The notes under the pieces were generated by a model that saw only the letters and a program-made list of their open reading frames with translations, was not told where the DNA came from and ran no database searches. Below are positions 1 through 64,000 of a DNA stretch of 64,000 nt, piece after piece. A program made the translations under genes and the position numbers. This DNA is from Rhynochetos jubatus (taxonomy: Eukaryota > Chordata > Aves > Eurypygiformes > Rhynochetidae): the NCBI GenBank assembly GCA_027574665.1, contig CM050654.1:30647722-30711721 (forward strand), read 5' to 3'. Each line of letters opens with the position of its first letter. The first letter of the stretch is position 1.

Positions 1-705
1 CCATCACCAGTGTCAGTTAGATACTGACTGCCCTAACACTGTGTGGAAAAGGACCTGGGGTGCTGGTCAGCAGCCGGCCAAATATGAGCCAGCAGTGTGC
101 CCAGGTGGCCAAGAGGGCCCATGGCATCCTGGCCTGCATCAGGAGCAGTGTGGCCAGCAGGATCAGGGCAGGGATCATCCCCCTGTACTGGGCACTGGTG
201 AGGCTGCACCTCGAATCCTGGGTTCAGTTTTGGGTCCCTCACTACAGCAAAGACACTGAGATGCTGGAGCGTGTCCAGAGAAGGGAACGGAGCTGGGGAA
301 GGGTCTGGAGCACAAGTCCTATGGGGAGCACCTGAGGGAGCTGGGGGTGTTCAGCCTGGGGAGGAGGAGGCTCCTCAAGGGAGATCTTATCAATCTCTAC
401 AGCTACCTGAAAGGGGGGTGCAGAGAGGGGGAGGTTGGTCTCTTCTCCCAAGTGGCAAGCGATGGGCCAAGATGAAACTGCCTTAAGTTGTGCCAGGGGA
501 GGTTTAGATTGGATATTAGGGAAAATTTCTTTCCCCAAAACAATTGTCAAGTATTGGAACAGACTGCCCAGGGAAGTGCTGGCTGGAGTCGCCATCCCTG
601 ATGAAGGTATTTAAGAGACATGTGGATGTGGTGCTTAGGGACACGGTTTAGTGGTGGAATTGGCAGTGTTAGGTTAAAGGTTGGCCTTGATGATCTTAAA
701 ATTGC
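1..705 (+). mobile_element. CR1 LINE fragment, end of ORF2 region and 3' region
   Basis: From about position 45 to 705 the sequence follows the avian CR1 3' part: ATGAGCCAGCAGTGTGCCCA at 82, GAGCGTGTCCAGAGAAGGG at 267, CAGGGGAGGTTTAGATTGGA at 494, and the closing TTGATGATCTTAAA near 687. It is 5'-truncated and the reverse-transcriptase tail is broken by stops and small indels, as usual for CR1. The terminal octamer repeat has decayed. The left edge may lie outside the window. Confidence 0.9.
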
Positions 706-3700
706 ATTTCATATTGCTATCACTTATTCCTTCCTAAAGGTCGGCTCATTTTCTATACAAGCAGCACACCAAAGCGTAAAGCATTGACAAGTAGCCCACA
801 GAGCTGTATAAAGAAGGAAAGCGCATCCTGACTTATTTTTTTAGGATAAAGCACTGTTAAAAAAATTCCAAGAGTCTCAAAGTTACTCAGAGCACATTTG
901 GCAGAGAAGGGGGTGGGGGGAAACAGATGACAACGACACAACAGGACAGAAATCCTTCCCAGTGCAAAGCCTGATACTACACACAAGTCCTGAAGCCAAA
1001 AGCTTTCTAGAAATAACTACAAGTAGATAATAATGCCAAACTGCAGCCTCGTTTCCTTTCAGGACAGGTCTCAGAGGATAAGTGGGTTGGGAAAGTTAAG
1101 CCAGTAGGATGTGTTGGAGGGACCTGGGCAAGCTGTAGCACTGATCCAGTCTAAGACCATCGTTTAGGTGTATTTACAATCAGTAACAGGGGCAACATGT
1201 TGCCCATCACTTGGCATTTGCCAGGGGATGACCCTCCTATGAGATGGTGGTGCACCCTAAACTTCTCAAGCAGCCACCTCCAAGCCAAGAAACAACGTGT
1301 GCAGATATTCCTGAACAACAAAGGGAAAAACAAGGCTGTCGGACTACATCTCCTGTACAGCCACAGAAAAGAGGAGCCAGGGCTTCCTTCCCGAGGCGTT
1401 CATTGCCTTGGTTAAAGGTTAATGCCAGAACAGAGGTACTACATCTGCAAAAGCTGGATGGTGTTACACACATTACACATCAATGACTCCCACCCAGAAT
1501 GCCTGGCGTGATGCATAATTAATATACTTTAATTAGATAACCATTTAAAATACTGTAAAATGCTCAGTGGGGCAATAACCGTGACATAAGAAAGTCTAAA
1601 ACTGCAGGTGGCTGAGACAAAAGAACAAGCATGAAAGGAAAACTATGGAGCAATGGGCAGCGACTCCACAACCTACGAGTATCTTGGGAAAGATTATCAA
1701 CTACTACAAGAGGTATCACCAACATGATGACCAGGAATTCCTACCATAAATCAATGCTTCACCTTCATAAAGATGCATACTACTAAATATTACAGCCTGT
1801 GGAGGCACATAAGCAAGCAAAGGGTACAGACAAGTTTTGTTTATTTAAAAATGACTCCAAGTTGAATTTTATGACCAAGGCTACGCTCTGTGTCTACAAA
1901 CGGTTACCAAACAGTGGCTTGAGACACTTCTGACAGAAAACATGTCTGCCAACAGCTTCAGGAGCTCCTGGGACAACTGGTACAAGGGTAAGGAGTTGGC
2001 TGTATATTCTCCAGAGCATCCACTGCAGCGGTGAGCAAGGGAAAGGGATGGGGAGCCTGACTCGATGCAGACTCTTGCTCTGGAGTATTTAGTAGTACTG
2101 ACTACCTGCATCAGTACTCTCTCGATGCACTAAAAAAGCAAGTTTCTGCCTACTCCCAAATAAAAACTAGGACTCAGAGGAAGATTCTTGCCCCACCACC
2201 ACCTCAGTTCAACTCCATGCAAGCAAGCAGAGATGAGCTTTGATAAGCTGCATGCACACAGGCTTTTACAAACCATACTTCAGCACCATTATGCCAGTGC
2301 CAAATTTTGCAGCCCACGCCAGCTTTCGTGGTGTCTACGTAAGCATATTCAACACAGCTTAGATCAGCATCCCGTTAGAGCTGGTGAGAAACAGCTATTC
2401 CCTATCCACGTCACACTCATTTTGGTAGATACTGGCAGAGAAGCAATGGTTTGCCAACAGTCAAGCCCACTGTGTTTATCCCCTTCTGAGACACTGGGGA
2501 TAAAACCCAAGAGCTGAATAATTAGCAGTTTACATTTCCCAGGATCATTACAGAAAAAGCAGTGAAAGCACACTCAATACCAGTGATTTCAATCGCAACT
2601 TTTAAAGTGTTCTTCTAGAAGCAAAACCAGAAACTAGTAGATAACAAATTATGAAAATATTTTGGACTCTAATGACAGGTCGCACCAAAGCACCTAACCC
2701 CAGAGCAGTAAAACATGATTTACTTTTAGGGAAAAAACATTGTTCAGTAGATTTTAGAATGGATTTGCAATAACGATTGCTTCTAACAATACTCTGCACA
2801 GATCTGTGTATGATCTAGATAGGATTAGTTCTATTTTTGTAGACACAGTGGAAACAGAGGCAAAATATACAAGAAGATTCTGACTCCAGGTCATGCAGAA
2901 AATTCAGAATCAGAGAAAATGACAGAAGATATAGCAGCCTAAAGGATTTCCTTATTTAATCACCATCACACTGGGCTAAATTCTGCTTCCAGCTCTATAC
3001 AGAGCAGACGGAGGTGAATACAAGAGCGAGCAGAACTTGACCTGATTATTTTTCAGATGCTTAAAATCTCAGATTTCCATCTATGCGATTTCACATAAGG
3101 ATGGAGAGTTTTTAGTACACTAAGTTCCCCACTATTCGACAGACACGTAAATACAGCATATGGTTTCCATGTGACTGGATAGCTGAATCTACAAAAATCA
3201 AATTCATATTTAATGTGGCTTCAAACATAAGCACAGTCTGAATTCCTGATCTACAAGTGGAAAGCTCCAGTTCCCGAGACACACGAGTTTCTCGAGCCTT
3301 CTTCACCCACTCTTCAAATCTGCATTTTAAGTAAACCATTGCCTCAAGGAAAAAAGTCATGGGAAAAAGGCTCCAAAGCCAAAAATGTGTCAGAGCTTAT
3401 AAAATATTAACAGCCAGCATAGCTTCTGTTTTCTCAAAGCTTATTTCCCACCTCCCGACTCCTTTAAAACAAAAGGAGAGATCTCAGCTCCTTCATCCAC
3501 ATACCTCCCCCATAAACAAACATGACCATTAGGTGCAGCAGATACAGCAGACATTCAGGGGGAAAAAAGGAAATACAAATTAAAGTTAAGACACTGCTGA
3601 AACTTCCATTCCTTTTGTCATTAATGACTTTAGACTACTAAATATGATATTCACATTTCAGAGGAAATGTGAAACCCTGAGCAAGCAGGGGAACTCTAAT

Positions 3701-6700
3701 GTGCTACAAAGGAAAAACGCATCTTTCCCGGAGAGCTTGCAATATAAATAATGCAAAGTACAGTTAAAAAGAAGAACTATTATTCAGAGTCTATATATAG
3801 GAAAAATAAGCACAAATATCCTCCTCCCTTTTCTTTTAAAAGAATAAGGGCAGTTACAGAAACGGAAGTACTTGTGTCCTGATCAGTCTGTTTAACATAA
3901 TCCTGCCTAACCCACTCTTATTTGGCCTCCACCAATGGTGCTATTCACTTTGTCCCCATGGCTCAGCATCCTTTCTCAATCATCCTCAGGTCTCTGCACC
4001 TGGTAAAACTTAAGCCTGCTACCCGGTCACCCAAAATTTTCTGCCATGACCAAAAGTTGGTCCCAAACGGAACAATTGTTGACTTTGAAGCCACGGCTGG
4101 TCATTTGAGTTCTTCCATTAGCCACCCTGTTTTCCTCTCACGTATTGTGTGCACAGTATAAGACTTCTCCACAGCTGTTACATCCATGAAAGAACGATGA
4201 AAGAATTCAGTTTCCCCAATAAAGCTACTTGCTGCATCAAGGGATCAGTCAGGAAATCAGAACTGGAAAAAAAAGCAGTATGACAGACTAGTAAGATCTC
4301 CATTCACCCGACCAGAATTCTAACCAGCTCCTCTGCTCTATCTCCTACACAACTGGGCTCCCGCTCCGAGACCATCTCATCCACAAGAAAAGGTAAACAA
4401 AGGGAGTAAAAGGGCAGGCTAATTCTGGGCATAGTCATTGGTTTAAATCAAAGTTCAGAACTTGGTACGAGGTGGTGGAAGTTATTTACAAGCAGGCAAA
4501 AGATGTCATCTGGTTCAAGGACAAAGTCTGTCAAGTAAAAACGAAGGATGAATTTGCCTCAGGACTCAGACTCACAATCAAATTATTGCTGCTTAACAAG
4601 TTGTAAGACACCATCTGAGCCACAGTAACAGCCCTTGTGCTGCTCTTCAGCTACAGCCACTGCAAGGCAGTATCATTTACCTTAGCCCTAAAGAAAGGAG
4701 GTTAAGCCAAGCAGAATCGTTCATATTAAGCACAAAGAATGCAAACATTAATCACGACCCAGTTAAACGTCTGGCTCTGGACACAGCCACTAGACTTCAC
4801 AAAACAAATACTAAGTGGAACTGGAGACATTAAAAGAGGTTCCCATGCAAAAGCTGGGAACACTGATTACAGAGCAAGCCTGCCTTAGCCATTTTTACCA
4901 CTGCTGGGACAAGGGATCAAAATCACTCACTCTTCCTTTGGCAGTGAAACCTTCTCACACATGATTCTGCCAACTTTGCGCAGCTAATGTAGAATAAGAG
5001 GCAGACAAAGTGGTGAGCACCGCTGGTTAAATTCCTACCATCCTTCCTCATTCAGAAAAGACACTGCAATCATTAAGTGAGGCAACAGCAAACGTTTACA
5101 TTTATGAAACTAAACACCCCAGATCTGAACAGCCATAAGGAATCTCAAATCCATGCAGATGCAAGGAAAACTTCCATCCCAGTCTCACAGGTTGTCTAAA
5201 CACATCTGATTTCTATCTGCAGAGATTCCTGGTTTCTCACAGGCCCACTGGCTGCCATGCAAGTCTTGAAAGGAGTCAGCAAGTCAAAACCAAAAAGAAA
5301 ACAACTCTTCATTAACATAAGGAATAATCTTCCTAACAGCTTGAGATGTCTCCTCTCCCTAAGGCAAGTGTGGCTGGCACAGCCATTCTGCACATCTGTG
5401 ACCCTGAAAGATCACTGTGCCGATAATTCAAATGGACAAATTTAGCAGCTTCTTCCCCCTTGCAGGGATTTGTCTACCCCATAAACAGCTACTTCCCTTC
5501 ATACATGACATTTACACTTTACTCTTAAGTTGCAAGCTGTAAAGTGTAGTCCATATAAAAAGACTCAGGTCCTAGAAACAAGGTGTCCCCTCTTCTGAGC
5601 AGGCTGTAAGCTTGAGTCACCAGGACAACCACACGCTCCATTACACCACTGTTTCTGCTTCGATAAATACTGTGCCAACCAGTAAAGAAAGTCCTAAGTA
5701 TGCATGTTAAGATGAACAGGTCCTACTTTTATTTCAGTTCTGGGATAAACAATTCACCCTAAAGCTTAAACTCAGAAACCTTAAAACATACATGGATTTT
5801 TATTACTTGCCTGAAACACAGAAATTACCCAAAACAGTGAAATCTTTCTTTCCAAGTGCCAGCTTTTGCCAGCATCACCTACGCAGACCCCGCACCCTGG
5901 CAACTTTTCCTGCCAACTGTGAGGAGTCTACCAGGAAATTAAGCTTATGAGGTTATTCTCTCCATTTGGATGCCACCAGGCACCATCCGTCCATATTCTA
6001 AATTTGCTGGTTACAGAGCGGTGTGGGATTTTTATCTTTTTTGAGAAAGGGGAACAACAGTGATCAGATAAAGGCAGGACACTCAACCAAGTGGTTTTTA
6101 CCGCCAGCAGAGCAGTTATTTTTGGTCTCGCTGTAGTCAAGCGATGCACATAATTAGGTAACCAGCACAGAGCTTAAGACGATACTTGACGTACATTGAC
6201 TGAGTTACAGTTCTGGGAGGTGGAAACAGGCTCTGGAAAGTAATTAGGAGAGACAAAGAGATTAAGTTTCTACACCAGGAAGCTGGTGTAGGGAGTAGAA
6301 AAGACAGAAAACATTGCAAAACATATATAACGGGACTTCATGAGCTGCATGCTCTGTGAGCCATCCCGGCAACAGGCACATCTGTGCCTCTTTGTCTCAT
6401 ATTATGCTCAAAAAGTAAGAGACAGACATCCCTTTCAGTCCAGCAACTCAATTAAATACTTCCTAGCAACTGAAGTCACGATCCCTTATCCTCCACTAGT
6501 AAGTCACTTCACACAGTTTGATGTTAAAAATAAAAACTGAGTAAATAAAACAGTATCATACCCAAGAGGTAATTCCAATGTCTAACAGTCCTACTAAGAA
6601 TGCCTTCGTAGTTGATATTTGGTAAGTTGCTAGACACAGGTTCAAATATGAGGATAAAGCAAGCATGACCAATTTAAGCCTTCCTCCTGTTCCAACAGGT

Positions 6701-7344
6701 TATGACCTTCATTTTAATGCACGAAGTTCTTCTGGACAGGCTTCCAAAATCTCTGGGACTTACAAGACTGAGACACCTTTGTATCCAGAGGGTGTGGGAG
6801 ACCAGGCAGAGAAATCAAGATACAGTGGATTCATGATATAGCAACATCCTATCAGCGAGCAATAGAAGAGAGCATGTGTGCAACCAACTGCAAAACCGAG
6901 CAGCACAACACTTGACCCCAAGTCCTAATCAGGGGTGACAGATTGCTTTAATCCTAAACAGGCTTCTTTTAAAGTTGTTCAGCAAATTAAAATAAATAAG
7001 ACTGAAGCCTGAGACATTTCTGTCTCGGAAACTGTCACAGGTTCCCAGGTTGAGACAACCGTCTTCAACTACTCGCTGCGCCTTTTTCAGTGCAACAGCA
7101 CTAACGAAATCCAGTGGATGAAACCTTTCCCAGAACCCAGCTTTACCATAAGCAATGACTGGGAGGAAGAGGTTTGTTTTCCAAGTTCGCTAAAGGTAAC
7201 CTCCCTCAAGGTAAGGATCTGCAGCCATCAAGGCGACAGAGAGGACTGGTGAGAGAAAAGCTCTTTCAAGCACCCTTGACATCAAAGACAGAAGGATGCT
7301 GCTTCCTCAGATTTGTATCATTTCCTACAGTCCCATTTTTACTG

Positions 7345-7371
7345 AGCGTCGTGGTTTAACCTCGGCTAGCA
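7345..7371 (-). repeat. Possible LTR terminus fragment
   Basis: CGTCGTGGTTTAACCTCGGC resembles the reverse complement of the 3' end of the LTR at 37289-37868 (TGTCATGGTTTAACCCCAGC). Beyond about 27 bp the similarity fades, so this is either a different LTR family with a related end, a small remnant, or chance. Confidence 0.35.
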
Positions 7372-10300
7372 TAATACCAGCACTAAAACCAGCACACCGA
7401 GTATTTTTAGATGATTTTGTTGTCATCTTCCCCTTACTTCACACGGGAGAAGAGGCATGACTCAGAGCAGAGGAGGTGCAGAAGAGCATCATCTCTCTTT
7501 CACAAAAAGCAAAATGGATTCTTTCCTTCAGAAGAGTAAGCTTGTTCAGTGAGCCCCTGCAGGTCCTCACCCAAATACACCATGCTCCATCATACACCTG
7601 TGTACTGAACGGCAAAAAAAGCCTAAGATCAAGGTTATTAAAGGCACTCTGTCTCGTGCTGTAAAGCAGCCAGACTCACATAGGATTTACAATGCAAAGC
7701 AGGAACTAAAGAGAATGACGCATATAAAATAATTAGAATACTCTGTTTTAAACACATTTCAGATACAGGAGCATGCCTTGAGTCAGAGATACAAACATTA
7801 TAAGGACACACCAAAACAAAGATGGCTTGTGCCTGCTTTCTAGCATTAGTATTTAAAAGTTCATATGAAAGGCCTTTTGAAAGATGACTCCTCCTTTTAC
7901 ACGTATCAAGGAGTACATGAGCTGGGGAGAATTGAAAAAAAATGGAAGGTGTTCAAAATGAAATATGTTCTACAGAGTAAAACCTAATGACTGAAGTAAT
8001 GGTCCTTGTATATCATTCACTTCACAATAGCCTCTCACTCAGATGTGAGAAGCTATACACACACTAGCACTATATGTAAGCCTATATACATATATTTGGC
8101 GGTTTGTGTTTATATTTGTAGTACCTGATGTATCAACATCAAGAATCCAGTTGACACCAAGAACTTCCTTCTACTAGCTGAAAGACACTGTAGCCCATCA
8201 TCAGATTACAAGGGACAACTAGTTACAGACCTTACAGCTGAGAGGTAACTTCTGAACCTTCCACTTGTGCGGTTATTCATCTGGGTTTTCAGCGTGACCC
8301 ACAGCCCTGCAAGTACATCTGGCCCAAAGCACACGTAACTTCAACCAGTTCTAAAAACTGAGAGCAGAGACCCGCTGTTTCCATCTACTCACTGACTGAG
8401 CTTGACAAGCAAGGCATTTCTTTTTAAATTATAATACTGCTTAAGAGCAACTGTCAGATTCCAGACTGTTATGCATTTGCTTTACATTTTCACGGACCAG
8501 AAGCAGAAGGAGTGACCATGGCAGTGTTATGCTACATGTAACTGAGTGTAAATACTCGCTTTGAGAGGCAGGATTACTATCTCCTGGCACATTAAAAGAT
8601 GTTCACAAACTCGATGACTCAAACACTATCAGGTATGGATGCAAGTGGTAATAGCACAAAGGAGGTGTGAAAGTGGAGGCAGATATGAGTACCAAATTAG
8701 CAGGTTTTATTATTAGCAGCTGTTTCCAGGCATTGCTTAGACTATCTGAAGAATCAGTATGAAGAACTAACATTTTAAAAAGCAACACGAACAACTGACT
8801 AAAGCCTATAAAGATACCAACTGCAGGAAAACAGAAAGATGTAACAGTAGTAGCACATCAGAAAATGTCAGCAGACTGGGTCGGCAGAAGAAAAAGCCAC
8901 ATAAATCCTTCTCCTCCTAATTCAGTAATTTAGCACGCAATAAAGGCTGCTGTACCTTGTTGTTTAACCGCACATATGAAGTGCTCTCAGGGCACTGCAG
9001 TCTGTCGACTGCTGTTACTGAAAACGGAGCAGAGGGGCAAGTTAGCAGTTACCACCCTGTCTCCAGCACCAGACAAGACTCAGAAGAAATACGAATGAAA
9101 ATTGTGAGAAAAATAATGTTTTATCAAAACCCTAAATCCAGAAAATCTACGTACAATGTGTAGATAAGCCTTCAGCATTTCTGGAGAAGGCAAGTACCAG
9201 TTCCAGCTTGAGGGGTCTGCTGGACTGCACTGTTGCTTTCGCAAGCAGGAGCGCTGAAGTCCTGTAAACTCGCAGGTAGCCCAGAAATAAGATATTTCTT
9301 TCTAGGGATAATCATTCTTCATATGTGGCCAACTGTTTTACCAGCTATCGCTCTATTCAGAGAGAAAAAGTTTTGGGGCCTCCCAGAACATAAGAGCAAG
9401 ATCAGCCTGGTTCATCTGAGGCTCACAAGTCAACCACTTAGGTCACTCGAGCCACCAGAATCACTCACCTCCATGACAGAGCACTTATTTCCAAGCAGCA
9501 ATAATATTTTTTCCCACATTGGAACTGAACATCTCAGTTATACAATGGCTATTTAGTATTTGTACTGCTGTGGCAGCCTGAAGCCATCAGTGACCAGCAG
9601 CATCCTGGTTCAATGGATATTGTGCACAGCCCACCAGTTCCAAAGATGTTGTCCGAACACTGAATCCGTGCTTAGGAGCCACAACCCAGCCAGGGAAACA
9701 AGCTTTGAACCATCAAACTGCATATGAACCAGCAGCCAGGGCTTTCAGTCCAGCCAAGCTAACTCAATTGAGACAAACAGATGAAACTACACTCACACTG
9801 CTCCTCTGGGGAGGGTCTCCCCTTGACATTATTCACTTTGAAGGAAAGGGTCTGTGAAGGGATGCGACCACCTTTGCCCCCGGCACTATGGAGAGGGAAT
9901 CCATGTCTTCTGGAATTAAGGTATGTCCTACATTTCAACTTCTCCATGCACGTCCCATTCTTGTTTAGGCTCCACACCTAATGAAAAGGGCTCCTCAACA
10001 ACAAATGACTGAAAGGTCAGCACGCACCTTGCTAGAATGGAAAAATCCATAAATGAATCCCACCACAAACTAAAGAGGGGGACAAAACTGAGGAATTTCA
10101 ACTTTCTGAATGAACATATTGAACGAAAAGCAATGACAACAAAGCAGCCTCAAGCCTGTCCAAGTCTCACTCCTGCACACACATCACCATGCTGGCAAAT
10201 CATCTGGTTGTCTTTAGCAACCATCTGTGCTTGCCTTCACTTAAAGAAGAATTAGCAAACAGAGGAATTGGCACACGCAAAGCTCAGCACGTGACAGACA

Positions 10301-11467
10301 ACCACAGGTTCACTTTCAGCTTCGATCCAGAGATTGGAAGCAAGTAAGATCAGGTGCTTTAACTGGGAAACGTGAATGTCAATTCCACCTTTCCATACTG
10401 GCATTCACATTTATTCAGTGCTCCAATCAGCCTGATTTTAAACTGTTTGCCTTGCCTGCTTTCCCATGCAAAGCTTCACAGGTCCCTACTACTGCACTCA
10501 CTCCAGGTTACCACCTGAAGACTGAAGGGATGAAGCCATCGCCAGAAAGCAGAACAGGGGAGAGGGGCCAGAGAACTTCCATTCCCTTTTTGTTTTATGG
10601 TATTTGTGTGTTTACTTTTTAAATATTAGAACCAGGATCCTACCAATTCCTGGTAGCATCTGGAAACCACCCCCGCCCACTGACACAAAGAAACACTGAT
10701 AATCACTGCCTGGAACATGGGTGGGTTTGCTGGGAGGTGGTTCCTAGACACCTAGATTACATTTAAACCAGGCTTACTTAGCTTCCTTTTGCAAATATTA
10801 TGAGGGAAGATGGTCAAAAACTTTACGCAGAGATTAAAGAAGTGCATTCAAACACCATGAGTTGAAAGAAACGTTTAGTTTTTCTACACGGGATACTGGA
10901 ACACATTGCTCAGCCAGCAAAATAAAACTTATCATTACAAGTAAAGGTTCAGAAGACTTCCAAAGAGAGGATTTTGAAGAACAACGACAAGATTAAATGA
11001 AACGAAATATAGTCTCGCCTACTAATTCATAACAAACTGCTCCTCAGATAAACAATTAGAACATACCCACATTTAAATATCTAGCTTTAAGTTCTTAATA
11101 TCCAAAGAGTCACCTGTATCTTAATTCTTTACTAAATGCCCATGTGCAACTCGACAGTCACGCTGATGACAGAGCAACACAGCTAGAACAAAGCGTTCTC
11201 GTCAATTCTAGTATAACACTTATTGTACATCCTCAGCTGATTTAATGATACACGCTGCCATTTATAGACGTGCCTCGGCTGTGGCTTGCAGCCGCTTCAT
11301 GCTGACATCAGGTCGTTGTTAGCTGAGGTCACACTTTCTTCTGCCTTTAGCCCTGTTACCGCTCTTGATAGACTGAAGTGTTCAGTAAGACAAACTCGCC
11401 ATCTCAAACACCACCAGCAATCTTTGTCTTCATCTTAACAACATGCACAGCGCTAAAAGTACGAAGT

Positions 11468-11483
11468 AAAAAAAAAAAAAAAA
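11468..11483 (+). repeat. Poly-A run
   Basis: Sixteen consecutive A residues, about 65 bp before an antisense CR1 fragment but not part of its known tail. Confidence 0.95.
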
Positions 11484-11544
11484 GTTGATAAATTTGGAGA
11501 TCTTGGACAACTAGTGCCTCCTACTGAAGGAAAAATAAAATCAT

Positions 11545-11735
11545 AGGATAATTTAATTTAGGTTGGAAGGGACCTCTGAACGTCAAGAGAACCAGCCTCC
11601 TTCCAAAAGCACAGCCGACAAAGATGTATTGCTCAGGACCTCATCAGCCAAGCCTAAAAGTCTCTATTCATGAAGATGCTCTGGTGAACCTGTTCCAGTG
11701 TTTCACCTGCCATCCTCAAAGTGAAAAAGCTATCA
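11545..11735 (-). mobile_element. CR1 LINE 3' end, antisense
   Basis: Reads as a reverse-complement CR1 3' end: ATCATAGGATAATTTAATTT, GGTTGGAAGGGACCTCTGAA and, further in, GAACCTGTTCCAGTGTTTCA. Its orientation is the same as the CLASP1 transcript. It is 5'-truncated at about 190 bp and moderately diverged. Confidence 0.85.
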
Positions 11736-14700
11736 GCTCATGGAAAACATGAGCACAGGGCTGCCCCTCAGTCCCTGTGGTCCATGAACCACTGGAACTT
11801 GCATAAAACCAACTGAATCTTTTGCTGAAAAAGGTCTTATTTCCAATTGAGAGGTTTTCTGTAATTAGTGGTGTATGCACTACAGGCACAGAAAAGTCAG
11901 GATTCCAGCCCAAAAATAAAAATACTCGTTTCTCAGTCTTTTACAGTACTTTATTGTGTTGCTTAACAGAAAGCACCTCCATGCTGTAAGGGAGCAGACC
12001 ACCTGCCTTCCAAAGCGGTTGGTAAGGTCATCACTGGCCAAGGGTGCAGAGCACTATCAAACATCGCTCAGGTACATTATCACCTCAAACTGGTAGCATA
12101 CAGCATTTTCTAGGGCATGCAAAACATGCTGGTTTAGACTGCTCTGTGATCCAGCCATCCCAGGAGGAAGCTGCTGGAAAGGACCCAACCATTTCCACAT
12201 GCACACACCGGAGTCCAAGAAGGGAACATCCTGTGGTAGCTGATGGAGCATCCTGCCTCCTGGTTTATACAAGAGCCATTGCTCCCCACAGCCATCAAGC
12301 AACCACCAAGGTACTACTCCACAGTACCTTGCATAGTCCATCTCTGGCACAAAAACTCCCCAGCGCCTCAGTATCCTACCGGTTCTCCCACACCCAGGCA
12401 ACAGAATGCACAGAGCTGCTTGTATCACACTGCCAAAAACAAGGTATAGTTTGGATAAAAATAGGGACAAAACTGCTTTAGAGCCTATGATAATAAATAG
12501 GCTTCTGGGAGCAACATGAAGGGGAGCAGCCAGCAAGGAGCTCAACATGCACATGCAAGACCCAGCTCAGACTCAGATCCTTAGAGGAAGCCCGCTGCAG
12601 CGATCCAAGACCCAGCACACCTGAGGAAAGCACCAGACACAAGCATGGAGCTTTCTTAAGGGGGAGAGGACAGAGAGTAAGTTTCGGTGAGCTGGTGCAT
12701 AAACATTTTGCCTGTGGAAGCTTGGGATCAGATCTTATTTAAGTCTCCGGTGAAAAGGAGCGTGATTGTCTCTCCACATCACAGAAGCTCCATGTGATTA
12801 GAAGTCTCTGCAGATTCAGCTCCTGCCCAGCACAAAGCTCAAACAGCAGGAGCGTAAATTGGAGTTGAAGTGCACTGGCAGAGCTGCAGTGAGAGAAGCA
12901 TGCCCAGCCCTGCCTCTCCAGGGCTGGCTCCAGGATTGCCCCGATCCCTCCTGCTCACAGGGAAGAGCTGGGGGGAGGGTCAGGGGGAGAAATATAAATG
13001 ACCGAGAGCGAAGTTAGACCCATTCTTCATAAAGCAGAGCTAATTAGAAATGTCAGGTCTCGTTATGAGCCAGAGCTCCCCTAGACAGGAGTACCATTAC
13101 TCAGGAGAGACGTATGTGGAAGACGTGCATCATGTCTTAAAGACGTACGCGTCTTTCCCTTACCCACCCCACACCCAAAGGGAAGTCTCACTACATGGGG
13201 TGGAGGCAACACCAGCTCCGTAAGAGCCAATGCCAACTGCACAAAGGGATCACTGGGAGATGTAGCGCCAACACTGGTTCATACATAAAATTTGTTTCCC
13301 CCTTCCTTATGAAAGGCTGTGAATGACGGTATTTGTCTCCTCCTCTACAGTGCACTGTTTGTGCTGACATTCACCTGGCTGGACCCTGAAGACCAACGTC
13401 AAAGAAGGAGTCATTAGCAGTTTTGCTTGTGAAGATTTGGCTGCAGTGAGCTCCCCGCAGGCAACACGTAGGGTGTGACCACGCCAGGGTTATTTAGGGC
13501 TGTCTGCAGTTCGGGGCTTTGGAATAAACAAGAGAGACTCAAACTGCTTTGCACAAGGCAACAAAAGGATTCCTTTGACAGAGCTGCAGGGCAGAATTAA
13601 TTCCTTCAGCAGGCAGAAGAAACCCAGTTATACAGCATTTGCTGTCTTAATACTACAAAAATGGGATGCTTTTACTTGTTACAGCTTGGTTTTGTTCTAT
13701 TTCACATCACTATATCCAAGCTACAAAGAAAACACTTCAGCCAAACATAATGAAGGAGGAGGGCAACGTAATGCCAGACCAGGGCCAAGTATGGACAACG
13801 CATTAACTGTACTTCCCACGGGAGTAATAAACCGGCACTTGTCCACTCCTGTGTTTAGAAAAAAGGTCCTCTTCATGCCTCTGACTCACATGGTTGTAAC
13901 TGCAGTTACTGTTCTACCACTGGATGTTACAACTGGATACACCACCTCTATCGGGATGTCTTTCCCAGAAACGGACTTGGCGGTCTAGTCTCATCCAGCC
14001 CGAGGTCAGTGATTTGAATACAAGACGTGACTAGATGGGAGAAGACCTTCAAGGCTGCAAGCATTTGCTCTTGGGTTCTTCAGAAATCAACCAAGTGTTC
14101 TTCAGTCTAGACACCTGAACAAAATCTCATGGTTATGGAGCTGCAGCTACTGTGGTTACGCTATACAGACATTGTTCTGCAAGGGCAGGGATGCTTTTTG
14201 TCACCAGGAGGAGAAACACACGTCTCATGTACTCTTACTGCCCCTAAAAGCCTAGCCTGTAGTTCACTGGTTACCTTAAGGTGACTGCCATCCTCATAGG
14301 CTGTTAGTTACAGCAGCTAAACTCGGTTCACCCGCTACGTGATCAGCCTGACGACAAATCTTATCAAGTAAATGACAGCAGCAGCACAGGAATTCCAAGT
14401 GTTCCACAAGAAGTGCAAGAAATTTCATCTCTCCCCCAAGCAGCCTTCGGCCATTGCTGAGGCTGTTGATTAAGGATAGCAATTTAATTCTAACTGGGAC
14501 ACTGATTCTATATAAAAACATCCCAGAGCATTCACTTATAAGTACCAGGAGTCTGCTCTGAAGAACTCGGCACCCAGCCAGCATACAAAAAGAGGGAAGG
14601 AGGACCCCCGCCCCACCACTGCTTTTCATGGAGACTGAACTATTTGTCAGCCTCAAAATTTCCCAGTCAAGAACCCTTTTGTAATTCTTTCCACAGCAGC

Positions 14701-17700
14701 ACAAAGCATGTGAGACCTTCACCTGTACCCACTGAAGTACTCCACTGTGCTTCCAACAAGCACTAGAGACAGAGCAGGTGAAATACAGAAACAAACACGA
14801 CCCACATAAGCTTTACAAATCTGCAGAATATAGAACTACAGGGTACGTTTCACTCATACCAGGCTGCCCTTAGCATGCCAGCCTTCCTTTAGGATATCTG
14901 AGTCATTTGTACTCCCCGTCTCGGAGAATTGTTGAGAATTAAAAGGCTGACTTAAAAATCACTGCTACGTTCACAATGATCACGGGGTGCATGTGTGTGC
15001 ACGCATGTGTATGAACCATCCTATCGATAAATTTGTCCCTGGAAGATAGCTTTGTCATTTCTTATACACAGTAACAGATCAAAAACATGAGATTTAGAGT
15101 TAGTCCGTTCATGTGAAAATGTCACTGGAGTTAATATTGCTCTAGCCTTGACCCCTAAACTCTTTCTGACAACAGATTTACAAAGGAGAGACAGCTGGGC
15201 AAAGCAGCACAGAACATTTCAGGAAACTGGTCCCAAGATTTTAAAGACACTGGACTGTAGATTAATCCTTGCAGCATGTTCCAAGTTTCATGTGTTCTCT
15301 AAGACAACCACTGAGGTCCCTCAGATCCACATGGTACTTGTACCAGAAAACAGGCCCTGCATAAAGGTCATCTCCAGGTGTGCAAGATGCATTTAACCTC
15401 CATGAACGTCAATGTGATTGTGCATGTTAATCTTTCGCTCATGAGGTCCACACTAAGCAGCAGCATCGCATCACTTAGCTCCACACTCTTTTAGCCTACA
15501 TGTTATGCACATCTGTTGGAAATACCACAAAAGGCAGGGGTAGTGGTTCTGCTTGATGAGACCAAAGCTTTGCCAAAAGAGCACTTCTGTGTTCACATAA
15601 AACCACGATGGGTTAGGGAAGTGATGACACACAACACCAAAGTAACTCTGGCTTACTGCTTCTTTGCCCGGGAACCCTAGGGTCAAGGTACTTGGGATTC
15701 AAAACAGAAGGCCCAACAGCACTAGTAAGTCACACATTTTTCTTTTGACACTTCAGACAACCAACCGTGACCTGGAGATGAGGCATTTTCCAACAGATAA
15801 GACCAGCTGGACTGTGGCCCCAGGCTCTTCATTCCACCAGCTGATCTTTCAAAGCTGAGAAGGTCCCAGCATGATGAAATCATCATGCTTCATTAACAAC
15901 AACAAATGTGTGCTTGTTTTCTTTAATAAGCAGTTCAGCATGTTAACTATTTAACATAATTCTAACTTTGGAAAAATATTATTCTCAACTCCTGTGTTGA
16001 CCTGGACAGGAGGAGACATATATAAAAGGTCTCAGCTGGGACACTGTCCAGGAACAGGTGACGTAGTTCAGGATGAGAACCACCAGCCTGGACAGGTTTT
16101 GGTGTTTTTCTCCCAGAATGGGGAGGCATTTACTGACCATTCCCAAGTAACACCACACACATGCATCCCCTGCCTCCTCTGAATATACGTGTAATAATTG
16201 CCTTGGGAAAGCATCACAGAACCATAATATTCCAAAGAGATCCAAGCCCCTAAAGCAAAGAACTGCCCGGAAAAATGGCAAGTGCTGTTACATGGAGTAT
16301 CAATTCCACAGCATTAAGTTTGCCCAGATGATTTCCACCTTCTAATCCATTACAAAAACAGCTGCCACTTAACTCCCACCTTGAGATCGTAAATATCAAT
16401 ACAAAACCAAGGTCTATACAACTCAGATACCACCAATCTCAGGCATCCTGAATTTAGTTTACTACATCCACAGTGCCATAAGGATTTCAAAAGGACAACA
16501 GGTATATCGAATTGAGAGAAGAGGGGGAAGAAAAACAAGGAAAAAAGATGCAGCATTTGAAAAGATGGCTAAAAGAAATCATTTCCTCTGAATGCTAAGA
16601 GGCAAGGTACAGGCTTCTGACGTACCAAAAATAAATGCAATACATGCTTCCATCCTGTAAATTAATTATTCACAGGTGAATACATACAGAGCTCCTCTGC
16701 CTTTCCGTTTCACCTAGTCCCCTCCAGTCTCCCTGACTTCGACTGATACCCTATTAGAAAAACGCAGTTCACACGCAAAAAAGCAGAAAAGCCAGTGATG
16801 TCTCCCTTTGGCACATTCTTGGAAGTGTGATTCAATGTTAATTCCAAAGGAATTGTAACCAATTTAAATATTCTTCCCAAGGGATGCTGCAAAAGGAAGC
16901 AGTTAGGAAATGGAAGCCCCAGTGATCATTCGAACACATCACGGACCAGGAAGGGTGTCTGAAAATACCTGTCCTTAACCTCCTGCAACCTGTTCTGTTC
17001 CTTCCATATACACACATCATCTTCCTTCCCCTGTCAAACACACCGTGCAAGACGCTTAAACTGAGCCCGAGGCCGTCAGGCTGCAGATGCTTACAGGCTG
17101 GGTTTTAAAGTTCCACTTCATGGCATGATCGCTTTGGTCTCTTCACACCGTTACGTTAAAGAGAAATTTAACAGGCAAATATTCAGACGCTAACGAGTAA
17201 AGCCGTCCATCCCTGTGGCACATTCATCGGCACCTACCTTTCCCTGTAGTCATTCTCTTGGGTGCTGGTGAGGCGCAGGGAAGAGCGTGGTGCTCCGGGA
17301 GCAGCCTTACAGTGCATGTCTCTCAGCAACTTCCCCACCAGCAAACCCTCCACCCTCCCGCACCACTTGTCTCTGTGTGACCCAGCAGATTGCACCTCTC
17401 CTCCAAAATAAAAGCCTGCTCAGCATTCAGCTGAGAGCCATGTGTCCTCCTATCCCTGCTCGCTCACATCCCTCCCTTCTGCACAGGAGAGTTTAAAATC
17501 CAGGAGGCAGCAATATGTTCATTCCCAAAGTTGTGTAACAGACGGGGCAGAGCTGCCTTGTCCATCTACACCTCCCACAAGGATGTATGCCCGTTCACAG
17601 TGCCCATTCAATACTCGGGCATCACTCCTTCTCAGCCCCCGTGCAGCTGAAGGGGCATTTGTCTTTTTTATGCCGCAGGAATGCCGACTCAATGAAATGA

Positions 17701-18889
17701 CTTCTAATTTTCTATTTCAACATGAAAACAGTATTCATAGAGAACAGACCATAATGGAAATTAAATTGCACGAGGAGGTACAAATGCAGAAAAGCACAGT
17801 GCAGCATTTTCTGGTTCAAAACCCCTGTTATCACAGTCACCCCTCCTTCCAGTCTGCAATTCCGCTGCTTGGATGTGTGCTGACAAACAATATCCCGCCC
17901 ACAGATGCATGGCATTGCTTGGCAGATGTGGGTGATTTCTCCTCCTTATAATAAATATCAAAACAGCATTCACTGACTTGGCTTTATTACCAGCAAAACA
18001 CAGGACTCTGGAATAGTTCTAGTTTCCATCTAATTGCCTCCAAGTTGTCAGCTGCAGGAACAGAATTCATTCAGCAAATAGCATATTTACCTTAAACGTG
18101 ATCTCAAATACAGAAGTAGTTCTGCTCCAGAGCAACATGGCTCCTTCACAGGCTTTCAGTAACTGGGATTATCACACCCTCTGTTATAGCACCGTTTCAA
18201 TTAACCTGCTTTCTGCTAGACCCCTGCCTCACACAGGCAACTACTGACATTGCATCCCCTCTCACCTTACTCTGTGGAAGCATCTGTAGGGGAGATCTCC
18301 GCTCCACACTCGGCTGTAAGGTCTCCTGCTTTGACTGCCTTGCAGCCCAAGACCATCGCCACCTCCACGCTCCCTAAATCCTGCACTCCCAAGCAAAGCA
18401 AAAATGCAGTGCAGATCAGAAAGTCCCTTCCCTACCCACAGGCACCATACTGGCATTCCACCGCAGTATCCCTGCACGCACCGATGTAGAAGCAGCTCCC
18501 AAAAATTGTATCACTTGTGAAAAAATGAGGGTTACATCCAGGAACGTCATATTCGGATAACACAATGATCAAGAGCATAAAAAACCCACATCAAGACATT
18601 TTGGTTACTAATAGCTCTGGTTTGGATCATCATTTCCTATCAGCCTGTATCTCTTGGTAGCTCACTTATTTCCTTCTTAACCTGTCCTGAAACTTGATTA
18701 TGAAGTCATCTGGAATCCAGGAACGATCCAAAGTCAATTCAAATCCACGGACAAACTGTACACTGTATGTTCAGGTCTTTCCAGACATAATACCGAGGAA
18801 ACCCAGGCAGCACAAATACCTTGGAGTCTCCGTTTATGTCCAATAGCTTCTCTCTGTATCACATCCAACTAAAGATCACCATACAATGC

Positions 18890-19200
18890 CACACGACGAC
18901 AGCAGCTGACTAGCTGGCAATTATTGGCTCGTTCATGCTGAAAATGTATTTGTCCCAGGGGAATAAGGCATCTGCATAATTAGCAAAAGCACTTACACAA
19001 AAAATAATTAGCTTGCTGAAAGCCCAAAGGGGTGAAAACTGTAATTTTTGCTTCAAGAGGCTGACTAATTATATGTCAGATAACAAAACAGAGATGAACT
19101 GAGAATCATCCAGAAATCCAATATGGATCTTAACTTTATATTCTAGCTGTAAGGGCTGCTGGTAACCTAGCAACGAGCAGCATACTTCAGCATGCCAAAA
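18890..19200. promoter_or_regulatory. Candidate intronic enhancer block
   Basis: Three TAATTA homeodomain cores (18977, 19005, 19066) lie within 95 bp, the first two as identical TAATTAGC. They are followed by a full RFX X-box match, GTAACCTAGCAAC (19162-19174; consensus GTNRCCNRGYAAC). The block has no repeat character and no open frame. The motif grouping is what I see; enhancer function is inference. Confidence 0.3.
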
Positions 19201-22200
19201 CCTCCTTATTTAATGAAACACCTCAGATTACTATGCAAACCTCCCCCACCCCACTACGCCTTTGATTCTTGCATTACGAAACGATAAAAACAAAGCCTAG
19301 CCAAAAAAATAATGAACCAATTCAACATAAACTTCAAGAAGCACTGATGGACCATGGTATAAAACAGTAAGTCAATATAAAACGTATGAATTATTTTCAT
19401 AGACCTCAAATTCACATTGATTAGGAATGACTCATTAGTTATTCATGGGATCAGAAAAGGCTCTATTATTTTAAGCACCTTTTCTAGTAGACTAAGATTT
19501 CGTTTGTGTCTTGGAAATGATTAGTTAAATCTTTAACGACTTAGAGCGTACTCGCTAATCTCCAAATGACTCCTGACAAACAAATAATGCTGCTGCAATT
19601 GCTTTCTTTCACTTCTTTTACTCGCTGAGCTGGTAGAGGAAGCTGTTATCCCAAACAGTAGTCTCAGAGCTAGGAGACCAGTTTGCCATATTTCACCCCT
19701 TCAGAAGCCTGAGTTGCCTTCCCACCTGCCCAGCGCTGCTATGCTCTGCAGTAAGCCTGAGTCACCTTCAAGGGATGCTGTAATGAGCACAACTCCACTG
19801 CTCCTGGGCCAGGGCTCAGTGACATTTCAGCCAACAGCTTGTTCTTGGTCACCCAGCAGAGTAGTACACATTCACTGTAAGACTACACTTAAAAAAAAAA
19901 ATTAGGCTGAATCTTTGCTTGTGAGCTGGCAAGTCACAACATAGCTTGAGTTACCCTTCTCAGGAACACGCACTAACCCCAACCAGCAGAAAGCCCTTCC
20001 CCAAGGGGCGAAGCATGTTACTTGTCAGTCAGGTCCGTTCCGCAGCCAGGATGTACCCAAGATGGGGAGCAGCTCAGGGCAGAAAACCCAGTGCGAGGGA
20101 GCTGATGCTGCTCCTCCTGCAGTACCATTCGACCCTGATGCTGGCTCACAGGCTGCAGGCACGTCTGCCAGTCTGCCTCCCAGAACCTCTGGGACACTCC
20201 TGCAGCCTGTGTAGGGCTAGGAATAGTACAGAGAGGGACTAACATGAGCTTTTAAGACACGGTACAACCCCACCATACTGCCATACAATGTGAAGGTTAA
20301 AGCATTAGTAGTGTGCTTGCACACTTACCACGCCTTTACAGGCAATGCCTGGCAGCATCGCTGCTCCTTTTGGGTTGTAGTAACATACAGACGTCCTCAT
20401 AATCAATACTGGACTCTGCCAGATTCACAGGATTAACTAGACTGAGACAGCTATTTCCGGAGAAGGGAAAATCTTTCGGATGTGCAATATTTATCATCAT
20501 CTTTCCCGGCGATTCTGACAGCTGCTGAAAGAGTCACCTTTGTTCAAAAGCTGCAGGAGGCGTCATGGACGCAAGAAGCCTGACAAACTTAGCTTGTCCT
20601 TAGGCCATAATAAACTTGTGACCATGGGTGAAGATAAGCCTCCTCCACTGGCTTATACAAGCTCAAAAAAGATAAACTGGAAGCCGCAAAGAGCTGTTGA
20701 CACATTAGATACGGTGAGCATGTATGCGGTCTTTGTGCCGCGCTTGGAGGGCACAACACACCAGCCTACAGCACTATGGGAAACCAAACCCTCCCTCAAA
20801 CACACAAAGAAGATACTAATAACTGCTGTTTCCATTATTAGCTTCACCAATGAGAACTATAAATTGACTCATGCAACTACAGACCGTTTTTATTCTTAGG
20901 GAAGATGGACAGGCCCTGGTAGGGCAGTGGGACATCCCTGCCTTTCCACAGCTTGGTCTCTGACCCCGTAACACTCCTCCGTTCTCCCCAGCTCCCTTTC
21001 CCCCAGGCTACTTTTTGGCCTTAATGCTCACACAGGAGCTTCAGCAGAGGAGACATGTTAACACAGCCACTCCAGGGACTGCATCCAGCCACAGCTCCAG
21101 CAAGGACAGCAAGACACCAGCAGATCAGGTTAAGCAGAGAGAGGAAACAGGAGTACGCATGCCTGGAAGCCCAAAAAGCACTTTGATGAAGTCAGGGTCA
21201 TGGAATAAGGTGTGTACAGTCTCAGGCACTGTATGTGCAAGAAAGTTAAATCTTCAAATTCACCTAAACAGTAACAGAAGAAGGGTTATTAAAAGAAACC
21301 ATTCTCAATGAAGCCTAAAACTAGCAGATCTAACACATGCAGCTGCTTTACTTGCACTTATGGGAAAAAAAATGTTCCTATAGAATCCTTCCTTAAGAAT
21401 TTTAAAACAGATTGTTTGCTTTCTGGGAAAGAGACGGCACTCTAAGAACTGTGAGCCCAGAAGCAGTCATCCCTACTGTCCCACTTTGCTCCTTTTGGTA
21501 TCTACAACAGTGCCAGCAGCCTCCCTGGCACCATTTGGGGATGTGTACATCTAGAAACAATTGCACAGCTAAAACTTGCATTGCAAATCTAAATTAACCC
21601 TAGTTTCTTGCTCTTATTTGATGTTTAGTCTTACATATGTCTCATTTTATACTAAACACTCTTCTAGTAAGTTGTGACATCTGATTTTCTACTAAGATCA
21701 CCCTCATTTGGATTAGAAGAGCCTTCTATAAACTTACCTTGTATTTAGCTAGGGGCACATTAAGCTTCAAAAGTCTCTCCCCCTTCCACTAAATAATAAA
21801 CTCAACAGAACTGCACCTAGAGTCGTCATCCCACGACAGCATTTAAGACAACCATGTAGCAGCACATCTCACCATAAAGCCCAAGTCTGCCTCCTTGAAT
21901 TCCAGGCAACAGCAATCTACACAGTACAACAATGCATAAGACTAACTTTTTTTCCTGAAAACCCATTTTATTCCACTACTAGCAAAACAAATCTACCTTA
22001 GCCAAGCCAAGCATAAAGCAGAAATTTGGATCAGCAGTAAGCTTGTTTGAGCCAAGATTTCTGAACAAACACTTGGTGGTTGTGAACCTTAACATGTTTG
22101 CTAAGGGATTAGCTATTTACTTTCCCCCTTTTAAAAAAGTACAAGGACATCTATTTCTCAACTGCACTTTTTTGCCACCGTAAGCCTCATTTACCTACAG

Positions 22201-23292
22201 CCAATATTTTCCCACGTCATGGAAAAGCATAGTTTTAACCCATCCCATAACAGAGGAACCCACGTTCTTCAGCATTCCCACAAGTACAACAGAATATCAC
22301 GTCACATTTCGGAATAATCCAACACAGAACTTCAGAATTTTCAAGGAAGTCAATGTCATTATTTCCTGCAGGGATGAAGTTTACCGTATTTTGAAACGGG
22401 TACGGCAAGCAGAATGGTGCCTAGAAGTGAAAAAGATATTTTTTCCAATTTAAAAGAGCAGAAACCTCTCTGCTCTCTTGTCTTCTGAGGGCATAGTGGG
22501 AAAGACTGGGGACATCACCCTCTCCTGCTCTTGGCCTTGTGGAGGGAGAGAGCTTGATAGGAACCCTCAGCACTGAACCCATGTTTGTCATCTCTGCTCT
22601 ACTCAACTCCGGGCAGAAAGATGAATTCTTTCACCAAGAATTCTCTCAAAAATCTATTCCTAAAAATATGAGTGACACTTATTAAAAATACTTTCTAGCT
22701 CATAAGCTTATCTATAAGAAAAGCAGTCTAACACTTGTTTTTAAAGCAAACAAAATACTTGTCTCAGACGAGACAGACAGAATTAAGGCTCTGATAAAGG
22801 TCTCTGACTATCAGTCATAAACATACAAAGTACGCAAACTTAGGGACTGAAAACTACAAAACCCTAAACAACACGAGCTTTAAATGGAACACTACTGCAT
22901 TAATATGTACACTCTCTGGGCTATTTAGGGCATTAAACTGAAAAGGCTTCTTCTCGTAAATTACTATTTAGATTGTTCATAAGGTAAATTAAAGATACAC
23001 ATGGACTTGAGAACGGAAGATGTATTTATTTCCCTAATGAAATTCAAGTGGAAAAGGATGGCTCTGACAACACCTTCTGTTCTTGAAACTTACACTTCGT
23101 TCTACTTCTGGCACTACTAGAAAGACAGACTAACTAAACATCAACTTTATTTGCTGCAAAAGCTGCGTATTTCTGAACCAACAGCCACACTCGTTTTCCC
23201 TAACAAAATGCTTGATCTGTGTCCTTCTGAATGGGTCACCAACTGGAAACTGCTCAAATCACCAAAAAGAGAATACAAGTAATTCTACTCAC

Positions 23293-23360
23293 CACTTGAA
23301 CTCTGGATCATGTTTCCAGATTTCTGGACCTCATCGAATTTTGTAAAAATTACATTCAAC
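23293..23360 (-). CDS. CLASP1: CLASP1 seventh coding exon (residues 215-237)
   Basis: Completes the arginine codon and encodes LNVIFTKFDEVQKSGNMIQS then SS, plus one base of the next codon. The acceptor is CCTTTCAAACAG and the donor GTGAGT; phase in 2, out 1. It forms the last helix of TOG1 and the start of the linker towards TOG2. It is too short to be found as an isolated open frame; I recognised it by sequence. This is the last CLASP1 exon visible; the next lies beyond position 1, so the following intron exceeds 23 kb. Confidence 0.95.
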
Positions 23361-24048
23361 CTGTTTGAAAAGGAAAGAAACACCCAATGATCCACTGAAT
23401 TTGATTTTTAGAAATCTTCTGATTTAAGATGTTATAGGACAAATTTTTTTGTACTCAGATCACTGGGAACACTGTCAAAAACACCAGTGTGGAGGGAAGT
23501 TACTTTAAAACAAAATCACAAGATGCAACAGCTGATTAGAAAGACTGAGGAACAACTGATACTACAGGGGTGTAAGAGAGACAACTGGAAGTACTACATT
23601 ACTGAAGGTGTGACCTGTCTAATTGTAGATGCATTTGCAGTTCACTACCACTTTGCACATCTTGACTCTTTGCAGAATACCACAGAACACACCGCTAAAA
23701 AACAACTTCGTATGTTTATCTTTGGCCCTGACACTTCTTTCCCAGCCATGCCATAGGCCTGGTGGAGCTGAAGATCCTCATCACATCATGCCCGCCCAGA
23801 GAGTTTATTGCTTGAAGCCACATTGTGGCAGCAGATGTTTTCACTGGAGAAGAGGCTCTCCCCCTGCACGCACCCCACCTCTGAAACACTCCCTTCCCTC
23901 CTCCCTCTCTCTGCTGACACCACCGCCTCCTCCATCCTCCGGCCTAACCACGCTCCACCCTGGCACCGGAGCTTGGGGCAAGATGGAAAGCAGCTTTCTT
24001 ACCACACCTGAAGTGGTACAAGCGGGGAGACAGGGCTGTGGTTTTGGT

Positions 24049-24133
24049 GTGGGCGTTATTTTTTGGTTTGGGGTTTTTTTGGGTTGGGTTTTTTTTTTTT
24101 CCCTTGTTTGTTGTTTGGGTTGGTTTTTTTTTA
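24049..24133 (+). repeat. T/G-rich low-complexity tract
   Basis: Runs of T separated by short G runs (for example GGTTTGGGG and GGGTTGGG). Four closely spaced G runs could allow a weak two-tier quadruplex on this strand. On the CLASP1 transcript this tract is A/C-rich. Confidence 0.8.
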
Positions 24134-24398
24134 ATAGCGAACTGATGATATTGACTGTGGGTTTTTTCTTTATGACAGCTTTCCTAGTTGCACAAACACT
24201 GGCTATTCTGATGTGTCCTCTCTACACATGCAGAACACACAGGAAAAATACTACATTAAATCCTAAACCAGTTAACTACACATCTGTAATAATTTTATTG
24301 CAATATTTTACTATAAAATACTTTTAATTAAAATATTTTATTTCCAGTCACACCCTGACCCCAGGAAAAGGTTGAATCATGCAGCTCCTGAAGCCTTC

Positions 24399-24458
24399 TA
24401 AAGTAAGGAAGGGAATAAAAAGCAGCCCTAAAGTAAGGAAGGGAATAAAAAGCAGCCC
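24399..24458 (+). repeat. Exact 30-bp tandem duplication
   Basis: Two identical, directly adjacent 30-bp copies (24399-24428 and 24429-24458), each starting TAAAGTAAGGAAGGGAATAA. In the CLASP1 direction they begin 36 bp after the splice donor of the sixth coding exon. The copies are identical, so the duplication is recent or under slippage. Confidence 0.95.
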
Positions 24459-24494
24459 AAATGTAATGAAGACATAAGGCCATTCTCAACTTAC

Positions 24495-24592
24495 CGAGAT
24501 TGGGGTAATCCTTTTTTACTGAGATCAGCCCTTACACGTTCACCAACATGTCTGTAAATCTCCACAAGGCTGTTTATTGCTGCATCTCGAAC
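24495..24592 (-). CDS. CLASP1: CLASP1 sixth coding exon (residues 183-214)
   Basis: Encodes VRDAAINSLVEIYRHVGERV then RADLSKKGLPQS and the first two bases of an arginine codon. The donor is GTAAGT; the upstream tract before its AG (AATCATCTTTATAA region into CGTGTTCAG) has a weak polypyrimidine stretch. VRDAAINSLVEIYRHVGE is the fifth HEAT repeat of TOG1 and is shared with CLASP2 in form. A 30-bp tandem duplication starts 36 bp into the following intron. Confidence 0.97.
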
Positions 24593-25559
24593 CTGAACAC
24601 GATATGAGAGAAAACAATCATCTTTATAATTTAAATATATAAATCCCTGCCCTACGTTGGAGAGAGAAATTTGCATATATCTCAGCAACAACAACTGCCA
24701 CTATACACGTTATCAGAGTTCACGAAGGAGCTTCCATCCCTGCATTTCAGATATCAGCAGCATCCGCAGGCCTAATGTAACTGAGAATGCAGCCCGGGCA
24801 GAAGACGAAAGGTTTCGTACACAGGGACACACACAGGGAGCTCAGGTGCCTTTGCCAAATTCCACCCATTGTGCGCAACAGGTACATTTACTGGATCAAA
24901 AAAGCAAAGGGACACACAAATAGACCTTATAGTGCCAGCACATTATAAAGCAAACTGATTTTTAATGCCCTCTTACAAACTTATGTTTCTGTGTTGATAA
25001 CAAAATATGGAGGAAGGAGTAACCAATCACCCAAATCACCATGAATTTTGTACGTTTTCCAATCTGATTTGCAAGAAATTGCTGAGCACATCCATCCCTC
25101 TGCTCAACAGAAGAGCCACAAATCCGACTGGAGCATCAGTTCTGTACTGAAGCCCCTTCCTCCATCAGACACAGCAGGCAGAGAAGCTGAACTACCTGCT
25201 CTGCCTACAGAAATACCTACGGAGTGTGCACTTCTGCTACTCAGAAGATGGCCTGGCAGCTACCTGAGCACTGCACACAGGGTATTTTGTGGGCACAAGC
25301 TATGGTCGCCTATAGGCGGGAGTCAATGGGCAGGCACACATGCCCTGTCTCGTGGTCAAAAAAATTAACACTTGGCTCATGCTCATCTCGCCCCGTTCTC
25401 CTGCTACGCAGCATTCCCGTTCAGCAGGTCACAGCCAGTTTCCAAACCCCTGCCTCCACTCACGCCAGTCCTTACTCAGCAGCCTTGCCCCTCTTGATGC
25501 CCAACCGCCCCGTACACCACCAGGTAGGGCTTCTTAGCACAGCTCAGAAAGGACTCTTT

Positions 25560-25830
25560 GATGTCCCCAGTTTCTGGGTCGGCAGACCCTGACCCAGCCT
25601 CGCTCTCTGCTTCCGACAGCCAGGGAGAAGAGGCAGCAGCGCCTGTCTCTCACGCGCTTGCAGCGAGTCTGCTCACGCCGGCGCCCAGGCCCATGGCAGC
25701 CAGGGCATAGCAAGGTCTGCCATACCCCCCGCCTGCCGCCATGCCCCTCCAGCCACGGCGCACCATGCAGCCGAGCACCCAGACCCTCACTGCGTGACCT
25801 GGTAGGGTGCCTGCGTGTCACATTAACCAA
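25560..25830. promoter_or_regulatory. Small CpG-rich patch inside CLASP1
   Basis: About 17 CpG dinucleotides by eye in 270 bp, clearly above the flanking intron. It has short runs such as ACGCCGGCGCC. It is smaller and weaker than the island at U4atac. No exon or known promoter motif was found in it. Confidence 0.4.
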
Positions 25831-26719
25831 AGCACGGTCACAGGACCAGGTAACCCCCGTATTGGTAAGGCAGGGAGCCCCTACTGTCATACTTGGTTTA
25901 TTCTACCACAGCAAGAACAAAGCTTTAGGGGTCAATTTTATTCTTGAGAAAACAGTCAAAGTTTACATACTGTCTTCGTACCAAATGCTCACTGGGTTAC
26001 ACAACTGCGTTAGTTGAAAACAACAAAACCCCTCTTTCTGACAAGGGCAGTAACGGAACAGCTTCCAGGTCCACAACAAAAGGGAAAACACCTGCCCTTG
26101 ACTCGGATCTGATGATGATGTTGGCCATCATCTCTGGCCAACAGAGGGCAGCAGTGACCGAGCATCAGGTCTCCCGGAGCTCAGGAGAGAGCAAAGGCAG
26201 CAGCAGCAGCCCAGTCCCTGTCCCCGCCCCGAGACAGGCGCTGGTCAACCAGGAGCCACTCGGAGAGCGATCTGTGCCCCATCAGCTCGGGCACGGGCTT
26301 CCTGGGGATGAAGGACCAGACCCAGGAGAAGGGGCAAGAGTTGAGGCCCATTTGCTCCTGCAGCTGGGAACTGGGATAATGAGCTGTGTCAGGCAGGTGG
26401 AAGAGGCAGGGCAGAGGGAAAACACTTCTCGGTGCCCTCACTGACTTTTCAATTCATTCAACGTCTCACCAATAGCAGGAGCAAGGTGTCTGCCTGTGCA
26501 ACAAGTCCTAAATCCAGTATCCCCTTGAAAAGTAACAGCTTACTCAGTCACAGCTCAGAGCTACAAAGGACCCTGGACATTAAACTTTCTTAGAAAGTCC
26601 TTGGGATAACAGGTTTATCCTCACGTATCGGCACAGTCAGCAAAGGCAGGCTGCTTCACACTCGGACGTACTCTTCAGCAAGGGGAGGCCCTGACAGCCA
26701 CAGGAATACGGCCAACTCC

Positions 26720-26768
26720 CTGGATACGGACTGTATATGGTGTCTGGATACACGGACTGAATATGGCC
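26720..26768 (+). repeat. Imperfect tandem repeat, 24-25 bp x2
   Basis: CTGGATACGGACTGTATATG followed by GTGT, then CTGGATACACGGACTGAATA and TGGCC. The two units differ by a two-base insertion and substitutions. Confidence 0.7.
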
Positions 26769-26934
26769 ATATGCAAACCTCTACAAAACCAGCCAAGGGC
26801 TCTTCACAAACAGCATTGTCCCAAGTCCACCAGCAGCAGCACAACTAGCTGATTTTCCAGCCAGAACACAGAGCCCCGCACACCAACAAGGATAGTGGCA
26901 CAACCTTTAGACGTGACTCTCAGCAGCGGCTTAC

Positions 26935-27010
26935 CTGGCTGTTTGGATCTCCAAGCAAGTTACATATATGTGGCACTATCTTACTCAGTGTTAAACTCTG
27001 AGCTCCAGAT
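26935..27010 (-). CDS. CLASP1: CLASP1 fifth coding exon (residues 157-182)
   Basis: Completes the split alanine codon and encodes SGAQSLTLSKIVPHICNLLG then DPNSQ. The acceptor is TTATTCCCAG and the donor GTAAG; phase in 2, out 0. The wording SKIVPHICNLLGDPNSQ is CLASP1-like (CLASP2 has SKLIPHLCILFGDSNSQ). It supplies the fourth HEAT repeat of TOG1. The preceding intron is 87 bp, near the lower size limit for vertebrates. Confidence 0.97.
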
Positions 27011-27097
27011 CTGGGAATAAAGAACAGAAGAGCAGCGGTGTGAATCACAGAGCAGGCTTGTGTACGTAACGCAGGTCTGCAGGAGGATGTGACTTAC

Positions 27098-27189
27098 GCA
27101 TTGAGTGTTGCAATAAGGCAGAGGCAAATCCCTTCTCTCGTCCGGAAATTCTTGTGTTTGAATCCTCCTAGCATCCTGTCCCACACGTA
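27098..27189 (-). CDS. CLASP1: CLASP1 fourth coding exon (residues 127-156)
   Basis: Encodes YVWDRMLGGFKHKNFRTREG then ICLCLIATLN and the first two bases of an alanine codon. The acceptor is TCTTCCACAG and the donor GTAAGT; phase in 0, out 2. FKHKNFRTREG is the highly conserved third inter-helix loop of CLASP TOG1, shared almost unchanged with CLASP2 (FKHKNFRSREG). This is the strongest single family signature in the window. Confidence 0.97.
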
Positions 27190-27651
27190 CTGTGGAAGAC
27201 AGAAAAGAAGGTGAGGCAGGAAAAAAGGAGGTGGGATAAGAGACAGACTCTTTCTTCCAGCAGGCATACACCATAACATCTCTGGAGCTTAAATGTAAGC
27301 TTTACATCCAGCAAAGCAGAACAGGAGATGAAGTAGAAAGACACTTTTAGATCCGAGCTCTCTGCTGACTTCCCAGTAACTCCCCACTAGCTGCAACAGT
27401 ACTTCTACTCACAGAAAGAAAGCACCTTCCAGAGACACAGAATAAACACTCTGACACTCACCCATCCCATCCTTCGTACTCCCATGTGTATCCTGAGATG
27501 CAACAGCACTCTCAAGTGAAAAAACCATCTAACAAGGCATAGGGAGATGAAGCCATTTCTCACAGAGCCACAGGAGAAAACCCTTTGACAGAAAAAAGTT
27601 CTCCTTTTTAAGCAGCCAGCCACTCGCGCTGCAAAGGGCCGTCGAGCATAC

Positions 27652-27755
27652 CTGAGGGTTAGCAGCTTGTTCCATGATTTTTAGCAGCAAGGTCTGATCC
27701 TGCTCCCTCACCGAGTCCTTAGAGTCTCCCAGTCTATCAAGCAAACTTGGCAGCA
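27652..27755 (-). CDS. CLASP1: CLASP1 third coding exon (residues 92-126)
   Basis: The exon starts with the last two bases of a valine codon and encodes LPSLLDRLGDSKDSVREQDQ then TLLLKIMEQAANPQ, ending on a codon boundary. The acceptor is CTTTCCACAG and the donor GTATGC. LPSLLDRLGDSKDSVREQDQ is a typical HEAT helix pair in which the inter-helix loop (GDSKDSVRE) lies on the tubulin-facing side of TOG domains. The intron to the previous exon is only 228 bp. Confidence 0.97.
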
Positions 27756-27983
27756 CTGTGGAAAGAAGAGAGGAATATCCAAATCCCTCACAGATGGAAA
27801 CTGTCACAGCGCTCTCCCTGGCCCAATGGAGGGGTCAGCCCTCCTGCCCTTCAGCAGAGTCTGAAACCACCAAGAGCCTCCCAAAAGCTCTCCTGGGGAG
27901 CAAAAAGCTTTGTGTACAGCAGCCACAGCAGATCCCAACAGGGCCATGGCAACATCCCTCCTTCTCCCACACAGATCCCTTAC

Positions 27984-28062
27984 CTGTGCCAATCTGGGCC
28001 TTGAAGCGATCTTGCAAGCGGGACACTAGCGCAGAAAGGATGTCAATCCCCAGGAGAACCAC
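27984..28062 (-). CDS. CLASP1: CLASP1 second coding exon (residues 66-91)
   Basis: Encodes VVLLGIDILSALVSRLQDRF then KAQIGT, plus the first base of the next codon. The acceptor is CTTGTGCTTGCAG and the donor GTAAGG. It enters in phase 0, matching the start-codon exon 31 kb upstream, and leaves in phase 1. The helix continues the first HEAT repeats of TOG1. DRFKAQIGT is diagnostic of CLASP1 against CLASP2 (DRLSTRFKSYVA at the same place). No stops or frame breaks are seen. Confidence 0.97.
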
Positions 28063-28928
28063 CTGCAAGCACAAGACAGACGGTGTTTTAGCATGCAGCC
28101 CTTCACCCCGGGTCTCAGCAAATGCACTCGAGAGGCAGGAGCACCGGCACACGGCCCTGGAAGAAGGGCCCCTTCCCACCCACACCACCGGCACCGCATC
28201 CATCTGCTCCAGGGCCGTGCTCACTCAGGTAGCAGGGTTGCACAGACACACATGACTCTTCCTTGCGCAGCTTCTGGCAGAGCAGCAGAGTGGTTTACAA
28301 ACAGAAAAGCCCCAAATTATTGCTCCCTGCAACATTTACAAGCCAAAATTCACTGCCAAGAACTTGGCAAAGCCAACAAACGTAATTGCCACTCAATGCT
28401 GAAATCATACGTGTTTATGTGCAATGCACGCATACCAGATGCACAAAAGTGTCAGCATTTTCCATAACCAATGTTTCTAATTGTAATTATTACACTTATA
28501 ATTAGAAAATGGTGTGTGCTAACAGCTGCTTAATTATTCACTTGCAGAAATGAAACCCAAAGACTTTCATGACATAACTGAAAGCCGGGGAAGGGCACTG
28601 TGTTTGAGAGCAGCTTCACAAGGGGCTGCAGACCGGCGAACCCACTGATTAGCTCGGTTCAATAACAGTACCAAAACCAACCCATCGCATACTGGACACA
28701 GAGCGTAGCTCGTAGAGTAAATACTGAGCAACACCCCAGAGATGACAGTTTTCAGCGAGGCCCTGAGGCTAGTACCCCCTGGAAGCGTTAGCCAGGCTGC
28801 TGAGGGCTGCCCCGGCGCAGCCCCCCGCCCCTATAGCGTCTATACGTATGCATGCGCACGGACGCGGCTGCTGGCGGGCGGCAGGGGGCGCGCTCCGTCG
28901 CCGGCGCGGCGCGGCAGGCCAGCCCCCT

Positions 28929-28936
28929 ATGCAAAT
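28929..28936 (+). promoter_or_regulatory. Octamer of the U4atac distal sequence element
   Basis: An exact ATGCAAAT octamer (Oct-1/POU2F1 site) lies at -237 to -230 from the inferred U4atac +1. Vertebrate snRNA genes carry their enhancer (DSE), with an octamer, near -220 to -240. An AT-rich octamer is also conspicuous inside a GC-rich island. Confidence 0.8.
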
Positions 28937-28950
28937 TATCGCCCGGCTGG

Positions 28951-28969
28951 CGCGGAGCACTCTGGGTAG
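28951..28969 (-). promoter_or_regulatory. Staf/ZNF143 (SPH) site of the U4atac distal element
   Basis: Read on the minus strand, CTACCCAGAGTGCTCCGCG agrees with the Staf-binding consensus YYWCCCRNMATSCMYYRCR at 17 of 19 positions by my count. It lies 14 bp downstream of the octamer, at -215 to -197 from +1. Octamer plus Staf site is the usual DSE composition of vertebrate snRNA genes, so the pair supports a working gene. Confidence 0.75.
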
Positions 28970-29111
28970 CGCCGCCGCCGTCGGCTAAACAAGGCTTAAA
29001 CCGGAGCCGGAGCCGAGGCAGAGACGCCGCTCTCCGCGCCGCGACCGAGGGGAGCACGCCCCCGAGCCTGGCGGCGGGGGAGCGGGCCCGGCGGCGCGCC
29101 GCCCCTCGCCC

Positions 29112-29129
29112 GGACCTAGGACGCGGTCA
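29112..29129 (+). promoter_or_regulatory. Possible proximal sequence element (PSE) of U4atac
   Basis: The SNAPc-binding PSE is expected near -55. At -54 to -37 the sequence GGACCTAGGACGCGGTCA has an ACC core in the right place but otherwise matches the mammalian PSE poorly. Avian PSEs are divergent, so this is a placement by distance more than by motif. No TATA box follows, as expected for a Pol II snRNA gene. Confidence 0.3.
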
Positions 29130-29165
29130 GCTTTCCCCTAGCGGAGGCGCGGCGTGTCGGCCGCC

Positions 29166-29286
29166 AACCGTCCTTATCTGGGGGTTGCGCGGCCGCTCGA
29201 TGAACGCGTGGTGAGGGCGGCCCTGCTAACGCCTCGAGCAACACACTCGGCGCCCGCCTCGCGCGCGGCGCAATTTTTGGAACCCC
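29166..29286 (+). ncRNA. RNU4ATAC: U4atac small nuclear RNA
   Basis: U4atac pairs with U6atac in the minor spliceosome, which removes U12-type introns, and is displaced on activation. The first 25 nt (AACCGTCCTTATCTGGGGGT, then TGCGC) differ from human U4atac, as I recall it, at only 3 positions. The 5' stem-loop has arms GGCCGCTC (29191-29198) and GGGCGGCC (29215-29222). They enclose a K-turn with bulge GAT, tandem GA/GA, a two-pair stem and a five-base loop, with element lengths identical to human; this is the site of the 15.5K/SNU13 and PRPF31 proteins. CTGCTAACGCCT (29223-29234) matches the U6atac stem I region and CAACACAC is also kept. A short 3' hairpin (29250-29271) precedes the Sm site AATTTTTGG (29272-29280). 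The exact 3' end is estimated. It is transcribed opposite to CLASP1. Nothing suggests a pseudogene. Confidence 0.95.
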
Positions 29287-29523
29287 GCACCGCGGCGACT
29301 GCCCGGCGCGTTCCTCGCTCCGGCCGCTCCGGCGACCATTGCCCGAGCCCGCTTGGCCCTCCCGCTGAGTGACCCAGTGGTCGCTGCACCGACTGCGCGA
29401 GCAGCCGTCTGCGCGGGCATCTGCCAGCCCACGAACGCAGTGGGTCTCTGCCACGCGGCCGGAGGCACAGGACGCGCTGACCCCCGGCGCCACCGCAGTG
29501 TTCGTTACGCTCCGGCCTACGCC

Positions 29524-29563
29524 GACCCCTCGGGTACCGATCCCTCGGGTACCGACCCCTCGG
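29524..29563 (+). repeat. Period-15 tandem repeat in the CpG island
   Basis: Two units GACCCCTCGGGTACC and GATCCCTCGGGTACC differ at one base and are followed by a partial third (GACCCCTCGG). It lies about 240 bp downstream of U4atac and is short enough to be a replication-slippage product. Confidence 0.85.
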
Positions 29564-29746
29564 CCCGCCCGTTCCGGCTGCTGCGCCTGCTCTGCGCACA
29601 GCGTCCGGCCCATCGCCCAGCCTGTCCTACGGGTTCGCTCCAAAGGCGGCTCCCTAGCAGCCAGGGAGCTATCAACACGTGCAGGGGGAACTGCTTACTC
29701 CACGTCAAGTCTCCTAAAAAGAAACTGCCCGACACAAGCAGCTAGA

Positions 29747-29917
29747 TCGTTGCCCAGGGAAGCTGTGGGGAAGTGTTCAAGGCCAGGCTGGATGAGGCTT
29801 TGAGCAACCTGGTCTGGTGGAGGGTGTCCCTGCCCATGGTAGGGGGGTTGGAACTGGATGGGCTTTAAGGTCCCCTCCAGCCCAAGCCATTCTGTGATTC
29901 CATGAGTTTATGATTCT
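29747..29917 (+). mobile_element. CR1 LINE 3' end next to the CpG island
   Basis: TTGCCCAGGGAAGCTGTGGG, AAGGCCAGGCTGGATGAGGC, GAGCAACCTGGTCTGGTGGA and the terminal ATTCTGTGATTCCATGAG with a final TGATTCT match the avian CR1 3' region and its octamer tail. It is 5'-truncated to 171 bp. Its good match suggests it is one of the younger CR1 copies here. Confidence 0.92.
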
Positions 29918-30128
29918 CCCAACCTTCTCCAAACAGCTCCTGCAGTTTTCTCCCATCACAGTAACACAGCCTTCAGCTGCATCATTTTTTTAATTCAACA
30001 TTTGCAGCACACCGACAAGATCTAGAACATACTCATATGCCAAAGGAGAGTCTTCCTCGCGCTTTTACAAACTGTGTTTCGTTTTCACATTCATCTTGCA
30101 CACCAGATTTAATCTACCACTGACAAAC

Positions 30129-30139
30129 GCTGAGTCAGC
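30129..30139 (+). promoter_or_regulatory. MARE-like motif (MAF/AP-1 family)
   Basis: GCTGAGTCAGC is an exact palindromic core of the T-MARE element bound by MAF and CNC-bZIP factors. It lies about 1 kb from U4atac, beyond the CR1 at 29917. An 11-bp match in 64 kb is unlikely but possible by chance. Confidence 0.3.
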
Positions 30140-31539
30140 TGCCTCAAGCCCCATCCCTGCTCGCCCCGCTCCTCCTGGCTGGGCTGCGGTGAGAGGATGG
30201 GCTTTACAGCCTCATTAGCCAGAGACGCTGTTAACAAAGTCACTGGGACTCTGAATGCCGCCCATCAGTCAGAGCTGTCTGATCAGTCCCATCGCTGCAG
30301 CATCCGGCACGGAGAAGTAAGTGTGGTGCCTGCAATTAGAGAGGTGTGCCCTGGGGACAGATCTGATCCCGGGAGAGGAAGGGATCCATCTCTTCTTCAA
30401 ACTGCCTGCAAGCCGGAACTCATCACTCAAGCATTAAAGGAAACATATGCACAGTGCAAACACAGGCTGTTACCCTGCAGTTTGCCCCCAGGATCAGACA
30501 GGAGGAGCTAACCCTCCCAAGACTTTTTGCTGTTGTGCTTATAGAAACAGAGAGCTAATCAGCGCGGTGATTACAGTGATGGCTTGGACAGCCATTGAGG
30601 AAACCACGGGAGGGACGAGGTGGTACTCCCTACCATGGACTCATGCATCAACCCTGATGGGCCACCTGCCTCAAACCGCTCAAGGTCAGAGGCAGAAAGT
30701 TTAAATCGTGCATGGACTGGGATCCAATGGCTCCGTTAGAGAGAGGTAACAGAAAATGTGGGGTATGACCGGCAAACGAATGAAGAATTAATTGAATTCC
30801 TGCCCTCAGTGCATTGGACTGACTGCACTGAGAAGCCCACCCCAGTTTACAACTGAGGCAGGAACTACACACCGCTGACCAGGAGGAACCTTGGGAGCAG
30901 GGAGACCATCACACGGGGCCGGGAGCAGCGATGGGCGCTGTCAGCAGCCACCCCATTGCTGCGATCTTGCAGCACACCCCTCCCCGGGGAAGCCAGCTGG
31001 CAGGCACCACACCAAGGTACAGGAAGGGCAGCTCTCCAGCCCAGATTCCAGATAACGCTGCAGTGCTGGTAACTACGGAGCTATTCCAGGCCTGTACATC
31101 AGCACAGGTCGTGCCCCAAGCAAGGTGGGACTCAACTCACCAGTATCTCCAGTAGCATAGAGACCCCCCCCAATCCTCAACAGCAAAAATACCAGGTGAG
31201 CTGTCACTGCTTTTAGCCCCCTCCCTTATACAGGCCCCCAGACCCACTGCAGAAACACGCAGTGGCCCAGCCCTAGGTCTGTGGCTTGGCTGCTTTGCTT
31301 ATTTGACTCCTGAGGTGCCCCCAGACAGTCAATAAAGCAGTTTGTGCCATCCAGCATTCAGTTCAACTGCTGCTGCTGTGTATGTCCCTGAGTAATTTCC
31401 GTAGGTGCTAGGGGCTGTCAGCAAGCCCTTCTCATGCCTCCCTCCAACTGCCAGGTCTCAAGGCACCATCATCCCCAGTAAACAAGCCTCTTGTTAGTTC
31501 CTGGGATGCAGCACAGCCTTTCCCAATACAGAAAATGCC

Positions 31540-31553
31540 TTTTTTTTTTTTTT
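31540..31553 (+). repeat. Poly-T run
   Basis: Fourteen consecutive T residues with no recognisable SINE or LINE body beside them. Confidence 0.95.
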
Positions 31554-32317
31554 CAAGCCATCATCAAAAACCTACTTCAAAGAACTCAAAGCATCTGTCC
31601 TGTAATACCTGGGTGGTGCTGAAAGGCCCGCAGGCAGCTCCATTATCAGCCAGCAGACAGCCTACCATCATCTGCTCTAACAGTAAACGCTCTCCATGCA
31701 TGGCAGACAAGTAAACACATCCAACGCAGCCTCAAACAAGACACACCTAAATGCACTCCCATAAGAGGGCGAGAAAGCGAGCTGCAGGATCCAGCACCAG
31801 CGGATGCAGCACCAAGTGACCAGTAGAATCACAGCCTCAGGCTACCCCGACAGCCTGCACTAGCACAGCAGCTCCAGACCGTAGTGAGGAGATGAGCCCT
31901 TCCCTCCACTCTCCGCACCATGCCACATAGAGCAGGGATGCGGTGCACAGACCTTTGCCCCACGCCTCTTGCAAGGACTTTGCGATGGGCTGAGCAGCAC
32001 ATCCCCACAGGCTGGTTTCACCCTGCTGGACCTTCCACACCTGGCAGCTTGGGACCCAAATGGGAATGCTGGAGCTGAGTCACCAGCTTGTTTCATGCTC
32101 AGTCTCATCTCCAACACGGTGGTGACACAGCTTGGCTATTTCACTTTGGAGTCTGTCTGTGAGGCTTTTCTTGAAGGAGGGAAGGGAGGTGTACGACAGC
32201 GTTCTAATACTCAACATGCAAAAAAACCTGTAAGAGAATTCAACCAGGTTTTTTTGAACACTTAATCTTTTGGAAGAAGCACTTGCATACTTAAAGTAAA
32301 CTTAATGTATTTGTGAA

Positions 32318-32386
32318 CATGTTCCACTGGAATTCCACTGGTACAGGCTGCCCAGAGAAGCTGTGGATGCCCCATCCCAGGAAGTA
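32318..32386 (+). mobile_element. Short CR1 LINE fragment
   Basis: The run ACAGGCTGCCCAGAGAAGCT followed by GTGGATGCCCCATCC matches a conserved block of the avian CR1 3' region. The similarity ends abruptly after AGGAAGT, so this is an internal remnant without the tail. Confidence 0.7.
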
Positions 32387-33113
32387 AATACTGGCTTTAA
32401 ATACTTCTCAGTCTCTCCTACACCAGTGAGGGGTGCACCTGAGCTAGATCTAACCCGGCATCTGCAAGACCTAGCCCATACAGCAAATGTGATGCTTCCC
32501 ACAGTTTACTCTTCAGTACTGCCAATACAGGCCACTGAAGACAGTGAGCTACTGGTTTAAGCTGTTGACTGTATCAGTTTCTTCTTCTATCATTCTCTCT
32601 CAGTCCCTCCAAGGTATAGTTAAATGCTGGTTGTCAATATATGTCAGACAACTTAAAGGAAAATATTCCAAAGGTTTACTATCAGTACTATACCAGTGAC
32701 TCCAGCTGAAGCCAGGACACCAGAAAACCAAGTGCCACACAAAGGCAGAGAAGGACAGCCCCAGTCCTGACCTGCTCAGCTCAGCGTGCCTACGCAGGGA
32801 GCAGCAGCCTCACATCAGCAGATACGCACCAGTGCCCATCAGTGTCTGGCTGAGCCACTGTGTCACCCTGCAAGGGACCTGGGACATTCGACTGAAGCGA
32901 CTCAACTGGCCCAGGCCCGGCACCCTGCACACCTCTTTACACAGCTCCTGGCTCAGCAGTCTAACCCATTCAAGCCTCTTGCAACTACGGCTCTCTTGCA
33001 CCCAGCTCTTTGCACAGCTCTTGATCAATTCACGTATCATTATAATATCTTAGCTTCTGGCAGGTAGATATTCCCAGAATTTGATCTGGTCTGGAAACAG
33101 CAATCAGAATAAA

Positions 33114-33145
33114 CGTGTGTGTGTGTGTATATATATATTTTTTTT
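33114..33145 (+). repeat. Compound (GT)n(AT)n microsatellite with T tail
   Basis: About seven GT units pass into about five TA units and then a run of T. Such compound repeats are usually length-variable. Confidence 0.95.
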
Positions 33146-34108
33146 CTGTCCCTGCCCATTTAAAAGCTAATGCTACCTTTGAGGGCAATGCTTTCCCCAT
33201 GTTCCAGAACTCCACTCCATATGCCACTTAACACACAGAAAATAACCATTCTTCTCCTTCCTAAGCATGTTCCTCTCCTCAACTCCTTTTGACCTATGTG
33301 TCTGCCACTTTGGCTGTCATCACTGGTATCTGGAGCTACAGCCGGAGCATCGCTCTACTGAGCTCCCACAAGAGAATAAAACATCTGGTTTTCTCCCTCA
33401 GACTGAAAACAGACTCCTTTTCAGTTGTTCCCAACAGATACTCTATTACATGACAGCACAGTAAAACACAATGCATCCAAAATTAGGGCACACCCTTGGG
33501 CCACACTGGGGCATGGCACCCGGTCAGAAACTCAAAGAGGTTTTGCAATCTCAGGCTGGCTACCTACCCACAAGTATCTAGGGTCTGGGACACCCCGACA
33601 TGGGCAAGGGCAGACTCCTGGCCTTAGAGGCTGCGGATGTCTGCAGAACTGCTCTGGAGCAGGACGTGTGCACCAAGTGCTACTCAGCTGCGCTCAGTTC
33701 AGCTGTGTACTTGTGGCTTTTCTAACAAGCTATCTGGAGAACCCGATTCCGTACCTGTAACACTCCGCATCATCCCACTGACCTGATATTTGAGGTCTGA
33801 AACAGATGACAGTCGTCACCATGGGACAGCTGTTCAACAAAATCTGCCAGGAAAGAGTTATATTGGATATTGTAGTCCTGTCAGAAACCCACTGGTAGAA
33901 AATACTTCTGTGACTGGCACCCGTGGACACCCAGCTGTGGGCAGACCTGGGCAAGCAGCCTGGCCATACCTGGTTCAAACGCAACACAAGGGTGGGCTGA
34001 CACTGCTAAGACTCAGCTCCACCAGGACCCATGCCAGGCCTGTTCCTGGGGCAGAAGCACTCCAGTCTCCGGAGCTGTGAAACTGGTCAGGCACTGCACA
34101 GAAAAATA

Positions 34109-34164
34109 GAAAAAAAAAAAAGGGAAAAACCCCAAAACCAACACCACACAAAAAACCCCAACAC
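34109..34164 (+). repeat. A/C-rich low-complexity tract
   Basis: A poly-A run followed by AAAAACCCC-type and CACAAAAAACCCC-type units. On the CLASP1 strand this is a T-rich tract with G runs, similar in character to 24049-24133 but in the opposite orientation. Confidence 0.75.
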
Positions 34165-35765
34165 AAACACCTCAAGAGAATGGAATTCTTCATCCTGCAT
34201 TGCTGGAAGGGGCCAGCATTTTCTCAAGGGAAAAAAAAATGGCCACCTGAGCAGCTGATAGCACAAGTAGAAAACCCTTTGGAAAATTACAGGGACAAAC
34301 CACATACATTTTGGCTTCTATATCCAGCTCTAGAAGCACATTTAAACAAGCCAGGCAAATAGTTCCTATCAGTGCTCCAGCGCCACAGCTACACTAACAA
34401 GCATCCTTCCCATTAGAGGCTTCCACAAATTCTTGTGGATTAATACAAGAAAGGTATTAATTAAACGCTGAACTAAATAATTAGCTGTTGGATTAATTCT
34501 CTTAAGTGGAACTCTTAAGAAACCGAAATACATCAGAGGCACTGAAGCTACAGGTGTAATACAAGGCGGCACTCAGTCCAGCACAGGCTACACAAACGGC
34601 TCGCACCCTGGGAAAGCAAAGCCAGATGAAGCAGGTACCTCCCGGAGAGGCCCTACTCACCTTTTCTCTCATTTTCGACTTCCACCATCAACACAACAAA
34701 AGGACAACCTGAATCAGGTGTTCAAATAGCCATCTGGATCCTGATTTTAAAAGGTCAGTTGCTTTGTTTGGCAATTCAGTTACTTTCTCAAAGACGTTTG
34801 TCCTCACTGGACACTTGCTCACCAGAACATCCTTCCAGCCTTCCTCTGAACAGGATACACCATATGTAACTATTTGTGCAAGGAGCTAATAGCACAGCAC
34901 ACATTTATGGAAAGGCCAAAACTTAAGAATCTAAATATAACTTTGTAAAAGAGGCTGGGTCATGTTCCGGAGGAGGGAAGGTCTGGGGTTTTTTCCTCCC
35001 CCAACAGTGCAGAAACCTGATGCCACACTAAAACAAATTAGTTTTGTTTTGTAACACTGCTGAATCCATGTTACATTTTCACCTCGGAGGAGAAAAACAA
35101 CAACAATTTTCCAAAATTTTCCAAGTTCCTCCTTGTAGTGAAAGACCAGGTTTGTTAAAGAAACAGAAATATCTGTAATTTGCCAAGAAGAGACTCATGA
35201 GACTCAGCAGTCCCCTGTCATCACAGGCAGCTTCAAAGTTGGATTTATTTCTTTTTGTATGCAAGAAATGGTAAGGGAGGCTTGGTGGAATTTTCTAAAG
35301 CACAAATTAGGTGCCAGCTTAAACCAAAATATGCAGCATCCAGAGACACCAATACCACTGAAAACGTGCCCTTCACATCTTTGAAACCTCTTCATTCTAC
35401 GTCATCTCTTTTTATTCATACAGGTTGGAAGTCATGCAAGCCTGCCTGCTCCCCTGACTTCAAAAGTGGTTTCTTGACTTTCAGGCACTGCTTCCAAACT
35501 GAACTGCCCCATTAGTATTAGTTTTTGCCTTAAATAAGGCAACATCTTTTACACAGAAGGGAAAGCATGGTCATTCTGAACTCCTGGAACCAAAACCTGG
35601 TGTCTTGTGAATTCTGAAACAAGACGGACACAATGCTGGACAAGACACTGTGCCATGGTTAAGATGATGCAGAGGGGATGCCAGATTGTTTCCTCCTGTC
35701 CAGCCCTACTGCACACACCATCCAGAGTTAAAAGACCTCTTTAACCCTTAGCATCAGTATAGGGC

Positions 35766-35870
35766 TCACCAATAAAGTCGGGTTAGAAGTGGTCTCCAAA
35801 GGCCAGCTAGTTCAACAACATCCCCACCCCACTGCTCAAAACTACATCAGGTTGGTCACACCTCTACAAA
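35766..35870 (-). mobile_element. Diverged CR1 LINE fragment, antisense
   Basis: GGTTAGAAGTGGTCTCCAAA, GGCCAGCTAGTTCAAC, CCCCACCCCACTGCTCAAA and CATCAGGTTGGTCAC follow the order of the reverse-complement CR1 3' region. It is clearly older than the copies at 11545 and 29747. Confidence 0.7.
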
Positions 35871-37288
35871 ACATTCTGTTTTACTCGATTCTTAACGTTT
35901 AGTCATTCGGCTGTCGTTGACTTCAAGTATTCATTACAACTCGAAATAATTTTATGTATTGTAGTTAAAAGCAGTCCTGTCAACTCAGGAATGGATTTAA
36001 TGAGCTTCAGTGTCACCACCAAGACAACCTTGCTGGCAGACTGAAACAACAAAACCGATTCTATTTTTTTTTTTAATCCTTCTCGAGGTACAGTTGTATA
36101 AGCCAGGCAACACTCCGTAGTCTCCAATGCCTTCAGCTACATGATCTGATCCATGACAATCTTGGATTTCAACAGCGCTTCATGCAGGTATAAAGGATCA
36201 GTGACACGGATCAGACAGCAAGATCAGCACATACGCATCAAGTTCAAATACTGCCAGCCGTAGCAGGAATTCGTACATTCTTTTCAGCAGAAAAATGGCA
36301 CTGGGCTTTTGGTTTATTTATCTTGGTTTTGTTTAACTTGACATCATCTGATAACGGTAAAAAGTTCAAAGTCACACACAGTGACAGGCTCCAATTACTA
36401 TTCCCCTCTATCTGCCTGCGTCAATGACAACTTTGTTCAGGGGGAGGGATTGCTGCTGGCAAGCCTCTTGCAGTCTGTGGCACAGAGACCATTTCAGAAG
36501 AACAGGAGATCGAGTTTCGCAGATAGTAACTATGTCAGGCTAGTAAAACATCAATTAGAGAAAGAGAAGTTAAGATACAGCGATGCTCGAGGATAACACC
36601 AAGAAACATAACACACTTGCCCAATAACGCCGCTTGTGGTGCAGGTCAGAGCTCGAGTGACTGCTTTTTCCTCAGCGCAGTTGTAAGGAAAGTCAAGCAC
36701 ATCAGCTACCAAGTCTTACACAAAACGAACGCCACCAACTGAGTAGGAGGGGATCCAGCTGCAGTTATGTCTCTTCTTGCCCTTCATCCTTTTCCTCCTG
36801 CAGGCTACTAGCACTTTCCTGAACCAGGGCAAGACAGGAACCAAACCAGTGTTTTTCAAGAACTTTCATATCCTCATCTGGAACTGAAGAGTGTTAGTAC
36901 TATCATAAACTTGTCATGCTGAGGCCTAGCAGAGCTGTATGTTGGAGAGAAATATTATTTGGCTACTTCGCATACATCTGCCTGCAGTGTTGGGACTATG
37001 CCAGCATGCAGTCCAGTTACAAACCAAGTTCAGCCTAAGATCTATACGTGCTGGGGGGAAAAAAAATATCCACAGAGCTACTCGTACGCTCGCATCACCA
37101 TTTAAAGAGATTTCTCTTCCCTCCTTCAAAGGACTTGAAATTTTTTGAAAGCACACATATACATTCTGTTCCTTGTCTTCCAATTCATACATCAAAGAAG
37201 ATGTCACAAACACAAAGCAAAGTAGAAGCAAAGCACAGATTCATCATTAACTCCTTCTGTAGAGACCCGCAAGCAATGTGCAAGCCCT

Positions 37289-37868
37289 TGTGCTGTTTGT
37301 GGCTGGGACAGTTAATTTTCTTCACAGGAGCTGGTATGGGGCTGTGTTCTGGATTAGTGCTGGAAACAGTGTTGATAATACAGGGATGCTTTCCTTACTG
37401 CTGAGCAGTGCTTACACAGCGTCAAGGCCTTTGCTGCTCCACCCCACCAGCAAAGAGACTGGGGGTGCCCAAGAAGCTGGAAGGGGACACAGCCGGGACA
37501 ACTGCCCCCAACTGACCCAAGGGATATTCCAGACCATATGGTGACATGCCTAGCATCTAAAGCTGGGGACAGGAGGAGGAAAGGGGGGACATTCAGAGTG
37601 ATGGCATTTGTTTACCCAAGTACCTGTTACACATGATGGAGCCCTGCTTTTCTGAGCTGCACGCTGGCCTGCCAATGGGAAGCGCTGAATGAATTCCTTG
37701 TTTAGCTTTGTTTGTGTGAGCAGTTTGCTTTACCTGTTAAACTGCTCTTATCTCAAACCACTGAGTTTTCTCACTGCTACCCTTCCAATCTCTCATCCAT
37801 CCCACTGTGGGGAGAGTGAGCCAGCAGCTGTGACGTGCTTAGTTGTCGGCTGGGGTTAAACCATGACA
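37289..37868 (+). mobile_element. Solo LTR of an avian endogenous retrovirus (ERVL-like)
   Basis: The element begins TG (37289) and ends CA (37868), with the 5-bp direct repeat GCCCT on both sides (37284-37288 and 37869-37873). That is the boundary structure of a retroviral LTR with its target-site duplication. The body (GGCTGGGACAGTTAATTTTC, GCTGGTATGGGGCTGTGTTC, GACCCAAGGGATATTCCAGA, the closing GGCTGGGGTTAAACCATGAC) is of a type I know from ERVL-class LTRs in bird genomes. No internal viral sequence is present, so it is a recombined solo LTR with no coding capacity. It lies antisense to CLASP1, as most surviving intronic LTRs do. Confidence 0.9.
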
Positions 37869-38826
37869 GCCCTACACTTTATTATTTTCGATGCATCTTG
37901 ACTTTTAATCAACCAAAGGCAAGCAATTCAGATTTGCTGCTACAGGCCAGAGTCTGAACCATCAGACCTGAAGAATCTGAGGCCAGCTGTCTGTACTCAC
38001 ATCGTATTCCCCAAAAACAGACCAGGGCAAATCAGCGTTCACTGCACATTTCTTACCTTTCAATTACTTAATTCTGACCTTAAAGATCATCTAAATTGTA
38101 TTTGGTGAGGAAAAAACAATTCTAAAGCCAGATTTAGCTACTAAGCTATTTCAGTCTACACATAGATTGTGTGCTGTTTAAAGAGTTGCCCAATGATGTG
38201 CTGACCTTACATATGCCTTGATGGTTTCCTGAAGTGACTCATTAAATAATCCGAGATAATGAAAACATTTCATTTTGCAAGAAGATTAATTCAGCTGCAT
38301 TATTTTTCCACAAAACTCCTCTTGTTCACTAGACAATTAGGACTAGAAGTCAGGATATGGCAACATCAACACCTCCTTTTTATCACCCAGCAAGAAACAC
38401 AAGGTCCCAGGCCAAATACCCATGGAAAGCAATCTCACTCCCTGCTCCTCAGAGCTTAGTCTGAAATCCCTTCTTAGGAGGGTTTGAGAAGGGATATAAC
38501 ACTAATCAACACCAGCACCGATTCTATTGTTCCTTTCGCCTGTGTGAAGTGGCACGCAGGCAAAGAGCACCCCTCCAGCCCACACTGTCTCGGCAAGAAC
38601 ATGAAGATACATAGTTGCTGACTTCAGAAGGAACTGGTGCTGCTCCTACCTGACTCTGGGCACCACAAAACAGACATGCAGCTGAGCTGGGATTAGGCTC
38701 CCAAGCCTGCCTCCCGAACCTTTGATCAGGTTATGCGCTGCACAGGAGACACGGGTCTGAACCATCTCTACCCAGAGCTCCTGTCACTTGAGCCAACAGC
38801 AGTGGGCAAAGGCAAAACTGAGCCTT

Positions 38827-38838
38827 GGGGGGGGGGGG
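38827..38838 (+). repeat. Poly-G run
   Basis: Twelve consecutive G residues. Such runs are prone to length error in sequencing and assembly. Confidence 0.95.
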
Positions 38839-40674
38839 TCAAACAACATCATCAGAAGAGATTCTAATTCGGCCTCTTGTGTGGGGAACCCATGACCTAG
38901 CCCATGTAAAACTGATTGATAGAATTAACTGTTACAATATAACCAGTAGCTCCTTCTTGCTACAAATTATGTCCTGCCTAAGCAACCTTGCCTGAATGAC
39001 TTTCCCACGGTACCCCCCCAGGAAAAGCCTGGGGTCAGTGCAAGTGGATCCAACACTGCACCGCCCATGGGGGTGCTATCACAACAGTGCCTCCCACACC
39101 TTCAGTTTTCCGGGTTTCAGTTAAGTCTCAGGGAAGGCAGGTTTATGTATGTGACAAAGGTCCCACCGAAGAGCCTGGCAGTAATTAACTGACAGACTGC
39201 AGATTGAGGATTTTGAACTTCAAACCTCCACAACCCCTGCTCCCTGGACACAGCTGCCCCACAACCACGCTAAGCAAAGAGCACATGCCACGCTCAGGAA
39301 GGGGCTGACAGACATGCTGCAGCTCTCCTGCCCCGCCAAGCTGAAGTGGAGCAACACCCATCAAACCAGTCTTCTGCTCACATAATGGCAGTTCAGGTAC
39401 TTCTTTTGCGGCAGGTCTAGAAGCCATTGCTTGCTCCTTCCGAGCTCCCACTATGTTCATTTGGCCTCTCTCGATATAGCAGGGTGCTGCAGTTCAGCCT
39501 CAGCGCACATGCAAGGTGCACCCTTTCCCGGGCTGCAAAGCCCAGGAATACCCAACAGGTAGCTGCACCAGGGAACAGGCAGGACAGGCAATGACAGACA
39601 GACACAGTCACAAACCAGAGCCAAAGTACCATTAACACCATCAGTCACTCCTGCCGTGTATCCTGGATGACTGTAAGACACTTCATACACACAATGTCCA
39701 GGAAGACAAACTGCGGTCCAGCTGACTTGTCCGGAACACTTCTGCTGCAGCCAAGACAATGAGCCTCCAAGACCATTTTTATTCTACACTCTTGCTTTCC
39801 AGGCCGTACATACAAGAAGTGCACCGAGAGAAGACTGACTTGAGCCCTGTCTCCCAAAGCAAAATTTTCTGTGCACACGGATCAATCCTACCACCTTCTA
39901 CAGGTCCCCACACCAGAAATGCCTTTAATTCATACCATCACATTCTTGATCACAGCAGAAGTTCCTACCCAGGGTGACAAATCAACATTGTGACCTGCTT
40001 GTCTGCCACAGCATGCAAGTTTCCCAACACTGTCTCCTTGGTGTGACTGTAGCTGCACTCACCCCATCTGCCAGCGTGCTCTTTTCCCTGCCACACGCTG
40101 TGCCTTTCTGGAGATTATGGAAAGTCTCTCTGCCCACGACAATGCCTTTAAAGCTGCATCCCACATCTCCCCCCACCTCCTCTTTGTTAATGACACAGCT
40201 ACAGAACTGGGGCTGGAAACCAGAGCAGCCAGCATAAAATGGCTAAGGATTCCTTTAGGAGATCTTCATTAAGTAATGAAAAAGTTGCACCTCCAAGGGC
40301 ACGTGATCCTTCAGTCAAAGGGAGCAGATCCATCTGCAGGCCAGTGAGGCGGTTGTTCTCTATCCTTCAATTACTTGTCACCTTTCTGGGATGGGAAGAG
40401 CAGCGTGCCCTTATCCTGGAATCACACCAGGTCTAGCCATTCAAGGATGCTTCAGCACAGACAAAGCTCCACCAACACACTGCAGAACAAAGCACAACCT
40501 GCTAGCCCTCTTCAGCAGAGGGGTAAACAGTTGTTGTGGAAACTACATTGAAGAGATTTTGCCAGCATGGACTTGAACAAGGGTGGTGATCAACTTTTCC
40601 CCTATCCTCCAGAAGGATAAAGAGAAATCCTCTTAGATTAGCTAGAAAGGAAATTAAGCATGAAGAGCAGAGGG

Positions 40675-40830
40675 GCCCTGGAACAGACTAATTCAGGAGG
40701 CTGTGAAAGCCTCAAAAGGTGTATTTAAAGCATAGCTTGGAGAAACATCTGACAGAAGACACTTGGGTACATTTGGTTGTGTTCTGTGAACAAGAAACTG
40801 GATTTGACTATTTCCTCAAGTCTCTTATAT
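40675..40830 (+). mobile_element. Old CR1-like LINE 3' fragment
   Basis: CCTGGAACAGACTAATTCAG, GAGGCTGTGAAAGCCTC, TTGGAGAAACATCTGACAGA and GTACATTTGGTTGTG follow the order of the CR1 3' region of older amniote (L3-like) subfamilies. Identity is low, so the assignment rests on the order of several short blocks. Confidence 0.6.
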
Positions 40831-43800
40831 TAACAATACTTACAAATCTCCTCCCTGCCATTAGAAATACAATATCAGCAAAGTAAGCGATGTTACTAGT
40901 TGGTAAACATCCTTTATGAATAGAAGGCAAAGTGACAATAGACTCATTAGCAATCCACTGCAGACATAGCTTACACAGGCAAACAGAAGTTACTCCCCAG
41001 GGTAAGGCTGATACTCTTGTTAACACCACTTTCCAACAAGGGCTTAACTCAAGATTACGTACAACCACAAAGTATATAAAGGCTAAGGTGAACCGTACAC
41101 TCCCTGAAATCCAAACCATACTCATCCTTTCTTTCCCTGCAGGATCCTTAACAAACTCTACACCAATGTCCCCAACTTAAAACACAAACAGAAATTTCTT
41201 CTTGACGACGCTTATTTTGGGCCCAGCTTTAAGAAGTACGAAACATGCTCATCATGAGATTTCTTGGAAGAACAAACTAGGGAAGCGCTCGCTTAGAGAA
41301 CATGAAAGAGCTTCTTCCTTGCTGCAAGCAAGACACAAGGAGGCATTTGGATTCTATCATGCTGAACTGCTTCAAGACCCAAATAAGGCCCCTCATACTT
41401 GTGACATTCATTATTCAGCAGCAAACAATAGGCCTTAATAAACTTTTGGCTATTCAGAACAGCTTTCTAATCACCCATACATCTGACTTCACAGACCACA
41501 CATGCTGGACACCGCATGAAAGGGAATCAGTGTCAGCATACTCGGCGTGCTCTGCCCTGGTTTCCCTCTCAGTGTGACTCAGTTGTGCTGCTTTGCCACA
41601 GCAAGACCTGCTACTACAGCCAGAACAACACACAGACCAGCCCTTTCCCAATTGAATTTAACTGATTCATACAACACTACAAGTAAGCTAAACCTTGTAA
41701 AAAAAGTCCCCAGGCCACTCAAGTCAGTAAAAAATTCACTTAAGGCTTGTAGTGTACCTCATTAGGGACAAGCTTAAATTGAATTGTGTGTGTGTCAAGA
41801 AACATAATTTCCACAATTTTTCAAACCTTATGACACAGAAAGTGGCTTCCCTCTATGTAGTTAAGATCCACCATTGAATGAAATTCCCAGGCAAAGTCTG
41901 TGCTAGGAAACATTCACACATAATCCTTAGCTGCTGGCTCTGCAGAGTGTAAGAAACAAGCTGATCTTAAGTTAAACATCTTCCCCCCACTACAGAGGGT
42001 CTTGACATCAGGCCCCGCTTTCAAATCACTACAACAGGTTTGCACAACCAGTATCCTCAATTTAATAAGCACAGTATTTTCCCAAAAGAAAAAAGACTTA
42101 AGAGGAGGGAAAGACATTATACACTTGGACACCGTGTACTGTCAGTCAGCCGCAGAGCTGCCAGCTGAACCCGAGTCTCTAACAGCCCAGCTCCCACATG
42201 AAGCACAAGCCTTGTATCTCTGCTGACTCAAGCTGCAAGATTCACAACCTGTACTCCCAGGCCTTATAAACACTCGCTGCTCCTTATACACATGAGGATA
42301 TGAAACAGCCCAAGTTACCTGGAAAGAGAAACTGTGTTTGAAAATCTTATTTTCTCTTCTATGGATAGCCCGAACACTATTAAAGGCAAAGACCACCAAA
42401 ACACATTTCCTACACATCAACAGTCGTACTCAGATCACACTACTGCAATGCCTATTCATCTTAAAGCTGCAGGGAAAAAATACTGTCTGGCTTGTGGTTA
42501 AGGTTTCCTACTTGCATACAGTCTCTGAACGTGCCATCAGAATTTCTCCAGAGCTTTCCCCTGCACAGATGAACAAAATGGGAAAGAAATTTCCAAGCAG
42601 GTCACTCTGCACTGCTGCTGGAACATCTCCTCTTGCTTCATCTAACACAGAGCCCAACCTCCTACAAGCAAGGGCTGCATCTCCTTTTTGCCTGCAAACA
42701 CCACAAACAGGGCAGAAATACTGAAAAAAAAATATTGTCTGCAAGGTATCCAAATCTTCAACTCACGAGCCACCCTGCAAACACGCTGGACTGCTATTCT
42801 GGTTACCTACACAGAACTCGGTTGTGGTGCAGACGTGTGGTTTGCAAACCAGGATTTTGTCATCACCATCCCTGTTTTACAGCCTCAGCAGATGAAGAAG
42901 GGTTTGCTGCAAGCTAAGAGTCAACGGCAGGCTCTTCAGTATTAACCACTCTTCATTATTGCCCTCCTTTTACGCACACTAAATAAAATCCACACAGCTC
43001 CTTCATAGCTCAGACTGGGAGTGGCACTACCTGGCCAACAGAGACCTGCAACAGACGTTTTCTTCTTTCAAACCTGGACTGGTATGTTCGGGGAGGGGCA
43101 AAATGGCCAGGCTCTGCCCTCCAGCCATTTCCCAAGAGCATACTGGAGGCATAATTGCAATTAACTACTCCTAAGGCTGCCAGCTCAGCAGCAGCTAAGC
43201 CATTCCCATGGCTCCTGAGTGAATTCACTGTGGTGGTTTTAGGAACTGGGCAAATAGACCAGACCCAGCAACTGAATCCTGCCACTGCACTTCTCCCTAC
43301 TTTAAACATCCTCCTAGAGACCTGGGGGGACAAGGTATCATTAACCTGGCAGGAGAGAGGCATCGGCATGTGGCATTAGCTAGAGCACCTGCATATACAA
43401 GCAGAATTCCTTTCCCCTGGAGCTCATTCCTCCAAGGGCACCTGCCTTCCCAGCAAACCTTTACACCAGCAAAAACCCAGTTCCCACTCAGATCCTCCCA
43501 GTTCAGCAACCCAGACAGATGGTCTCCAACTTGCAGACACAAAACCCACCCACAGCAGTTTAACCATGTTCTTCTATCTAAAGGGGTAAGGGCTAGCAAG
43601 CAACCCGCCCAGCCTCACTTCCACACACTGAGGAATTTGTGGAGCAGTCTCCATTCTTTTGGGAGTGACTTACAGCTTCACAGAAACATAAGGCAGAAAA
43701 TGGGGAGGAAATCCCTGGTTATTTTTCACCCTCTTCACTACAGTCACCTTGCTGCCAGCCTATTTCAGTCAGGCAGAGGAGGGCTCCCTCCCACCATGTC

Positions 43801-46800
43801 TGGTACAAGTGTTTCCCTAACACTCGTTCTGTGCGTCTCCCTCCCAACGGAGGTGACAGTACTGTTCACCAGGCTCTTGTGCTCGGTCACATCGCAGCAC
43901 GCCAAGGAAGCTCCAAACTAAGTCTGGTCAAGCTGCCAGAGCTGTGGTGGGCAGAGACTGCAGGCAGAGCAACAGCAATGCCCCAGGAGCCAAGCCACCT
44001 AACACAAGTTCTGGAGAAGCAAACTGCAGAGACGAAAGAAGGAGGAGCTTCTCCATGTGAAGCGGGAGACAGTGAGAAAGAACCTCTCTACTGCTCTTTG
44101 GGTAAATACTCTATCCAATTTGTGCCACATCTGTTGTTCAAGCAGGTAAAAGCAACGTGCTTCAGTGATGGGTTTAGCAATTTGTTGGTCTGAAATGTAA
44201 TTCCAGATCCTTTTGGATGCAAAGAGTCCTACAGAAAATAAAAAAATTTGGATTAATCTCATCCTTCCAAAATAATTTTATTTTCTTTTGATCTAGCATC
44301 AAAGACTTTAGGGCTATGTGTATCATTAACTATGCCAATCAGAAGAGCAGTGAATGCAAACCAACAATTTACAGTATGTGTAGGGAAACACATACATTAA
44401 ATATTTCTAAACCAGATCTAGCAAGGTCAGGGGAGAAGCAGGGGGTTCCTCCTAACAAGCAAGACTTCCAGGAAGTTTTATACACAGATTAGCTCTAGTG
44501 AAGGCTTCAGACGTCAGGCGTCAAAAGGCACTATCTGCGTTGAAGGAGCCCATTAAAGGCTCCAGCCCAAATCTTCTAGACAAATACTGGAAGAAGACAC
44601 TACACAAGGCATGGGCCATTGCCGCAGTTCAAGACCCATCAGGCCTAGACAAGTACATAAAGACTAACATGTGAGGCTCAGGTGTCCATAGGGCAGACAG
44701 ATCACTTAGTGCTCATTACTAACAAAAGAACATCAAAAAATAGATTTACAGCTCCCCTGGAACAGAACATTCATCTCCTCCGACTCTCCCCTTGCTGACT
44801 CCAGGAGCACATGCACAAATTTGCTTTCAGCAGAAAGCTGGAGCTCACTGCATTAAGGACAAAATTAGCTATACGAGTCAATTGAAGAGTATATGCTTCT
44901 TTTCAAGTTTCATTTTAATCTTTTGATGCCAGATGAAAGAAAAAATAAGATCCATCTCATAGGTATGCAACTGTTCCCAAAATGAGCACTGAACAGCAGA
45001 GATTCAAAACAGGCACAAAGATGAAAACAATATCCATAACTGTGTCATCCACAAACATCAAACCTGTCAGCGAGAAAGAGAAGACAACCTTGTAGCAAAG
45101 GACCCCTCTCAGTCTTGGGTTCTATTCCTCCCTCCCTCCCTGACAAGCCTCAGCCCAGAAATCAAAGGAACAGGATACACCTCAAATACGTGCAAAACTC
45201 TGGACCCTACTGCCGGCCCTGGGACAACCAAGTATCTGCTGATGGGCTCTTCCATTTGCTACAGAACAGTAATCCTTTCAAACATGACACAACCCCCCCT
45301 GACGGACCACCCAGCATCAACCCAAGCAAATAACGTGCTGCACAAGGACACCCCTTCCTGGCTGAAGCCTTACTGCCAAATCACAATCCAGTGTGTAAGG
45401 CTGGCTAGTCAGTTGCTCTCCTCAGAGACATTTATACCTATAATGATTCCATTCAAGTCAAATGAGATTCTAAATTTCCTCCAAAATAAGCAAGAGCAGA
45501 ATACAGGATGTCAAAACAAGCATTGTCTGGAAGCAGAGGGAACATCCTTCTCACACCACTGATCTGGAAAGGGCAAAGGAAACAGCAGGGACAGGAGAAG
45601 AAAAAAACTGGTTGAAAGCAGCATTCTGTCTATCATCAAGCTACATTATTTGAAAGAACACAGCCAGCACAGACCATGATCTCTTTACCCTACATTATTT
45701 GCCCCAATAACAGATATTTTTAGAGGCAGAAGGGGCTCATTAGGTTAGTTAATCCGATAGCCTATGTAATACAGTTCATGAAATCCCAACCAGTTCCTCC
45801 TGCACTGAAACCAATTATTTTCTATGAATAAAGTGTTTCTTCTGGAGCAGCATTAGGGCTTAATCTGATTTAAGATCTCCAAATCAAATAAAGGAAGAAT
45901 TCTAACCTACAATTTATTGTTACAGATATAATATTGCATACACCACAGTAAAATGCAGAAAGACATAAGCCTTTTTTTCATCTGCCAAAAAAGCACCCTT
46001 CCACCCAAAGATTCATACACAATAGTTTTCAAGCTTCTGAAACGTAGCAGGACCTTTCTATTAAGCACGTGGATCTCCAGGAAGCAAATGTAAGCCCCCA
46101 GACAACAGACTCACTTCCTTCAAGCTATCTTGTATAGCTTCCTAAACAACAACCCGAGTTCCACACGGCGCAGAGATCACAGGCTGGAAACTGGTGCTTA
46201 CTCCAGCCAGCAAAGGCTTGGGTTGTTCTTGTATCAATTCCTATAGCAGTACAAAAAACAGTAAGAGACCAAGCGGGTTTTATCCCCATCTTTTATTCTG
46301 TAAAAGCTTTATACAATACAGCATCTTTCAAAGATGCCATATTCACACAATGCCACGGTAACTGGCATGGAAGCCAAAATTTTTGATACAAATTCACATT
46401 GAATTGACTATAAGAGACTACCAATGTGTTTTCACCTTAAAACCACCCCAAAACTATCACGAGGAAATACAGATTCAAAGCCTCAAATAGGGGGAGTGGG
46501 AAAATCATAAATTTCAATCACATGCCCTGACTTGTGTAGCAAAAGAGTAAATAAGATTAGTTACCCCCCAAATACCTATTACTAAAGGTTAGCCTTAAAG
46601 GAATGGCTCCCAGAAAAAAATTTCCGTAAGGTACACAGTTCAAACACAAATTAATCCTTATTAACATGCACACAAGTAGCACTGGCCTAGATGTTATTAA
46701 AAGCATTTCAAGAGTTAAAACTAAAAAAAATAAAAGCCAGATCTTTCCTGCATGAGCTGTGGTGTTCATCCAAAATTACATCCCATCTCCGGAGAGCCTG

Positions 46801-49800
46801 CACATGGACATGCTTCAAGCAGCACACTGCAGGAGGTGAGGTCAATCTGAGTTTCTCCTAGTCTAATGGCAGCAGGATCTGGCTGTTAATTAAGTACTAG
46901 ATTTCCCATTGTCCCAATCCTACCACACCTTTCCTGATTAAAAAAGGCAGCTTTTGGAGCATTTTTGTACTAGCTGCTGCTCAGCCTACTTTGGCTACAG
47001 AGCCATTTTTTCTGGCATATATTCACTTATCAGAACTGCTTTCACTTATCGCAAATGCCTTTCTGATCCCTGGAAAGCAACCCCCAGTAACACATTTAAT
47101 TTCCTTCCTCCCAGCTTGAGGATGCCAGTCACCTACAACTGCTGATAGCCATGAAGTAAATAGAAGGAAGATAAACAGGCTCAAGTCATCTTCTTGACCT
47201 CCCAGAAGCTTTTCCTGGCTCACCTCCCACCCTGATGAACATCATCTCATCAAAGCCCTGCCCTCAGCCTCTTCTCTTTGCCTGTGCCTACCTCACCCCA
47301 ATGTAATAGCACACAGCAGAACCTGTTCCTGCTCTGCTGCTCTCAGATTGCCACATGACAGTCACCAGTGGATCCCTCCCACCCTCATCCTTCCCCACAG
47401 CCCATCCTTCCTCCGATCAGCAGCTCCCTGCTCCTCCAAGCTCCAGACTCCTGCACACCTGCTCAGATTCCCCAGAAGGCTTGATCCAGGGCTTTATCCA
47501 GGCCTTCTGAACTGCCAGCATTACGCCATCTGCACAACTAGTTCTTTGAGAGATGGCTGCTTACCCAGCTACCCACGGTCTCTCGGTGAACGTCTCGTAC
47601 ACCCAGAGCACAGCCTTGGCTCAGCAACCGAGGGCTGCAGCTGCACCGAATGGGCCCCTTTGGCTGGGAGTGTGCCGACAGCAGGACCACCCCAGCAAAC
47701 CCACTGTGCCTAGACCAGCAGAACTGTACCGATGTTGGCCCAGTGACCTTGGGATCATCACAAGATGCACGTCTACAAAACACCTGTGATATATTTGGGT
47801 TCTAGTTAAAAACAGAAAACACATAACACGTAGAAGTACCCATGTAGAGTGTCTAGCACATATTCCAGCATTTCATCTGGGATCTTCTCTCTAAATCAAC
47901 CTTTCCCTTCAGTCTTCTGAAAAGACTGGGCAGCCCATGAAACCCACATGACCTAGATGACTTCACTATGACGTTATGAGAAACATAGTCTCCATAGGCA
48001 AAAAAAAAGCCAGCAAGCCACCCTCACACTACCTTTCACATCACTTTGTGTTGTAACAGAGCTACCACTCAGATAAGCAACCAACTTTCCTTATGTGTTT
48101 GTCCAGCTACAGCACACTCTTCCACTGCCATTCCCATGCACTAATTCCTCTTGAAAATGGCCACCATGAAACTCTTTGAAAGATGAAGGTGACATAGTAA
48201 GACATCCACAAAATATCATCAGCCCCAGATACCCCTGTGATAGCACAATGAAGGGTAAACAGCTGAGAAAAGACCGTGTTAGTACCTAATACTCAGCTAA
48301 GATCTTTGCCTGCCTAGGAACTTGAAAGATACTTTTCAAGTTTATTAGGTCTCTAACCTTGCAGTACTTCACGCAGACCTAAAATCCAGCCCTTCCATTT
48401 TGTCCTAAACAGCTCAAAGTTCTCACATGGCTCTCAGTAGCTCAACTTTCAGCTGTCACATATCCTTTCCCTTCTAGCTTTCCCAAATATTCCAGCTCTG
48501 CCCCATCACCACTTTTGTACAGGGAATTGTCCTACCCTGGTACCTTGGCTAGGATGACCCTTCTTTTCACACCCCCACCCCTCTCTAGCAGTTCTGCACG
48601 TTGAAGTTTTCATCTCCCCACCTTCATAGCATTGTCATTGTGCCCAAGATGCCAGCTCCTGTCTTCCCGTTCATCTGTGGTGCCAGTTCCCATCACACCT
48701 TCAGGTGCAAGATTTCAAACAAGAGCCACTGCACTTTTCTCCACACAGGCCCTCCTGCTTGGGAAAAGCTTCTCATTAATTGTAAGCTAGCTCACTGGAA
48801 CAGGCAATTCCAGAAGGAAACGGATGAAATTGCACAGAGAGAGTGGGACTCAAGCAACTCGAAGAAAGAAGCAGGGCTCTTTAAAGGCAACAAGGAAGCT
48901 CAGATCTTGGTGGGGAACGGAGCTGATGGAGTCTTTCACAAGCAGGCTTATTCACAGTCCAGCAACACTATACAGATAACAACTTTCCAAAGACCTAGAG
49001 GGGCAGAAGGTAGAAGAGGCAGACAGTGCACTACCAGGAAAGCCACCTATGCAGGTCTGGAAGAAAAGCTTTAGCCAGACAAAAGAAACCCAAATATTCC
49101 AATCTGTAAGAGCAGGTACCTCCTTAACCCTGTGTGCAGTTTCAGCTTTCCATACAACATCCAATCTTTGCAAGATAAATTCCTCTTGGAGGTCAAGCAG
49201 TTCAGCCACACATCTAATAGCGGCACAACAAAGGCACCCTTCATTCCTCAGGATACAACACTGCACTGCTCCTCCGAACGTCTTAAACAAGGGTCTTAAT
49301 TTAAAAAGCTAGGAGTGCACCGCAGCATCCTCATTAAACAGGTAAGAACACGCACAGATGTACTGTCTATGGAGTATTGGTTTCAGGAAGGTGCTGCAAC
49401 AGGACTGACTCCATCAGCTACGAGCGAATGGGATTCCCTCCAACACTCAGGTACGCTTTCACTCCAATGTGGAAGCTAGGGCTGTCGATGAAGCTGTTAC
49501 GGAAACTGTGCTCTTAACAGCTCTGGCTCCACCAGACCACCTTGGTGATGGGCTCATATCAGTAAAAGCCCTAGCATTCAGCTTTAAACAGCACTGAACA
49601 AGTGTCATCCCCTTTATCAAAGCTCCCAAGAGACATTAAGTCCACCCAAACTGTTAAAAGCAGGGATTTGTTCCACGGCACTGCATAAGCAGAGATGCCT
49701 CCATTTGCGGCAAGATTTCGAATCAGACCCAACGCGACTACGTCAACTGATGTTAGTCAAATGGAGAGTTACTACAATACAAGGCAAAAATACTGTCTTT

Positions 49801-50939
49801 TAATGGATATAGTGCTAATAGAACACACAGAGAACTAGGACAATTAGCAGACAGAGCCAATTTCTAACATGCAATTCATAGTCAATATAGGCATTACACA
49901 ATACAACTTCAAAACACACTGAGTAGAAGCAACTTCAGGTTTTCTATTTGCTATTACCAGGTTCCCAACCACCAGCAGACTGGCGTGAACGCTCTCACCA
50001 TGGCAAGGTGGTAAACACCACAAATAAGCCTGCAACGCTTCCACGTCTCAAGAGACCCTGCCAGCCCTCGCACCTGCGCGCACGTCCTGCCCGTGTGAGC
50101 AGAGCCAGCCAGATGCGTACAGCAGGATGGGGCTCTACACCACCTCGTTTTGTGTCGTTTCCACAAGCTTCTCTCCAGAAAGCTAATTTTGGAGATGAGA
50201 AAGCATTACTCTACATGAAGATTTTCTTTCTCACGGTTAATGCAGGGCCCAATCCTACACATTCTTTCCTCTGGCTAAACTCCCGGCCACCTCATGAAAA
50301 AAATTATCTTGCTTTCCACGCTCTGATTACTGGGACTCTTTGCTCTGATTCTTGAATACTCAAATGTTGCTTTGTTTTAAAGTTTCATATTTGGCACAAA
50401 AGCAATACCAAATGAGAAACATAACAGGTTTTGTCTACGAAAAAAACCCCACTGATCTAGGAGGAAAGTAATGAACAATTTGTGGGAGGTAACATTCACT
50501 TGGAAAAAAAATCAGACACTACATCTCCACTGTGTTCCACGCTTTCTCTCCTGAATTTAATGATATGGCCACAGAGCAGACACATGGGATGCAAATACAT
50601 CAGGCAGCTTCAAACAACTTCACACACAGCACAGTCCAGCCATCAGAAACCTGGAGCTCCGAGTGAGTCAAGCAATAGGACAAATCCAACTCTGCTGAGC
50701 CTCAACTAGACTGTCACCGGTGCCTTGGGTGGGTCACCTTAGAGTCAGCTCACCTATCTTCAAGAGAAACCCAAACTGCTATGCTGTCATCACTGGCATC
50801 CCAAAAGCATTTATATGCCAGTTGATTCACATAGGTACTTCTGACACCGGGACACTTACCACTATTTGTTTTCTAACAAAATTTATCAGCACATAAGAAA
50901 CAAGTTTTGAGGCTCTGACTGTAAACAATGGTATGGCAG

Positions 50940-51000
50940 ATGGAACTGGATGAGCCCAAGGGTTCTTGCAACCTGAATTACCCTGTGATCCTATAAGCTG
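50940..51000 (+). mobile_element. CR1 LINE tail remnant
   Basis: AACTGGATGAGCCCAAGGGT, TCTTGCAACCTGAATTACCC and TGTGATCCTATAAG resemble the last 60 bp of a CR1 with its octamer tail. Short and diverged. Confidence 0.55.
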
Positions 51001-52229
51001 ATCCTACTACTGTACAGAAATCTTGCCTTTCAGTCTCAAAATGCAACTGCTACAAAAGGAGGGCTGCCAGAACCACGTATCTGAAACAAAAACTATCCCT
51101 GCCTAGTTTAGGGGGCTGATCCTCCAAGAACTAACATAGGTGCACTTAATGCAAGAACACACTGGAAGGTTAAAAAAAGATTTTTATTACAATATATTAG
51201 GTATTTTTCTGTCCTATTTTTAAGAAAGATATAATTAAACTGGTCTTCTATCAGTCCTATATTCTTCCCTCTCCCCGTAACTTCTAAATTCTTCAATCAT
51301 TTTAGCAAATATCAACCTAACACGGTGGAGAAAAGAGAGATCCCAAAGATATTATGCTCTTACAAATACAGTAACCAAAAAAGGTTCCATTAAAAGACAG
51401 ACTTCAGCATGAGGAAAACCACAGCATTAGACACCAGGAAATCTACAACGAAAAAGCGAAAGGAAATGAGGCTTCATAAAACTATTTTGCTTACAAAATG
51501 ACTTAATTAAAACTAGACAAAGTCAGAGGCAACTAGACCCCACTGCCAGTGGGATTGTCAGTAGGTGATTTTTCATGCTGAAGTTCAAAGGGGGAGACAA
51601 GAAGGGCTTTCAAGACAACTTCAAGGAATATTCGACAAAGATGACACAATGAAGAGTGTGCATGCTTCCAGCTGAGAAGCGAACAGGCTTGGTTGGTGGG
51701 GGACCCTGGGGGCTGATGAATATTTCTTTCAGTATCAAGAGGACAACATAACTCCACTGAGCCACTTAGAGACTAGCAAAAAATCAAGATGCCCATAAAT
51801 CCACTACTGGAACTAACCTCCAGTCAGGCAACGATCCTGTGGCAGGAGACACCGTGTCGGGGAAAATGAGGATCATCCCCTACTCACCCTCCTACCTACT
51901 ATCCACAGGGTGATGTGGATCACACGTGCATATGAGCAACCACTAATTCTAATCCAGAGGTAACAGGCACGTGATCCCTAGGAACAGCATGTCCAGACTC
52001 TGTAAGTCACTTTGGGATTTCTCAGGACCTAAACCAGTATACTTTTTAAAATATTTGTGCTTATTCAAAGCATTAAGAGTAGTTCCAGGCACAACATCCT
52101 ACCTGTTCTACCAGACAAAGGACTGAAATGAACCTTCCCCATCACTGTGCATAATCCTGCTATTCCATATTGTATATAAACTGTTCAAAATCATCACAAG
52201 ATCTATCCTAAAGCCAAATAGATGTCTTG

Positions 52230-52810
52230 TCCTTATCTATCCCTCTCTCCAAGAGTTTTCCAATGTTCTTGCTGCAGGCAGCTTTCATCTCACACCCAGA
52301 CTAAATTTACTCACAGTCAGTTTATACCCATTAGCTCTTGTGCTAACCTTGCCCTTTAGATCTAATAGTTCTTTCCCCTCCCTGGTGTTCACCCCTCCGA
52401 TGTATTTATAGACAGCAGTCGGATTCCCTCTCAGCCTTCATACTGTAAACTAAACAAGCCAAACTTTTAGTCTCCTCTGGTTAGGCAGGCTCTCCAATCC
52501 CCTAAACACCATAACTAGCCCTTCCCTGCACCTGTTCCAGCTTGAATTCCTTCCTTGCAGACAGGCAACTAGAACTGTACAACACATGCCACGGAAGGGC
52601 CCGACAAGGCGCTGCACAACAGCATCAGTACGCCCTTATCCCCGCGGAAATAAATCCCCAATAATCTCCCTTTCCCACCGATGCATCAGCTGTGACCCTC
52701 AGCCTGCAGTCAAGTAATACGCCCAAGGTTTCCCAAGAGCTAGGGAGCTGTGTTAGACCTCTGATTAAACCCCAGTGAGAAGCGCTGAAGTGCTGCGGCT
52801 GAAACACTAC
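52230..52810 (-). mobile_element. Old CR1-like LINE fragment, antisense
   Basis: The blocks GATGTATTTATAGACAGCAG, CCTTCATACTGTAAACTAAA, CCTGCACCTGTTCCAGCTTG, GACAGGCAACTAGAACTGTA and CCCAAGGTTTCCCAAG occur in the order seen in reverse-complement copies of ancient amniote CR1 elements. At nearly 600 bp it is the longest old repeat in the window. A minus-strand frame inside it is not a gene. Confidence 0.7.
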
Positions 52811-54303
52811 ACCAGCATTAAAGGAATAGCTTTATTCTCTCAATTTAGTAACCACAATGGTTCGGTCTGTCGTCTGTTGACCAGACTCTAGGTCCCAGGC
52901 GAGTGCCTGCTTGGTCTTGCCAATGCCGGGCGGCCACACTACCAAACACCCAAGAGAAAACGGCTCTTAAGGAAGAAAAAAAAGCCATAACCAACGCTCT
53001 TGTCCTGAGCCAGTTTCAGCACTAAAGTCCTACGGGAATGTAATATAAATCTGGCCAGAAAGCGAGATCAGGGGCTCAAATCTATACAAGCCAGAAGGAT
53101 ATCCAAGGGAGGCACTTACTTGGTATCCCATTTTTCTACTCTCTGACACCATGCACTGCATGCCACCGAGAGGCAGGATACCCAGTTACAGACCCTGCCC
53201 GTGCCACTATGGAAACAAACTTCTGTCCTATTTATTTCAACACCGAGTCTCCGCTCTTCACCCCCCTGAGATCCTGTAGGTTCTCACTATTTACATTTGA
53301 TTTCGTAATACGTTGGTAAACAACTGAAAGATCCTGTTGCATGTTACAATCAGGCTCACAAAAGGTTTTGTTTTATGCAACCAGCAGCACATCCACATTG
53401 TATATAAACCAACCAGAAAGCGCTACTCCTCTGCTACAGTTCTTCCCAGCCCAGCTGGAAAAAGACAACGCTTCCTGCTACAATCAGTCATTATTTCATT
53501 TTAAGCGTTAAGACAGACCCACAGGAAAACTCTGAATGCTGACTTGCTACAGCAGTTAATTTTTTTCCTGTCCTGAATATGAAGGACTGAGGCTCGTATT
53601 AAATTTGATCTAGCCCAGCTGCTACCAATCTCCTGTTCTGCACTGCACCCTCCACGGCACTCCCCATATTGCTGATACCAAATAGGTAGGAGCTGCACCA
53701 CAACCCGATCAAATTACCACACAGAGCACTAATGTTGGAAAGGCAGGCCCAGCTACTACAGCCACAGAAAATCAGACTGATCAGCTGGACTGGGAATTAG
53801 CATCAACACCTACAGGAAACTGGATCGCTCAGAGCCAAAAGGCTGCTCTTTCATAAGTTTAAGGCAGGAAAACCCACCTATGAGGAGCATGCTGACACAG
53901 GAGCCCAAAAGTCAAGGATTGGGCACACTCCAAATGCCGTTCAAGCCCACTGAGCCTCCAGCCCTTCCCAAGATAGCTCCCCTCCCCACGAGAGGAGTGG
54001 TCAGAAGCATTATTTGCCAAGATAACTTTTGCAATACGGGCATATGCCAGGAATAGGCTCCACTCGCAAGTCCAGATCTCAAGATCACTTCCTCCATCGT
54101 CCATTTCTCATATCTTTTGGGCATCAAAACTAATTTAATTCCTTATTATTAGCATTACAGCTTCAAGGTAAAAAGGTTTTCAGGGATGAAACACTGCTAC
54201 ATGAATGTGTATATCCTCACGTACCCCCAGCATCCCAAAACTCACCAGCTAACAACAGCTGCTTGGAAACCCTTCACAACTCTCTTCCCCAGATGGTGAA
54301 GTC

Positions 54304-54319
54304 TTTTTTTTTTTTTTTT
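54304..54319 (+). repeat. Poly-T run
   Basis: Sixteen consecutive T residues; no attached retroposon body recognised. Confidence 0.95.
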
Positions 54320-57300
54320 CCCCTCCTATGCATTAAATACTCAACAAAACACACCAAATTATCATATCAACCCACAGCCACGCATGATAATTATTTCTTA
54401 AATCAGGATTTCTGCCACCGAATTTCAACCAAAATAAACACGGTATAGAGAACAAATGTATGCTTATAGTGAACAACCATTCATCAGCTTAAGTAACCCT
54501 AATGGATGCCACTTTAAACTAAGCCTGCACCATCTGTTCTACCCCTCAATTAGCGCAGCCAAAAAAAAAAAAATTATTCAATACACAGTTTAAGAAAGCC
54601 AGCTAATTTATGTATGTAAGTTTTATTTCTCTTCAGCTCAGTGAAGCGTGCTCTTGTAATGCCTGATATTCAGACACAGATCAGAACAGAAGGCTGCTTT
54701 CTCTAGCGCTATTGAGAGTTTTGTCAGGGGAAATAAAATTTCCCTTCAATATTTCATCATATAAAAAAAAAAATTCTCCATCACATCTCCCCATACATTT
54801 TAAAGAGTGTGATGTCTCCGTAAGTAACAAAATCAACTAGGAGCTAAACAAATCAAATCTGAAGTCCTGCACACACGAACACAAAAGAACCTCAAGACAC
54901 AGCCCTGCAGCGCTCTCACACTAACAGACTGGGTGTGCCAGCACAGCCTTCCTTGTTCAGCCAGGAGGCCCCAAAGTGCCCTCAGCCACTGGGGTCTGTT
55001 CTCCACATCAGTTCCTAACTCCCCTTTAGAAGGCAAAGCCCAGCCCTGCGAGCACAGAGCCTCATGCTGCGCTGGGGCGAAGGGATCATCCCATGCAAGG
55101 GTGAGATACTCTCCTTGGCAAGCATAGCCTGTACAGGCAGAGTAGTGGAGCACCAGAAAATCACTGCCCGCCACAGGCCAGGGGAAAAAAGTTTCATCCA
55201 TTTCCTTACTGCAAAGCTCCACCAGTTTCACTTCCAACTGGCTTCTCCTACCAACTGCAACATGAGAAAACACTGAGTAGAACCTCTCTGCAGTTTGACG
55301 GACCCTGACCTGCCTGAAGACACTATCACCTCCAAATCTCCAAGCAGTGTTCATTCTTGGTGGTGCTAGTCAAAAACAAACCAGCAATACCAAGAACTAC
55401 TTCCAGTGTAAGCACAGGGAAGAGAAAGGTGCAAAAGACCTCATCCCCACTGCTAGATGGAGGCGACAGTAGGATACTCTCCTGTCGTGGAGAAGCAGGC
55501 AAGAGGAAGTCACTGCCAAACACTTTCAGTTCACCTCTACGAGTATCAGGCTGATAGAAAACTACTTTAGTATCTTGGACATATTTCTCTATGTTACACT
55601 CAAAATGAAAAATCAATGGCACATCATAGCCTGGGTACTGAGAAAGGTACATGGGCCACAGATGAGTCAGGAGATCCTGTGTACTTCACAGCAGCATTGC
55701 TAAATACTGCCACAAGCAGCTCAGTGTGAGACTGTTCACCAAGGAATTACTGATGAGATTTCACTTGTCTCCCCTTGCTACAGGGCTGTAAAGCTGAGAG
55801 GACATGCTGAAGCCCCTGACACGGACAGCTGCATCGTTTTGCTATGCATCTCAAAGCAGACAGTTCAGTGCAGGCCTCAGTTATTTTTCAGGGATTCAGA
55901 GCTCTGTAAAAATAACTCTTTTTGCTTAGCAGGGGAAGAAACGGAGTCCAGCAGAACCACCATCCTGAAACAGCACAGACGAAGCAAACAAAGCACATGA
56001 AGAAACAGAGCAGAGGCAGGATTCCTCTTTGGTCTGCAGTATCCTGCAGTACCTTCTGCAGCCCAACCTCACTACTGTGCCCCACAGCTCCTAGTGCCCA
56101 TGCAAACATAGGCTGTCTGCTCTAAGGCACTGAGGTCCAGAGAAGATCTCTGAAAGAGAAATCATCTTTTCACCCTCCACCTACCCATAAGTACTGCTGG
56201 GAAGACGCAGGCCAGCCCTGGTTTGCTGGGTGCAGTTCAGGCACACTCCAGGCAAGCACAGATACGCAAATGGCCTCGTACTGGAACTTGGTGCCTTGCT
56301 TCATACAACCGCCCTCATGCCTCCTTGACTTGAAAAGCATCCCCAGCTATCCAGTGCCTTCTGCACCTAAGGCAGCTGCCTGTTACGAAGCTGGGATCAG
56401 CAACCAGGTCACAAGGCCATTTGTTAGAAGAGTGCTGAGTGCTAGCAGAAGTGTGTCAGGTCTCACTGTTTCACACATGATGCTTTTACAGACTTGGACA
56501 GCACCAAGGAAAGAGAAGCATTTCTTTTCCCTCCATCATTGCTTTTTTTTGCTGCATCACTTGAAAAAGAAGATTGCATTGTCTCCAATCCCACTGCTGA
56601 GGTCTAGGACTTCACAAAACAGTGTCAGGTTACAATAGAAACAATGTGCAAAAGCCACCAGAGACTAAAAATGTCAGTGATGGTCATGACACATAGCTCA
56701 AACTTGTATGAATGCCAATGAGGAAGAGTGCCTGAGCCCACCCTGTAAAGGCACAGGAATTTCACCATCAATTGAGGCTTCTTTTAATCCAAACTGAACT
56801 GGATTGCCTCAGAGAGGTCACTTCTCTTTGGCTGATGTCTCCCCAGAGATAACAAATAAGCCCAAGTGTTTAGTTAGACGAGTCCTAGACAAGCAGGAGC
56901 CATGAATCAACCCGACGCTCTCCCAAGAAAATGGGTCTGTTACCCAAACCCAGCCCAAGTCTGAGGGCACACACTTTATCACTGCAGTGTCAGGCCATTT
57001 CAGATCATCCAGATGATCTCAATCTTTAAGCTGATACTTTTTCGAACCAAGGGAGTGAGGTGAGCAGAGAAACAGACTGCAAATATAATGGCTTTTTCAA
57101 CCGTGACCAAGCAACTGCAGTTGAGCTCTCCAGATGGCTATTCTAGGGCAGCGATGCTTGGCCTTTCACTCGCAGGGTTGTTACACTAATCCATGAACTG
57201 GATCAGGTGACACCAGCTACCTCAGTTTCTCTCACACCAAACAGAGCTGAGTTTTCTAAACCCCACCCCACAAGCGGTCACGAACCACAGGCAGGCAACA

Positions 57301-59070
57301 ATAAGGCAGATGTGGGCATTAAAACCAAATGAAGAGATAGATGGGCATACGATGATGCACTACGCCTTGGCTGGACACTGAAGCAGACCTCACTACCCTC
57401 CAGGCAGCCAGTTTGTTCCATTCACAAGTTCCACATCTTCTATTAGACTCATTCACTGAGAAAACACCCTCCAGACATCGGAGACGTGTATGTTGTGCTT
57501 ACCAGAACTTATTAAACACGGCAAATGCTATCTACAGAAGACACACATTAATGAACAGCCAGCTCAGCAGCGTGAGTTCTGGAACTGTCACTGCAGTACA
57601 GAAGTGTCACCAGTTTGTTACTGGAAAACGAGTAACACTGCAAACACTAAGTGTGTAGTTCAGCAGGCAAAAGACTGGGAAGGGGAGTAGAGGGGAGAGA
57701 GAACAAGTTATCCTAAAAAATCCTGCAAACTAAGTATGATGCTGGAATTGCAAAGAACTGCATAGCTCTGGGATCTCCGTCTCTCCATAAAATCCATGCA
57801 AAACAGCACATTTCGTAGCAATTGCAAGTTTACTGTGCTTGGGTTACCTTTCCACTGAGAACCATGGAAGTCTATAAGACAAACTGAGTTAGCAAGAAAA
57901 GGGGGAATAGGAACATTCAATGCTCTCAGAAATTTGTATGTGCACTGCTGGTTCCTGACGGCAAACTACCATTTCTTCATGTGCTCCACCAGAATAGATC
58001 TTCTATTGAGAATGTATTGTCTTTGGTGACTTGTTGGTTGGGGTTTTTTTTGTTCCTACATGCCGCACAGCTTCTACCACAGCTGCTTGTTGACAAAAAT
58101 GGAAAGAAAAAAATGCAGCTGTGCAGGAGCCTTGACCAATACACTGCAATCTCACCACTTCTCATTCAAAATATCTGTTAAAAATAGCTTAAATTAATCT
58201 GAGGATGTTAAGCTCCAGAGCCCTTGCAACCTATATGGCTACTCTCTCCTTCACTTTTACAGGAAACAACTCCACTACCACTCCCAGCTAATTATCTTCA
58301 GGCTCAGCTCTGTAGGAACTGCAACTCTCAGATTTATCTGGATTTATCAGAAAGGAACAAAGTCTCCTATTACATCCCACACAACAGCTTAAGTACCCTA
58401 TTAGGCTTGTCAGAGTGCCTCGTGAAGGGACCAGGACAGGAGTTTTCCTAGCCACAGCTAAGAACCACTCTCCACACCCACAGTACATGGGAGTGGCAGG
58501 ACTTTCTCACTAAGACCTGTAGGGAGATGAAGCAATGACAAGGGTAACAAGGCAGTGGAGTTCCAGGTCCTACCAACTCATACCAACACTGTCAAATTCA
58601 ACACAACATACACACCCACTACCTTTCCCGAGCTAAGTGCAGTAGATCTACTGTAGCTGCCCCCAGAAAATAGGAAACATCTAGCAAGATTTAGTGACAG
58701 TGAAAAATACTGCTGCTTATATATGCTTTCTGCAGTTTTGTAAGCTTTTTTAATATGGCAGCAAATCATCCACACTGCTAACTACTGGGATGATCAAAGC
58801 ATGCCACCAGCTAACAAGGTACACAAAGAAACCAGAATATCAAACTATGCATACCCAACATAAACCCCATCTACTGAATTCTAACTGCCTTGAGTCCTCA
58901 GTATCATATCAACAACAACCAAGAAACGGGTCAAGAATGGTTGATTCAGCATAATTATCAGCTTACAGAACAGCATATTAGAAAGTCTACTATACCACTT
59001 TCACTTAGATCAAGTAGCACTTGACACTGAAACCTCTGAGCGTAACCACATTCCATCTCACAAGTCTTAC

Positions 59071-59545
59071 CTTGTAATTGCTGGAATTTACCCAAGAAGT
59101 GGCCAGTCCGTCAACCATTTTATCCAGCATAGTCTGATCGTGTTCAAGATCAGCTGACTTCTGTTTATCCGAGAAGTAATCAATCAATTCCTGGCCAACC
59201 TGCAGTCTCTTGCCAACATCCTTCTGCAGCACCTGCGCTAAGCAGTACTCCATACTGGGCTCCATAGTGTCTTAGAAACACAGCACCAGGAAGAAAGCTA
59301 GAGGGCAGCAGGTCTGAAAAATCCCTCTATAAACATACGCGGGAGGTCGCCTCTTTGTTCGATGAAGGTTACTGAGGGTCTGGGTTTCAAAGATGCAATT
59401 CTGAGAATGGCAACAATGCACCATGTGTGTGTGAACAGCAGCTGGCAGGATATTAAAAGTCCAATTTAAATAACTAGTAATAGATGAAGCAACGAGCTGT
59501 GCTGTACTGTTGAGTCTGCGGTAATTCCCGATTCAGCAGTCCATT
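59071..59545 (-). CDS. CLASP1: CLASP1 start-codon exon: 280 nt 5'UTR plus residues 1-65
   Basis: Coding begins at 59265 with MEPSMEYCLAQVLQKDVGKR and runs 65 codons to 59071, ending SSNYK at a codon boundary before a GTAAG donor. The first base is placed at 59545 because CTTTTTCTTTCAG lies directly upstream on this strand. The start is chosen because the residues match the CLASP1 N-terminus, the context has A at -3 and G at +4, and an in-frame TAA stands two codons upstream. This segment forms the first HEAT helices of TOG1. The 280-nt leader carries three upstream ATGs: 59544 (3 codons), 59336 (12 codons) and 59424 (50 codons, in frame with CLASP1). The next exon lies 31 kb away, and that intron contains the U4atac gene on the other strand. 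Confidence 0.97.
59272..59424 (-). promoter_or_regulatory. In-frame upstream ORF (50 codons) in the CLASP1 5'UTR
   Basis: An ATG at 59424 opens 50 codons (starting MVHCCHSQNCIFETQ, ending in the hydrophobic run PLAFFLVLCF) and closes with TAA at 59274-59272. The stop is six bases before the CLASP1 ATG and in the same frame. The uORF start context is modest (C at -3, G at +4), so leaky scanning to the stronger CLASP1 start is likely. Six bases is very short for reinitiation, so translation of the uORF should lower CLASP1 output. Whether it is translated or conserved cannot be told from one sequence. Confidence 0.5.
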
Positions 59546-62500
59546 CTGAAAGAAAAAGAACGGTATTATAGGTTAAATTAAGACTGGAGCAAAAAAAAGA
59601 TCGAAAGCATGTCACAAAATAGGTTATTCATATACAGCTGCGAAGCTGTGACAAGCTGGATACGAGCAGCATTGTTCTATTTTAAGGAATCAGACAAGGT
59701 AGGTCAGGACAAAAACCTTCGGTTATTCTTTACAGCAGCAGTTCCACATCAGTTCCCCAGAAGTTTTAGTGACAGACAGTAAATCTGGAGCTTAAGTAAG
59801 AGCTGATTAGTAACCAGTGCTATTGCAACCACCACTACCACCATCACCGCCTACCCACAAAGGTACAGACACAATCCTTAAGCATGTCACCAGGAAAATG
59901 CATCTGCTTTATAAGAAGTGAAAGCAGGGAGAGGTCTGGATCCTGCTTTGACTGTTGGCCTTCAGCATTAATGCCATCAGCTGGCCAGCAAGGTACAGCA
60001 ACTAACACTGGGCTCCAGGAACATAAAACCAGCAGTTTCCAAAACGAGGTGCCCAAGCTGTTTCCAGGCTGAACCCTGTTATATCCCAACCACACATGCC
60101 CAGTGAAGAGCACTGGCCTAGTGCAATAGTGTAAAAACAGTTCAGTCAGCCTGTGCTGTCCCGAGGACCAAGGCCAGGCCAAACCTGGCTGCCACTCGGG
60201 CACAGCATCAATCTGTGAAGTAAGCTTTTGGCTTCTGGGTAAAAAAAAAAAGAAGCAGCTATATATATGGGGTTTGGTTATGTCCCTCAATCCTAGGAAA
60301 CTCTTCTGTCCAAGGACTTTATTAGGGACCCAGCTGCAGAGGTTCTTTGTCCCTCTATTTGCAGCCAAATAAATCCCTCCAGGCAGCCAGGGCACAGACC
60401 CCCAGTCTGACCTCCACCCTTCCCACAGTCCAAGGCTCCCAGTATCACCATACCACCGCCCGAAGCGCGCCCTTGTCACATGTTCGCTCTTTCAGGAACA
60501 GGTGATAAAAGTCCAGAGCATCTCTTTGTTTCCTGCCTAATCATTTGTAAAGGTAGAAATCTGCACTGTGTTTTCTGCCAGCATGAGGAAAGCAGGTCAA
60601 GCTTAGGGCACGGGAAGAGGCTGCAGAGCAGACACCTGGTTCAATAAACAACTGGAAGGAAGCTGGAGGCACAGGTTCACTAATTAGAAGTACTGGGGCA
60701 GCAAATCTAAGAATCTTCTGTTTGAGCAAATAAGGTCTTCACAAAAGACGTAATAAAACAAAGTAGAACTGACAGCAGATGGGATGTACACAAGAAGCCT
60801 AGCCTGGAAATGAAAACACACGGCACACAGCAGACTACTGCAGTTCATTATCTCACCTCCAGCCTCCTTGGCCAGACTCTAACTGCCACATCTCACCAAT
60901 ACCAAATGCAGCACCTGGAGGCAGCACAGAGGCTTGGGGTCTTGGGCTTCCCTAACCCCCCAGGTGCTGCCAGACCCATCCCAACTGCCCGCACTGCTCA
61001 TCCATCTGGCAGGAGGAGTCACAGAGAACAACTCCCTCAGTTCCAGGCAGCCAGTTCAAATCCCCACAGGCTGACAGCGAGCAAAACTGGTTCCGTACAT
61101 CCAGGGACTCACCTCAGCCAACTGTCTGGCAAATCCCACCATCAGCTAGAAGGGATTGCATGTGCCTGCAGACTAAGCTCCCTCCTCACCAGCAAAACCT
61201 CACCCTCCAGAGCAGTAAGGAAGCATTAGCTGCAACTGCACACACAGCACCCAGAGATTTAAGGTCGTGCCATGACAGCTTTCTGCTTGTGACCACTACC
61301 CCAACCAGCACTGCCTAAGGAACATACCAAACTCTCGCTCTTTTGTGCTTCAAGTCACCTCAAGCGTAATTCGACTTCAAATTCTAAAATTGCCAACACC
61401 ACCCCAATCAATACTCTTAAAGCAACACCTTTCTTCTTTCTAGAGAGACACTGGTTCCAAACCAGAGGACAGCCATGCCTTTTCTTACTGCTGGAGCTAG
61501 GTGCAGTTTAGCACCAACTCGGAAAGCAGTGCTCCGGGATCTCCCATCCACGACCTGAACGGCTGATGACACAGCTCCGACTACCCATGGCAGCACAGGC
61601 TAAAACCAGAGCCACCTGGAGCAGCCGTGAAAGCGCAGCAGAAGCCTTTCTCCCAGTCTCCCTGTCTGCACCTTTGAACGCTGGCCCTGCCCTGCCCGCT
61701 GGCACGGGCTGCTCCTTGCCACGGGCACTCCTTAGGCGAGACGGTACTACACACCGGAGTCTCTGAGCACGGAAGAGGTTTTGCACACAGTAGGGCAGCG
61801 TTTCACTGGCTACCTCGCTAGCACAGAGCTCCTGCAGAAGGGGCAGATAAGCAGCTGGCAGCTACCGTGTTCCAGCTGGAGCCTTGCAGGTGAGCTGTGT
61901 GGTTTGCTTCTGGACACCAGGAGCTGCACGTGTGTTCCAAAGGGGGCTCTGCTGTTAAACAGGATGGAACGTGGTGAGGAAAGTCCCCTAATTGCTTTTA
62001 AAATGGAAATGTGGAACTTGCTTAAACCTGAAAATTCAGATTACAGGAGGGTGTGAATGGCTGTTAGTTACCCAGAATAGCCATCTTCTATGAACTGCAC
62101 ACGAAGACAAGTCCCAACACACCCAAGAAACCAGTAGCTGGCCATACTGCCATGAGAAAGGAATATTCAAAGTTTCAAGTCTTTCTTCTACGTGGTTTTC
62201 ATTTAAGAGTTTGTAAGTTCTCTGCCCACAAACGCAGCAGCAGGCTAATCTCTTACACAGCAAACTAAGATAAACAAATTTCTCCCAGAGTTCCTCATTT
62301 TTTAAACATGTGAAAGACACAGGATAAAAATTATGGTGCACTACAGAAGACCAGATGTGCGTCAATCTTGAGGACTGTAGTCAGAAGAGAATTCACTATA
62401 CATTATGACACCACCATGCATACAGGGGAGAAGAGACAAACACCTTTGAATCCTGGGGAAAACAGTAAGCCAAGAGGAAAGGCTCAGGCTGGCTTGGATC

Positions 62501-64000
62501 TACCAGCCAACAGGCGTTTAAGCTGCACTTTTTTTAACTAAAAAGAAAGCTTTTCCACACATGTTAGGAAGTCTGTTGACTCCCCCTCTTCCTCACAGGA
62601 GGAAGTGGAAAAAATACCACCTGAGAAAACCAAGACACAAGCTGACAAAAAATGAACCTCCCAGGCAGTGAAGCACACGGCTGCTATACCCCATCAAGTT
62701 TGAAATAACGGGGCAGATGCTTCCCACATAACAAGCTTTGGAAAACACAAAGCCACCGCCTCAGCCCCAGTGGTCGATCCACTTCTGCTTCTGCAGAGTT
62801 TAAATGCCATGGGTTTCAGGTAGCCAATGCTACAAGACAATTTCAGACTAAGCTCTGGAGTCCAACCTCTTAGCACAGAAGCACAGTTGTGCAGAAATCA
62901 AAACTAACAACTCGGTGGCACAGCTCCTGTGTTTGGAGCTCCTCCAAGTTGAGGAGGGTTCTGAACACACACTCCAAAACAAAGGGTTCTCTCCAATCCT
63001 CCTACTAGGCTTGTGATTTGCAGTCGGGGGGCCAGGTTAAGCTACATCTGACATAATGTTAACATGTAGACAAGATAATCCAAGAGAAAAAAAATATTCT
63101 CCCCATCAGCCTAACTCTGTCACTGCAAAAATAAAGTTCCCTGTTTCACTAAGCCATCAAAACTATGTGCTTAGTCAAAGCCTCTGCCAGTAACACCTAA
63201 ATTTTCCATCAAGAGCTACCCAGCAGAAAGCCACTGGAGAGGTTTAAGTTTAATGCCAGCTTACAGCTCAAAATGATGAATTTAAAGGAGAAAGCTGACA
63301 AAGACTGCACAGCCCGAAGTACTCAGCCCAGGTACTACCACCATAACACCATAAAAGCCGGTACAACTCACACCAAAGCACATGGCTCAGCATGTAGAAT
63401 AAGTCAATCCAAACAGCAGTATGGAAATACTTGTTACCTCAGATGCTGTGACAACATTAAACTGGGTCCATAAGCCAATTTTGTCAGTGCTTAGGAAAAC
63501 CCCACTGACCCAACACTAAGTGCAGCTGCATTATTTGCAGCTCTCAAGTAAGCCTTCATCTTAGGATAACTTTACAGGAAATTTTAAATCTTCCCCTTGC
63601 AATGAGGAAGGAAACCTGCAGCACGTAAAGAATGCAATACTACCCTCCTGGGGGCTTGCCTATACTAGGGAGCTCTTCCAACATAGCTATCCAACTTTAA
63701 AGATTATGTCCCACTCTCTTCTGCTCTGGTCACCAGGCTGAGTTACCTTTGCCATGTTCCACGGTCATCTTCATTTGCCAACAAACCTGCGCAGTCCACA
63801 ACCTCCTCAGACAACTGCTCTAACACAACTAACTCCAGACACAAGCTGGCAGAAAGACAAAACACTGCTGCTCGCAGTCTCTACAGGCACGAGCCAGGGC
63901 TGCTCAATGACCGGGCCTTTCTGGTTACCTTCCTGCAGGTCTCTCTGTACGTACTTCCAGCCAGTAAGCTTAACTTGTAAACAACCTGTAAGCATGACAA
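59546..64000 (-). other. CLASP1 intron upstream of the start-codon exon (partial)
   Basis: The acceptor tract CTTTTTCTTTCAG ends at 59546, so sequence above it is intronic with respect to the known exon. No leader exon, TATA box or CpG island typical of the main CLASP1 promoter was recognised up to 64000. The region 61500-61800 is mildly GC-rich only. A 211-codon minus-strand frame (59844-60479) resembles nothing known and runs through a T-run coding for five phenylalanines. Otherwise I see nothing in it. Confidence 0.75.

Follow-up and report, generated by a model that had tools for sequence, protein, structure and literature searches.

U4atac is a small RNA required for the splicing of a rare class of introns. 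In the bird genome studied here, its gene lies within an intron of CLASP1 and on the opposite strand, which raises the question of why an essential gene should sit in the path of host transcription. The window analysed is a single stretch of 64,000 nucleotides, and positions refer to it unless a contig is named. The evidence presented below argues strongly that the locus is the bird's RNU4ATAC orthologue, that it lies antisense within a CLASP1 intron and is transcribed as an autonomous Pol II gene, and that the nesting has been inherited and tolerated.

Identity and copy number of the U4atac gene

When the entire window was scanned with cmscan for 4227 Rfam families, RF00618 (U4atac) was the single match above cut-off. 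The match occupies 29167–29284 on the plus strand and covers the full length of the model (positions 1–132) with a score of 80.4 bits (E 5.2e-12), the gathering cut-off being 53 bits. This bears out the proposal of the preliminary description, made from the letters of the window, that a full U4atac RNA is encoded on the plus strand, and a low covariance-model score is excluded. The start at 29166 includes a leading A, like human n.1, while the 3′ end is approximate, from 29284 to about 29287, as the sequence does not fix it. The letters AATTTTTGGA align to the Sm site of the model.

Across the 1,331,379,947 bases of the 148 contigs, one U4atac match was obtained, at this same locus, with 49 of 37,783 first-look candidates scored; single copy therefore means here the sole copy found among those 49. 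The better-scoring U4atac elsewhere that the preliminary description had envisaged was not found within that scope. A pattern scan for stray vertebrate U4atac in viral contigs gave no match. At the level of sequence, the locus is the bird orthologue of RNU4ATAC and is apparently single-copy. According to a genome survey of 48 birds (PMC4378963, as excerpted), U4atac and U11 show widespread apparent loss; for this gene, patchy in the older bird assemblies of that survey, location, strand and likely promoter are now fixed.

The other snRNAs were searched for genome-wide by the same method, with 40–46 candidates scored for each. One strong match was found for U6atac (136.5 bits; a second copy is weak, at 46.8 bits), U12 (144.4 bits), U11 (105.1 bits, plus a copy at 71.8 bits) and U4 (127.1 bits, plus a fragment below cut-off), and 19 U2 matches were found among the candidates scored. 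Seven U2 genes with scores of 187.2–190.5 bits and clear 3′ boxes are arranged on both strands within ∼14 kb of a 356-kb contig (C42, 327616–341905). The best U5 match was weak (75.8 bits), with two others at ∼55 bits (L015–L017); the genuine U5 genes may have diverged, may have gone unscored or may be absent from the assembly. Feather-type keratin gave at least 150 matches, all over cut-off, with 150 of 197 candidates scored; this number and the size of the genome are in keeping with a bird. The weaker U11, U6atac, U2 and U4 copies (L006, L003, L014 and L041; Table 1) are probably snRNA pseudogenes, contrary to PMC5493778, whose available text excepts birds from having them.

Table 1. Features of the U4atac–CLASP1 locus and weaker snRNA copies elsewhere in the genome
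Feature	Position	Strand	Basis and remarks
U4atac snRNA coding region	29166..29284	+	RF00618 covariance model; n.1 = 29166
Octamer ATGCAAAT, Oct-1/POU2F1-type	28929..28936	+	-238 to -231; exact reverse of ATTTGCAT, 8/8
Staf/ZNF143-like (SPH) site	28951..28969	-	17/19 consensus letters; -216 to -198
PSE-like element TCGCCCGGACCTAGGACG	29106..29123	+	-61; like U11 and U12 elements
CpG-island-like stretch	28801..29600	.	Four 200-bp bins, GC 0.72–0.79, CpG o/e 1.07–1.24
CLASP1 host intron containing U4atac	28063..59070	-	31,008 bp; GT-AG splice sites, exon map
CLASP1 first coding exon, codons 1–65	59071..59265	-	Splice sites, protein match
CLASP1 second coding exon	27984..28062	-	Splice sites, protein match
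CLASP1 third coding exon	27652..27755	-	Splice sites, protein match
CLASP1 fourth coding exon	27098..27189	-	Splice sites, protein match
CLASP1 fifth coding exon	26935..27010	-	Splice sites, protein match
CLASP1 sixth coding exon	24495..24592	-	Splice sites, protein match
CLASP1 seventh coding exon, final one found in window	23293..23360	-	Splice sites, protein match
Weaker U11 copy (L006)	C2:128518032-128518150	-	No exact upstream octamer, no CpG island over gene
Weaker U6atac copy (L003)	C1:108245637-108245754	+	No exact upstream octamer, no CpG island over gene
Weaker U2 copy (L014)	C13:18096085-18096275	-	No exact upstream octamer, no CpG island over gene
Weaker U4 copy (L041), below cut-off	C25:9212926-9212990	+	No exact upstream octamer, no CpG island over gene

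Conserved pairing within U4atac and with U6atac

The human U4atac and U6atac sequences used for comparison are presumed to be accurate. At the 23 U4atac positions mutated in human disease, for which reference bases are listed in PMC7337319 (as excerpted), the presumed human U4atac agrees with the published base in every case (23/23). The bird and presumed human RNAs are identical at 89 of 118 aligned letters. Of fourteen pairs checked in the 5′ stem-loop, 13 are standard in the bird and in human alike, and the remaining one is C-C in each. The predicted fold of the bird stem-loop, with its internal K-turn loop, is that of the presumed human RNA. Nine sites in the stem-loop differ from the presumed human sequence and all 13 standard pairs are kept; three pairs (26-57, 27-56 and 29-54) are changed on both sides and three more on one side. 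In a crude control, which ignores base composition and was devised after looking at the sequence, nine randomly placed substitutions preserved all 13 pairs in just 2 of 20000 trials.

The bird U4atac carries the human reference base at 21 of the 23 disease positions, including all five in the Sm site. At n.5, one of the two exceptions, the bird base is G, where the human pathogenic base is C. The other, n.29, is occupied in the bird by C, which is itself the human pathogenic base (T>C) and here faces G54. Predicted folding of the human stem-loop gave -13.4 for the wild type; introducing C29 changed this to -8.7, and adding G54 to C29 brought it to -14.9. Given that C29-G54 is the normal state in the bird, n.29T>C would be expected to be rescued by n.54A>G in the published human splicing assay.

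Stem I and stem II of the bird U4atac can both pair with the U6atac of its own genome. At U4atac n.11, within stem II, the consensus of Rfam is g, which faces C40 of U6atac, and the bird has A facing U40; a pair of RNAs encoded on two contigs is thus altered on both sides relative to the consensus. The predicted stem II duplex was most stable for bird with bird (-28.2 kcal/mol), with -23.9 and -24.1 for the two mixed bird/human duplexes and -23.7 for human with human, the human sequences being the presumed ones.

The CLASP1 host gene and the U4atac promoter

CLASP1 exons were searched for with a human CLASP1 protein probe. Joined at GT-AG sites, the seven exons found in the window give a stop-free translation of 237 residues, which scores 498.8 bits against human CLASP1 (PDB 6MQ5) and 299.3 bits against CLASP2 (5NR4). 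The translation is identical to 6MQ5 at 226 of 236 residues, making the assignment to CLASP1 independent of the probe. These results confirm that the host is the one named in the preliminary description, minus-strand CLASP1, and the intronic placement of U4atac stands as well: the RNA lies inside the GT-AG intron 28063–59070, with CLASP1 exons on both sides (59265–59071 and 28062–27984), and is about 1.1 kb from the exon starting at 28062, on the opposite strand. The coding part of CLASP1 extends beyond the window to about C7:30551423, 96.3 kb left of the window start, and its coding span of 155.6 kb makes up about 1.2e-4 of the bird genome. A genome search with PF12348 gave only two weak matches, both on other contigs; the exons probably split the domain.

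A U12-type intron in CLASP1, which would have made a feedback loop, was looked for and rejected. The gene span holds three RTATCCTT motifs, none adjoining a found exon. The check took in 34 exon matches, most of them with approximate ends; four, including the terminal exon, showed no donor motif within the stretch inspected, and the E-value limit removed one weak match (residues 564–587, E 0.002). A CpG-rich stretch outside the window (86001–88000 on the window scale; L034), some 27 kb upstream of the first coding exon of CLASP1, has GC of 0.59–0.84 and CpG o/e of 0.69–1.35 in 200-bp bins. It may represent the main promoter of CLASP1 and its non-coding exon 1.

Upstream of U4atac, elements of the snRNA type were found at positions typical of the other snRNA genes of this genome (Table 1). 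The octamer was scored against the consensus in PMC5493778 (as excerpted). In a scan of both strands over 264 kb around the gene, an octamer was found within 60 bp of a Staf site (at least 17/19) nowhere else, and on the plus-strand reading the PSE core comes 130–200 bp after the pair. The PSE-like element resembles those of U11 (TCGCCGTGAGCTAGGCAG, at -62) and U12 (TCGCCCTGACCGCTGGGG, at -60). Of 5000 shuffles, 10 equalled the match of U4atac to a core common to U11, U12 and U2, which had been chosen after looking; for the published PSE consensus by itself the number was 1604 of 5000, which is not significant. The U4 gene fits the core poorly (6/9). This comparison used seven of the 19 U2 matches, those of the C42 array (loci are given for eight), and set aside the weak U5 matches and the U11-like, U6atac-like, U2-like and U4-like copies. 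The GABP core motif (CGGAAG) was absent from -500 to +100.

No 3′ box was recognised in 29285–29354, where the best candidate reached 6 of 12 letters; the scores elsewhere were 9 for U11, 10 for U12, 11 for U4 and 10–11 for the seven U2 copies. Such a score says little, since the U11-like and U2-like copies, likely pseudogenes, score 9 as well, and values of at least 8 occur in 64 of 86 background pieces. The lack of a recognised box lowers confidence in ordinary snRNA 3′ processing and leaves the identity of U4atac intact.

Production of U4atac and persistence of the nesting

The order of these elements suggests how the gene could work. Oct-1 and Staf/ZNF143 would bind the distal element and SNAPc the PSE, and Pol II would produce a short plus-strand transcript. 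Bound by Sm proteins, this RNA would pair with U6atac and act in the minor spliceosome. CLASP1 transcription would cross the gene on the other strand and would not be needed for making U4atac. Protein binding, transcription and function of this kind are the most likely reading of the locus, and so is a lack of coupling to CLASP1. The human gene offers a parallel, its promoter being described in PMC3499247 (as excerpted) as bound by SNAPc with Pol II and GTF2B, and as an example of occupancy by POU2F1, ZNF143 and GABP.

A 2023 review places U4atac in a CLASP1 intron and says, in the text available, that its expression needs host transcription and splicing (PMC10228655). Release of U4atac from the CLASP1 transcript in this way has virtually no likelihood here: the RNA is antisense to CLASP1, so that splicing of the host intron could yield only its complement, which refutes this origin for the window. 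The snRNA-type promoter elements at the bird gene speak against it too, as does the occupancy of the human promoter by SNAPc and activators (PMC3499247, as excerpted). The antisense layout in the bird thus argues against the dependence on CLASP1 transcription and splicing claimed in that review. It is also very improbable that this copy has decayed or fallen silent, with the working U4atac in an unassembled or unscored stretch. The unrecognised 3′ box, the patchiness of U4atac in older bird assemblies (PMC4378963, as excerpted) and the 49 scored candidates would fit such a copy. Against it stand the failure to find another match in the 148 contigs, the compensatory changes seen both inside the stem-loop and in the pairing to U6atac, the conservation of disease positions and the presence of promoter elements. 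Moreover, the weaker U11, U6atac and U2 copies examined here have no CpG island over the gene.

Other explanations concern why the two genes stay together. The U4atac promoter island might double as an internal CLASP1 promoter, with divergent transcription running in the CLASP1 sense into the exon that starts at 28062 and so holding the pair together. The octamer is 867 bp from the start of that exon, towards which divergent transcription would head, a CpG island is present, and ZNF143 is tied to bidirectional transcription in the title of a cited work. However, the islands at U12, U11 and U4 are as large as that of U4atac or larger, so that the latter needs no extra cause; the CpG-rich stretch upstream of the first coding exon is a candidate main promoter; and a start at the U4atac island would truncate the first TOG domain. 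An internal promoter of this kind is accordingly considered unlikely. A broader form of the idea, in which selection keeps the nesting because the island starts or tunes CLASP1 from within and has coupled minor-spliceosome supply to a microtubule regulator since the bird–mammal ancestor, is rated as quite unlikely. As for the nesting having arisen twice, by an insertion into CLASP1 in each lineage, the comparison covers just two lineages, at the level of the host gene, which leaves some room for a double origin. With a target of ∼1.2e-4 of the genome, it is nonetheless improbable that a second landing would hit this gene again, on the matching strand, and two independent landings are rated highly unlikely.

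The nesting was therefore most likely inherited from the bird–mammal ancestor, as judged from these two lineages. We take human RNU4ATAC to be antisense to CLASP1, like the bird gene. Its location within CLASP1, noted in the preliminary description, is stated in the available text of both PMC13400782, which has the two genes overlapping, and PMC10228655, which has U4atac embedded in a CLASP1 intron. The layout is thus already known from human and is extended here to a bird; the excerpts of the U4atac and CLASP1 literature consulted contain no description of the bird arrangement, which is not claimed as unreported. The presence of an essential gene in the path of its host is, for now, best answered by inheritance and tolerance. 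This is a modest answer: to judge from its sequence, the U4atac promoter looks self-contained and a functional link is not demanded.

Compared with human RNU4ATAC (2q14.2), the bird gene shares the overlap with CLASP1 (for human, PMC13400782, as excerpted), the 5′ stem-loop, stem II and the Sm site, and its predicted octamer and Staf sites match the POU2F1 and ZNF143 reported at the human promoter (PMC3499247, as excerpted). It differs in a shorter, GC-rich 3′ stem-loop, in C29-G54 for U-A and A11 for U11 of the presumed human sequence, and in having no recognised GABP motif or 3′ box. Within its own genome, it resembles U11, U12 and U4 in the distal elements near -200 to -240 and the CpG island, and U11 and U12 in the PSE-like element near -60, whereas a clear 3′ box is seen at U12 and U4, and the shared PSE core is lacking at U4. 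Intronic snoRNA genes are likewise housed in introns of protein-coding genes, and lie on the host strand. Their orientation follows from their processing from host pre-mRNA, which applies to nearly all vertebrate snoRNAs (PMC3349704, as excerpted). The bird U4atac gene differs from them in lying antisense to its host and in carrying promoter elements of its own.
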